A DNA stretch of 64,000 nucleotides from Tribonema minus (lineage: Eukaryota > Sar > Xanthophyceae > Tribonematales > Tribonemataceae): the NCBI GenBank assembly GCA_017506865.1, contig JAFCMP010000514.1, positions 682,001-746,000 on the forward strand, written 5' to 3'. This document shows, one piece after another, positions 1-64,000 of the stretch. How positions within the stretch are numbered: the stretch's first letter is position 1; each line of letters begins with the position of its first letter. The notes under the pieces were generated by a model that had not been told where the DNA came from, searched no databases, and saw nothing but the letters and a program-made list of their open reading frames with translations. Made by a program: the position numbers and the translations under genes.

Positions 1-1286
1 TGCACATGGACAGGCCGCACTTCAAGCTGTTGAAGATGGTCACTGCTTGGTGGACAGGGGGCGTCAGCCCGCACAGTGCACGTTGATGTATGCATGTATG
101 TATTGCACATTGCTGCTAAAGTCTGCTAGTCTTATGGGTCACCGCGCAGTGTCTGCATGCTACGGGGTGCTTTTGGTCATCCACGTTAGGGGTACAAAGA
201 GTCTGTATACAATGATGCCATACTCGAGTGACTGTGGTCACGGACTTGAAAGGCCACTTGCGGTCCGACAACTGCATGCAGGCAACTGTAAGACGTGCAA
301 ACGTGCGTCCAGGCATTGTCTACAATTGTAATTCCCATGTCTGAGTACTTGGCCACAGTGTCGCACAGATCCCAATATGCATGCAGTTACATCCACATAC
401 AAACATCTGCACAAACATTTACTGCAGCAGCTTGAGTGGCGTGGCGTTGGCACCTTCCATTTTCCGACCATTGGCGAGACTGGGCTTCGTGCAGCGAAGA
501 AGGGCCAACCACGGCACTTTGCTTGCCAAGCATCGCACCATGCTGGTCACATGTAGATTGCATGTGACTTTGGCAAACTTACGAGCGCACCCAAGGTCAT
601 TTGTACCATGATGTGTTTGCAAAGTTCAACTGCAGGTGATGCTGCAAGTACAGCAGTTGCGCCCAATGCTGTTGTGACTTGAACAATCTGGCTGCGTGAC
701 CATATCACAAATGTGCGACCTGCAAAGTGAGCGGCGTTTGATGTGCACATGCATCCTGGCCAAGACGGTCAGTCGAGCGCTGCCAGCCTGACACCATCTT
801 GCGGCTACGCCCGGTCATGAATGCGATCAAATCATTCCAGTAGTGGATGCTCCACCTTGCAGTGTGCATCAAAGCTCACACTTCTATGCCTTCAACTCCA
901 GCTGCCTGCATCAATGCGGTGATTGCATATGTACCTCCCTCTGAGCTTTTTTGTGCCAGAGCAACGCATTCTCAACCCTATAGCATGTTCAGCATCAACA
1001 TGCATTATGAAACACTCCTGCCACATTGCATATCGCCACAGAACGACAGGTATCGCGCGACAGCATTTGGTGTGAACGCAGTATTAGCAGTGCTTGACCG
1101 TCACTACTATACGGTCACAAGGGTTGAGGGCGCATACCGAACGCCATTACACACTGCAAACTGCACATCCTACATGGCGACCAGGAGCACAGTGTATGCG
1201 CTTTACAACGCAAGAGAGGCAGCCACCGGAGTCACTTCGTGTAAACCTGTTCTATTGACGAACGAGAAGCTAAACAATCGTGCCAC
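1..1286. other. No recognisable gene
   Basis: Intergenic DNA 3' of the kinase gene. Open frames here are short and lack any motif, codon bias or good splice sites. The strand-plus frame at 847-1404 overlaps the kinase 3' end and reads as a chance frame. Confidence 0.6.
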
Positions 1287-2402
1287 TCAGAACCCTGCAA
1301 ACGCCTGCTGGTCTGCATCAGTAATGTCCATGTCCCCTGCAACCACCCCGGCCGCCTCCAACTCTCCTAGCGCCTTGCAAAACGCTGGTGGCTCGAGGCC
1401 ATGAGAGCGCACAGCATCCCAGTCCCACCCTTCAAAGCAAGCGTGGGACTGCACCTCCCGCGCGCCGCCGTGGCCCAGCCGTTCCAGCGGCTCCGGCTGA
1501 AGCAGGCCCCCTATGAGATTGTGCACGGCAGGGAACGTCGGCCACTCAGCGCAGGCGCTCGCGATGTGTGACAGCCGCGCAGTCACGCTGTCGCACGTGG
1601 CGTCCCGAATTGAAGTTCGAATGGCGTCGTCCTGCTCATCCTCGCCGATGCCGTAGGGGAATGGCGGCTGGCCCGCGAGCATCTCTACGAGCAGTATGCC
1701 GAGTGCCCACCAATCTACGCAGCAAGAGTGGCCGCGCCGCGCAACCATTTCCGGCGCCATGCAGTGCAGCGTGCCGCAGTACGTGCGGGCCAGGTCGCCA
1801 CTGGCGCTGCATGGGATGCGCCGCGCGCAGCCGAGATCCACTACTTTGATGTGGCCACGCGCGTCCAGCACTACGTTGCTGGCCTTGAGATCGCGGTGCA
1901 CGACTCCGGCGGCGTGCACGTCTGCGACAGCCGACACCAGCTCCGCCATGTAGAACAGCGAAGTGACGAGCGAGAGGTGGCCGTCACGGGCTGCTCTGAT
2001 GTGCTTGTGCAGCGGACCACCTAGCGCCGGTTCCAGGACGAACGTCAGGCAGAAGGGGTCCCGCCACGTGCCTCGCAGCGTAGCTATTCCTGGTGACCCG
2101 CTAAGAGCGCCGAGCATCTCCTTTTCTCTCATGACTCGAGCGGCAGCATCGGCGTCGCGTATCACGGATCTGGGCACGCTTTTCACAGCGTGAAGCTGAC
2201 CAGACGACGTGTCTCGACACAGGTAGACTGCGCCGTGCCTGCCCCGGCCGAGAGGGACGATCTGCTGGAAGGTGGAAGTATCTATGCTTGGCACTGCAAG
2301 ATCACGCTGGTGAGCTGTTGGTGGCTCTTTGTGCTGCTGTACAATCAGTGTCTGCTGGTACAGCTGCTCCTTTGGCCGCACCATCCGCTCTGTCGCCAAC
2401 AT
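1287..2402 (-). CDS. AGC-type serine/threonine protein kinase, single exon
   Basis: A 371-aa protein kinase; the start is the ATG at 2402, as the upstream extension of the frame has no ATG. The glycine loop GRGRHG is at residues 52-57, the ATP-binding Lys at 74 in AVKSV, the helix-C Glu at 95, HRDLKASN at 169-176, APE at 216-218 and DWWALG at 230-235. The activation segment RTYCGT and the C-terminal stretch around FEGWDWDAV resemble AGC kinases (PKA/PKG group). The metal-binding motif is DLG (189-191) in place of DFG; the Asp is kept, so activity is likely. The first 45 residues are not conserved and no regulatory domain is present, so it could be a catalytic-subunit-like kinase. It is transcribed away from the FKBP gene across a very short gap. 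Family call is firm; substrate unknown. Confidence 0.88.
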   Translation of the reverse strand: MLATERMVRPKEQLYQQTLIVQQHKEPPTAHQRDLAVPSIDTSTFQQIVPLGRGRHGAVYLCRDTSSGQLHAVKSVPRSVIRDADAAARVMREKEMLGALSGSPGIATLRGTWRDPFCLTFVLEPALGGPLHKHIRAARDGHLSLVTSLFYMAELVSAVADVHAAGVVHRDLKASNVVLDARGHIKVVDLGCARRIPCSASGDLARTYCGTLHCMAPEMVARRGHSCCVDWWALGILLVEMLAGQPPFPYGIGEDEQDDAIRTSIRDATCDSVTARLSHIASACAEWPTFPAVHNLIGGLLQPEPLERLGHGGAREVQSHACFEGWDWDAVRSHGLEPPAFCKALGELEAAGVVAGDMDITDADQQAFAGF

Positions 2403-2513
2403 GCTTCTTGATGAGCTGCACCCCGAGACAAAGGCGGTTACGCCCGCGCGCAAGAAGCATCCTGCGCGCGCGCGAGAAGATCTCAAAACACCTCCCGACC
2501 AACCAGCGCAAAA
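2403..2513. promoter_or_regulatory. Short bidirectional promoter between kinase and FKBP genes
   Basis: Only 111 bp separate the kinase ATG (2402, minus) from the FKBP ATG (2514, plus), so both 5' UTRs and core promoters must fit here or extend into the genes. It contains alternating CG runs near 2447-2475. The FKBP start context is caaaaATGaag. No TATA box is evident. Confidence 0.5.
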
Positions 2514-5500
2514 ATGAAGCTGTCCTCCTTCTTCTCTGCCGTGGCGCTGTTCGTGTTCGCTCTCGCCACAGCTCTGGCGGGCACCACACAGGTGAGATTA
2601 CGTCCTCAGCAAAGATTTCACAGCTTTGACGATGCACGTGGCTCTTGTCACTTCTTCTTGTGGAGAAGATAAATCATGGTAGCTTTCTGCATAGTATTGT
2701 CTTCTTGCTAGTCCTAACGCCTACTTGAGTTGTCAAGTAGGATGTAATAGCACCCACTCAGCTTCCTCCGCGTGAACTTGCCGGTGAGTCCTTCGTGCTG
2801 GGTTTGCTTTTGCAACAGCTGTGAATGTCGGACAAATGCCTATCTGCGTCTGGTGTGTTCATTATTCAGCGTTGATGTCGCTTCTCAGGCGCAAACCTCT
2901 GTAGAAGTAACACAACACGAAATAGCGTGATGAAGTATATATATTTCAATTTAGGTGCATGATGCAACGAAGCATGAGACATGCTAGTGCCTCAGAGCTC
3001 ATTATTCGCTGCGTGCCCAGCGCTCATGTCTCCGCTCCCGCATACCCAATCCTTATCTTGCAGGAGGGTCTGGACTTCCTGGCGGCCAACAAGGCGAAGG
3101 AGGGCGTAGTGGAGCTGCCATCGGGGCTGCAATACAAGGTGGTTGCCAGCGGTGACCCCAAGGGCCCTAAGCCCGGACCATCCACCCCCTGCGAGTGCCA
3201 CTACAAGGGCACCACCATCAAGGTATGTGTGTACTTATTGAACTGGTATATTCTATTTAAATCGTGCATGGGTTGCTGACGTATTTTCTATTTAAAGCGT
3301 GCATGGTAGAGTTCCGAGCCGGTCCCACAAACCGTCTTCATTGCAGACGGCTTAGCCCGCCGTTTGTCTGAGCCGTCTAGACGGGCCTGTACCGTCTTTG
3401 ACCGTCTTTTCCGTCTAACCGTCTTTTCCGTCTAAGACGGAAAATACGGTCTAAGACGGAAAAGACGGTCTAAGACGGAAAATACGGTCTAAGACGGAAA
3501 AGACGGTCGAAGACGGCCTTGCCACGCCGTCTCACCTAGTTCATTTTGACCGTGAACCAACTGATCACTTCGTGTAGGGGCAACACAGCTTTCATGGGTA
3601 CCTACACAGCAAAGCACAACAGTCCTGCACGCGATAACGGACAACGACCACACACTGCACTTCAAACTTGAAGTCAGTCAGACCGAAAAAAGTGAAAAGA
3701 GCAAGCAGCGGGTAGTAGCAGTGCATCAGCAGTCTTGCCGTGGCATCGTACGTGAGCCACATGTCTGCTGGAGTGTTGTACAAGCCATAAAAGCTGTTTT
3801 GACAAAAGACGGAAAAGACGGTGTGTTGACATTCCGTCTTTTCGTCTTCGCCGTCTAGACGAGCCGGAACCGTCTTAGCCGGTTCCGGCTTGGAACTCTA
3901 GTGCATGGATTGTTGACGTAGTTCACGTAGGCTTTGTATTGTACTTCTAAACAACTTGCCACCGTCTTCTTGACGCTGATGGCTGTGAGTTTGGGTACAT
4001 GCTGGTGCCGTTATTAGGGGCAGCACCATCATGGTATGTATGTATGTATGTGTAAGTTGAAGTATGCAATGCATTGGAATGGATTGGATTGCAGCTGAGA
4101 GCGTGACAACGGCCTTGTGATAGTCAATACAACGCCTGCATCTAGGGTGTCAGGTATTGTCACAGCATCACAAAACGCTCAATGTATACATGCACCCTCT
4201 TGAAGCACGTACTTCAAGATTGATGTGTGTTTGGCTTGCTGACGTAGTCCAAGAGCACGTTGTGTTTGTGCACTTGCTATTGCTTAACCTCTGGGAGACG
4301 TCAACCCTAGCCACAGATGCCCTGCTAGCGCCACTAGTAGGGCACAACTGCGACAGGGGCGTACAAGTGTATGTTTATACTTGGGCTTCCAGACTTGGGC
4401 TTTGTACTTGGGCTTCCGGTATAAGTGTGGTTTGCTGCCGATGAGCGATACCTCAAAGCCCGTGTTTCATTCAGCAATATTTTCTATGGAGTCACACGAT
4501 ATCGCTTCTGCTTTATCGATGACCATGAACATCGGGTTTTGTCATCAGACACCAATGTGAGAACCTACACATTCAAGTCGGCAAGCATCGCCATACTTGC
4601 ACTCCCAGGGCAGAGATAAGAGCATCTGCTGTCATTGCATATGCATATGCTACTCTGCATTGCAAATCTGACAAACGACCTGGTGCATCACTCACTCAAA
4701 TATGATGCTTCTGCTTTGAAAGTATTGCTTCTTCTTTTTCTGCTCTGAAGTATTGTGAAATCTCTGGCCGTACATAGACTTGGCAAGCAGTTGCTCAAAT
4801 GCTGTGCGTTGAACATAGAACAGCGGTACAAGCCATCCGCGGTTGAAGTATTGTTAAATCTCTGGCCACACATGGACTTGGCAAGCAGTTGCTCAAATGC
4901 TGTGCGTTGAACATAGAACAGCGGTACAAGCCATCCGCGGCTGAACATAGAACAACAGTTCAAGCAAATTTTGTTCGCCAGGCTATTGCAAGAGCCACGG
5001 TTGCAGAAATCTCTGTGATGAAGACACCGTACACTGCCACGTCACGAGCAGGGTGGCGAGCTCAGTGTAACCCCTTACCGAACCCTAAGAGCGCTTAACC
5101 TGAACCCCAAGTTCTGAGTGCCCTACAGTGATCGTGTCGCAGTGACGAGAGCCCGAGTTAGGGATAGAGCTATCATTAGGGTTTGGCATGTCCTTGCAAC
5201 GATGCGTTTCATGCGGTTAAGGCGGTACAGTGCGATGCTCCGGTTGAAGCTAGGGTTAGGGTTAGGGTAAGGATTAGAAATGCGAACTCATCTGTGTCTT
5301 GATCGCGCATCCGGTGCTGCCTTGTCGTCGCAGGGAGACGAGTTTGACAGCTCCTTCAAGCGTGGCCGGCCGGCCGTCTTCGCGCCCAACCAGGTGCGAC
5401 CCCTAGTGATGACTGATGGCATGTGTGCAGACAATTGTGCAACATCAAAGTGTGTAGTCCACTTATTATTTACTTGTAGGCGTGCTGTCAGCATGACATT

Positions 5501-8500
5501 GGGTCCACTTCGTATCGGTGGGGGTTGTGTTCAGGTTCAAGAAACATGTGCAACCTTGACGTTGATGGTCGTACATGAGAGACTGGCGCTCTCATGCTGT
5601 ACACTTTGGGGCATTGTTGTTTAATGTGTCTCAAAATATTAGACGCTAAAAGCTTGCACACAGAAGTCTTTTTGACTGGTGGATACGGTGGCACTGTTTG
5701 ACTCGTGGCCAATGACTGCAGCAGCGGCGACCACGGTTATTGGTGGAAGGCACTCGCGGCTAACCATCCCTTGTCACCTAGAGGTCAACGATCTTTTTGA
5801 ATCGTTTTTCATAAGACTGCACGGCTGACCGGCTGTCTTTAAGCCCGACCTGATGTAGCCCCCGCCCCCATCGCCAGCGATGACTGCTGGCATTCGTGCC
5901 GCCGCTGGTTCAACTTCTTTGATGTGTGCTATCCATTGTGTGCTACTTACATGCGCGGTGTTAAGTGGCGGGGGCGTAACTCAAAGTTCCTAACCCCAGG
6001 TGTTGAGGTTGCATTTCGCGGTGACGATGCGGCAGCGGTTGCGCTTCGTTTGAGCGCTAACGAGGAGTCTTTTCGCCTACGTGAAAGCGTCAACAGGCAA
6101 AAAAAAAAAGATCTCCCTCAAATTGAACTTGGCATACGTGGAAACTGTGTCTATATGGCATTATCTCCCAGAGTAGATATCGGAGAGAAGCCAGGGCTGG
6201 AATCAGGGTTGGGATAGAAGTCTGATTCACACCAACTACACAGACCTCGTGCCATGAATTCACCGTGCCTCCTCAAGCTTACGATATCCTGATACACTGA
6301 GGCTCATGTGGATGTTCACAACTGCGGAGCATTGGAAGTCTGCAGCCTTGCCAACGACTACACACTGTTTTGTTCGGACAAGTTGAGTCAGTCAGACGAT
6401 CACAATGGAGATTGCATTGTCGGCATCACTGCAGTCGAACCAGGTGCCTACGTTCACGCACAGCACAACGCATCTTTCCATGGCTCCGCTGCATCGGGAA
6501 CTGCGATGAATGGGAGATGTGGCTCTTGAGCACCGAAAGTCTCTCACTTCCTGCGTTCACTTAGGGTCAGGGTTAGGATTAGGTATGTTTGTGGATGGAG
6601 CAGCATCACTCACAGCAGAACAAAGAGAGTTGCTGTCTGCACAGCGGTGAGTCGCAAAGTATGATGTACCATGTGGTTGAGCGACGCAACTCCAACTTCA
6701 ACTTTATGTGTGCCACGCACCTCCACAGCACTGCGCAGCATCTTCGAGTCACGCGAGTGGCGCGCTTGTGCTGCATTGCGCACCCGCGCCCTGCCATCAC
6801 TCAGTGACCACCGTCAGCTGCGCCTCGCCTGACGAGCACGTCAGGTTCGCGGCGCACTCCAAATTGAAGTGCCGCTCATGTAGTTCTTTCGCTGTCAGAC
6901 TGACACGGCGAGCGTAAACCTACATGCTCTTTTTTGCATGCTACGGGGCGCAGTTTTGTTCGGGGTGAGCTCGGAAACGCTCACGCTCTTGCGCTCTTGT
7001 TCAAACTAAGTTTCCAGCGCAAGTCAACTGCAAGTCTACGTAACTTAAAGTGCTGCCGACCTAGTCTCTGACTTACCTGCTGTTGTTGTTCTTATCTTGT
7101 GGCCGTTTGGCTGTGCGCGCTTGCAGGTTATCAAGGGATGGACAGGTGAGACTTTTGAGAAAAAGGTCCATCAGGTTTACAGTGAGGCGATGATCAGTTG
7201 CACTTGGAGTTTATGGGTGCAATGCTGCAGGGGCCAAAGCGACATACATTTGATGGGTCGCGTGCAGTAATCAAGTACACCTCAAGTTTGATGGAACAAA
7301 GATGCACCAAGCGCAGGTAGCGCAGCCTAGCCGTATTGCAACACACTTCAAGTACGACAGAGCGGGGCAAGTCATTGTCATCGGAATGTTGACCACAGGG
7401 TTAGGGTTAGGGTTAGTTGGGATGTGCTCACATCCACCTTTCCTCGTGACTGCTGTGCCGTGACTTCAACCCTAAACCTCATGGTGTGTTGCGCGGAGGC
7501 CACGCAGCTAATCGCTCATACAGCAGAAAGTAATCGCAAGTAATGCACGTACATTCGTTGAGAATACGCCTTCATAGCGGTACATACCATGAGACAGCTG
7601 GGGCTGAACCACCCAAACCAAATGAAGCATCCAGATGAATCGCGAACTGTCAACAGTCCAACTCTTGTGACGTTCTCGCTCACTCTAACCCTGACCTAAT
7701 CCCAAACCTGCGCCCACGCCGTTGCTGTGATTGTGATCCGCAGAGGCCATGCAGCTGATGCACGAGGGCGACCACTGGGAGCTCTTCATCCCGAGCGGTA
7801 AGGCATTGTCAAGGCGCGCCAGTCATACTTGAAGTATGCCTCGAATGCAGAAAAGCTTGCACACCGAAGTCTTTTGCCTACTGTGGATACTGTTTGACTC
7901 GTGGCCAATGACTGCAGCAGCGGCGACCACGGTTATTGGTGGAAGGCACTCGCGGCTAACCATCCCTTGTCACCTAGAGCTCAACGATCCTGTGATTCGT
8001 TTTTCATTCCATGTTTTGTGTGCCAAACACCGTGACATCTCACTTGGCTGCAGTCTGAGACACTGCCTGTGCCCAACTCTGTGCATGCGCCCTGGGTCCT
8101 TGCAAGGCAGAACACCCCATGCAGGTTAGGGCAGGGCAGGGCGGGATTGTGTTTGTTGCCTTGAAGTATCCGTGATGTCAAGTCCGTTCCAAGCATCCTA
8201 CTTGTGGAGGACTACGTGTTTGATCATCAGAGTAGTGTTTGATCCTCAATGTAGGGTTAGGGTTAGGGCTGGTGAGGCGTGCGCCTGAGCAATGGTGTCC
8301 CAATCTGCCTGTCACAGTGCTCAGCTCATCTGCGTTAGAGCGCCAGGGGTGATGCTGGTACCTGCACCAGGCGCGGCGCACTTCCTTCACCCGTGGACCT
8401 TGGTCACCGTCTCTGATGCAGCCGTTGGCTGCCTTGTGCACGCTAGAGGTGCATAGGCAGCACTCACCTGATGATGGCCAGCGCATACGCGAATGAAGGT

Positions 8501-8924
8501 TTTCTTTTACTTTTGCTGTCACTTTGGCGGCCCTGGTATCACAATGCGGTGCAAGAGAAAGTGCAGGTACAGAAAGTACAGGTAGAGAATCTGTAGGTTG
8601 AAATTCACAAGGGCGCTACTGAGATAGCCAGTTGCGAGTTGAAGTGCTGTCCATCATATCTCATTGCATTCGCTGATCTCAACGGTGCAGACGAGCAGCC
8701 ATCCCATGAGCACGTTGCCTGCCAGATGTGTCGAACCGCTGTACATGCATACATACCGCTAGGCATTTGCTGATCATCACCACATGTTTGAATGGTTCCC
8801 GCGACGCGCAGAGCTCGCGTACGGCGACGCCCGTCTCAACGACCTCATCACCCCCGGGGCAGTGCTCGTCTTTGAGCTCCAGATGCTCAAGGTCCTCAAC
8901 GGCGACGGCGACGACGAGCTGTGA
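2514..8924 (+). CDS. ER-lumenal FKBP-type peptidyl-prolyl isomerase, six exons
   Basis: Exons 2514-2591, 3064-3222, 5334-5393, 7127-7145, 7744-7797 and 8812-8924 join in phase to 160 aa. Residues 1-22 are a signal peptide (MKLSSFF.. with a hydrophobic core ending ALA). A short helix (FLAANKAKEGVVELPSGLQY) precedes one FKBP domain that carries YKGT, EFDSSFKRG, VIKGWTEAMQLM with pocket Trp 104, WELFIPSELAYG and LVFELQMLKV. The C-terminus is DDEL (157-160), an ER-retrieval signal of the HDEL/KDEL class that is used in heterokonts. It should therefore catalyse cis-trans isomerisation at proline during folding in the ER lumen. All introns are GT-AG; phases are 0,0,0,1,1. Introns 2, 3 and 5 carry transposon-derived repeats and TTAGGG tracts (5252-5272, 7399-7417, 8253-8268). 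Confidence 0.92.
3307..3900. mobile_element. Non-autonomous hAT-type element (MITE) in FKBP intron 2
   Basis: Terminal inverted repeats TAGAGTTCCRAGCCGG at both ends, flanked by a perfect 8-bp target duplication GTGCATGG (3299-3306 and 3901-3908). The 8-bp duplication and TAGRG-type ends are those of the hAT superfamily. The interior has no coding capacity. It is dominated by a palindromic array of about 20-bp units built on GTCTAAGACGG (3370-3515), partly mirrored near the right end. Confidence 0.85.
4747..4942. repeat. 98-bp tandem duplication in FKBP intron 2
   Basis: Two direct copies (4747-4844 and 4845-4942) beginning GAAGTATTGT and ending CCATCCGCGG differ at only a few positions. No coding role is seen. 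Confidence 0.85.
5644..5814 (+). repeat. Dispersed intronic repeat, copy 1
   Basis: About 165 bp with the core AAGCTTGCACAC, ACTCGTGGCCAATGACTGCA and TTATTGGTGGAAGGCACT. It lies in FKBP intron 3. Close relatives lie at 7836-8010 and 45261-45452. It has no ORF and no clear terminal repeats, so its class (MITE or SINE) is open. Confidence 0.75.
7836..8010 (+). repeat. Dispersed intronic repeat, copy 2
   Basis: Same family and orientation as the 5644-5814 copy and nearly identical to it over the central 120 bp; lies in FKBP intron 5. Its left end (ATGCCTCGAATGC) is shared with copy 3, which sets the 5' boundary of the family near 7836. Confidence 0.75.
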
Positions 8925-10091
8925 GGTGTAACTGCTCTGCGTGTCTGACAGCGAGAGAGCTCCATCGATGCCACCGCAGCCAACGCCGCTGTGCTTCCTC
9001 TGAGGCCACTGTAGGTGCTGGTCTTGGAGATGCGGCAAGGGAGGGGGAAGGGGGTGAGTGGGGCAGAGCACGGCCAGTGGTAATGGCCGAAGCGATCGAC
9101 CGTATAGAACCTCCAGCTTTGGGCAATCAATATACATGTCTACTGTAGGACGGGGTCTGTTGGCTGTTCCCATTGTTGTCTGCTGCCTGGGGTATGGCGA
9201 TTTGAAAATGTACCCCTGAATAGGGTTGTTTTGCACCTTGACGTGTTCGCTGAGGCTTTGTTCGCTTGGTGGATCTCATTCAGTATACAAACCAAGCTGA
9301 CTAGATCAAGAAACACAGCACAGCAACCACAGCATAGCTCTCGCGCATAGCACAGACAGGTCAGATCGTGTCATTTTCACTCTGCCACTCGCCACAAAAG
9401 CAAATTTGAGAACCGGGGGGGGGGGGGGGGGTTGCGAAGTTGAGGTGAGGGGAGTGCCCTTGCCTATAGGTTCTGTTCGCACCACCCTCCTGCTTTGCGC
9501 CCACTATGTACCATATGCTGCAATGTTGCAGCATTTCGATCATATGACACGCAACGTCATGTCCCACCGACGCATTGTGGGATCAACACCATTCGGGCTT
9601 CAGATCATTACTACGGAAGTTTCAGGCCTCTGGTCACTGCACTAGCCATGCGTACTGCATGGCCACTACGCAATGCACAGCAGATGTTGGCTGCTTAGCG
9701 TATGTACCATCTGCAGAGATCTGTATGAACTCAACTCACAGTTGTCCCAGAGCTGCAGCAAAGCCCTGACACTGACGGCGTCGTCTGCCATTCAGGAGAA
9801 GAAGTGTGTGTATTCATCAAGAAACTCAATGTTTGTTGTGCACCGTGGTTCACGGAGTGTGCGAAGCCCCCTGCACATGCTATCCACGCACATTACACAG
9901 CACTGGCTTATCTGACTGCCTCTGCACGGCGCATGCGCATGCAGGCAAAAGAAACGAGCAACCGCACCCATGTACATACATGCCAGACAGCCTCGCACAG
10001 CACCCTGCTCCCACCCCCCCTGTGAAAGAACCCTCATACGGAGCCCGGAGCCTGCCAACACACAGAGTATGTCAGCAGGAGGACAGATCAT
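8925..10091. other. FKBP 3' flank; no gene recognised
   Basis: Begins with the FKBP 3' UTR, which has a diverged copy at 12790-13100. A 17-base G run lies at 9415-9431. No coding region with motif support was found on either strand. Confidence 0.55.
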
Positions 10092-12254
10092 CTACCGTCG
10101 GTGGTAGTGCAGTGCACCCCTAAACCTGACCCCAACCCTAGCTGACACGAGGAGCCATCTGCTGCTCTTGATGCGCATGAAGTGTATACAACCACACCCT
10201 GGGCTTTCAGCATCGCCAGCCCTCACACGCCTGTCCGCTATGCGCCACGCTGCGCTCCGCAGCAACCCTTGACAAGACGTTGACCCACCCCTAACCCTAA
10301 TGCTAACACTAGCCCTAACCCTAATCCACACCCTAACCTCACCTTTAACGCGCCGCCTTGCCCAGGGGGCTGCACAGCTCCCCCAGTCGATCATCAGATA
10401 GTGCAGCATCGACTTCATCGGCGTCGTTGCCTCCGGCTTCGGGCAGCACGCATCCAGCACGCCGCTGGGGCAATCGCCGCGCCGCACGAGCGCGCGCAGC
10501 CGCATGATGTTCACCAGCCGCCGGAAGCAGTCGCCGTCGTGATCCTCGTAGATGCGGCCCTCGTCATCGCGCGCCTCAGCGCTCAGGCTATCGCGCCAGC
10601 GCTCCGACGCGTACTTGGACGCAAGCGGCGACGCCCGGAACTGCAGGAAGGTCGCGCGCCGTGTGGACAGCGCGCCGTGGCCGAGCACGTCCGTGAAAGC
10701 GATGGCAATGATATCGTTGGTGTCGTCAGCGGCGCCGCCGCCGCTGATGGCGCTACCGCAGTGCTCAGGCTGCTGCACAGGGGTTGAGCGCTGCTGCTGC
10801 CACTCTCTCGCGCGCTCACGCGCCGCGTCCATGTCAGCGCCGCGGCCCCGCATGAAGGCGCACTCGTGCGCGAAGCGCTCGGAGCGCTGCTGCAGCGCGC
10901 GCTCCGCCGCGGCGAGGGCGTCCACCTCTTGTGCGAGCCACTGTTGCGTGCGCGAAAGCGCGTCTGCGGGCGCTTGTAGTGCCGCCATGTTCTTGCTGAA
11001 GGTCATTGCCGCAGGGCTGTAGTCAACTGGATTGATTTGAGCCAGGTGATTCAGAACAGCTGGGACTGCTCCAGCTGTCTCAGAAGAACTTGTTTTGTAT
11101 ACTTGATCAGCTTCGTAATATGCACGCATATCATAGCGGTTGTGTCGCTTGGGGGGCCAGCGTTGCGTAGTCAAACAGCGTGGTGGCGGCTTTGCAAGCG
11201 CTGACACGCCGCCTTCAAAACGCAGCGCTTCGGTCAGGCCGAAAAGCTCCGCGCATGCGCGCAGGCCGAGGCGGTCATCGTGCACGAGGTGCGCCACGGG
11301 AACAACGACTTCGTGCGGCTCAGTGCCCCTGCTGAGCGCGTGCAGCGCGCCGGCGATGGGCTTGAACCAGCTGACGTCAAGGTCGAGAAACGGCCTGCCT
11401 TTGCTGTCGTGCGGGAGCACGTGGTCCCAGCGGCCGCTGAACATCCAGGCCAGGGGGGAGTCGGGGAAGTGGGTGACGGCGCTGCGGCGCACTGTCAGCG
11501 CGGCGCCGCCGACGTTGAGCGTCAGGAGCTCCGGGGGGGTGTAGTCCTGCTCGTGTGAGAGAGGGGGTGGGGGGGGGGGGGATAAGATTGTGCGTCAGCA
11601 GCTGCTGCTGCAGAACAAGTCGATGGCGTTTTGAGCTCTGAGTTGTCACCGCAGGCAAGTACGTCTCTGAGTCAATGCATTCTTCTGTTGATGCCATGGC
11701 ATTGCTTTGTATGCCTGCCTGAGCTGACTTTGTACACAAGTTCCTGCCACCTGTGCATGATAACATTATCGCACAAGATCAGCCCGCAATTGCCGAAAAG
11801 CAGACGTTGTAATTGTCAGCAGTGCAGGGCTGGCATCGCAGCTGTTGGGGCTCTATCTGGCGCCAGTGCATGTGATGGCACGCAGCACGGTCACTCAGCG
11901 CTTTTAAGGTAGTTTTACCTTGCTGTCGACCGGCAGGCAGAAGTCGTCAATGCGCCTCTGCAGCTCTGCCTTCCGTTGCGCCAAAGCTTGACGCTTGCGG
12001 TCCATAACCTGTCATGCACAACCCGCAGATATCAGAAAGCCACTTGATGCTTCCACTTCAACGGCCTACTGTGAATGTGTTTGCTTGCTCTTTGTGTATC
12101 CAGGTGCAAAGCGATGCAGCCAGCCTTGAACAAGGAACTTCCAGCACCTCTGCCAACGTCGCGTTGCGAAACACTGTCTCACCTCAGCGATGTTCTGCAC
12201 GGCGTCGACCGTGGCCGCCACGTGATGCGCCTGCTTCTCTGCGTCTGCTTCCAT
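10092..12254 (-). CDS. KCTD-like protein with two BTB (T1-type) domains
   Basis: Exons 12254-12183, 12008-11919 and 11546 downward join in phase 0. The first two encode a helical, charged region (MEADAEKQAHHVAATVDA.., RKRQALAQRKAELQRRIDD). Exon 3 opens with a potassium-channel-tetramerisation BTB fold: LLTLNVGGAALTVRRSAV (about residues 62-79), MFSGRW and FLDLDVSWFKPIAGALHALSRG. A second BTB-like unit follows at about 331-412: IIAIAFTDVLGHGALSTRRA, DDEGRIYEDHDGDCFRRLVN. A Gln/Glu-rich linker separates them. Proteins of this class act as oligomeric scaffolds, often as cullin-3 adaptors; that role is inferred. The reading frame runs to a stop at 10092 (538 aa), but its last 80 residues translate CCCTAA repeats. 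A donor AAAG|gtgagg at 10343 suggests that the true C-terminus lies in another exon. Confidence 0.75.
10285..10345. repeat. Interstitial telomere-like (CCCTAA) tract
   Basis: Degenerate CCCTAACC units begin directly 3' of the likely splice donor of the BTB gene (read on the minus strand as gtgaggttaggg). One of about a dozen such tracts in the window. Confidence 0.7.
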
Positions 12255-12789
12255 GGTCTCCACCCCGGCTGGCCTGCCTGCACGCAGTTTGGAAAATGAC
12301 CGATTCGGAAGTCGAAATCTTGTGAGATTGGAGAGAGCGCAATAAGCAGATATAACGCAAGCCATCGCACACCCTACTTTGCTTTCAGCAAGACTGTAAA
12401 CCTGAGGAGCTCCTACTGCACCCTAATCACTACAACGTCGCGGCAATGATTGAGGGCCAAATGCTACCATGCGCGGTGCAGCAACATGACTCACCCGAGC
12501 GTGATAATAGTCTGAGGGCTCTGCCGACAGTAAAACTGACGCCGTGGCGTCTGACTCACGTTCTGGTCGTCTCTGCCGCCTGTATCCCTCATTCTATGTC
12601 ATGAACACAGCAGCAGCGTCATCTAGGCGCTCGACAAATTCAACTTCAACTTCAACCGACTGAAATGGTAGTGCTCTGCATCCGAGCTTGACTGTGGGCT
12701 CTGCGGCGCACCGCTCTGTTCAAGGGAAATTTTGGTGGTACTTTAGCTTCAAGGAAGCAGGAAAACGGTTTTCCATGGCTGCTCTCTCG

Positions 12790-13100
12790 CCCCGAGGTCC
12801 AAATGCACAGGGCCCTCACCGGCGACGGCGACCCAGCCGTGAGGTCCTGCGCACCTTTTTTGCCTAATTGATAGTGGGGAGCTCCTGCGTCGTCGCAGCC
12901 GCCGCCAATGTTGCTGTAGCTGTTTTGGCCTTCGAGTTGCGGCAAGATGTGGTTGTCTGGAGGGGGGAGGCACTGCCAGGTCTTTAAAGTTGTAGCCTAC
13001 TTCCCAGGCAGCACTCAGCTTTGGACAGGTACTGCAGGATGGATGCGATTGCCTTTGCCCGATGCTTGGTATGGCGAGTTGACTGAATAGAAGAAGCTGC
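12790..13100 (+). pseudogene. Decayed duplicate of the FKBP terminal exon and 3' UTR
   Basis: The stretch aligns by eye with the end of FKBP exon 6 and its downstream DNA (8875 to about 9200). CTCACCGGCGACGGCGAC matches CTCAACGGCGACGGCGAC, then come GGGAGCTCC, a run of GCAGCCGCCGCCAATG resembling GCAGCCAACGCCGCTG, GTTGCGGCAAG, CAGCTTTGG and GGTATGGCGA, all in the same order. The reading frame is lost and the DDEL codons are not preserved. No upstream FKBP exons were found beside it. Confidence 0.6.
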
Positions 13101-14413
13101 TGAGAACCCACTTCAGGAAGGACAGAACGGAATATAAGCGCATGCATATGCTCCCGCGTGGCACAGACATGTCCGTGAATTCCGTCACTTTCCCTCTGCT
13201 GTTGACACCTTTACCACACAGACACACAGAGAGGCGAAATGTGAGCAGGAAGGAGGGAAATTGGCGAAGTGGACTTGAGGGATGCAAAGCCAACGCTTCT
13301 TCAAGTTGGCTATTATTCTCTGTCGCCAATCCTCCTGTGTTTTGTTTACTTGATCTGTATTTTACGATGCTCATGACAGTCATACTAATTTACGTTGACG
13401 TGGTCCTTTATGCGGGGCTTCTGTTTCATATTGAGAGCACATGGGAATGCGGCTGTGCAGATATCTGAGCAGCAGCTGACCAACTTCACGAACATCAATC
13501 GAGCTCTGAAGGCGCTTTGGCAGTGACATCTGGACATGTTGTGCAGCACCAGCTGGTTCAGCGCACATGAAGGTCGGCATTGCAAGACACGCTTTGCAGC
13601 CCTATCAAAGGGCCCCTTTGCACAACCACATGCGGCAATATCGGCAGCAGCAAGTAGAACAACTGCCAGATGGCAAATAATCTTGTTGGTAACATCGCGC
13701 GTCTCATTTTGAAAAAGCATGGTTGCAGCATGCTGCACGCACTTACACTCCGCTCGCCACGTTGCATCGTACAGCATCGGAAAACGGTGATAATTGTATG
13801 GGGCACCAGGTGCAGCTGCTCCCCCTCTCCCGCCCCCAAACACATAGGGGGGCGGGGGGCATCAGGGGCTGGCTCTACTGGTGTTAATCATCTCACAGCC
13901 ACAGTGGCCACAAGGAATGCCTGGGGGAAACACGTACACCACGTCCCGAGTGGGCGTTAAAACTCAACATGCACAGGGCGCGTGAAGAGGAGTGAAGAAC
14001 GGACCGTTGCGCCCTGTGACTGCGCTATAAGAGAGAGATACGCGGGCGCACGGATGTTACCGGAGACAAAAAACGCAACTGGAAAGAAATATCATGGACC
14101 AAGCATTGCGCGCACGAGGCTCGTCCTGGGTCCGCACCGTAAACTCTACACAACTCTGAGCTGACAACTTGATCCCCTTTCCAAAAACTTTGTGAGCACT
14201 TCAAATCACCCCGGTAGCTTCTTTCTCTTCCGCAAACACAGCTCTCATGACGCGCACGCAGCGCAACTGCGCCGCGCGCAAGCCTCCACACTACCTCGCC
14301 GCTCAGCCTTCCACCCTGCTGGCTGGCTGGCTGGCTGGCTGGCGTCACAAGGGTTGGGCTGTTCGCCCATGAAAGCGGTACGTGAGCTGGGTTCAGAACG
14401 TCACGTATCCCCC

Positions 14414-14455
14414 CCCCTCACCACCCCCTGATGAGCACCTGGGGGTCACGTACCC
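14414..14455 (-). repeat. Partial copy of the Myb gene stop-codon region
   Basis: Duplicates the segment around GAGCACCTGGGGGTC that encodes the last Myb codons (14461-14500), just beyond the stop codon. Confidence 0.7.
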
Positions 14456-14461
14456 CCCCTC

Positions 14462-17011
14462 TCACCACCCCCTAATCAGCACCTGGGGGTCGTCCAGGAA
14501 GTCGCGCGGGCTCGGCAGCGCGCCGCCGCCCGCGACAGGGCTCAGCGGCCCCAGCGGCGACAGCGCACCGTGCGGCGAGAACGGGAACGCGCTCGCCCAC
14601 GCCTCTACGTCGCCACCGAGCACTGCCACATCTCGACTGAGCGCTGCGGCGTCGAGCTCCGTCTCCGCGGCGGCGGCGGCGGCGCGGCGCGGCGGCGGCA
14701 CGCACTCAAAGTCGAAGCGGCGGGGGCGGCGGCGCTCCTGCTGCTGCTGCTGCTGCGCGCAGCTGCCGCCGCCGAGGCGCGGCGGCGCGCCGAGCGCGTC
14801 GCAGCAGCGGTCTAGCACGAACGGGCTCAGCGCCGCGAACGGCCCCGGCGACGGGAGGAAGTCGCCGCCAAAGAGCGCGTCGGCAGTGCTCAGCGGCGCC
14901 GGCAGCGGGTACTCGTCGTAGTGCGGCTCGTCGCGCTGCTGCTGCTGCTGCTGCAGCGGCATGTGCGGCGCTGTGGCGGCGGCGGCGGAGAAGCCGCCGT
15001 GGCGGGTAAAGGCGGCGCCGCGGCCGCGGCCGCCGGCGCTGCCGTCGCGCAGGCGGCTTCCGCGGCAGCTGTTCGGGTGCTGCGGCACGCCGGGCGGCAG
15101 CGCGATGGGGTGTGGGAAGTGTTCGAGCCCATGGGTGCCACCATAGCCGCCGAGCGCTGACACTGGCGACGCCGGCACGGCGCCCAGTTCGCACTGCTCC
15201 GCTTCTGCGGCGGCAGCGGCGGCGGTGGCAGCGGCGGCGGCGGCAGCGCGTTGCTGCGCGAAGTACTCGATCGGCGGCGGGCGCAGCGCCCCCGGGGGGT
15301 GGTACGACTCCACGGCCGGGGGTTTGAGCGCGCCGCGCTGCGCCGGCTGCTGCTGCTGCTGCTGCGGCGGCGGCGGCCTAGCAGCGGCGGCGGCGGGGCG
15401 CGGCAGCGGCATCGGCGACAGCGGCCGCGGCGAGACCTGGCGCAGCAGCGGCGGCGACGCTGGCGGCGCGTTGTCGTCGTCGTACTCGAAACCATCGTCA
15501 CACTCCTCCTCCTCCTCCTCTGCCTCAAGCGCGTCAGTTTCGTCGGTTACGTCGGTTTCGTCCTCGAGAGCGCGCTGAGCGTCGTGGTTCGCCCAGACGG
15601 CGTCCGCCGGCGGCAGGCACAGGCCCGCGCGCGACAGCACCTCCAGCAGCAGGCGCAGGTGCTGCTGCCGCGTGTCGCGCGCCGCCGTCGCCGTCGCCAC
15701 GTCTGCGCAGCGCTGCTGCTGCTCCTGCTGCAGGCGTGCGCGCTTTAATGCTGGTGCGTCCTCGGCCGCTGCTGCTGCTGCTGCCGAGAGGTGCGGTGCG
15801 CTGGAGCGACGGCAGAGCGCTGCTGCTGTTGTGTTGAGCGATGAGATGGCATCTGCAGACCTTGAGCGGCCCATGCCTGCGGCGAAGCCGGCTTGCGCAG
15901 CGGCGGCGGAGCCTTTTGTTGGAGCTGTCGTAATCGCTGTTTCCGCACCTGCAGTTGACGTACAATCGCGCGTGAGGGTTAGGGTTAGGGTTTGTACAGC
16001 TCGCAGCGGCAAGCGCAAGAGGCAAGTGTCGAATTGAAGGCAACGTAATGATGGTGTGAGCGCGAAACGCTGCTCCATTCGTGCACGTCGCTCACTTCCA
16101 AAACATTCTTGCAGCGTCTCAGTGTTGTTCACGCCATGTTGCTGGCAGTGTGCTGGCACGCTTGCCACTGCGCACGCTGCATGACACTCCCGTGGTCAGC
16201 TTATGCCAATCTCCACGAGCTTTCTGTGCAATTGCTGGTTTGCATGCGCAGCTTCGTCGCTTCAATACTGAGCACTGAGCCGGGATGTGTCAGCACTGCT
16301 CAGCGGCCGGTGCGCATGCAGACCGCAACACATGTGTACCAGGTCATATAAAGGCCCCAAGGGCCAACATTACTCGATGACACATGATGACAACTACGTT
16401 AACGTGTTGCAGCGCAGACGCGCCATGCGCGCACGAGTACGCACCTGTGATGACGTACAGCTCGGGGCGCTTGCGCTTGGCAGCACCTGCGGCGCGCTGC
16501 TGCTGCTGCTGCTGCTGCGCCGCTGCCGCTGGCTGCGCCTCCGATGCCTGCTGTTCAACTTCAACTTCAACATCTTGGACGCCATCGGCGGACTCCTGGC
16601 CCCCCTTGCGGAGCGATGAGTGGCGCGCCGCTTCGACGAATGGGTTGGCTACCACCGCCGCCGCGATGGCAGCTGCTGTCACTACCGCAAAGGACTGCTT
16701 GGCTGTTGCAGAGAGATGGGGGAAGGCAATGCAGAGATTGCGCTATGTTAGGGTCTTGTAGCGATGTCATGAGCTATATTATAAATATGCAAGATTTGAT
16801 TCGAGCTCTGTGAAAAAGCGGTCTTGCAAGCGACTTCTTGATGCGCGCGTTTTGCGGTCTGCACATGCGTGGTGCGAGTCAGACAGGGCTCCCAGCGACA
16901 GATCACTCTGCCATGGCAGCAGCCACTGCGCAACGCAGAGAGGTGGCGGCGACTCCGTACTTGCCTGGCTTCCACGCGCCCTGCGGCTGCGGCGGCGCGC
17001 AAATTGGCGCG

Positions 17012-17043
<32 letters not shown>

Positions 17044-20000
17044 AACATTCACCGCCAAGTGCTGCTGCGCCTTCAGCGGCGGCGGCGCAAGCGGCAGCGG
17101 CAGCGACGGCGTTGCAACGACGACCGGCGGCGGCGCCAGCGCAAAACTGGCTTCTTGCAGCGCTTGCACGCTGCCGCCGTCCATGGGCGCCATCTCGGGC
17201 TTCGCATGGATCACTGTGACGGCGGCATTGGCGCTGCTGCTGTGTGCGGGAGGCGCGGCTGCTGCTGCGGCGCTGTCGCTGCCGGCGCACTGCTGCGCGG
17301 CGGGGCACGGATGGGGGTAGGTAAGTATGCGATGAGAAATGGGCATGTCGTTCACAGCCGCGCAGCACGGCACATACGCCGACGTGTCCGGGATCAGCTC
17401 CCGCGTTTATAGTGGGGCCTCTGCAAATTTTGCCAGCACCACTTTGCACACCATTCCTTAAAAACCGGCAGTCGTACATACTGCGTGCATACCTACTCTG
17501 GTGAACTCAGTGCACTGCGCTACTGGCGCTACCACACACCGTCATGTACGGTTGACAGACCATGAGCATCTGTTAAAAGCGTTGGCAGTGCATCCAGGCA
17601 GGAGTACACATGCAATTCAGATAAGGTCGCATATGTGCTACAGTACAGGCACACATCATTCGGACCCCAAATGGTTGGTAATGAAGGCACACGTGCACCA
17701 ACACCAAGAGTACACACACAGTACCCATGAAGGTCATATGAGTCACTCATATGTACTCCACCCCCTCAACCAAGAAGAGTCTCCTCGTCATCCGCAGCCC
17801 CCCTCTGCCTGCGGCGCACGTTCTTGCGCATCATCGAATACCAATGATGCTCAATGGCGTCCGTGTCAGCACCAGTACACTCGCAGATGGCGTCCGTGTC
17901 AGCACCAGTACACTCGCAGTTCACAAAAGAATCCCATTCATGACCCCTACAGTTCACAAGAGGGGCACACACAAAGTGTACTCCACACCCACTACTTGTT
18001 TGTCAACGGCTCCACTCACATTGCCGTCGCCGCCCCCTTCGCCATCCGCGCCCCCCTTCTGCCTGCGGCGCATGTTCTTGCGCATCGTCGAGTACCAGTG
18101 ATTCTTGATGGCGTTGTCCGTGCGCCCCGTCAGCAGCTTGGCGATCTCCGCCCACTTGTTGCCGAGGCGGCGCTGCGCGTCGTAAATGACCTGCTCTTCC
18201 TCCGACGTCCACGGCTCCTTCCGCAGGGACGGGTCCAGGTGGTTCAGCCACCTGCGGGGTACGTAGGTATCAAAGCAATGCACACATGTTGATTTGAGAG
18301 CTCGTTCGGCAGGGACGGGTCCAGGTGGTTCAACCACCTGTGGGGTACGTAGGTATCAAATCGATGCATACGTTGTGAGTTGAGAGCTTGTTCCTGTGGG
18401 GTAAGTAGGTACCAAAGCAATGCGCACATTATGATTTGAGAGCTCGTGCCTCAGGGACGGGTTCAGGTGGTTCAGCCACCTGTGGGGTAAGTAAGTACCG
18501 CAGTAATGCACATCATTCATTGCTCGAGTTCAGCTTCGCACAGTGCTCATTGCACCACCGCGCCGCCCGCAACCTCTCAACGCGCGGCCGCGGACACCTA
18601 CCTCGTGCGGCACTGTTTGCCGGAGCATGCGACCGATGTGAGAGACCGAGCAATGAGGACCCAGCGCTTCACGCCACAACGCTCATCACATGGCACAGCT
18701 CAACTGCAGCTCTTCTCACAGTACTCTGCGCAGCACCGCTCCGCGCGTAAGGACTCTCTCTCGCGAGCGCTCACCTCGTGCGGCACTGCTTGCCGGAGCG
18801 CACGACGCCGACGATCTCCATGTTGAGGTGCTGAGCGACGAGGGACCAGCGCTTGACGCCGTGCTCCGCAACCAGCCGCACTATCGCCTCGTCCTCGCAC
18901 CGCGTCCACGAGCGCCGCTCCGGCCTGCAGGTTGATCATTGCGGCACGCGGCGTCAGAACTTGCGGCACCGTGACAACAAGAAGCTGGAGTTGCAATGAG
19001 GACTCGTTTGTTTGACGTGTGAGTCCCCCCCCCCCAGATGAATGCGTCAAAACTTATAAATAAATATGCCTTGTCCTCCCGTTGCGTCCACGAGCGCCGC
19101 TCCGGCCTGCAGGTTGAGCGTTGACGCACGTGGCGTCAGTGTTGCTGCGCCGTGGCGGCGCACCCATCATGCACAGTTCAAGTTACAGCCAAGACCGTTT
19201 TCTTTCGCGTGTGTGTGTGTCCCCCTTGAATGTTGTACTCTGAATTACGTCAATGTTCGAGCGGTGTCCACGAGCTCCGCTGCATGCAGCGTCACACAGG
19301 GCCGAACTGCTACATCAGGATGGCGTGCTGGTGCTACAGCACCTAGCACCTTGAAGTGCTTTGAAAAACTGGTGGTGGCGGTAGTGCGCATTGGAACTTC
19401 AACTTATCAATGGCAAGCGAGGTAAGCATTCTCTACTGCTCACAGGTGGCCGCTTGACGCTTGCGCTGTGGTGCCACTGAAGGAGTCAACAGGTGAACTA
19501 TGAAGTGAGGGGGGGGGGGTGAATGAGAGCACATGCTGAGCTTGTGGCTCTTATGTAGCACTGATGTCCCGAGCCCACTGGAGTGCTTGTGTCTTCCACC
19601 AACAGGTTGACTATGTAAATCTATCACCAGTGCTAGTAGCAGCTGGTCTACTCAAAAAGCTGTACTGGCTGCAGGTGATGCCTCGCCATTGTGAAGAAGG
19701 CATGCACACAAGGCGAGGCGACAGAGTTGCAATAGCGATGCGCGATCCCACAGCAACGGGGGGTGGCTGCAGCTCAGGCCCATGGGAACCGAGGGACACG
19801 ATGCACGCCTGCCGTAGCTGTACACAGCTTTATTCACTACGACTCAGTCAGCCAGTAAGCCATCGGTATGAGTCGGCTTGCAGGGTGCAATCTGTGAGTT
19901 TCAGGTGGCAAAGTACCGACAGCACACTTGCCTCAATGGTTCTCCGCTGTCGCCGCAATCTCCCTCTCCCAGCAGAGATTCCATGTCGTGGTCCTCGAGC

Positions 20001-20134
20001 ATGGTGGGGCTGGAGCTGTCTGGGCAGTCATAGTAGCAGTGGTCCGCCGGGTCCATGTCGTAGAGGCTGGGCTCGTAGGCAGGGGTGGATATTTGCAATG
20101 GCGCCATAAATGCTGGCAGCGCCAGAGGGATCAT
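14462..20134 (-). CDS. R2R3-Myb transcription factor, six exons
   Basis: Exons 20134-19932, 18924-18775, 18251-18020, 17292-16965, 16702-16445 and 15948-14462 join in phase to 885 aa; the start ATG is at 20134, or possibly 20107. An acidic N-terminus is followed by two Myb repeats. R2 has Trp 74, 94 and 119 and R3 has Trp 132, 151 and 170, with [15 protein letters not shown] and [16 protein letters not shown] typical of the DNA-binding helices. R2 carries about five extra residues (NMEIVGVV) before helix 3. The remaining 700 residues are low-complexity (polyGln, polyAla, polyPro) with an acidic stretch [12 protein letters not shown], as expected of a trans-activation region. Introns 1 and 4 use GC-AG sites (AG|gcaagt). 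Exon 4 has tandem CAG acceptors at 17290-17294. It is a nuclear regulator; target genes are unknown. Confidence 0.9.
15966..15992. repeat. Interstitial TTAGGG tract in Myb intron 5
   Basis: GTGAGGGTTAGGGTTAGGG on the plus strand, about 20 bp from the acceptor of the last Myb exon. Confidence 0.75.
17785..17915 (-). repeat. Decayed copy of Myb R3 exon 3' half plus 33-bp doublet
   Basis: On the minus strand this encodes [20 protein letters not shown], clearly a duplicate of the real exon's [20 protein letters not shown] (18020-18115). A 33-bp unit (GATGGCGTCCGTGTCAGCAC..) is repeated twice beside it at 17850-17915. It has an in-frame stop soon after and is unlikely to be spliced in. Confidence 0.8.
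18305..18505 (-). repeat. Tandem copies of the Myb R3 exon 5' edge
   Basis: Two fuller copies (about 18305-18350 and 18450-18500) and a shorter one (about 18388-18410) of the acceptor and first codons of exon 3 ([10 protein letters not shown]) lie in the upstream intron. Each is followed by the same intron context (GTAGGTATCAAA, ATTTGAGAGCTCGT). The period is roughly 70-85 bp. Confidence 0.85.
18596..18672 (-). repeat. Partial copy of the Myb R2 exon 3' edge
   Basis: Resembles 18770-18860, including the donor and the codons for GKQCRT (CTCGTGCGGCACTGTTTGCC), but with decay further in. It lies in the intron just 3' of the real exon. Confidence 0.8.
19080..19117 (-). repeat. Copy of the Myb R2 exon 5' edge
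   Basis: GTCCACGAGCGCCGCTCCGG and the adjoining CCTGCAG acceptor are repeated from 18902-18930, followed by similar intron sequence (GTTGA..GGCGTCAG). A weaker third copy lies at 19262-19290. Confidence 0.8.
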
Positions 20135-21138
20135 GCGATGTACTTGAGGCGATGGCCAGGGTCCTCGGATCGCAGATCTGATCGAACTCCTGGCGATGCC
20201 GGGGATAGTGCAGCTTTGCAGTGTATGGGTATGGACACCGCGCTGCACTTCCTGGCAACTCGAAGCTGAACTTGACACAAGAAAGCAAATAGTGAAGGCA
20301 CGTGCAGTCTAACGCCAGCACTGCTGCTGCGCCAGCCAGGCGCACAAACATGTGATGCCATCCCAGGTGCGCGCAAACCCCCACTACTTGATAGCGGCAC
20401 CCCGCATGGGATGCGGTTGTGTAAGCCCGAAAGCCGCCTCTCAGGGTTCCTGCGACACACGGTCTGCAGCGCGCGGCACTACATGGCGTGTAGCGTCTCG
20501 GTGCAGCACAGTTAAGTACATCGCCATCGTCTGCTCGTTCTGCAGCATGCATGCATGCGGGAAAAAAAAAAACATTTTCGGGACCCCGGGACCCCACTCC
20601 GAGCGTCCATCGAATATATGCGCATCCATCCGGAGGTTTGATGTGCACCTCGCCCACCCTCGTTCCAGCTGCCATCTCATGCCGTGCCAGTGCTCCAAGC
20701 AACAGCCCCAGCTCAAACGCGTTTATCAGTGGCGAACATGTTGCCTTTGTGTCAGTTGCCGGACCACAAAATGCTGCTTCTGCTCAGCAAGGGCACCAGG
20801 AGTGTCGAAGTGCAAGCGTAGCTCGTAGGCAGCGCGTAAAGCAAAAGCTGCCAACAAAGCAGCAGAAATTGTCCAAGACGGCATTGACTTGACACTTGAT
20901 CAAGTCATCCTTGGGGGTACAGTATTCGAGGGTCATATTTGGGGGTTTTACGTGGGGGGTCGTATTGGGGGTGGTGGAGGCTGCATTTCCTGTTCAGTTT
21001 GCTGCATATATGCGCGAATATGCAAGCTAGCAGCTGTGCGGTAATTGTCAAAGTATCTGACGCATGTTTGTTGATGATCGCAGACAACACAGAGGGGATC
21101 TGGGTCTGTGAAACCAGCTGGGCCTGTTTGCATCATGC
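20135..21138. other. Upstream region of the Myb gene
   Basis: Expected to hold the Myb promoter and 5' UTR. No reliable gene was seen; the minus-strand frame 20028-20702 is continuous with the Myb first exon in another frame and has no motif. Confidence 0.4.
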
Positions 21139-23805
21139 ATGCCTGCGGACATTGATGACAAATCTTTAGCATCTGATGACAGTGATGCAGGCGCAAATAT
21201 CTCTCTCAAAGCCTGCAGTGTGGCGTGCGTGATTACCACCAAGAACAATTTCCAATGCTTGGTGTGCTCCGACAGGAACGAGGTCGACATGGAAGCTGAA
21301 GAGCACGAAAGCTTGTGGCACAAAGTTTTGTGATAGTTCACAACTGGGCACGCGTCTGCAAAGTTGTCTGCTGCAAGAAGAAAGAGCGCGCGCACAGTGT
21401 ATGGGAGGGGGAGCGGGAGAGCTCTTCTCGCTGCCGCCGTCAAGACTCGCGCCGAGCGAGTCAGGTGCACCAGAATAAACAACTTTGATTGAAGCTAAGT
21501 TGGGCGCACAGCCATTGCCATCCGGAGAGCGCAGTGTCAGCAGCGAAGCCGCGCTGCGTTGGTGGTCCAGAGAATACCTCTATTTATGGCAGCTATGTAG
21601 GTTGGAGGAACTAAAATTGTCGAGGCAGTCGCGCAGAGCAACCAAGGAAGAAGTACAGCGTAGAACCCTGCTGGCGATGGCATTGCAGCCTTACCTAGAA
21701 CTGAGAGAAGAAGACAAGGAGCAGACGCGCTCTTAGTATCATTGACGATCGCTCTCGTAGATCGATTCCAGAGATGTTTCCAAGTAAGGCAACATGCGAA
21801 CAACAGCCTCTCGTGTACAAACGGCGGCACAGTCAACGTGCTGCTGCTAGCCGTCTGGCTGGCATACGAAGATCCGTATCCAAAGTTGGAAAACGACAGA
21901 CGGAGCAATAGCCAATGGTCGCGTGCACCTACAGCTGCCTTCGTTCCACGCCAGCAGCGGCCTACAGCAGAGTTGGCGTTGGCCTTGGGGCATGACATCA
22001 GCTCCAAAACGCTGTTAGATTTTTCAAATCGGTTAGTTGGTTCAAAAACGCACTTCACTGTTTCGAGCACAGTCAACCCTCCTTGCTGACTTCGCAGGCA
22101 AGCCCTGGGCGATCACAAGGCAACAAGTCCTTGACAAGTACTTTGATTTAGATTTAAATTTAGAGAGTAATTACTTCCGCTTGAGGGAAGGAAACCGACA
22201 AGTACCAAGCCTGGCACAGTGCAGGGCCCCTCACCATTTTCTGTACAATCACACCGCTTTGCTGACCATACAGACAAACCCTGAGCTGTCATGAGGCCAC
22301 AAGTACAAAGCCTGGCACAGTGCAGAGCCCCTCACCACCTTTGCGCAATCAAATTCCTTCGCTGATCTCGCAGGTAAACCCTGGGGTGTCATGAAGCCGC
22401 GAGTACCCACCCTGGCAGGGAGCTGCGTCCTGCTCGGGCAGGCGCTAATTCGCGATGACAATCTACTGTTGGATGAGGTTCTCTTCCTCTCAACCATTCT
22501 GTCCTACAACGACATAGGCTGGGGGACGCACTACTTCTGCAACCAACATCCAGCTGCTTTGACGGTGTTCCAGAGGCACTTGTCACCTGCTGTCTGGCGG
22601 CTTTGCACAGAGTCACAAGCGCGCGCTGCTGCCGGTACGTACTGCTCATGTGTATTAGATGTGAGAAAATGCCATAAGCACGGAGAAATGAAGCAGGTGT
22701 GGTTTGGCAGCTGCGTGCGCCGGTGGATGTTGGTTCAGCAATTAGCTAGGTCTGCAATGTACATTGCATGGTTCAACCCTCAAGTTGCCCTTGTGTCGCA
22801 AGCAGAATCGTCACGGCGGCCAAGCGAGCGAGTCAGCTAGCACAGCATGCAATGCTACTAGTACCGGTGCATGCACTCTTTCTGATGCAGCGAGATCACA
22901 GCTAGTGCGCAGCCGCCCGCCATCTGAGTTACGTCAGGATTGCCTAAACAGGAACCATAGCGCTGCAAGAAACGTGCGTCATCGCATGTTACTATTTCTT
23001 ATGTGGCAGTTTCAAGGTTTTGGAATCCTCTGATGAGAATGATGTGGTTGCAATGGCGGCGGTCTGCTTACTGTGTGGCCAGCCGAGGCTGTGACCATGT
23101 AGAGCTGCACTGACTAAACCTGCCTGGGTGTCTTGGCTGGTATACAGGCAAGGATGCCATGACAGCATCGCACACATTGCAATGAGCCTGCTTTCAGCAT
23201 GTAGACACCCCTCTTACTCTGTGTGTTCAAGTTGCATTGTCACCTACTCCATTTATTATGGTCTGAAGCATGAGCACGCTGTGTCTCACATGGCTCCTTA
23301 CCTGATCACTTTGGCATGGTGCTGGTTTTGCATCAAAACACCATCAATTGCTGTCGTTCGGCTAGATTAAAGCGAGGCTGCAGCAGTTGAGAAATGTGTG
23401 CTGACACAGCACAGCAGTCTTGCATTTTGTTGCTTGCATGGTCTGTGTCAATTCCCGGGAAATCTGAAGGCCACTTCAAATTGTGGCAGTTGTGGCAGTT
23501 GCCAGCATAGGCGTGTTGTTCATGAACTACAGTAGTTGAACATTCATAACTATGATGTTCACATGCAGCAGCTGAAGCAGCCAGCACCGACGGTAGCACT
23601 GACTGGACCTGTGAGACAGAAGCGGGCCCATTTTGAGAGACTCCTGTACAGCCATCTCTTATTGCCTGCTAGCCTGCAACCGTTGTTGATGGCATTGCTG
23701 CTATTCCAGGCTAACTCACCTGAAGCTTCTGAACGTACAACTGCGAAAGACTGGATTTGCTCATCATGTCAGGCAGGTGTTTGTATATGCAGGTATATGT
23801 AGCAC
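21139..23805 (+). CDS. Possible multi-exon gene of unknown function
   Basis: Not recognised. The best exon is 22373-22632, bounded by tcgcag and a G|gtacgt donor. It encodes KPWGVMKPRVPTLAGSCVLL.. and a hydrophobic or aromatic stretch (ILSYNDIGWGTHYFCNQHPA). Possible companions are 21139-21330 (acidic MPADIDDKS.. with an FQCLVC pair) and 23620-23709 (KRAHFERLLYSHLLLP). The edge of the 22373 exon is repeated upstream at 22094 and 22273. Exon linkage is uncertain and the gene may be decayed. Confidence 0.3.
22197..22376 (+). repeat. 102-bp tandem duplication ending in an exon acceptor
   Basis: Copies at about 22197-22275 and 22300-22376 share AAGCCTGGCACAGTGCAG and end in an acceptor-like CAG. 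The exon start that follows (gcaagccctggg / acaaaccctgag / gtaaaccctggg) is present three times. Confidence 0.75.
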
Positions 23806-23996
23806 GTGCTTGTGCACTCACAAGTGTTACATAGATGCATACTCACAAGTAGTGCTCATGCATTTGCCTGCATGCAGATGCGGTCCCAAGCTCCTGGGCA
23901 ACAAGCATCCCGCACCCGCTCCGTGCGGTATGTAGTTGGGTGATCCAGGCGTTTGCTGACCCCTGCACCCCGGATCAATCAAAGAAGCTTCTAGGG

Positions 23997-24221
23997 TAGG
24001 GTTGCAAAAAAACGTACTCGGCCACACAAATACGGCGTATTTGGGGCGTTTTTGGCAACCAGGAATACGTCGTGAGCAAACTTCAACATGATAGTATGCT
24101 GCGTGAAGGGCGTATTTGGGGGTCATGCGGTGAGTCTGCTCAATTCCGAGCATACGGTCTGCCACACAAGGAGCACTTGAACTCCGAAATAAAATTCAAA
24201 ATACGCTTTTTTGCAACCCTA
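23997..24221. mobile_element. Small hAT-type MITE
   Basis: 225 bp with near-perfect inverted ends [20 protein letters not shown], typical of hAT ends (TAGGGTTG). It has no coding capacity. A clean 8-bp target duplication is not visible (TTCTAGGG against AAGAAGGG), so it is probably old. Confidence 0.7.
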
Positions 24222-24532
24222 AAGAAGGGTGTGTGACTTCACACCCAGTCACCTGTCACCACCTTGTTGATAGTGCTGTAATCTGCTGTGAGTGCTCCAC
24301 CTTCAATTGACGCGTTTGTGTGTGGCCATTGCTCTTTCTATGTTTGCTTGCCTGCATCATTCCTCTCTTGCGTAAATGCTGCTAGACTCGTGCTTGTTGG
24401 ACGTACACAGTGCATGAACCAACAATCCTTGAGAATAGTCCTGTAGAAAAAATCATGAACATGCATGGGACAGAGCACTGTGGGCCTCCATCCATGGCAT
24501 TGCAAGAGAGTGCAGTATGTGAGTATACCTCG

Positions 24533-24828
24533 AAGTACATGATTAGGAGGAGGACGTAGGGGAGGACCCCGAGATGCCATTTGGCGGCGGCGGCATTTGA
24601 GTGGTTGTCGTTGCGACACTTTCAGACTGTCATACGACATGTAGATTCCTTACAGCTAGATGCCAATCATCTGGGCTTTTTCGCGCCCTGAGCGAGAATT
24701 AATAAGAAGTACATGATTGTCGTTGCGACACTTTCAGACTGTCATACGACATGTAGATTCCTTACAGCTAGATGCCAATCATCTGGGCTTTTCCGCGCTC
24801 TGAGCGAGAATTAATAAAAAGTACATGA
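24533..24828 (+). mobile_element. Two 5'-truncated LINE copies in tandem
   Basis: Copy 1 (24546-24706) starts within the last codons of the LINE ORF2; copy 2 (24717-24818) starts in its 3' UTR. Both are almost identical to 29540-29702. Each is bounded by AAGTACATGA (24533-24542, 24707-24716, 24819-24828), the same word that flanks the complete element. Confidence 0.9.
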
Positions 24829-25745
24829 ACCTGTTTCATGCCAACAAGACATTCAGAGTGGACAGCAGCGATGCCAGCGCGGGCAAGCACTGCCGCAAAT
24901 GCAGGCCTATCACTTCACCCGCTGCAGTGGCGGCAACATTGTCAACGACAGCATCAGCAGCACCGCTAGCACCTGATGCATCGACGGCAACAGCTACCAC
25001 GTCGCTGCCACAGCAGCAACCGGCGTGCACACCCATCGGCAACCCCTACGCAAAGGGACCAGCGCACGCGCAGCAGGCACCTGCTGCTCAGGCTGGTGGC
25101 AGCAGCTCCTCCGGCAGCTCAAAGAGGCCGGAACGCGGGGGCAGCAGTGCTACACGAGGGGGTCGGGGTCGCAGTGGAGGGCGCGGACGTGGCAATGGAG
25201 GACGCGTTCGCAGCGGCAGCAATGATGCAGACATCAGCAGTAGCAGAGCGACTAGCGGCAGCAGAACCGGAGGCGGCAGCAGCAGCGGTGCCGGCGGCGG
25301 CAGTGCAGCCGGTACTAAGGACAGCGGCGCTGGCAACGGCCGCATCAGTGATGCCAGCAGCCGCAGCGGCGGTGCTAGCAACAGCGGCAGTGGCGCGCGA
25401 ACTCAAAACGGCCGCGGTGGCCGTGGCAGCGGTCGCAGCAGCGACAGCGGCGGACGAGGCTGTGGTCGTGGCGGCCGCGGCGGCGGCGGAGGGGGCCCAG
25501 AGCGGCAGGTGCGGCGACAGCAGCGGCAGCGCCAGGCCCTGCAGGCGCAGCAGGTGGGGCAGGTGGGCTTTTCACGTGGACCATCTCAACCCCCGCAGTC
25601 GCAGCAGTGCTTGACAGCATCAGCCTCGATGAGCTGTGCAAGCTGCAGTTCGCGACAACTAGAAGCCTTGCTAGACCACGCAATCGTCGCTATGTGGGAG
25701 CTGCACTGGAGAACGCAGCAACACATCTGTTGGCACACACAATGA
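24825..25745 (+). CDS. LINE ORF1: Gly/Arg/Ser-rich RNA-binding-like protein
   Basis: 306 aa. A short N-terminus with a CRKC pair is followed by a long RGG-box-like region (GGRGRSGGRGRGNGGR, GRGGRGSGR). RGG regions bind RNA, so this may coat the transcript. The only usable ATG (24825) lies inside the AAGTACATGA target duplication. The frame overlaps ORF2 in the -1 frame and ends at 25745. Confidence 0.6.
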   Translation: MNLFHANKTFRVDSSDASAGKHCRKCRPITSPAAVAATLSTTASAAPLAPDASTATATTSLPQQQPACTPIGNPYAKGPAHAQQAPAAQAGGSSSSGSSKRPERGGSSATRGGRGRSGGRGRGNGGRVRSGSNDADISSSRATSGSRTGGGSSSGAGGGSAAGTKDSGAGNGRISDASSRSGGASNSGSGARTQNGRGGRGSGRSSDSGGRGCGRGGRGGGGGGPERQVRRQQRQRQALQAQQVGQVGFSRGPSQPPQSQQCLTASASMSCASCSSRQLEALLDHAIVAMWELHWRTQQHICWHTQ

Positions 25746-28700
25746 CGATGTTCGTCAATGCGGCGCGGGAGCCAGATTCCGCAGGGCGGGTGCAGCGACT
25801 GCAAAGATCCACGATTCTACACCACCTCATGCCATCACTCATCACCTCCACCGATGGCGCACCTGGCATCACTCGCTCCGACAGAATCAGAATGTTGGCA
25901 CGCGGTGAGCTTGACCGGTTGGTGCCAGCGCTCCTCGCACACGCGCGTGCGCACCGGCGCTGGCGCGCGCGCCAGCAAACGGAGGCAGCGATCAACGCCT
26001 ACGTCCTACAGTGCATGGGCACACGGGGGGGGCTACAGCAGGCAGCGCGTTTCCTTCAGCCCAAAACGGTGGCGATACCTGATGATGACTGCTTTGCCGC
26101 CATGCAGTCCAAACACCCCCCCGCTGCGCCAGGGGAACAACTCCATGAGCTATCCGGCATGGTTGATCAGCTTGTGGCGAAAGCAGCCGACATGCCAGCA
26201 GAACTCAGCCTGTTACAGGGGGAGGGAATTGAGCCAGAGACGGTTGCCAAGCTCATCCAGCGAGCAAGCCCTTACAGTGGAGCAGGCCCATCGGGGCTGC
26301 GCTACAGCCACCTGCAGGATGCGCTACGCACAAGCTGGGGACGGCATGAGTTTGCTGCTGTCCTCACACGGTGGCTTCAGACCGTTATGCGGGAGGCTGC
26401 GCGGCTGCCGGATGCCTTCTGGCAGTTGCATGGCGCGGGGCGCCTGACGCCACTTGCAGAACAACAGGAAGATGGTACAGCTAAGCAGCGGCCCATCGTT
26501 TGCGGCGAGGTGCTGCAGCGACTATGCACGTCGGTGTACGTGGCAGACCGCAAAGACTTCCTGGCGGAGCTCCTTGAGCCAGACGGGCAGTATGGGGTAG
26601 CCGTCTCAGCAGGAGCGGAGAAAGCGGCCATGGCCGGCAAACTCGCGTATGAGCTCGGTCACTGGCAGTTCATGCTGGACCTCAAGAATGCCTTCAACAT
26701 GGTGTTCGTCCTGGCGGCAGCGGAATGGGTAGCAGCACAGCTGCCGGACTTCCTCGACTACTTCATCGGCACATACGTTCGCACTCGGCCACGCCTGCTG
26801 TTCCAGCACGTTGACGGCTCCACGCGCATCATCATGTCTCAGCGCGGGTTTAAGCAGGGGGACCCCGCGGCACCGATGCTCTTCTGCGGCGCGATTGCTC
26901 AGTGCTTGAAACGGTTCAATGAGGCGGCGGCTGCGCAGCGCGCGCGGAGGCGGATGGGCGCCTACATGGACGATGCCAACGTCCGAACAGGCGCTTGCAC
27001 GCTGACTCAGGATGACATACAGGCGGTGGCGCAGCTCAAACAACACTTTGCGGAGGTGGGGCTAGAGCTAAACCTCACCAAGTCACGCGCGCTGCCTGGC
27101 AGGGGGCATGTGGTGACAGACCACGAGCGGCAACTGCTGCAGCAGCTGGGCGTTCAGCTAGTGGGGGATACGGATGAAAATCAGAACCGTGGAGCTGTGT
27201 TGCTGGGGGTGCCGGTGGGCCACAGCAGCTTTGTGGACGCATGGCTGCGCAGGGAAGCGGGTGCAGGCGGGGCAGGGGCTCGATTTGCAGAGCGATGCGC
27301 GCGCCTGACATCTCCGAGGGCTATGTTCAGGTTACTGCGCTACTGCGTGGTGCCTCGCATGACGTACTGCCTGCGCACCATTCCCACTACGCAGACAGCG
27401 CCAGCCGCCAAGGAGTGGGATCGGGTCACGCAGTGGGTGCTTGAGCACTCAATGGGCCTGCAGCCACCAGGCCAGACCTGGCGCCAGTTTGAGCAAAGTG
27501 GGGCCCACTTCCATCTGGCAGCGCACGGCCCAGCCTTACAGCAAGCGCGACTCCCAACACGGCATGGCGGCCTTGGCATTACCAGCGCCTGCGACATCGC
27601 TGATGCTGCGTATGTGGCGGGCACGTTGCAAGCGCTGCAACCAGCACTCTCTGGATGGGCGGGGGTGCTGCAGCAGGCGGCTCCTCAAGCGGCTGCAGAC
27701 AACGCTGCTGAGGATGCGGCAACACAAGCGGCACCGGCAGCAGCGGCAGCAGCACCAGCACCAGCAGCATCAGCAGCGGCAACTGTTGAAGCGGCAGCGG
27801 CGGTTGCCAGTGGAGGCGCGACCGCTCCGGCAGCGGCAACTGCATCAGCGGCTGGCCGCGCTTATGGCGCAGCCATTCCGGCAACACACGACGCAGCTGC
27901 CGCTGGATCAGGGGCCGCGGCGGCAGCACAGGCGGCACCAGCGGCAGCAGCAGCAGCGGCGGCGCACGGCGCAACTACTCCGGCGGCAGCAGCAGCGGCG
28001 GCAGCAGCAGCTGCTCCAGCATCAGAGGCTGCTGCAGCAGCGGCAGCACATGTTGCACCTCAAGTGGCCTCGGCGGCATCACTAACTGCAGCATCAACAG
28101 CAGCGGCTGCGGGCATAGGCAATACAGCTGCTACAGGCCCTACTAGCCTAAGGGCTGCTGCAGCACCTGCAACAGAAGCAGCGTCGGCAGGCGGCGCCGC
28201 AACCGTGCCGGCTGCGACAGCGGCAATGGCGGTGGCAGCGGCCAATGCGGCAGGTGCTGCACCAACACCTGCGGCAGCAGCAACACCACTGGCAGCAGCA
28301 GCAACGGCAGGCGGCACAGCAGCACCAGCGCACGCAGCAGCGGCAGCCGTCAATGCAGGCGCTGCGCGTTCCACACCAGCAATGCTACAAGGCGCAGCAG
28401 CAGCAGAGGTGGCGCGCCTGCCCCTCATGCGGACGATCGCCACAGCTGCCACATCTCTACGTGCAGCAACAGGTGACAAGCTGGAACATATACTGCCACC
28501 AGCGCTAACGCCACTGCAGCAGCAACCACCTACGCAGCAGCCGCCGCTGCGGCCGACAGCAGGTGGTGGCACTGGTGCGGATGCTGCTTGCGTACTTGAC
28601 GCCAGTGCTCTGCAGTTGCAGTGTAGCCTGAAGCGCCCCAATCAGAGTGCGCTTGCAGATGCCGTCGCTACCGAGCTTGCAGATAAGGTGGAGGCGGACC

Positions 28701-29702
28701 TGCAACAGCTGCCGCAGGGCACGCAACGCACGCAAGCACTTGCTCGATTCCGGTCGCAGCGCCACATGCACTCGATCGGCATGGCATTCCTCAACGAGCC
28801 CATGTACTCCACAACGGCTTCGTTCGATGGCCTATCCTGGCAGCTGGCCGTCAAACGCGCCATCGGAGTAGAGGAGCAGACGGCAGGCTGCAAGCTGTGC
28901 GGGAAGTCGCCGGGCGGCACCCTGCATGCACGGCTGTGTCAAGCGCCACGCGTCAAGGCGCACGACACCATTGTCCACAATAGCGTCAAGAGGGCCACGC
29001 AGCGCCTCCTGCGGCAATACCTCAAAACGGGACTGGTGGACGAGGACTACACGCCGTTTCTGGGGTCCGCCGGGCCGCCGGGGAGTCGCAGGATGGACAT
29101 CGTGCTGCCTGCCGACGCCTTCCCGGTGACCGGCTACGACGACCCGACACGCCACCTACCGCTCATGGTGGACGTTACCTGCTTCGAGGCACAGGTGGCG
29201 TCGCGGGCGGCGAAGACTGCAGCAGACCCCGAGCGATGTTGCCGCGACCAAGAGGCCGCCAAGACTACCCACTATTCTGGTCATTATGATCAGAATTGCT
29301 ACAAACTTGCCACATTGGCAATAGGGTCATTTGGCAACATCGGGGAGCAGGGGCGGAAGCTGCTGGAGGCTGTGGCGACGGAGTATGCCAGCAGGATGTC
29401 AGTGCCCGGAGGAGCGCGCCCTAAAGCTCTCAAGGGCATCGCCCTGGCGCGCTTACGCTCGGCACTGTCGGCAGCGCTCCACATGGCGTACTCTGGCCGT
29501 GTCATGACACACATGGCAGAATCCAGGGGGGGGGGGCACATGGAGGAGGACGTAGGGGAGGACCCCGAGATGCCATTTGGCGGCGGCGGCGTTTGAGTGG
29601 TTGTCGTTGCGACACTTTCAGACTGTCATACGACATGTAGATTCCTTACAGCTAGATGCCAATCATCTGGGCTTTTTCGCGCCCTGAGCGAGAATTAATA
29701 AA
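24829..29702 (+). mobile_element. Full-length non-LTR retrotransposon, early-branching REL-endonuclease type
   Basis: A 4.87-kb element with ORF1 (RGG-rich) and ORF2 (reverse transcriptase, zinc knuckle, restriction-like endonuclease) and a 106-bp 3' UTR ending GAGAATTAATAAA. The flanks AAGTACATGA (24819-24828 and 29703-29712) are its target duplication. RT plus a C-terminal CCHC and an RxD..VDV nuclease places it with the R2/CRE/NeSL/Utopia-type LINEs; the exact clade is not settled. There is no APE endonuclease. It appears intact. Other copies in the window are 24546-24706, 24717-24818, 45856-46155 and 57561-57636. Confidence 0.9.
25607..29596 (+). CDS. LINE ORF2: reverse transcriptase with restriction-like endonuclease
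   Basis: 1,329 codons from the GTG at 25607; the frame is open further upstream (GLFTWTISTPAVAAVL), so the true N-terminus is earlier or joined to ORF1. The RT fingers motif GPSGLRYSHL is near residue 227, motif A LDLKNAFNM has Asp 358, motif B GFKQGDP is 414-420 and motif C YMDD is 453-456. Residues about 685-935 are an alanine-rich insert. A zinc knuckle CX2CX8HX3C (Cys 1095, Cys 1098, His 1107, Cys 1111) precedes the nuclease core, with R-x-D (1162-1164) and VDV (Asp 1189) followed by a Lys-rich helix. These residues match restriction-like nucleases that nick the target and prime reverse transcription. All catalytic residues are present. Confidence 0.9.
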   Translation: MLDSISLDELCKLQFATTRSLARPRNRRYVGAALENAATHLLAHTMTMFVNAAREPDSAGRVQRLQRSTILHHLMPSLITSTDGAPGITRSDRIRMLARGELDRLVPALLAHARAHRRWRARQQTEAAINAYVLQCMGTRGGLQQAARFLQPKTVAIPDDDCFAAMQSKHPPAAPGEQLHELSGMVDQLVAKAADMPAELSLLQGEGIEPETVAKLIQRASPYSGAGPSGLRYSHLQDALRTSWGRHEFAAVLTRWLQTVMREAARLPDAFWQLHGAGRLTPLAEQQEDGTAKQRPIVCGEVLQRLCTSVYVADRKDFLAELLEPDGQYGVAVSAGAEKAAMAGKLAYELGHWQFMLDLKNAFNMVFVLAAAEWVAAQLPDFLDYFIGTYVRTRPRLLFQHVDGSTRIIMSQRGFKQGDPAAPMLFCGAIAQCLKRFNEAAAAQRARRRMGAYMDDANVRTGACTLTQDDIQAVAQLKQHFAEVGLELNLTKSRALPGRGHVVTDHERQLLQQLGVQLVGDTDENQNRGAVLLGVPVGHSSFVDAWLRREAGAGGAGARFAERCARLTSPRAMFRLLRYCVVPRMTYCLRTIPTTQTAPAAKEWDRVTQWVLEHSMGLQPPGQTWRQFEQSGAHFHLAAHGPALQQARLPTRHGGLGITSACDIADAAYVAGTLQALQPALSGWAGVLQQAAPQAAADNAAEDAATQAAPAAAAAAPAPAASAAATVEAAAAVASGGATAPAAATASAAGRAYGAAIPATHDAAAAGSGAAAAAQAAPAAAAAAAAHGATTPAAAAAAAAAAAPASEAAAAAAAHVAPQVASAASLTAASTAAAAGIGNTAATGPTSLRAAAAPATEAASAGGAATVPAATAAMAVAAANAAGAAPTPAAAATPLAAAATAGGTAAPAHAAAAAVNAGAARSTPAMLQGAAAAEVARLPLMRTIATAATSLRAATGDKLEHILPPALTPLQQQPPTQQPPLRPTAGGGTGADAACVLDASALQLQCSLKRPNQSALADAVATELADKVEADLQQLPQGTQRTQALARFRSQRHMHSIGMAFLNEPMYSTTASFDGLSWQLAVKRAIGVEEQTAGCKLCGKSPGGTLHARLCQAPRVKAHDTIVHNSVKRATQRLLRQYLKTGLVDEDYTPFLGSAGPPGSRRMDIVLPADAFPVTGYDDPTRHLPLMVDVTCFEAQVASRAAKTAADPERCCRDQEAAKTTHYSGHYDQNCYKLATLAIGSFGNIGEQGRKLLEAVATEYASRMSVPGGARPKALKGIALARLRSALSAALHMAYSGRVMTHMAESRGGGHMEEDVGEDPEMPFGGGGV

Positions 29703-29927
29703 AAGTACATGATTACTACAGTACACAGCGCACACGGATGGGCGCGCGATGACAGCTTGTCGGGCGCCGACGGACTCAGGAAGCTGAGCCATTTTCGAGA
29801 TTTGTTACAATCACCACCTCGATTTTGATTTGAATTCGATGCCTACCTGCCATTTCAATTTATTGTCATTTTTAAAAAGTTTCCTCTGGGAGGGTCATGC
29901 TTTGTGATGTACCAGATGACGATACCG

Positions 29928-29959
<32 letters not shown>

Positions 29960-30109
29960 AATCTGTTGCAGCACAAACCAGCGCTGCGGCGACTGCAAAT
30001 TTGTTAACACACACTGTAGTGCCGTTGCACATTATACACGGCTCGGGGGGGGGGGGGGGGGGGGGGGGGGGCGAAGACTTCACCATCAACAGAGCCAGGT
30101 CAAAGGCAG

Positions 30110-30440
30110 GCCTCTTGGCGGGCGGCGTTGCGGAAACAGCGTTGCGGACACAGCGCGCCTACACTCTTTGGCGGGCCGCGCTGCGCTGGCGGTGTGTGCC
30201 TACACTCGCTTGGCGGGGGTCCCTGCAGCTTGCGCCGCGCGCCTACGCTCATTTCGGCGGGCGGCTGCGGCCGCGCCTGCGCTCACTCTGGCGAGTGATG
30301 CACCAGCTGGCGGCGCGCACCTATGCTCTTTTGGCAGGCGGAGGCGCGCTCACGCGCTGCCGACCTAGGAGTTTGGCGGCGGCGCGCGCATGCGTTGCTG
30401 CGCCGACACGGCGGCGCGCCTACGCGTCGGTGAGCAAGCA
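30110..30440 (+). repeat. GC-rich degenerate minisatellite
   Basis: About seven diverged units of roughly 45-55 bp built on GCGCCTACRCTC followed by TTTGGCGGGCGGC. Spurious long frames across it are products of the periodicity. Confidence 0.65.
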
Positions 30441-32519
30441 GCAGGCGGCGGCGCGCACAGGCGCTGTTGTGCTGCGACTGCACGCACGCACTCACGCGGC
30501 CTTCACGTTGCTGCTCCACGTGGCGGTAGTCATAGTCACTACGGTAGCAGTGGCACCGGGTTTGGTAGTGACAGCTGGCTCATTGTGTTGTTTTTCTGGA
30601 CATGCACCAGGCCTCTACTTGCATTGCTGGACGAGTCATCGAGTGAGTGTGTACAACCGCCGGCAACAGTTGGTCACACAGCAGCATCGACTGCCTAGGA
30701 CGACCGAGAGGTCCAGAGGACGCTGGGCGTCCTCCCCAGATCTCTGTGGCCCACCTCGTGTGCTTGCTACGCGCAGCGAGGCCCGTTTGTGTGCTGGGTG
30801 CTGCAACAACAGGCCTGTCATCTTCTGATGGCGCACACACACGGAGATGGTGTGGGTGGCGACCACCGGCAGCGTGGTCGCAGGGGCCATTGCGGCCCTC
30901 CCCTGAGGCAGCGTTTACGTAGCTGCCTCAGCATCATCCTTGGCATTATAGGCGTGGCGCAGCTGGTGTCAGCGGGGTTCAGACCCTGCGTCGGCGGAGT
31001 GAAAAGGCTCAGAGGTCCCATCGCGTCTGCGCAGCGGGCGCCCTGACCTGGGTCTTCCATGGTCCCACAATGAGAACGTCGATCTGCATTTTCTTCACGC
31101 TGGAGTGCGAGAGCGGAGCGGAGCAGGTGGGCGCTTCCTCCTGCCTACACCGCTGGGTAAGCAACACTTCACTGTCGTTCGGCAGGCATCAATTCCTGGC
31201 CGTGTAGCATTGTGAAACTGCTGGTAATGCGGTAGGGCTCTACGTGGTAGAGAGATGGAAGTCACTGTCAACTACATCAGCTGCTGCACTATTGCAGCAT
31301 GTGCACTCACAATCGACACTGGCCGTCGCAGAGCACTACCGGTGTACTGGAACGGAGATTCTCAGCAGGTGCTGTGCATGTGCCAGCATGCCACGTATGC
31401 ACGGCATTTGCAGAGACAGCCGCATCAATACGCCACTAGTGCTGATGCGTCGGGCTGCCGGCTGGTGTCGCCAGTGACCACATCAACTGCTGTTGTTCAG
31501 AAGCGACAGCGCAGCTGCCGTAACTGCCGACGCTTCCATCATCACCACCGTACACGTGTGAGTCAAGCTGCACTTTACTGAAGCTAGTCTCAGACAATGA
31601 CGCACAGGGATGAAATGCCTGCTGCGCGATCTGTGCTTACGCACCCTAGTCGGCAGGAGAAATGACCCAAATGCAGCCTGCTTTGCCTTGATTACCAAAG
31701 GGAAGTAAAGCTGTTGAACGTCCTCGGCTTTGCGCGGGCATTTGGACGTAGAGACTGGGCAATTCTCATTGCCTAGTTGAGGCAGTTGCGGTGCTGGAGG
31801 CTGTTGTGGGAGGCTTGTATGGAGTTCCTGGGTCGATGAACACTCAGCTTGCACACCGCGTAGCGCAGCCTGTGCTGCTGGCACGTGATGTGTCTATAGG
31901 TCGGGCCGGGGCCCTGTCGGTGGCTGGCGACCAGAGAGCAGACCTGGATCGCAGGAGGGCATGATGCGCACATGCCCTTTTCTGGGGGGCTGGGGGACTC
32001 CGTCGCCCCCTGCCTACCCGGGGCCAATCACTACGTCCATAATGCCCTTCCAAGTTTGAAGATCATCACGGTGAGACAAACGTGGTCGCTGGTAGAATCG
32101 TGGATTCAAAAGAATGCAGCGCACTGCGCTGGCAATTCTTTCACATCTCTTTAATTTTGACATCTTTTGCTACATTTACATTCTGTGCCTACAGCGACAA
32201 TTGCATTTATTGTTTCCAGTGTTGTCGTGCAGCACTTTCCTTTACAAAATTGCTTTTTTGAAATTATGTTGCACGTTTTTAGGTTTCATAGTACATATCA
32301 TGGGACAGTATGTTACTGCACCGCTGTAACGTACCTGCCCATTGTTTACCGGAATTCAGCCCGGAATAGGTGCATGCTTTCTGGAGTTCCAGTCTTAGTG
32401 TTGTAGTGCTACCGTTAGACATTGCTCATCTCCAGCAAGCATGACAATCAGCGAGTAGTCTCTGTGGTTAGTGTAGTTCCCCTGCGAATGGTCTGCACCT
32501 TGCCGCGGTGTGGGGGCCT

Positions 32520-32870
32520 CGACACAGAGATTGGTGTCCAACTAAGACAGACCGCTACTGTACTTTCACAGGTCAGTGTGAGCATTCTCTTTCTCATTCG
32601 CAGTAGAATTTTAAGCGGCCCATGCAGCTACCATCACCTAGTCTAGGGCATTAGTTTTCAAGGTGAACAACTTGAATGAATGGACCTCAGGTAAAGCGAC
32701 ACAGAGATTGGTGTCCAACTAAGACAGACCGCTACTTTACCAGGCAAGTGTGAGCATGATTTTGTCTTTTCTTCTTCGCAACAAACTTCATGCTATGCGG
32801 CCCATGCCGCTCTCCTCATCACCTAGGGCATTGGTTATCAAATCAAACGATCAATGCGCCTTGAATGGAG
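32520..32870 (+). repeat. About 179-bp tandem duplication
   Basis: Copies starting at 32520 and 32699 share GACACAGAGATTGGTGTCCA, ACTAAGACAGACCGCTACT and later GCGGCCCATGC, with divergence in between. Confidence 0.8.
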
Positions 32871-33293
32871 TGATGTTCTGTCGTTGTCAACCCAGTTGTA
32901 ATATGCGTTGTCATGCCAAGTGTTTGTCCACCTGGCAGGTTTGCAATGTGTGCGCCAGTTGACACTTTTCTGCAAAGCTGTCCTCCATGTGATCAGGGTA
33001 CGCGCGGAGCAGCAGTCAAGGCGACGAGGAGCAAGAAGCGACGCACGGAGTCCCCACCCACCACTCCCCCTATAAAACCACTTCTCATCGGACCATCTTT
33101 CCTGGTCGTGTGATAATAAAGGACAGGGCGGGGGGGGAGGGGGCAGGAGGAGGGGGGCTTCAAGTTTGTGCAAGGGCAGGGCCAGTAATTGACCCATTCA
33201 GGGTCAGCATCAATCAGGGGTGATGTGAGCATGCCGTTCCCTTCCGCCTCTCCACCGAAAAGTAAATGCAACTTAAGCTTGACAAGATGATGT

Positions 33294-33356
33294 CAGTGTG
33301 TGTTGGTGTGTGTGCGTGTGTGTGTGTGTTTGTGTGTGTGTTCAATTGTGTGTGTA
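33294..33356 (+). repeat. GT-rich microsatellite
   Basis: Imperfect (GT)n with GTGTGTGTGTTTGTGTGTGT and flanking variants. Confidence 0.85.
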
Positions 33357-33926
33357 TGCGCACCTGTAAATCGTGTGTTCCATGGATGAACAAATGCATT
33401 TGCCATGTGCATCGTGATCATGCACTTCAAGTTGCCTGGTCGTTTGAAGGTGCATATGCATATGGTATTGTTGCATGCTTGCACATTGGACTGGATGTGT
33501 GCGCATGTTCCTCTCACTTCCCAACAGACTCTCAGCACCGCATATGCCCAAAAACAATATAGCTATCATGCTGTTCATGCGCTGTGATGTACAGGATGAG
33601 GTGATGATCATGATGCTTCTGCAAGGTCCTTCTATATTCTTTGCATGTAGGTAGCATAATGCACGAGGCTCTGCAGCCCACAACAATACATACAGCGAGG
33701 GCTGAGGCGGGGGTTTGCAACAGCGCAAAGCATCACTAGAATAAGTTCACGTTGAACATCTGCTGAGGAATCAGGCGTCGTGCATTCACTGGTGCAGTAC
33801 TGGCGCCGGGTTGAGTGGAGGTGTGGAGCGCTGCTGCTGATGTCACGCGTGCGCTCTCAGCGGCGGCGTTTCTTTGCTTCTTGGCATCTTGAACAAAGCA
33901 TGCATCCAGTAAACTAAACCATCAAC

Positions 33927-36264
33927 TTATAAAGTCATGAGGTTGAACAGCGCCAGGGACGTGCCGAGCGCTGCCCCCACGCCGCGCGTACCGCCCCCCC
34001 GCAGCGCCAGCATGCTGGCCGCCATTGACTGTGTCTCCAACTGCGCGCGCGACATGGCGGTCATTGCAAGCATGACGTCAGCGCGCACTCAATAACCACC
34101 TTAGAGTAGGTTGCTACATGTTATTGTTGTGTCTTGGAATCTCTGGCAGAGGTGCGGCGTCAGTTTGCGCCCACCTGTGACACCTAGGCTAAAAAGCTTC
34201 AGTGTTGTTGAGCTTCAGAGATTTTCTGAGTGCCATGTCATGGTGCGCAGCAGCCGTCTGCGCCTTCAGGCATTCGCGACAGACACGACTCGATGCATTT
34301 GCAAAGCCCGCATGACATCAGGCGCGGATGTGAATTGCCGGCCAACAGGTCATCACCATGCAGATTCACATGTTACACAGGTCTTGGATCTGGAACTGGT
34401 TTAGGCTATTTGCAGTAATACTAAGTGGACGTGCTATGCCCTGCCACACACCTGTGTGCGGTGGAACTGACGTTGCCTCTGCATTGGGCAATGCGTGTCA
34501 TTGATTGCACGACCAGTTGAGTGCATTGACTCTACAAGCTTAGCGCTAGGATTAGGTTCGGGTCAGGGTCAGCGCAGTGATGCTGTACGTCATTATAGAG
34601 TGCACTCCAGGATGCGTACCAGCAGTGTACTTCAAATTACGTCACGGCGCGACAGTGAGGCGCAGCACTGCAACGTATTGCGGTCATGTCATGCGGTGAT
34701 GCTCCAGCGCGTGGCACAAGGATGATGATGCTCAACACAATACTGCGATCGCGTATTCAAAGCTACATGGTGATGGAAACGAATCAAAGTTGGTGATGTT
34801 CCATCTCTTGGCAGTGTGTACAATCATGCTCAACGCGGCGACAGCACTACATAGCACCGCACGTGTTCAAACGTCTACGACGCTTCAGCGTATGACGCGG
34901 TGTATGATGATGCTCAGCTGCCGTCATGCTCAACACTTCTAGAGGTTTCCCCAAACTTTGCAGGGTAGCCGTCCCCTTCTGGCCACCGATGGGCTACGGG
35001 TTGCGTTGGCAGTAAGCCATAATAGCCGCGATCTGTAGCGCCATCTTAGGGTTAGGGTTAGCTTGAGGGGCCAAGCCAAGGTAATGGGGGGGGGGGGGGG
35101 GGGAGTACGCCTTAACACTCCCAACGCGTGCGGTACGTGCACGATGCAGCTCATTACTGGTGAACATACCAGCGAATCGTGCACAGTGATGCCAAGCACT
35201 GATGGCATCGTGTTCAAACGTACATGGTGACGCTCCAGTGCGTGGCACGTGTCGCACGCGCGCGCGAGCCGCGCGCGCAGATCCTGCGCGTCCCTGCGGA
35301 GCACTGATGCAGCGCCTGCGTCTGCCGCTGCCGCTTGGAGGCGCCGCACCCTGCAGTGCAACACATAGGCAATCACAGAAGGTTTATTGAACGAATACTC
35401 CATTCATCTGTCGAGCGGCCGGGCTAGGGAAGGAGCGGCGCGATGGACGGTCCTTGTGCGCCAGCGGTGCATGTTGAAGTTTGTTGCAGTGACGATCTAT
35501 CAGTGGATGCTGGAATGAGGGGTGGTGGTACTGATGAGCTGTCAGGTTTGCCAACTTCAGGCACTGCACTATGGCAGCCCAGCTCTGGCATCTGGCACGC
35601 AAGCGCGCCCGCTTTGCGCCAAAACTGCTGCAGCACTGCTGCAAGAGCACTGTTGGGTTTTGGAGTTTCATCATTGAGTATTTGCGTATGTAGCATTCAG
35701 GATGCAATAATGCTCACTTTGAGATATCCACACGTGCTGCACAATGATCCTTAAGTGCTACACTTGAAGATGCGTGGTGAGCGAGGCATGTGCAACTTCA
35801 AAGCACTTGTCCACCAAGACTGCGTGGGGAGCTGCAGTCGCAACACCAATGCATACGAAGTGTAACAAGCCTGCGCACCTGTAGCTGCTGTCGGACAACG
35901 GCGAGCAGTCGCAGCACGGCAGCGCTCCGCCGCAGCAGCTGCACGCTGCTGCCACTGTCACGACCACTGGCGCGCGGTCGCAGCGGCAGGTGTCTGATGG
36001 GTACAATGGGTATGTCCTCATGTTATTTTGCCGCTCTAGCTTGAGCTGCTTCTGCCGGCTCCGCTGCGTCTTTCGCTGGTCGTGCTGCCGCTGCTGATGC
36101 TGCTGCTGCGGCTGGTGCTGCTGCGGCTGCGGCTGCTGCTGCTGTGACGGTGGCTGCTGCTGCTGCGACTGCTGCTCCTGCTGCTGCTGGTGCTGGCGCT
36201 GGTGCTGGTGCTGCTGCTGCTGCTGCTGCTGGTGCTGGCGCTGGTGCTGGTGCTGCTGCTGCTG

Positions 36265-36302
<38 letters not shown>

Positions 36303-36312
36303 CTACGCGCTG

Positions 36313-36354
<42 letters not shown>

Positions 36355-39300
36355 ATGGCGCTGCTGCTCCTGGCGCTGGTGCGCAGCTTCAAGCGCGTCA
36401 ATGCGGCGGTGAAGCGTAGCTGCCATGTCGTCGCACGCCTGCGCAGTGAGTGCGGCACCGTCATCCCTGCAAACAACGGCCGTGCATGCAGCTCATTATG
36501 GCAATTCTCTGCTCAGAGCGCACTCGCATTCAGCAGTTTCAACTGGTCACCCCAGCACATCGCAACTGGATGCTCCGAGCCAGCAGATTCGGTCAACACT
36601 TATGGCGGCTGGAATGCTATGCCTGAGCTGGGTTGAGCGCAGAAGACACACATTGGGTGTGCACAAATAGTGCGCCACGTGATCGCCAGCACACCTGCAA
36701 GAGCAATGGTCTGTTATGCGGTGACACGCTGATGAGGTTTCACAGCCTCACCGAAATGCAATGCAACGCAGCTACGCCGCAAAGCATGCCGCAAGCACTC
36801 ACCTGGTGTGGCGCACAACCGGGTGCTGCAGCCCCCCAGGATCCGGCGCGCCGGCCGCCAATGCAGGCCCTTTCGACTCCTGGCCACCTACGACCGGTGT
36901 CTCTCCGTGGTGGAGAGGGCTGCCATGTTCAAGTTGGCTGCCGGACACGCCACTGCTACACTTGTCTGCACATGTGACACGTTGGTGAGCATGATGATGC
37001 TGCTGGGTGGTAGCCGCCGATTGACCCGAGCCATGCTGCTCCTGGTAGCTTTGCTGCTGCTGCCGCTGCTGCTGCTGCTGCTGCTGGTGGTGGTGGTGGT
37101 GATGCTGCTGCTGCTGCTGCTGCCACTGCTGCCGCTGGTGGTGCGATTCGTCCTGCTCCTCCACGAGCGGCTGCCGATGTGGCTGCTGGTACAGGTGCTG
37201 CCGCTGCTGCGTCAGGCGCTGGTGATTGAGAAACTGCGACTGCGGCCCGCACCTGTCGCTCGCGATAACTGCCGCAGCAGCGTCAGCAGCAGTGCAGCAG
37301 CCTGCTGCTCGCATCGGCATGCGCGAATCCCTTTCAGAAAACAAGCGCAGGTCATCCAAAATGCTATCTGCGAGCCCGCCGCGGCCAACTTCGCTTTGGC
37401 AGCGCGTGGCGTCGCAGGCTGTTGTGGCTGCGGCGGCGCCGTCGGCTCGCGCACATTGCTGAGCGCTGCTGTGCATCCGGAGCGCTGTCAGCGGCTCATC
37501 GGGATGCAGCAGCTGAGGGATAGGCAGGTATTCCTCGCTCGTAATCGGCGCCTCCACAAGATTGCCGCCGCCCTGCTGCAACCGCGACGGCTGCAACTTC
37601 AACTTATTTGTTTCCGTTGGGACCGTTCTAGGTGCCGTTCTGCAGACCGTTCCTGGGTGAGGCTCAAGAATGTCTCGTTGCAACCGTGCCGTTTCGCTGC
37701 CACCACCATCATCGTCCAGCGAACAATACTCGGGGTTGCATTGAACAATGGGGCCTAGCAGCGCGCTCCGGCGCCAGGCCGCGGAACGGTGCCGGGACCG
37801 GTTCTGGAACTGCGCCAAGGGGATGCTCACGCGCACCGCAGACTCCAGGCGCATCACTCACGTGCGCCGAGTGACCCGCTGGTGCCGCATACGCGCTGCC
37901 GTCGGAATTCATATGGTTGTGCGCTGCTGCATGATGCGGCGGCAAAGCCGCATGCGCAGCGTGAAGCCCAGAATCGTGAGGTGGCGGTACTGGGGCCGTG
38001 TCTTGCAGTGGCTGTGCTCCGCAATCAATGTCGTCAGCAGAGGCGCCTGGCTGAGACTCGCGTGCGTTGCGCGGCGGCGGCGCGCGCTGCGGCGGCGGCG
38101 TGTACGCCAGATGATCGTTGTGGCCTCGATATCGATGCCCATGCTGCTGCTGAGCACTGTCTAGTCTTTGTGGCTCGAGAGCGGCTGGGAATCTGGCAGT
38201 TGGCAGGTGCGGCGCGCAGTTTACTAGCAGTGTCCACCTCAGCAGGCTTTTGCACAGGACTCTCTGTTTGCGGAATGGGCGGGACGGGAGGGGGGAGGGG
38301 GGGGATTAGTGCGGGTCAGGGTGGCAACGACGTGATCTAACTGACCAGCACGTCTGTGTACACATTGCAGATTCATAGATTTGCCTTAGTCCTGCCACGG
38401 TTGCGATGCCTTCGGCGTCCACAAACGCATCCGCACAACATGCCTGTGCCTGCTGACAAACCCATTTCCCCAAAACCGGTCCCGGTTGTCCTGCGCCCTG
38501 CTGTACCGTGTTCAAGCAGCACCGCCCCGTCATACTGCAACTCCTGCCCGAGTGAATTCAGCCAAGAAGGCTCAGTCACAAATGCGGATTCACTTTCGCT
38601 TGATTTCACAACGCACACTGCGCAAGCCGTGGCCTCGGTCGGAGGCAGGCACACTAACCCTATCCCTAACCCCAACCCTCGTGACACTCTGCCATGTGCC
38701 AGTGTCCTTTCTGAGGCACATAAGCCTTGACATGCATGCTGCATCCCGTGATGTGTCCCTTGGGTAGACGCATGTCCGCAAATGTCTGATGCCTGGACAT
38801 CAAAGGTTATGACTTCACCTCGCTATTGCCCCACTGTCAAGTAGCGTCTCAATTCATATAGACCCTGAACCTAATTCTAACGCTATGTCACTCAGTGCGC
38901 AGGTTCACTTGTGTGGCTGTCAGATGGCCTCAACATCCAAGGCCAAGGGTCGTGTGACTGTATCTTCCGGCCCGCTACATCACTCGGTGACAGCAGCCAC
39001 AACCACGACAACGCTCAACAGCCCATTACTCATCACGCAGTGGACCACTACCTACGCTAGCGCTCTGAGCACGACCAAAAGGCGCCGTCAATGACTCAAT
39101 GACTTTACCTGCTGCACCAACGAGTCAACGAGTCACAACGGACCTGCCGATAGCGCGCCGCCACGCGCTGCAGCCGCCGGAGCGCTGCCATCTGTTGCTG
39201 AGCGCTGCCTACCGCTGCCGCCCAGCGCCTCAGCGCGGCGCGCACATGCCTGGCAACATGACGTTCCAGGAGTGACGCCAGTCGGAGCGCTGCCGCCTGC

Positions 39301-42051
39301 TGCTGCGGCGAACATGTGCTGAAATGTGGCAGTTGTAGTGTTGTGAGGTGGCGATGTTGCTGCTGCAGCGGCGGCGGGGGCGGCGGCTGCTGCCGCCACT
39401 GCTGCTTCTGCTGCTGCTGGCGTTGGACGTGCTGCTGCTGCTGCTGCTGCTGGTGATGATAGTGGTGTGGGTGTTGCTGCTGCTGCTCCTGCTGCTGCTG
39501 CTGCTGCTGCCGCCACCGCCGCTGCAGAGCATCAGACACATCGCAGCTGCTGAGCTGTGGCAAACCCCGGCACTCTCGGGCCCAGTGCTGCAGCCATCGC
39601 CGCATGACATTACACCATATGCGCCTCGTCAACCGCAGCATTAGCGTCACCGCTGCTGAGCGTTGCTTCGATTGCATGCGCTGAGCATCATCCACGTGCA
39701 GCTGTGCACCATCACTGACGCGCTCGTGCTGCTGATGCTGCTGCAGCTGGAAACGGTAGTTCTGCTGCTGCTGCTGCAGCTCCAGCTGGACGCAGCCACT
39801 GCGGCAACAGAGCGCCCACTGCCGCAGCCGCCTCCGCGCGGCTCCGTGACACAATTGCAGCAGGGCTCGATTGAGCGCCGCAGCCGCCGCAGCGCGCTGC
39901 CGCTGCTGCAGTGCAACAATCATGGCGCGCTGCTGCCGTCTGCTGCTGCGTGCGCGCGCTGCAGATGCGCGGAGCAGCGCTGCGAAGCCGCGGCGGAGGG
40001 CCGCTTTGCGCAGCGAGTTGAAAGTGGCGTTGATGACGGTGGCGCGCGCAGCGAGCAGCAGCGCTGCGCTGCGGTGGTGAGCCGCGGCCTGCAGCGGCGC
40101 GGTTTGAAGGCGGATGGCACGTCATCAACAAGCACTGCTTGGAACCATGGCCTCTGCAAAGTACATGTGTAGACATACAACTTTGTTGTTGATGTTAATG
40201 GCCGCCGCGCGCTCATGTGGCCGAATATCAGCTGCACAGATAAGTATGACGAGGACTCAATGACACAATCCACGTCAAGTAGGCATCACCAACAAAGTTC
40301 TGTCAAGCAGCACCACCCAAGACACAACACCCGTACAGTAGGTGCTTCGCATCATAACTGTCAAGCTCCTGCCATAAAGCACCAGCCAAAGATAACCACA
40401 AGTTGACTCACCAGCGCATCTTCAAGCGCCGCCTCCTGGCGCTGAGCACTGCACCAAGCCTCAACTTCAACGTGCGCAGCGGCCGCGCGCCGCCACCGCT
40501 GCAGCGCGCGCCGCCTGCAGCAGCGCTCCGCTCTCCGTATGGCGCGCAGCAGCGCCGCGCGACGCCGCTCGCGCGTTGCGTGTGCTGGCAGGGTAGGGGA
40601 GGTAAAGAGGTCACCAAGGGAGCCGCGATAAAGAGTGTCAGGTTGCGGCTGGAAGTGGCGTCTGTGTTTGCGTTACCCAGAGTATTGAGTACATCAGATG
40701 TACCATCCTCACAACTTCACAGACTCGTTACATGTGTAAGGATGCGCATGCTGCACGCGTTGTGCTCGTACACTGCTCCGTGCGAGGAACAGCGTGCTGC
40801 AGCAGTGCTGCATGCCCGCGCGACACTGCTGTGCTGCTTGTCACTATGCCGAGCGGACTGCCGTGCACCCGTACACGCACAAAAAGTGACCGCTCTCTAT
40901 GGTGCACCTGCTGCGGAGGCATGCACCAGCATCGCCAACCCACGCCGTGCGCGCCGCCGCCGCGCCGCGCTCACCGCCCTGCCGAGCGCTGCCACGCCCG
41001 CCGCCAGCGCCGCCTCCGCCGCCATAAATTCCCGCCCCCTGAGCGCTGCTGCCTCCAGGCGCCACCTCGCCAGGCCCCACAATAGCGCATCGCGCACAGC
41101 TCCGGCATGGCAGGCTGCCAGCGTTAGCAGCGCCCACGCAACCCTCTCGTCCGAGGCGCTGGGGCCGATGCCACTGCCGCCGCGCCGCCGCCAGTGCTGC
41201 CGCTGCTGCCGCAGCAGCGCCGTCGGCAGCTGCACTTCCGCATCACAAAACGGCGGCTGCTCGGTAAGACGCGAGAACAGGCGCCGCCGCGCGGCGCCGC
41301 CGGCGTTGCGCATGAGCGCGCGCAGCCCCCTCCTGAGCACTGCAGCGCGCAGCCGCTGCGCGCCCTCCAGCACGCGCCAGCGCCGCCGCGTGAGGGGGGC
41401 GCTACCTGGCGCATTGTCGCGCCAGCGCAGCAGTGCGCCGCGGAGGGCGTCGGCGTCGGCGGCATGCGCGCGCCGCACAAAAAGGCGCGCAGCAGCGCAG
41501 AGCGTGCGCAGCTCGCGCGGCGTGAGGGCGCGCTCGCAGCGGCGGCGCCAGCGCGCGAAGGCGCGCGCCGCGGCGGCGTGCGCGACCTTGCGGCGGATGG
41601 CGATTAGCGCGGCGATGCGCGAGAAGATGTGCGCACGAAGGTCGGCGCTGAGCGCTGCGTAGCGGCGCTTGCGCGACATGTAGGAGGGGTCGGGGTCGGC
41701 GGCTGCGGCGGCGGGGGCGGCGGCGGAGCGCGCGCGGCGCTTGTGGCGCTCGTACGCGAGGGCTTTGCGGTAGGCGAATCCCAGCGTGTTGAGGGCGTCG
41801 CAGCCGACGTCGGAGCCTGCCTGGGCTGCTGCTGCTGCCTGGTGGATGCTGCTGGTGCTGGAGTTTTGCCGGTGACGGTGGCGGCGCTGGTGTGCGAACT
41901 GCGCATCGCAGCTGCTGCTGTTCGCATTGCCGTACAGGTCGAGGGTCTTCGAGAGGTCTTGCGGGCAGTCGTGCAGCTCCCCATCAGAGGATGGTGATGC
42001 AGTGGGACTGCTGGCGATACGGCGCACTGGAGTAGGGGTGCTGGACAACAT
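33927..42051 (-). CDS. Sfi1-like repeat protein with polyglutamine region, eight exons
   Basis: Exons 42051-40908, 40584-40412, 40088-39109, 38156-37862, 37809-36803, 36466-35879, 35350-35224 and 34040-33927 join in phase to 1,475 aa. The first three exons carry at least ten short helical units with a conserved Trp after Leu and basic residues: RAFARWRRRC, ALLRWRDNA, GLARWRLEAA, RALQRWRRAA, RRLRQWALCC, MRRWLQHWAREC, AALRRWAAAV. These resemble Sfi1/centrin-binding repeats, so a centrosome or basal-body role is inferred. The middle and end are Gln/His-rich with polyQ tracts, then a coiled segment (LHRRIDALEAAHQRQEQQ) and a short hydrophobic C-terminus (GAALGTSLALFNLMTL). Intron 4 is only 52 bp and its acceptor is the least certain. 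The ATG at 42051 follows a TCTGCAG, so an upstream exon is possible. Confidence 0.72.
35041..35104. repeat. TTAGGG tract and G run in the Sfi1-like gene
   Basis: A short TTAGGGTTAGGGTTAG tract (35045-35060) and about 18 consecutive G (35086-35103) lie in the penultimate intron. Confidence 0.75.
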
Positions 42052-42569
42052 CTGCAGACAGTTGTGGTGCGGTTGAGACGGAAACGAAAGTTGACCTCAG
42101 CTGGCCCGGAAGAGGCACATAAAGTGATTGTGTCAACTGCCCGCATGCACGCAACCTGCCATGATGGTCCATCTTTAGTATGCGCGCTTACTTGTTACAA
42201 CTACATGAAATCATTACACGGTCGCCATGATTGTCCATCGCCGGTATGCACGCCTATCACAGCGACATGAAAGAATATACAAGCACCTTCATGACAAGGC
42301 CTGGCAGCATACACCGACAACGCCACTCACCATCACGACTGGCTCAGTGTCTCCCAGTCATCCATACCAGCCAGCATCAAGGCACGCCATGTCCTCTTTA
42401 GCAGCCCGCAGCCGCACTTCCATAATCAACAGTTACTTGCGGGGTGAGTCACTTCTTGAGTTTTACATTTTTTGAGTTGGGTTGCAAGCCTTGGGGGAGT
42501 ACTAGCCTGCGGTGTGGTGTGGTCGTGAAAGAACCACGTACATCGGGGACTCTGCTGGTCGCGGGAGCC
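42052..42569. promoter_or_regulatory. Intergenic region between divergent genes
   Basis: 518 bp separate the minus-strand Sfi1-like ATG from the plus-strand plastid-protein ATG. Both promoters are expected here. No specific operator was recognised. Confidence 0.45.
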
Positions 42570-45500
42570 ATGAGCTGGAATTTCGTCATGCGTGCCTTCC
42601 TGGTGCTGACAATCTGCGCTGTTCCAGGCAGTGCTTTCAACCATAGCTTGCCAGGAGGTACCGCCTGTCGCGTGCCTGGTCCAGCGGCTTCTGCCAGACC
42701 TCACACACGACAACAGCGGTCTTGCCTTCGCATGGCGTCCATCAGTCCACCGACCAAGCCTCCCGAACTCAAGGTGTGTGAGCGCGCGTCACGATACACC
42801 GTTGTGTTCTGTCCCGTAAGGCCGGCAAGCTGCTGCTGCCACAGTGTTCTGCTTGTGATCATCGATGTGCTTCGACGCTTTCGCCAGTACTATCGTGAAT
42901 CTTGAAGTGCGCGAATTGCAGTTCTTCATAATCATAAAACCTGATCGACGAAGGCGGCATCAAGTATGATAGTCCACACTCGCTGATCGGGATGGGGACG
43001 CGTATCAATACACTCGTGGACGACCTTTATCGCGCGTTGTTCAATGTCGTGCACTGAAGCCATAGATCCGGCAAGAAGCATTCTGCATGCACCAGTAGCA
43101 GCGCTCCACGAGCCCCACTGGTGCGGCAGTAGTCAGACCATCAGTGACCAATAAAGGTCTACATAGTCACGCGGTCATTGAATTGTACACACTACACGGT
43201 CTTTTTCAACCGAATCCCTCAAAATACGGCGACGGCGGCAACGATTTTTACCTAATGTAACATCGATGACGAGGAGAAGCAGCTAGTGCTGGGGGGGTGG
43301 ATAGGGTACTCAAAGAGTAGATCTACTTGAAATTAGGACTAAATTTGAGGGGTCTCACACATTCAGCACCAACAGCACTCACAGCCATCGCACAATCACA
43401 GTACACATCACACAGCTTCCCTTCCACTCTCAGAAATACGGCGGCGGCGGCAACGACCCCTACATACGCGACATTGACGACGAGGAGAAGCAGCTGGTGC
43501 TAGGGGGGTGGATAGGGTATTCGCGGCGCATCGCGATGGAAGAGGAGGATCCCCGGCTGGAGGAGTTCATGCAGGTCTGCAGGAAGATGCAGGCGTGGCG
43601 GCGGGGGACGGGGGGCGCGCGCAAACGGAGGTGAGGGCTAGGGTTAGGGTTAAGGTTAGGGTTGGAGTCGGATTGGAGTCGGGCTTGCGGTCAGGGGTAG
43701 GGTGGATGCCTGGGTTAGTGTTAAGGTCGGGGTGGGACTTGCAGCGAGGGGCAGGGGTGGATGCTCGTGGTCTAATACATGGGAGGCGCGCGCAAACGGA
43801 GGTGAGCGGGTAGGGTTACAGTTAAGGTTGGGGTTAAGGTTATGGTTAGGGTTACAGTCAAGTTTGAACATGAGTACATGGTTGCCGTTAGCATGAATGC
43901 AGGTCTGATACACGGGCGGCATGCGCAAACGGAGGTGAGGGTTAGGGTTAGGGTTAGCTTAGGATAAGAGTTAGGGTAGGAGTCGGGGTTGTGGTTAGGG
44001 TTAGGGTGGATGCTCGTGGTCTTAGAGAAGAGGGCGGCGCGAATACATATCCTAGCCCTAATCCTACCCCAAAACCTACAGACTGATACCTGGGCGGCAA
44101 GTGCAAACGCGTGTGAGGGCTAGGGTTAGGGTTAGGGATAGAGTCAGATTTGTGTTAGGGGTTAGGACTGATGCTCCTGAACTTCCGAAACAGGGGCCGG
44201 CGTGGACTGGAAGACGATCACTGACACTTTGAACCCGGGGCCCCGTGGACTGGAAGGCGATGCAGCGCTTTACACGACTAACACAGCGCCGACAACACAA
44301 GCAGGTTGGGGTTAGGGTTAGGGTTAGGGTTAGGATTAGGGCTGTGCACGCTGGACTGGGCAACCTACTTGTGTCATAGGCGATCTGTCCGTAGCTGGAG
44401 GCGCTTGAGGCGCTGCAATGGGGCCTGGGTTCAGAGTGTCAGTGGGTCGTCTTCCAGTCCGGCTTGAGGTGCTGACTGCACTTGGAGCCGGTGCGTTTTC
44501 TGGTGCTGCACTGTGGCCGCATAAGCCAACGGTCAGCCCGGTGTGAACACGGTGCCGTTCGCTTGGCACCAAATGCCGCATTGGGGTCGTGGTCATCTGC
44601 GCAAGGGCATGTGAAGGACACGAAATATTCTGCTCCCCGTCTCTCAGCTTGATGTTTCTGAGTCCGCGTGCAGCAGCCTTTGCCGCTGCGCCACTAAATA
44701 CTATCCCTGGATCAAGGCCAGCTGAACAATAGCTTCACTTCAACTTCAACATGAAGTTTGAAGGACCCTCAACCGCGGATATAACGAGAAGTTACATCAT
44801 GCAAATCACTGTATATGATTCGCCTATGCAGGGGAGCACATATCAGTGCCCTGCATAATGAATAAGTCGAGGAAAACAAAGCTATCAAGTACCACATACG
44901 TTTCCTTTGTTTAAACATAACTGACGGACATCTTGAGACGGAGTGAAAACTGGGCAGATGGAGCTAGAAAGAGGAGGTTACACATCTAGCGCGGCAAATC
45001 TAGGGGACCAGACAAGGCTCCTGACACGCGCTCCGCGTGCGACGCTACCGCGTGTAGGTGAGGAAGGGAGAACGCTACGGATAGCTCATGCTGAACAACC
45101 TGGAGCTTTCGTGTCGCCGCATGCTGGTTTAAAACCCACTCACCACCTTCTACACTGCGCGCATTCAAGAGCGCTGTCAGTAGCTGCTGCACCTCATGCG
45201 TTGGGCTGCCAGCTGGAGCTGGCCTACCGAACACGTGAGACCTTTCCATACTGAACACCCATGCCCCGAATGCTGAAAAGCTTGCACACAGAAGTCTTTT
45301 GACTACTGTGGATATGATGGCACAGCTTGACTCGTAGCCAACGTTCTGCAACAGCGGCGACCACATTTATTGGTGGAAGGCACTTGCGGCTAACCACTCC
45401 TTGTTACCTGGAGCTCTACGATCATTTTTGGGATACGTTTCCATATTTATATACTTCTATATTGTTACACCCACAGATCATCTACACACACATATACACA

Positions 45501-48500
45501 TGCACGCACATGTGTGTATATATATGATGCTCACGTATATATGTAATGTGCATGCGGGTTTGCGCTCGCTGCGTGCCAAGGGGGACCATCATCTTCAAAC
45601 ACATATACATTTGCATACGCATGTGTATCTATGATGCTCACGCATGTATGTACGTATATATGTAATGTGTATGCAGATTTGCTCTCGCGGCGTGTCAAGG
45701 GAGTGTACGTATATATCATATTATGTAATGTGTATGCAGGTTTGCTCTCGCGGCGTGTCAAGGGAGGGGACCATCATCTACACACACATATACATGTATG
45801 CACACACATGTGAATATATGATGCTCACGCATATTATGTACATATATATGTACTTTTTATTAATTCTCGCTCAGGGCGCGAAAAAGCCCAGATGATTGGC
45901 ATCTAGCTGTAAGGAATCTACATGTCGTATGACAGTCTGAAAGTGTCGCAACGACAACCACTCAAACGCCGCCGCCGCCAAATGGCATCTCGGGGTCCTC
46001 CCCTACGTCCTCCTCCATGTGCCCCCCCCCCCTGGATTCTGCCATGTGTGTCATGACACGGCCAGAGTACGCCATGTGGAGCGCTGCCGACAGTGCCGAG
46101 CGTAAGCGCGCCAGGGCGATGCCCTTGAGAGCTTTAGGGCGCGCTCCTCCGGGCACTATGTACTTCTATGCAGGTTTGCACTCGCGGCATGTCAGGGGGA
46201 CAATCATCTACACACACATATACATATGCACACACATAACGTACATATCCAGATGCGGTACACGTACATATACACACACATGTGTATGATGTACATACTT
46301 ACACACATATCGTATATATACACACACACATGTAAATGTACGGTGCTTACGCACTCGTGTATGTATGTATTTATGCAGGTTTGCGCTCGCGGCGTGCCAA
46401 GGGGACAATGTAGATGCCGTCGTCTGCGTGCAGATAGGGCCCGACAACCGCAGCTTCGCGGCATTCATCACGCAGGTGAAGTGACCTTGCAAAGCGTGCA
46501 AGTGAGGTACAGTATACTGTGGCGGCAACGTACCACAAATAGGTCTACAGAGAGTACTATAGGGCCAGACAACCGCAGCTTCTCGGCCTTCATCACGCGG
46601 GTGCTCCGACCGCCAGAAACTAGCGCCGGTGCTCTGTGTTGATGTTGTGGCGACAACCATGCAGTTTCGTTTCTCGGCGTTTATGACGTAGCTTGACCTC
46701 GCAAACGAAGCATGCGAGTGAGAGCCGCTTTACCGTGTTTATATCGCAGCGCAAGCTGTTTGTGATGCGGTGCAAACAGTTGCACAGAGAGCACAAGTGC
46801 TCGTGACCCCCCCCCCCTTCTGTCGTTGAAGAGTGAATGTCAACCGCCACCTACTTCCCACAGCCAGCATAGTGGTTGCAGCAGTGACCCTAACCCTAAC
46901 ACCGAGTACGGCAACGTTTGGTGTCAGGGTCAGGTTTGGGGTCAGGGTTAGGGCTAGAATTCTTTGTCCGATGATCATCGTGCGAGCCACACGCGCAGGA
47001 CAGGATTATGTATACACATCAATTTTGTGACTACATACCTTCAAACATACATGTTATTGGTACACCAGACCACCGCTGCGCTGCTTGGCAAGGGAATTAT
47101 AGGGTAGGTACTAGGTAGTCCAGAGCTGTAGACAACTGCAGCAGCGCTCCCACAGTCGAATCCTGTGTTTGTCATCCTCTCCAGTCTATGTAGGAGCCTT
47201 TCGCTCCTGTGCGCTAAAAGGTCTTTGCTAGCCGGTCCTTGCGCCCGCAACTTGCAGTGTGCACACAAAGCTTGCATGGGGCTGAGCCTGTGTAGTTGAA
47301 GTAGCATCATCACAGCAGTCGAGTAGCTTATGGCCCCTGTCGTGGTGATGCTCAGCCATAAGAGGGCACAACAACGCTCAGCAATATATTATGCAAAGTG
47401 GTTTTTGTTTGAAAGAAAGGCTCTACAGCAGCTCACGGTGGCGCTTTACACGCCCCAAGCACTCACACTCAGTGTGTCTGCAACACATTGGCAACCGAAC
47501 CGTGCTCGCAACTCAAAGCCTTCCGTTTCTGTGTATTCGCTTGCAGGACATGGTGATGACAGTGGGGTTTATTGCCGTCAGCCCCTCAAGAGCCAAGCTG
47601 GGTGCGGGAACGTTCCTGGTGAAACAGCTCAAGGAAATCGGGCGAGCACAAGGGGTGAGTTTTGGGTTCAGCATTGGCGTCTGAGCTGGGATCGTGGCGC
47701 AGCGGAATGTGGTCATCTGCTTCGCGTGTTGCATCTTGAAGTACACAGCTGCACTTCTTGAAGTGTGCTAGTCTGCACATTTCTACGAATGTGCGTTTGA
47801 GGTGCAGTTTGCGCTTCGTCTTGACATCCACTACCTGGTGCCAAGAGACTGCGCCACGGACTCTATGCGCGCTGCGTATAGAACCCGCAAGAGCATCGCG
47901 CACAGCAGCGTCATGGGCGTCCACAGCCGTGTCAGTTGCATGCGGCATTAGGATCAGGATGAGACATGGCACTGAGATGCAGGGGTGAGGTATACTCATT
48001 GCTCTAGCATTGTGAGCACGTCCTCTTGTGTCGGCATGCGTGGTGCTTTGGCATCGAGTGCCGCGACCAGGATCAGTGGTAAAGGGCAGGGTTCGGGTAC
48101 GAGTAGCGCACACGCTGTTGCACAACAAGTTCGGCACAGAAAGCCAGGTGTCAATCAGAATTAGGGTTAGGGTTAAGGCTAGGGTTAGGTGCTTGCTGCA
48201 CCACGCTTCATATCATGTTGATCACTCCAATGCCCTGCATCGCCATGTGCAAAGCGCTTGGAGTGCCGCTACCCTGACACCTGGTAGCATGAAGGGTTTG
48301 AGTCATTGCCTGCCGCGCGAGAGAGTTAGGTTATGGGTCAGCGTAGTGTAGATCAAGTGTCAGGGTTACGATTACGATGCGTGCTGCACCACAAGAAGCT
48401 CACCACAATACATCAGGGTTAATCATAGGTTGAGTTTAAGGCTAGGGTACAAAGCGCTCCACGCTGTTGGTAGCTGATCCCGGGCTGCACGCCGATGCTT

Positions 48501-48588
48501 TGCCGTGCCTGCGCAGATCCGCGTGGACTTTGAGCCGCTCAAGGAGGTCTACAAGGGCCGCTTCTACCTGGCGTCCATCTCCATGTAA
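42570..48588 (+). CDS. Plastid-targeted protein, possibly GNAT-like acetyltransferase, six exons
   Basis: Exons 42570-42773, 43434-43630, 46379-46475, 47547-47654, 47808-47930 and 48517-48588 join in phase to 266 aa. The N-terminus has a hydrophobic signal peptide (VMRAFLVLTICAV) ending GSAF, the S-A-F motif of heterokont bipartite plastid leaders, then a Ser/Arg-rich transit region. The mature part includes DDEEKQLVLGGWIGYSRRIA, VDAVVCVQIGPDNRSFAAF, VGFIAVSPSRAKLGAGTFLV and GFALRLDIHYLVPRD. The strand-turn-helix around AVSPSRAKLGAGT followed by QLKEIGRAQGF recalls the acetyl-CoA loop of GNAT enzymes, but the match is weak. If exon 2 were not spliced it would stop at 43634 (134 aa). The donor GGAG|gtgagg and the matching phase of exon 3 favour splicing. 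Exon 5 uses a less usual donor, CGT|gtcagt. Confidence 0.78.
43211..43312 (+). pseudogene. Degenerate copy of plastid-gene exon 2
   Basis: Repeats 43431-43525: AAATACGGCGACGGCGGCAA, then GATGACGAGGAGAAGCAGCT and GGGGTGGATAGGGTA. It carries stops and lies 220 bp upstream of the real exon in the same intron. Confidence 0.85.
43622..44345 (+). repeat. Array of exon-2 donor copies alternating with TTAGGG repeats
   Basis: The end of exon 2 plus its donor (GCAAACGGAGGTGAG) recurs at about 43791 and 43921, and in weaker form at 44100. Each copy runs into degenerate TTAGGG units; the longest perfect tract is at 44305-44340. The period is about 130-180 bp. Confidence 0.88.
44986..45249 (-). CDS. Small hypothetical ORF, 87 aa
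   Basis: Antisense within intron 2 of the plastid-protein gene. It opens MERSHVFGRPAPAG and contains GEWVLNQHAATRKLQVVQHE. Amphipathic composition and an ATG start make it worth listing, but no family, splice site or promoter supports it. Confidence 0.25.
   Translation of the reverse strand: MERSHVFGRPAPAGSPTHEVQQLLTALLNARSVEGGEWVLNQHAATRKLQVVQHELSVAFSLPHLHAVASHAERVSGALSGPLDLPR
45261..45452 (+). repeat. Dispersed intronic repeat, copy 3
   Basis: Same family as 5644-5814 and 7836-8010, more diverged (TTATTGGTGGAAGGCACTTG core). It again sits in an intron on the sense strand of the host gene. Confidence 0.75.
45552..46410 (+). repeat. Tandem copies of the exon-3 5' edge with AT-rich spacer
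   Basis: The acceptor and first codons of exon 3 (GCAGGTTTGCGCTCGCGGCG) occur at about 45555, 45669, 45734 and 46168 before the functional copy at 46375. Spacers are CACACATATACATG-rich. A LINE fragment is inserted between copies 3 and 4. Confidence 0.88.
45856..46155 (-). mobile_element. 5'-truncated LINE copy, recent
   Basis: 300 bp matching the 3' end of the 24829-29702 element (last 65 ORF2 codons and 3' UTR), apparently identical where compared. A perfect 9-bp target duplication TATGTACTT (45847-45855 and 46156-46164) flanks it. The insertion split the exon-edge repeat array, so it is younger than the array. Confidence 0.92.
46559..46725 (+). repeat. Two decaying copies of the exon-3 3' edge
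   Basis: The first (46559-46606) repeats the codons for GPDNRSFAAFIT as GPDNRSFSAFIT with the following GTG. The second (46648-46725) keeps CGACAACC, TTTATGACG and the intron context TTGACCTCGCAAACG. Both lie just 3' of the real exon. Confidence 0.82.
46888..46955. repeat. Interstitial telomere-like tract
   Basis: CCCTAACCCTAA at 46890-46901 and degenerate GGGTCAGG/GGGTTAGGG units at 46924-46953 on the other strand, forming a loose inverted pair in intron 3 of the plastid-protein gene. Confidence 0.65.
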
Positions 48589-51500
48589 CTCGTGGCGCTA
48601 TAGCACCACCGACTGCGTAAGCGCGCGCGCATGTGGTGCCTGCGACGCCGCCGCCGTGCACTGCAGCATTCGGCGTGCAGCGATGCTTCTACGCACAGTG
48701 GCAGCTGCTCCCGGTGAAGCAGCAGCGCTCCTCGAGTGGCAGCGCTCCACATGCGACAGCGCTCGCCACGTGCAGCAACGTGCCGCGCGCGCGCCGGCGC
48801 GCCGCGTGCAGCGCTCCCACGCGCGACAGCAGCACGGCATGCGGCGGTGCGTCATGTACAGCAACGCTCAGCTGCGGTGTACAGCACGGCGACTCCTCAC
48901 ATAAATGCTTTGCGCTCTGCGCGTAGCGGCACTTGTCTGCAGGTTGCGCACTTCACATCACGCCTGCTGTGCTGCATATTATTTACTCTGTGCCTGGCGG
49001 TCACATCGCGGCGGCCTTTTGTGCACTGACTCGTGCTTTAGCGGCGCCGCTTGCGCCTTGACTCCCGCAACACCAATGGGGTCCTTTGTAGTCATATGGC
49101 AGCCCCTTGCTGCACGGTTTTGTGAGAGCGCTCATTAGGTGTAGTGTTGTGATAGCTAGTCCTCTGTGTCAGCAGGCGCACTGCGTTATCATGCTGCGAG
49201 GCACACTTGAAGCATGAAAACCATGGCAAGGCTGCGTCATGTGTAAATATCAGGTGCGCTGTGTCAGGTGGTTTCCGTGTCAATGCGTGTATGTCAATCT
49301 GAAGTTTTGCGCTGTTGCCTCTAAATGGTGCTCAGCTGCTCCACTTGTACCTTCCACTAAAAGCACCGCATGTTGTGTAGAGTATTCTGGTGCAGTGCTG
49401 GGCCCTTGAGCCAATGTGCTACCTGGGTTTTGTGCAACGCATTAGTGACCCATTATTTGCGTCTGCCTGATGTAGCTCCAGTTGCCACCATATAGGCTGA
49501 AGGATGTCGATAGGTTCTCACAACACGTCTTTCCAGAAACAGCCTGCTTGCCCTCATGAGACGCAATGCAAGTCAACAATATAGAAGCATGTAAATAATT
49601 GGTGGGAGACGTGCGCTGCTGTTGTTCTATCTTACGATCCTGTACTTCTGAAGAAGCCTCAACGTGCGCTGTGGTCGGAAAGAAATGTGCAAGAACTAAC
49701 CAACTTTGGGCAGGCCCACTGCTGATCACAAGCGCCCAAAAACCATGTGGCCATTGATGTAGGCCGCACTGCACAAGGGCACTCACCAGTGGTGGTGCAA
49801 TCGATGTGTGAAAATGTTTGCTGGATAGGCATCGGGTACATGCATGCACTGTGCCAGCACCACAGTCACCGGCTGCCCAACAGACATGATGTTGGAATTA
49901 CATGTGCTAGGCTCTCTTGGCACTGCTCCACATGGTGTCCTCAGGCTCTTTGTGTGATCAGGGGTGTGGTGTGATGACACAAGTGGCAGAGTCCAAAGAG
50001 GGTACAATGGGAATCGTCTCATGCAGGTACAGTTTTCAATTTTAAAAAGCAATGCACATGTTCTGTGTCAGTTGGCTGATGCAACAGGCCTGCACAGGCT
50101 TGTTAAACCCACCATGGTGGCTTCTGCTGCTTACCATCCCGTCTTGTGCCACAACGGACAACGCACAACTTTTGCTATGCTGAGCTGGGGGTTTGGCTGG
50201 AGTAATGTCAACTTGCATGATCTGGCGCTACGTGCAAGTAAACAAGAGAGACATAAATGAAACGTTATGCGCAATGCTTGCAGCAACAGTTGACGGAGAA
50301 CATCATGAATGGCAAACCACCGATGCATGCACACCATGGCCACATGTACACACTGAATTAAAGCATGTGGTGGAGTAAGCTGCTGCATGCCAGCAACAGA
50401 GGCAGATGGAACGCAGCCGCAAGCATGTTTGTGCGGGCAGCAAACCGTTGAGCTTTCGTCACTCACACAGTAAATCTCCATTCAAGAAGAATGTCAAACA
50501 GCGTTCACCTACATGGAGCCACTAAGCTGCAGACGCCGTTAAAACGCTTCCGTCACCGCAGCACCAGCCACTGCCAACTTGCACTTACATCATCTTGCAC
50601 CACATTCTACGTGGCTATATTCCCTAACTTCAAACGCTATGGTATGTCAGCCCTTCCTGCTGGTAAATCTTGAAGTATATCACAACTGCGCCATGTCCAC
50701 TTCTCAATTCCTATGGTATGTTCGCCCTCAGCACGGTTGCGCAAGAGAAACTTGGAAAGCGGCGCCTTGAAAGGCAGCAGCGAGCATGGGCAGATTGCCA
50801 TGCTGTGCAGAATGCCACGGTAATGTGGCTGAAGGCTGGTTTAGCACATGGTGTGCTTGGAGGCAGCAGCATCGCCTGCCTAGGCAACCTGCTTCTTGGC
50901 GCCACGGCTCCTTGTCACACGAGTGTTGGTGACGTCCGAGAGAGCAGCATTGCCACGACGGCCTGTTGCGCCTGCCTTTCCATCTTATGACAGGCAAGAG
51001 CACAGCGTTTGCGAGAGAATCATCAGTAAACCACAAGCCTTCAGATTTATCTGTTGAAGTGCTGGTGCCATACACATGTGCAGTGTCGGACAAGGAGCAC
51101 CGTCGCCATGTGTTTTACGTACAATGCAAATTCCCCACAAGACCTTTCTTCGTCATAGACGCATGTGCACCCAGGCAGGCAGCGCAATCTAGATGCTCAC
51201 TGCATGACGTTGTGAGAGTGATCGTCACAAAAGAATCAGCTTTATTGGATTGACCACGCTGCTGCTGACCACGCAAATTGCTATCGTTGCATTGACTGCT
51301 TCAGGGTGGGCATCAACCCTACTTGATTACCTCAAACCCTAGGTTGAGGGTTAGGGTTAGTTTTTGAAGTTGCCCTTACCCTACTTACGCCCTGTGACAA
51401 TATCGGAGCGGTGAGGCTGGCAGGACAGACCCGCTATGATATTGTGACCGCCCGTACACAATCAGAAGGTGGCTGAATTCCGAAGGCAAGGGGGGGGGTG

Positions 51501-51854
51501 CTTGAGCTGTGGCGTTGTGTGACGGCTTGTGTGACACAACACTTGCCTGTTTCAGATACCGCAGTTTATGCAGGCACCGCAATTCAGGGAAGCAGGGGCG
51601 AATCGAGCCCATGCAACGCACCTTCGGCGCCTCGCTTAATCAGCATACATGCATCATTGTGTTTTGAAAACTTCTTTCAGTAAAACAACATTTGTGCATA
51701 ATGGCCTAACCCTGACCCTATGGCTGAGGCATTGCCACAAGACGTTTGAAGCTGTATATTGCCACATCACGGACACGGTGCTGCACAGCTCGCTGGCTAC
51801 AATACGAGAAGGTGCATATGAGTGCCCAGCTATACGTCAGAACCATGACAAAGA
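48589..51854. other. Gene-poor region between convergent genes
   Basis: Starts with a GC-rich stretch of GCAGCGCTCC-like repeats (48650-48880), likely 3' flank. Open frames at 50670-50990 and 50966-51253 (+; KCLP-free, containing VPYTCAVSDKEHRRHVFYVQ) look moderately protein-like but have no recognised domain or linked exons. Confidence 0.4.
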
Positions 51855-54800
51855 CTAGCGCCGTGGTGAAAGCCAGCTTTCAAGCTGTGCAGACGCATTT
51901 AGGGCTAGGGTTAGATATTCACCTGTACGCGGCTTCTTGCACGACGCTGCTGCGGCCGCGAGCTTCGTCTTGCGCACTGACCCGCTGTGCAGCTGCGAAC
52001 GCACGAGCTGCTTGCTGACGGCCAGCGCCGACGGTGGGTTGCCGAGGGTCTCCTGGCACCAAGTGACCTGGTCAAGCAGGGTGTGCACGCCCTGAGAGGG
52101 AGACGCGCAGAATTGGACAGGACAGAAGCGGTGAGGGCTACGCCTAACCCTAACCCTAACCCTAGCCTAACCCTAACCCTAAGCACATGGAGCATCAACA
52201 TGCGGCACGCTTACCGCTGCCAGTGCATGGATCCACCCGACATTGGTTAAGCGGTTCAGGGGCTTCCGCAGCCTTGGGTATCTGCCAGTATACGGACCAG
52301 ATTAGTGCAGTGGGGTAACATGCCAGTATGCGGGCCAGGTTGGTGCAGTGGTGGTACATGAGAGCAGAATGTAAGCAGCTGCAACTATGCATTGCGCCGT
52401 GGTTCAGGGAATCAGTTGCACCGAAGCAGCTTGGCAGCATCAACTAGGTACACTAAAACTACCAGGCATTTTTGGGTATGCGGAGGTATACCGTGACCGC
52501 CGTCGCAGCCTTCAGCATCATCATCACCGGCAGCAAGCCTCGCTTCCGCGCCGCAGACCCCAGAATGAGGGTGGGCGTCTGCATCACCCACCTGGAAGAA
52601 GTTGTCGTACAGCAGGAACTCAGCAGCTTCCGCGTCCAGCTCCACCGGAGCGCTGCCGGAGGCGGCGGCACGCGCACGCGCTTGTAACTTTGGCTCGTCG
52701 CGCAGCCGCCTCAGCATCGCGCGTGCCTGCTTGACCACCCGCCTCCGCTTGTCTGACCTGTAGCCCGCCTTCAGTGGCTGGAGCTGGCGCTCGCCGTTCG
52801 CCCGCAGCACATAGCGGCAGGGCTGCACCAGGGTGTTCCTGATGTGCGCAATGAGGTCCACCAGGTAGCCCTGGCGTTGTCCCTGCTGGGGGTCAGCGCT
52901 GACCATGTTTAAACGCAGAAGCTCGATGAACTTGGTGCGAACGTTGCGGACCTTCAACTTCAGGTACGCCATGCGGTCCTCGTCCTCGTCCTCGGGGAGC
53001 TTCAAGCTCTTGCGCAGCATGCCCTCGAGCATGTCATGCATGGCATCGTCGGCTGCGGTTTGCGTCAGTTCCGCCGCCATCCTGCTCAGCTTGATCTTTT
53101 GGTTGCTGGGCTCAAGCGAGAGGCGCATGAACTCGCCCTCAACAATGTTGTCCAGGAATGCCTTGTCCACCTCCGCAACAATGCGCCCAGCGCCCCCTGT
53201 GTACGCCTTGTCCTTGCTCTTCAAATCCGGGATCAACTTGCACACTATCTGCGTGCACGACACAGGAAAGCACCAGCACGGCGTGCATTGCACGTGAAAA
53301 CTCATGTGCAGCAAACTCCCAAGCCCTAGCACTAAATCTTGCTAGTTCACTCGCAACCTGGCTCAGGGCTAGGGCAAAATAGGGTTGACCTAACCCTAGT
53401 TGACCCCAAGAGCAATATCAGACCGGCCAACAAAGACAATGGTTGCAAAGTTGTGGTTTTCGCAATTCGTCCAACTTGAAGTACAGTATCGATTCATCTC
53501 ACCAGAGCCCCAGTAGGAAGCTTTTTATAATGTCTATTGTGGTCGGCAACAGAAATAAATACATGACTAGAGCGAGGGGTAAGCGTCTGGCACCAGCGGG
53601 CGCTGGCTGTTGCCGCCAGGACAAAAGTGCAGCCGCTACTGTATTTCCTGTTGAGCATGAGGAATGCATACATACAGGATCAACAACACATTGCTGCAGT
53701 ATTGCAAGCGCCTCTGTCTAACGCGTGTATGGTACCAAAGGAGCTGATGAAGAATAAGGAGGTTGAACTTCTTCAAGGCATAACTCTTGACTGCACCATG
53801 CTGGCCTGTGTGCTCACGGCCAAGACCCAGCAAGCTGGCAGTAGCAACATCGAAGCTCAACGTCTCGCCACTGCAGTCTGCCACACGAAATGCATTATTC
53901 TGGCGATGGCGGCGTTACGAGCTGGCATGCTGGCCACGTGATGTGGTGGGCTGGCTACATAATGAGGTGGGCTGAGCTGCTTGTAAAGTGGTAAGGGGTG
54001 GGTCATACCTCGGCAGCCTCCTTGCAGAGGTCGCGCACAAGCTCCTCCAGCTCGTGCTTCAGGTCCGCCATGAGAGCTTCGTCATGCATGCTGTGAAGGA
54101 TATCCCCCAATATGATGTCTTGCAGGGCCTTGCCCTTGGCTTGTCTGGGGTTCTGCACAGGTGAGAAACCGGTGACGGTGATGGTTAGATAACTCCGCAA
54201 CGCAGCCCTTGCAAGACAGGATTCCTGATATTTGAAGCCGACCTCAGAGCATACTGAGTGCCGTAAGAAAAACAGTGTAGTTCGTACAAGATGCCCCATG
54301 ACATTCAAGTCAACCTCAGAGCAGCGACATAAGGAGAAAAGTGTAATTCTCCAAGTCGAACATGGAGGTTGAATCATTGTGACCCCACAGGCACGCGACG
54401 GAGGTTGCAATGCGCCAATGTGCCGCAGCACATAACCTGGCAAGACAAACGAGTATAACATCAAACACTCACTCTGCCATTTTTGTCCGTGAATACTGGC
54501 AGTACACGCCCCAGGTCGCTAGGGCGAATGATGCCAGAGAGTGTCTGCGTCAGCCGCACGGGGGTCTTCTCATTCTCGGCGACAAAGTCCTCAAGCAGTT
54601 GGTCCAGCTGCTCCTTGACGAACGCCAGCTTCTCTGGCAAGACGGCGTTATCGGTGCATTGAGCCGCCCATTCTTTCACGCGATCCTGAGCAGAGGAGCA
54701 ACAACTGAACTTTCAGCTTGACTGAGCCAATGGCTTTGTGCAGCTCGTCAAACAACACCAGCTGTCGCCATCACTGTGCGCCCCTTATATGGCGTTGGCA

Positions 54801-57800
54801 GGGAGTCAGGGCGACAGGGAGTCAGTGGCGCCATGCGTTATCAATAGCACTGTCAGGGAATACACACATTTTCTCTTTTGACAACCATACAGCTGGCGCA
54901 TTCTAACAAAGTTTGTGCCCGCAGGCTCAGCATGAGCACAAGTCATTGCTCAAGTTCTGACAATAGCATTAGATTCTTCCATCAGGACGGCCGCGGCAGC
55001 AAAACCATCTGACCACGTTTCAATCACTCAGTGAGCCCCCTGGAGGATCCTCTCGGCTGAAATGCGAGCCAGAGAGCCAAAAAGAGACTGAGACATTTGT
55101 CCGTAGTCAAGTCATCAGGGCACAGGAATCATTGGCATTGGGTGATGTCACATTTTAGTCCTATGTCAGGGGCACTGTTGACTTGCTAGATTGTTCATAT
55201 TCAAGTTGATGATTATCCTGATGTGTTGTCACGGTTTCAGGAGCATTGGTGCCATCCGAACTTGATCTCCAAGTAAAGTTTCAATCCATCCACTGATCAA
55301 TGTGCAGTACCACAGCTCAACCTGCCTCAAATTCAACAAAACAGATAGTCAGCAGGTGACTCAGAGGTCACCAAGTTGTACTACTGTATTCACCTCAACA
55401 GTTACTAATCAACTCCAACGTCCTGACAGACATCACTGCAGCATAATGTCTCAATTGCCTTTGACTTGCTGGGTAAAGCAATTGTGTTGGGGCCGACCGA
55501 ACCCTGGTCTGACTGTTGCAAACCCGCCAGTGTGGACAATGACGTCGCTACCCGTAACTACGTATGTAGAAGGTAATAAGGGAGTATTGTTCGGATCCTG
55601 AGACCATTACCGTATTACTGACTAACCCTAGCATTAGGTTTAGCTAACCCTAGCTCTAACTCTTAGGCTAGCCCTGACCGAGAGAATAACTTGTTGTTGT
55701 TTTTGTTCTTGGGCAACGAAAGTTTGGCGTTCGGCCTTCCGCTTCTTGGTGGCATCGACGGCCTTCCGTATGTTGTTGGCCGACTTTACTGCATCATTCA
55801 CGGCCTGTTGCACGTTATCTGGCAGGTCGTCCTTGCGTGCGCAATCCCCGCTCCCGATTGAGTGCAAGGTGCGCAACGAGGCGTGACAGCTGATTGCCAC
55901 CAAACGCACAGTGGCACTGCCAAAACTTGCATTGCCATTTGCTGCCCTTAGCGCTGGCTGCGCTGTCGGTACAAAAGCCCATTACACGTTTTTCTCCTCC
56001 GTGGGAGGCCAGCTCCGCAGCTTTGCGCTTCAACACTTTGTTACTGCGAAAAGCATGTCTAGCCATAGCCTAGTTGAAAACTTCAACCCTTCTTGCAAAC
56101 TTCAACCAACATCTAACCCTAAAATCTAGCCAGTAATACCGCACGGTAACAAAATTCCGGCTAGTACCGGATACGTGCGTTCGTACGCACTCAAAACAGC
56201 GGGTATTATAATCACACTGCCAGAGAGTGCTGCTGCCATTCAGCACGTCCCTGAATTGTTGTGGCAATCCACTCATGTTTCTAAAACATGAGACAAGTGC
56301 TGTCATGAGCATATTTCAGACTTCAATTCTTCTGTGATGAGATGCTTTGAGTTCATCCCTTTGAACAATGCCATACTTCAACAAACACGATTAGCACGTC
56401 ACAAGCAGAGATAGCGCGTACACCCGTGGCGCGCATACGAGTACGAGTTTTTGATGCGCTGTTAACTCTCCCGTGGCCACGGAATAACTCGCACGCGTAA
56501 CCTGTTGTGCGAGGCAACGAGTGAAAGCTGCACTGGTCCACAGCTGATACTCGTGGTACGAATATTCTCATGTTTCTGCTTTTCGCGAGCTCGCGAGAAT
56601 AAATCCCTTGAAGTTGGGTTGGGCCGAAGTTATTTGATTGCGAGCAAGCACCGACGAGAGAACAGGTCATTCATCCGTCTTCAATAGCTGACCCCGTAGT
56701 GGCTCAGCTCGGACGCAGTGGCTTCCTATAGCAAGCATAAAGCGAGCATTCGTTTTCATCGACTCAAAGTTCAACGCCACGCTGCGCTGGCCCCAGAGCT
56801 ACTGCCAAAGAGATGTGCATGTTAGTAAGCTGCACGTACATTGTACATGCCAATTACCAAGTGCTTCTCAATCTGAATCAAAACATCCAGCTGTGTATTG
56901 TGCCTTTTGAAGCACGCACGGCTTTCGAGCCTTGACGAGCCTCAACAGAGGATGTTGGCAGGGCAGATTCAAGCTTATAAATATTGTGGTACGCGACATA
57001 GGACACTGCTGCAAGGAATCTGGTACAACAGCTCAAAAACTCGCTGAAACAGGTAAATAACTTGTACGATCAGCAATCACCCGTTCAACAAGTATACGCG
57101 TACCCGTTTCACAGAGCACGAGTTTAACTCATACCCGTAGCCGCTCTCACAAGTATTTCAGTACTCGTACGTGTACTTCTAGAATTGTTTTCGCGCTACG
57201 CGCGACCTGTTTGACGATGGCACTACGCGCCATCTCTGCCACATAGTCTATAATATGCGGCATTATCTACTCAATGAACTTTTGTATGCTTAGATGAGTA
57301 GTACTCATCATCGTTCTCATGCTTACCCCTCAAACTGAGGCAAAGCTCTGTGTCGTGTTTGCAAACCTCAACGACCAATCACCGCTGCAGTACTTCGACG
57401 TCAATGTATTAACTATTTGTACTGCCAGCGTTCATGAGTGTGAGCTACAGTACATGGTATGTGCAGTGCCAGCACGCGGCTGCACAATTTACGGTAGAAC
57501 CAGCAATCATGATGAAAGTACAAGCAAGGCCTGATGGTTATTATGCAGCACTAAAGGTACTTTGTATTAATTCTCGCACAGGGCGCGAAACAGCCCATAA
57601 ATGGCATCTTTTGCTGTACGGAATCTACATGTCGTCAAAGGTACATGAAAGGACCTGGTATTGCATCTACAGCCGAGCCAGAATGTGCTGGGCATCGTAA
57701 AGCAGTGGAACAGCCTTTGACAATGACAATTATCACCTATCCGCACTGATTGATGCTTCAAGTGGGAAATCCTATGCAGCCACAGCGACTGTCGTGGCAC

Positions 57801-60800
57801 TCACCACGATGTTGTTTCGAGCGGTACCGCAGCGCTTCTGGGCATCGCCAATGAAGTCGGCCTCACCGTTCCGGAACGTCCCCGTGCCAGCCCCGGGTCG
57901 CTTCCCAGGCGGTTTCAGAAGCCTGGCGGCGTTCTCAAACGCCTGCTTGTCGGCGTCTGACTGCTCGTATGCTGTCGGCGCATGACGAGGCTCGGCCTCC
58001 AGCGCCAACGCCTGCAGCATCGGTGCGTGAAGGCTGAGCACGTGTGCCACCCGCTGGTTTGCAGGCCCGAGCAGCGCCATCATCAGCGCCGGGACGCCCG
58101 TCAGATCCAGGAGCTCGTCGTGGCTGTAGCCGACAAAGGGCCTCTTGGGCATGAGGTCGCCAAGCGTGAAGAAGTTGAGGGTGGCGAACAGGCCCGGCAG
58201 TATGACTGGCGCCTCGCGCGCCTCGAAGAGGCCGCCGAGCCGCTCCAAGACTGTGCCGCACCACTCAGCGGCATGAGCGTCGTTCGTGGGCGGCTCAATG
58301 AGATCCTCAAAGCGATCCTGCATAGTCTTGCGCGCGTTCTCGGAGAAAGCATCCCGTGCTCTGCGGATGGTGGTGGCCATGGCGTCGTACTCCACGCGGT
58401 GTGGGACGACCTGCTTCGGCTGGCGCACGCAGCCGTTGCCTACGCGCTTCTCGGGGCAGAACATGCGCACGAGGCGTGGTGCCCCAGCCATCACGGACGC
58501 AAGCGTGTGCTCCTGGCCGACTCGGTTTTTGGCGACGTCGATAAGTGCCTGCACCGTTGGCAGGCGCAGGAACTCCTCATCGAGGTCTGAGCCGGCCTTC
58601 GGAAACTCGCTGTACAGCCCAATGATGATGCCACCGCTCCTCTCGACCTGGCTCATGCTGCGCTTGTAGTGCTCATCGTCCATCTTGTCCGCACCTGGGC
58701 CTGCAAAGATTTCAAATCGGCACCATATCAGACATACGCAAAGATAAACGTGAAGTAGTGTGTCGTCAAAAAGCTTCACATGAAGCCTGTTGATGGGCGC
58801 AGAGAAGCCTTGTTCATTGCTAGGAAGCAGTTCTGAAGCAGGCGATCCTCTATGTAGCTATGAATAAGGCACCACCACAGCGTCAAGATGCATGCATATC
58901 ATGCATGTTTTACGCCACCAGGGTCCTCAGCCCATGCATTCATCAGTTCAATTGCTGTGACATGGATTTGTATAATTCTGCGACTAAGACGCGCTGGGAC
59001 ATGCAATAGCTGATTTTGCTTGAGCTTGGGGTGATGTTCAACTCTATCGTCATCATCAACATTGTACACTACGAAGCATTGATGATGTCCCGTGTCCAAA
59101 GATACCGTTGCTGCAGAATTTACGCTGTCTTTACCACTATCTAGTTACAGGACCACAACTGTGCGGTATATCCATTTGAGAGTGTAATGCTGCAAGTACA
59201 GGATCTATGTTTTGCAATACACACTCGAGGTTGCCCTTTTGGAGTGGCCATGTACCGCCTCATGAAGAAGTCTGCCACTTTACTGCAGGTCTCTTCAGTG
59301 TCAAGGGTAAGGGTAGTTCTGTCTTATAGGCTCTGTCACTCACGATATGGCACTGTCGAGTAGACAGGGTTTCATGCCCTGGTTTGACAGTGTGGTTAAT
59401 GACGTCGCTACCCGTAACTGACGTATGTAGCAGGTACTAAGGGATTACATAGGACTCTCAGACCATTACTGTAATACCCACTACCCTAGCGTCAGGGTTA
59501 GCTAACCCTAGCCCTAGTAATGTCGGCCGACTTCACTGCATCGTTTACAGCCTGCTTCGGCGCAAACATCAATCTCTGCTTCTGAAAGTAGCGACAAGGT
59601 GCGCACCGAGGCGTGACAGCTGCTGCCACCAAACGCACAGTGGCAGAACTTGCATTACCATTTGCTGCCCTAGCGTTGGCTACGCTGTCGGTACAAAGCC
59701 CCCAAAGCATGCTGATCTCCTCCGCGAGTCAGTAATGCCATGCACTTCAACACTTTGTGGCTGCGAACACATGTTTATTTGCCCCCTTAGCAATACTTTA
59801 AAACCCTCAACCCTGCTTGTGAACTTCAATCACACCCTAACCCTAGACCCTAGCCAGTAATACCAAAGGGTAACAGGATTCTGGCTTGTACCGGATACGT
59901 GCAATCATACGCACTCATAACAGGCGGTACTTAAACCACACTGCTGGTTGAGGTTAGCGCTTGACGTTGCAGTTGAAGAGTGAGCGAGCAGTTCGCTCAG
60001 CTTTACAGATGATTGATTTGAGTGACTCAATAATCCTGCGCTTGCACGCGCAGGGTCCGTCCCGCCAGTCTCACCGCTCTTTTACTACGACCGCTCCTAT
60101 ATCGTCCTGGGGCTTAAGTGGGGTTAGAGCTACCTTGATGATTTATCACTAGCACCAAGCTTTGAAGTCATGAGTATATAATTGATGCATTTATCACCAA
60201 CACCAAGCTTTAAAGTAAATGTGGGCGGCCAGCCCGGAACATTCACCAGACTGTTCTGGTATCAACCAGATCTATGACCAGCACCGCACTTCTGCAGCGA
60301 CCACTCTCATATCGTGCGCTCTGTATTGTGACTCCCCCTGTACCATAGTCCGATGCAGGAATGTACATATACTCAGCGCACAAATCATCATCAACACAGA
60401 TCAGTGATTTTAGAGTTGCATTTCAATAAGGTTTCCATTTCACGTTGTTGTGTGGTTACACAGATGGTAAATACATGATAATATTGTGGCCCTGGCGTAG
60501 TTCATACATCTGTATTACGCAATACCTCGCTTGATCTACCGCAGCATGAAACACTTCAATGGATCGTTGAATCAAGGATGTCTCCGATAATAGTGGGCTG
60601 GGGTCAGAGTAGATTTCATGACAAATGTTGATGAACTTTTGAAACATGTAGCGGTGATGCAGTTGGTACTTTTTGAAACTGATATCCACTCTCTATTCAA
60701 ACAAAATTGCAGTTTATGGGTATAGTCTATAGTCACGAAGCAGTATGCGGGCACTAGGCCACTGCAACCATACTCGTGCCGTACCTGGCGTGTCAAGCAC

Positions 60801-63800
60801 TTCCAGTTTGTTCTCCAGAAGCTTGCTTGGCTGAAACACTATCACGATGCCGGCCAGGGCGCCGCGGGATGGTGCGCGCTTGTCGCCCTGCGGACCCAAC
60901 ATGTAGGACAGAAACGCTGCCACCACGGCCCTGCCATGAGAGCAAACAACCGAACCAGCGACAGGATCAATACAGTGAGCGACCATATTTTTAGAGGCAA
61001 TGTAGTATTGCAGATCATCTTGGTACCCTGCAGCATAGGATAAGTTTTGCCTGAAGCTATGCGCGTGCTGAACTAGTACATTAAATTGACAAACTGAAGT
61101 CGGAGAACATGAAGGCGCTGGCTTGGCGTTAACACGTGCTCAGTGCTTGGGGGCATACGCCGGCCCGCCGAACACGTATACTGTCCATTGTGGCAGATGT
61201 CTAATCCAGGTCTACAGTTGCGCTTTGCGGTACATTGTTCAAGTACCAGGAGTTCTCAGACCGGTGCAAGACATCAGGGAAGTATGTACGTGCTTGAGGC
61301 GGGAGCAAGCAGCTGCTGGGCAGTGTTGTAACAGTGGGAGAGGGCAGGTACAGGGACCCTGATATAAGAGCGGTGTGTGGGCTGGACACGGATCTGCTTG
61401 ATATAGCAGCGGTCTGGTGCTGCTGAAATGACCCCAATTACATCATGGCCACCTACCTCGCCACTTCACGATATGTACATGAACGGCGACGTTTGTGAAG
61501 TAAATACTTCACAATATTCATTGATTTCAAGCAAAGCAGTTGACAGCAAGTAGAACACAGTGCCAAGCCGCAGTTCTGTGCGGTGGCTTGGGTTTGTTTC
61601 AAAGCCAACTTCAAATATTGGCACAGTAACGATACTTGATTTACTGTGAATCTTAATCAGGGATAGGGCTACTGTAGCCAGGTTTTGTCCTAATTGTACT
61701 TACGCCCCAGCACGATATACCGTAGGAGCGGACACAGCATGAGAGCGGTGAAGTGGCCGGACAAGCCTGCTGTTACATTGTAGCCCTGCAGTGGTAAGGT
61801 AGCGGTCATGCTATTATAGTAGCACTAATGGGCAGGATTGCACTGAGGCGTACCCTGTGTGTGCTGGGATGCGGTTGCTGGTGGTTTGATTTGTATACTG
61901 TACAAACAGCGAGGGCTATAATAAGTACATGTCCGTCTCCCCAGCCTCACCGCTCCGAAAGTGTGACCGCTCCTTAGGGCTAGCATCTCAAACTAATCCC
62001 CTGGCACCAAAAAGGTTGTGCCACTTAATAGCGCCAGTTGCGCTAGCTGGCGACCCAAGTCACTCGTGGCGCAACTGGCGATACTTGCATGTTTACTCTC
62101 GAGGATTTCAAATCATTACTTGCAAGTTTACTCGCGAGTCCTACCTGCAGTTAGAGTTGTTTGGTGTACTCCGCGGTGTGCAATGCGGAGTCGCTACTGC
62201 ATGCAAGTAGGCAGAGCCTGAGACCATTACAGCTGCCTGCTCTGATTGGTGAGTTGCAACTCGCTTGCCCTCCCATTGATCTTCAGCAAAAATCCGGCTT
62301 GCTGTTTCAACATTTTGTTGATATCATGGCCCCCACCTCACCATCATAGCTGCAGCATCTCGCGCAGCTAGTAATAGAAGTACCGTAGCTTTACAACCGG
62401 TTTGCACACCACGCTACGAGAAGGCATTGCTGAAATGACATACACAACGCGGAAGTCCGGTCATGTCATTCGGTACTTGCAGTCAGTGCACACATGCCCA
62501 GTTATACTAGGTGGTCAGCTCTGAGGCACTGTTGACGCTGGGTGAACAATACTCAACGCTCAAGCTCTGAAAGGATTGCGCATGCATTTGCATTCCTTTC
62601 CCTGACACTTGCTGGGTGCTTGACTGTAGCTGGTGACTGGTGTGACGCACTTCTGTGTTACCATTTGCATTCGCAACTATTATGCCATGCATGTGCAGCA
62701 CCACTGTCTGTGCACCTTAACACAAGCTTCACTCATGCATGTTGAGTAACAACATTCGTAGCTCAGGACATGCAATGTGTGAGTGCCTGGATTTATTCAT
62801 GTTGCAGCAGTGGCATTGTTTCAACAAGTGGCAATGCAATGCCGCTAAACTGCCTCGTACGGTTGCGTCAGTCAAATGTGACGCATGTCCTGGACTCTTG
62901 AAAATTGACACTCTCAAGCTAAGTAACATTTTTAACGAACCTCATCTCCAGATTTTTGGCTAAGTAATACTTGAAGTATACGTTGCCATATGCAGAATAC
63001 ATAATGGATATATACATTACAGCTATACATTATGCGGCATATAGAACATCTCATTATACGATGCTCTATGGCGGCAAGCCTAATCACCATGATAAGATAT
63101 TGAGGTTTGATCAATCTGTACTGGTAGCAAATGTCTTGTTGATGTTATCACTGACAATCTTGTATACCCGCTCACAGCATCTTCCCACACGGTGTTCCAT
63201 TCCAGCACCACCAAAGAATGTGTTGTCCCTAAAGCTGGCTTCAGTTAATGGTACCTCATCGCTCTTAGGATCCACGTGAACTGACACGCGGAAAAAGGCC
63301 CAATGCCCTTACTGTTGGGTGCTGCAGAGTACAGCACATTATCACAATACACAATAATGTAAGGAAACAATAGTTGGTCATGGCAGAGCGCCAATCAAAA
63401 ATAAGTCAAAATACAAAGGCGGCGCGCCACACACCCTGATCATGGCATGGCAGAGCGCCAATCAAAAATAATTCAAAATACAAAGGCGGCGCGCCACACA
63501 CCCTGATCATGGCATGCAATTGCGTACGATCATTGTGCGCAATGGAATGGTTACATGGTAATGAAAAGGTTCATCATGAATTTGCCCTACACCACGTCTC
63601 TTCAATGTTTGCACAGCAGCAGGATCACGTGTGAAGATCAAGTCAAGAATATACGAAGTATTGATATGTCAATGTGTGTTTGATGTAACCACTGGTGGTT
63701 ACGCCTCACCTGTCCTCTTGCATGTCCCCATTGCCTCGCCGAGTCATCAGCCGCGTGCCGCAGAGCTTGAGCAGCTCCGGGCGAATCTGCACCTGCTCGG

Positions 63801-64000
63801 GACTTCGGGGGCTATGGTCCCAGTCGCAGTCAGCGGTGATCTGGAATCCAGCGCTCAAGTCGTTGAACTCTGTGGCGAGATGCTGCACTGCAGGCGGGAT
63901 GCGGTTCCGGCTGCGCCTGCCGGCACGCACCGCGGCAAGGTGCTCCAGCATGCGCAGCTTCAGCTGCTCTTCCGTCTTGAACGTGATCGACACCGCGTAG
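51855..64000 (-). CDS. Large GTPase, SLIP-GC/dynamin-like (5' end outside the window)
   Basis: Exons 64000-63710 (partial), 60930-60785, 58700-57805, 54685-54473, 54152-54009, 53248-52592 and 52091-51855 join in phase to the C-terminal 860 aa; all introns are GT-AG. Exon 60930-60785 encodes IVIVFQPSKLLENKLEVLDTPG, and DTPG is a Walker B/G3 motif as in large GTPases. The next exon continues KMDDEHYKRSMSQVERSGGI. The P-loop must lie beyond 64000. No T/NKxD (G4) motif is visible after G3. The rest is a helical stalk (EWAAQC.., ALMADLKHELEELVRDLC, RKSLKLPEDEDEDRMAY). The closest general resemblance is to nuclear SLIP-GC-type GTPases; this is inference. The last exon could be trimmed at ACAG|gtgaat (51923). 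Confidence 0.75.
52143..52182. repeat. Interstitial CCCTAA tract
   Basis: Four to five CCTAACCCTAA units, one interrupted, 50 bp upstream of the last exon of the GTPase gene. Confidence 0.8.
55528..56219 (-). mobile_element. Decayed hAT transposon fragment with BED-finger coding
   Basis: Ends CAGTGTGG..CACACTG are inverted. The minus strand encodes KWQCKFWQCHCAFGGNQLSR and HLAL, a BED-type zinc finger like that at the N-terminus of hAT transposases. A Lys-rich piece (NDAVKSANNIRKAVDATKKR) follows in a shifted frame. The catalytic domain is absent, and the flanks lack a clean target duplication. It lies in an intron of the GTPase gene. Confidence 0.65.
57561..57636 (-). mobile_element. Short diverged LINE 3' end
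   Basis: 76 bp related to the LINE 3' UTR (TTAATTCTCGCACAGGGCGC), flanked by the 8-bp duplication AAAGGTAC (57553-57560 and 57637-57644). More diverged than the other copies, hence older. It sits just outside the 3' end of a GTPase exon. Confidence 0.82.
59388..59943 (-). mobile_element. Decayed hAT fragment, second copy
   Basis: 556 bp related to 55528-56219 along most of its length. Inverted ends are CAGTGTGGTTAATG and CAGTGTGGTTTAAG, flanked by a near-perfect 8-bp duplication (TGGTTTGA and CTGGTTGA). The BED region is frameshifted. It too lies in an intron of the GTPase gene. Confidence 0.7.
63379..63512. repeat. 67-bp tandem duplication
   Basis: Two copies (63379-63445 and 63446-63512) of CATGGCAGAGCGCCAATCAA.. 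that differ at one base seen by eye (AAGTC against AATTC). A very recent event in an intron of the GTPase gene. Confidence 0.92.

Follow-up and report, generated by a model that had tools for sequence, protein, structure and literature searches.

The introns of a Tribonema minus gene have very probably been lengthened by pervasive local tandem duplication that spans exon edges, the copies being retained where splicing still goes to the outermost site. This mechanism is known already and its scale here is unusual. According to the proposed scheme, short segments would be duplicated head to tail repeatedly in the genome, at offsets mostly of 90–380 bp and often of about 150 bp. When the duplicated unit spans a donor, the first donor would stay in use and the added copies would turn into intron; for a unit that spans an acceptor, it is the last acceptor that would be retained. 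The outcome in both cases would be an intact protein and a longer intron. We infer that the outermost predicted sites are those spliced, and the molecular step may be staggered-break fill-in, slippage or unequal exchange.

Host gene and edge copies in its introns

The gene studied lies on the forward strand of the window, i.e., the whole 64,000-nt stretch of DNA analysed. It is a nuclear gene with five exons, 42570..42773, 43434..43630, 46379..46475, 47547..47654 and 48517..48588 (the last including the stop), which were placed by frame joining and are read through in one frame to give a 225-aa protein with a terminal stop. Exon 1 encodes a signal plus plastid-transit-like leader with a GSAF motif, and the GSAF/ASAF motif is what we take to be a mark of such a leader. 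The product is marginally GNAT-like: it passes the curated cut-off of PF00583 (GNAT acetyltransferase) by a small margin (21.3 vs 20.7 bits, E=3.4e-4), and an incomplete version of the protein stayed under the cut-off with 15.3 bits. A PDB search gave three matches at E<=1, the best of which (1.4e-4, a short stretch of SAKe6FE) is uninformative, and an Rfam search of the whole 64,000-nt window gave no match. A red-type RbcL fragment and the lack of an RbcS match spoke against an origin in Haematococcus. Copies of exon edges are present within introns 1, 2 and 3; for 2 of the 4 donors and 2 of the 4 acceptors, a copy lies in the adjoining intron. The anatomy described in a previous sequence-only reading is thus confirmed overall, with the corrections given below.

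Intron 2 (43631..46378, forward strand, 2748 bp) has GT..AG ends and keeps the frame after joining. Sequence comparison locates at its 5' side a donor-edge array (43596..44272, forward strand) composed of the true edge and three intronic copies, each with a telomere-like tract, at spacings of about 171, 133 and 178. At the true exon-2 donor (43631), gcaaacggag is followed by GTGAGGGCTAGG; the same ten letters are followed by GTGAGCGGGTAG at 43802 and by GTGAGGGTTAGG at 43935, and gcaaacgcgt is followed by GTGAGGGCTAGG at 44113. The three intronic copies satisfy the previous count of at least three, and a further, very degenerate copy is found near 44300. The copies at 43802 and 43935 retain the complete gcaaacggag/GTGAG edge. 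The view that the copies run straight into TTAGGG holds in part: GGAG followed exactly by GTGAGGGTTAGGG occurs only at 43935 (GTGAGGGTTAGGG itself is found on the forward strand only there and at 15972), and the others enter degenerate telomere-like sequence.

The exon-derived donor edge is beyond chance, with a donor window score of 40 vs a control maximum of 15. The identity among whole units is about 60–67%, and BLAST E-values for this array are inflated by its G-rich low complexity. The telomere-like tract sits at a matching place in each copied donor unit, which resampling backs in part: in the six comparisons between donor units, 1, 9, 24, 25, 54 and 107 of 500 resamples were as good, the best value (1/500) belonging to units s0 and s2, in which an exact 15-mer is repeated 3' of the tract, and the between-tract homology is weak for donor copy 1. 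By eye, donor copies 1–3 are preceded by a common GTCTRATAC..GGGNGGC (with one variant letter in copy 3), which is absent from the true exon. An imperfect inverted repeat (62.6% over 270 columns) lies at 44204..44460.

The 3' side of intron 2 carries an acceptor-edge array (45468..46405, forward strand, sequence comparison). Four intronic copies, as many as had been claimed, are located at 45556, 45675, 45738 and 46172, upstream of the true acceptor at 46379. By eye, 3 of the 4 copies have in common the junction GGGGACMAT/CATCTACACAC (exact or closely similar), which is absent from the exon. A LINE copy overlooked in the previous reading lies within the intron at 45848..46157; it is a 310-bp, antisense (reverse strand), 5'-truncated 3' end of an RT-bearing element (RT domain PF00078 in 25379-29596) and is 100% identical to 29710-29401. 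Both flanks carry a candidate target duplication, TATGTACTT, which is ambiguous since the LINE's own 3' end resembles TATGTACTT. A dispersed repeat (45261..45440, forward strand) has similar stretches at 7836-8002 and 5648-5813 (81–82%).

Because the common junctions, present in three donor copies and in 3 of the 4 acceptor copies, are absent from the exons, each array is considered to be a re-amplified tandem duplication; the head-to-tail copies span both exon and intron, as expected of tandem genomic duplication. The donor unit would have comprised the donor with roughly the final 20 nt of exon 2 on one side and the telomere-like tract on the other, and would have been re-amplified to four copies; the acceptor unit would have comprised the acceptor and about 25–31 nt of exon 3, re-amplified to five, and the LINE copy would have interrupted it later. 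This order of the duplication events is one that we infer.

The adjacent introns contain further copies, all of which had been recognised in the sequence-only reading. By alignment and translation, intron 1 holds a dead copy of the exon-2 start with in-frame stops (43218..43311, forward strand), which matches 43429-43522 at 83% of 95 columns (E=3e-18); its 5' intronic flank is weakly similar and not significant (54/500 resamples as good). Intron 3 holds two forward-strand copies of the end of exon 3, one at 46559..46603 (125 bp downstream, 91%, found by alignment) and the other at 46651..46737, which includes the intron-3 start; neither score was equalled in any of 500 Markov resamples.

That the unit is instead a mobile introner-like element bearing the donor and the tract appears highly improbable to us. 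Donor-containing units do recur inside introns, and Introners are reported in 5% of the species searched, according to PMC9860276; however, the unit includes the host gene's own exon edge, and a 181-bp piece of the array, used to search the genome, gave 10 matches, of which 8 were elsewhere and covered the G-rich tract part only and two were in the host gene. In this one search, whose sensitivity is limited since other copies of the donor array were not among its matches, one unit dispersed over many unrelated introns was not found.

Telomere-like tracts and donor sites

TTAGGG is likely to be the telomere repeat, as its complement opens contig C2, and (TTAGGG)3 is abundant inside chromosomes, with 11474 overlapping matches in the genome. 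The sequence-only reading had named telomeric repair or telomerase action at donor breaks as a tempting cause. In a fuller form of this proposal, TTAGGG would be added time and again to broken donors, and the instability that follows would copy the edge. The facts above, together with GTGAGGG being one substitution away from GTTAGGG, favour it. Also in its favour, such insertions in mammals often begin in phase with an exposed GG, GGT or GGG and can leave the flanks duplicated (PMC7215372). We nevertheless regard this proposal as unlikely on the following counts. The genome-wide share of TTAGGG, an estimate that combines the total counts with the first 100 places listed, is about 1.8% after the donor-like AGGTGAGGG, lower than after the non-donor AGGTCAGGG (6.1%) and AGGTAAGGG (6.5%), so that donor sites show no preference on this estimate. 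In 206 kb, TTAGGG follows GTGAGGG in 3 of 38 cases; for the other words that differ from GTTAGGG by a single letter, the figure is 23 of 200. In 186 kb, GTGAGGG is found within 16 nt upstream of 3 of 26 tracts, two of these three belonging to the intron-2 donor array itself. Furthermore, the copies have common junctions and a tract at a matching place, and a perfect TTAGGG pair is found neither within the acceptor array nor next to the copies of the end of exon 3. Telomerase at donors as a general cause, attractive as it was, is therefore unsupported by the genome-wide estimates and the 206-kb counts.

The only hint of a donor preference is a mild G excess, which speaks for the telomerase proposal: among the first 100 places listed for each word, G accounts for 26 with AGGTVAGGGTTAGGG (G26 C62 A12) and for 14 with TTAGGGTVAGGG. 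The letter shares were hand-counted in the first 100 listed of 229, 3202 and 6087 matches, which come from the first contigs and are a non-random sample.

Under local tandem duplication, the tracts were probably carried along within the copies rather than newly added at each splice site, because the copies have common junctions. One founding telomeric insertion beside the exon-2 donor is possible.

Edge copies in other genes and in the genome

The sequence-only reading had also supposed a general process across unrelated genes, and this is borne out by three sets of data. First, a Myb gene near 18.2–18.45 kb of the window shows a like phenomenon, an acceptor-edge tandem repeat at 18206..18460 (reverse strand, sequence comparison). 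Second, edge copies are found in introns of nine chaperonin gene regions, which are paralogues of one another and unrelated to the host gene. The chaperonin exon cores gave 56 Pfam profile matches, of which 50 were used in gene models and 6 were excluded (4 in C5, C51 and C135 that were regarded as dead copies or additional matches of a nearby exon, and 2 of C51 outside the examined sequence); in these three regions a single exon part is matched by the profile two or three times. We skipped exon pairs whose profile positions left a large gap or overlapped, and 4 pairs yielded no model. Nine of the 10 regions (all but C51) provided 27 modelled introns, and one intron was omitted for being under 200 bp. 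Among the remaining 26 introns (>=200 bp), 16 contain an edge copy, with copies for 10/26 donors and 8/26 acceptors, which exceeds all cross-gene and shuffled controls; a looser rule applied to all 27 introns gives a copy for 21 of 54 edges. Third, across the whole genome, AGGTGAG pairs 142–172 bp apart are in clear same-strand excess, occurring at 1092 direct places, vs 68 for the reversed word and 79 inverted. Downstream flanks were similar in 7 of the 9 neighbouring donor pairs tested and without similarity in the other 2.

Local direct repeats are common in the 124 kb around the host gene (97, vs 0 in one Markov resample), and local inverted repeats are likewise common (54). In the same 124 kb, pooled donor-like hexamers at 100–300 bp show little same-strand excess (72 direct vs 63 inverted), the counts for AGGTGAG by itself are too low (2 direct, 0 inverted), and all non-simple 7-mers give a direct/inverted ratio of 1.66, a modest general bias.

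We do not claim that the copying is specific to edges: in the chaperonin introns, 18/52 edges vs 64/253 intron interiors (p=0.17) and 18/52 edges vs 6/36 exon middles (p=0.09) give no significant excess. A nucleosome-sized period is not claimed either, the offsets of the 23 best copies (score >=18, one more than passed the edge test) ranging from 92 to 821 with a median of 186, and the 124-kb scan being without a clear peak.

GT or AG is kept in 17 of these 23 copies, and this, with the full edges at 43802 and 43935, would suit duplicated exons that are functional, or decoy sites retained because they serve alternative splicing; the stop codons in the exon-2 copy and the edges' lack of significant enrichment over intron interiors make this very unlikely. 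An assembly artefact of collapsed or mis-joined repeats deserves mention since tandem repeats are error-prone, but it is scarcely credible given that the copies have diverged (about 60–67% for whole units of the host gene, mostly 71–97% for edges), that the array contains a LINE insertion and that a like pattern exists in other genes on other contigs.

Significance and known systems

Local tandem duplication may largely set intron length in this genome, with dead exon edges as its readable record. The genome also provides numerous natural cases in which the recognition of a true splice site can be tested against a near-identical copy next to it. As a tentative and rather doubtful extension, the introns of this alga might grow mainly by continual tandem duplication, leaving genes full of near-identical decoy sites, so that position or exon definition, and not the surrounding 50–60 nt, would have to guide the spliceosome to the outermost site. 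If this is true, splice-site choice can be tested with natural internal controls.

Intronic minisatellites consist of diverged head-to-tail units of about 100–200 bp, and the present arrays are alike in this respect; the difference is that the units here contain splice sites and the edges of exons. Introner elements, as described in PMC9860276, are likewise repeated intronic units with splice sites, whereas the unit here comes from a host exon and its non-tract part has no dispersed copies in the one 181-bp search. Interstitial telomeric sequences inserted at double-strand breaks, as described in PMC7215372, resemble our case in being short internal TTAGGG tracts, some of them intronic, and differ in that the tract here seems to have been multiplied within a larger unit, without donor preference. 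In the potato RdRp gene, PMC4974935 describes a tandem duplication within the gene that crosses an intron–exon boundary and, as here, gives extra splice sites; in contrast to that case, existing introns lengthen here, the copies have been re-amplified to arrays, and the phenomenon recurs across many genes of a single genome.

The window gene and its intronic edge copies

The five exons of the window gene (+ strand; 42570-42773, 43434-43630, 46379-46475, 47547-47654 and 48517-48588) join in one frame and encode 225 amino acids followed by a stop, and the protein passes the GNAT profile marginally (21.3 bits, cut-off 20.7). Its leader includes a GSAF motif and resembles a signal plus plastid-transit sequence. 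The surrounding genome comprises 158 Mb in 554 contigs, and its Rubisco-like matches make a red-type plastid probable for this lineage. Two RbcL-like matches were found in the genome; the one fragment compared with PDB entries matched best, at about 101 bits, to presumably diatom and red-algal entries, and at about 61–63 bits to 1gk8 and 3rub, which we take to be green entries, and no RbcS match was found in the genome. An RbcL-like nuclear fragment of red-type Rubisco containing a stop (locus L051, G000:C334:714136-714324, G000 being the whole genome) probably represents a transfer of plastid DNA into the nuclear genome.

The sequence-only reading had described at least three donor copies and four acceptor copies in intron 2 and further copies in introns 1 and 3, and this anatomy was recovered. 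At the 5' end of intron 2 (+), the true donor edge at 43631 (unit 0) is followed by copies at 43802, 43935 and 44113 (units 1–3). A stretch of about 18 nt, GTCTRATAC..GGGNGGC, lies upstream of the exon edge in all three copies, as judged by eye and with one variant letter in copy 3, whereas the true gene has coding sequence at this position; the copies thus derive from one another, not from separate copyings of the exon. The position of the telomere-like tract is identical in each unit, and beyond it units 0 and 2 are clearly similar (an exact 15-mer; 1 of 500 resamples as good), the other five unit pairs being weaker (9, 24, 25, 54 and 107 of 500). The true acceptor at 46379 is preceded by four acceptor-edge copies, three of them with a GGGGACMAT junction that the exon lacks. 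One interval of this array is filled by a 310-bp copy of a LINE 3' end (45848-46157, 100% identical to 29710-29401), the LINE having a reverse transcriptase domain (PF00078) in 25379-29596, and intron 2 also holds a dispersed repeat at 45261-45440. Parts of the LINE 3' tail form tandem repeats at 24605-24828, with a look-alike at 57539-57635. Intron 1 contains a copy of the exon-2 start and intron 3 copies of the exon-3 end. Altogether, two of the four donors and two of the four acceptors are copied in their own intron.

Edge copies in other genes and local duplication

The acceptor edge of the Myb gene (near 18.2-18.45 kb) is also repeated. Chaperonin (Cpn60/TCP1) genes, paralogues among themselves and unrelated to the window gene, were found by Pfam (56 matches); ten regions were modelled, yielding 27 introns in nine regions, and four exon pairs gave no model. 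The profile matches one exon part more than once in C5, C51 and C135. Direct repeats over exon cores occur in 8 of the 10 regions, namely C5, C235a, C51, C279a, C279b, C135 and C544 by self-comparison and C516, counted by its acceptor copy from other comparisons; self-comparison found none in C511 and C235b. When a copy was called only for a score above all cross-gene and shuffled controls, 10 of 26 donors and 8 of 26 acceptors of chaperonin introns of at least 200 bp had copies in the same intron, and 16 of the 26 introns had at least one. The earlier claim of a general process, extending beyond one gene, is supported by these introns, by the Myb gene and by the genome-wide donor pairs given below. 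Enrichment at edges was not significant, either against intron-interior 60-mers (64/253 with copies; p=0.17) or against exon-core middles (6/36; p=0.09), and on this ground edge copying is best read as general local tandem duplication, in which exon-spanning cases are conspicuous; we infer that a conserved exon keeps similarity readable longer, which would in part make such copies stand out. Median length is greater for introns that carry an edge copy (651 bp vs 362.5 bp; p=0.035), as expected if copies add length but also if long introns give more room.

The 124 kb around the gene contain 97 local repeats in direct and 54 in inverted orientation, where a single Markov resample gave 0 and 1, respectively; donor-like words alone gave no clear same-strand excess in these 124 kb. 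Genome-wide, AGGTGAG followed by AGGTGAG 135–165 nt on has 1092 matches, some of them simple repeats, against 68 for the reversed word and 79 places, each listed for both strands, for AGGTGAG followed by its complement CTCACCT. Since same-strand pairs are possible on either strand, chance is about 2 x 79 and the excess about sevenfold. The 79 places include sequence-sharing groups (C112/C179; C66/C218/C345; C90/C179/C293), likely dispersed repeats, so part of the 79 are not independent. One-strand donors of genes could raise the same-strand excess, against which the nearest neighbouring modelled chaperonin donors lie 348 bp apart. Nine neighbouring donor pairs, spread over eight loci and chosen by eye among the first 100 listed of the 1092 matches, were compared: downstream flanks are similar in seven (0 or 1 of 300 shuffles did as well), and similarity was not found in the other two. 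Near-identical donor-bearing repeats at 295-bp spacing (G000:C2:1045691, 1045986 and 1046281, - strand) suggest a very recent duplication. The near-palindromic ACTTCAAGTT/AACTTGAAGT, abundant in many stretches (window ~42902 and 47733-47760, and introns among the AGGTGAG matches listed), is possibly a dispersed short repeat family; ACTTCAA/TTGAAGT occurs 99 times over both strands of the 124 kb.

Telomere-like tracts and donor sites

Telomeric repair or telomerase at broken GTGAGGG donors had been suggested as a tempting cause. Genome-wide, (TTAGGG)3 has 11474 overlapping matches, AGGTVAGGGTTAGGG 229, AGGTVAGGG 6087 and TTAGGGTVAGGG 3202, the variable letter in the first 100 listed of the last three being G26 C62 A12, G55 C38 A7 and G14 A26 C60, respectively. 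Scaled from these first-100 shares, TTAGGG comes next after about 1.8% of AGGTGAGGG, against 6.1% of AGGTCAGGG and 6.5% of AGGTAAGGG; of 38 GTGAGGG occurrences in 206 kb, 3 lead into TTAGGG, compared with 23 of 200 for other one-letter neighbours of GTTAGGG. Tracts do not start preferentially at donors, and telomerase is not supported as the cause. Comparing AGGTVAGGGTTAGGG with TTAGGGTVAGGG (26 vs 14 in the first 100 listed of each), G is somewhat commoner behind AGGT, for which a few real donors would account. At window 15972-15990, GTGAGGGTTAGGGTTAGGG is on the + strand, opposite a large open frame of the minus strand (14462-16195), and the donor-like word ahead of its tract is probably a non-donor. 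A single founding telomeric insertion at the window gene, in register with GGG, is possible; mammalian interstitial insertions in such register are described in PMC7215372.

Splice-site choice and known routes of intron change

The key issue raised is how splicing picks among near-identical site copies, GT or AG being intact in 17 of the 23 best copies. In the literature searched on intron duplication, no title or opening of an abstract reported genome-wide intron growth via edge duplication. Tandem genomic duplication is an accepted route to intron gain (PMC3443670), and a boundary-crossing tandem duplication is described in potato (PMC4974935). The mechanism is already known, and it is the scale that seems unusual, as judged within this one genome.
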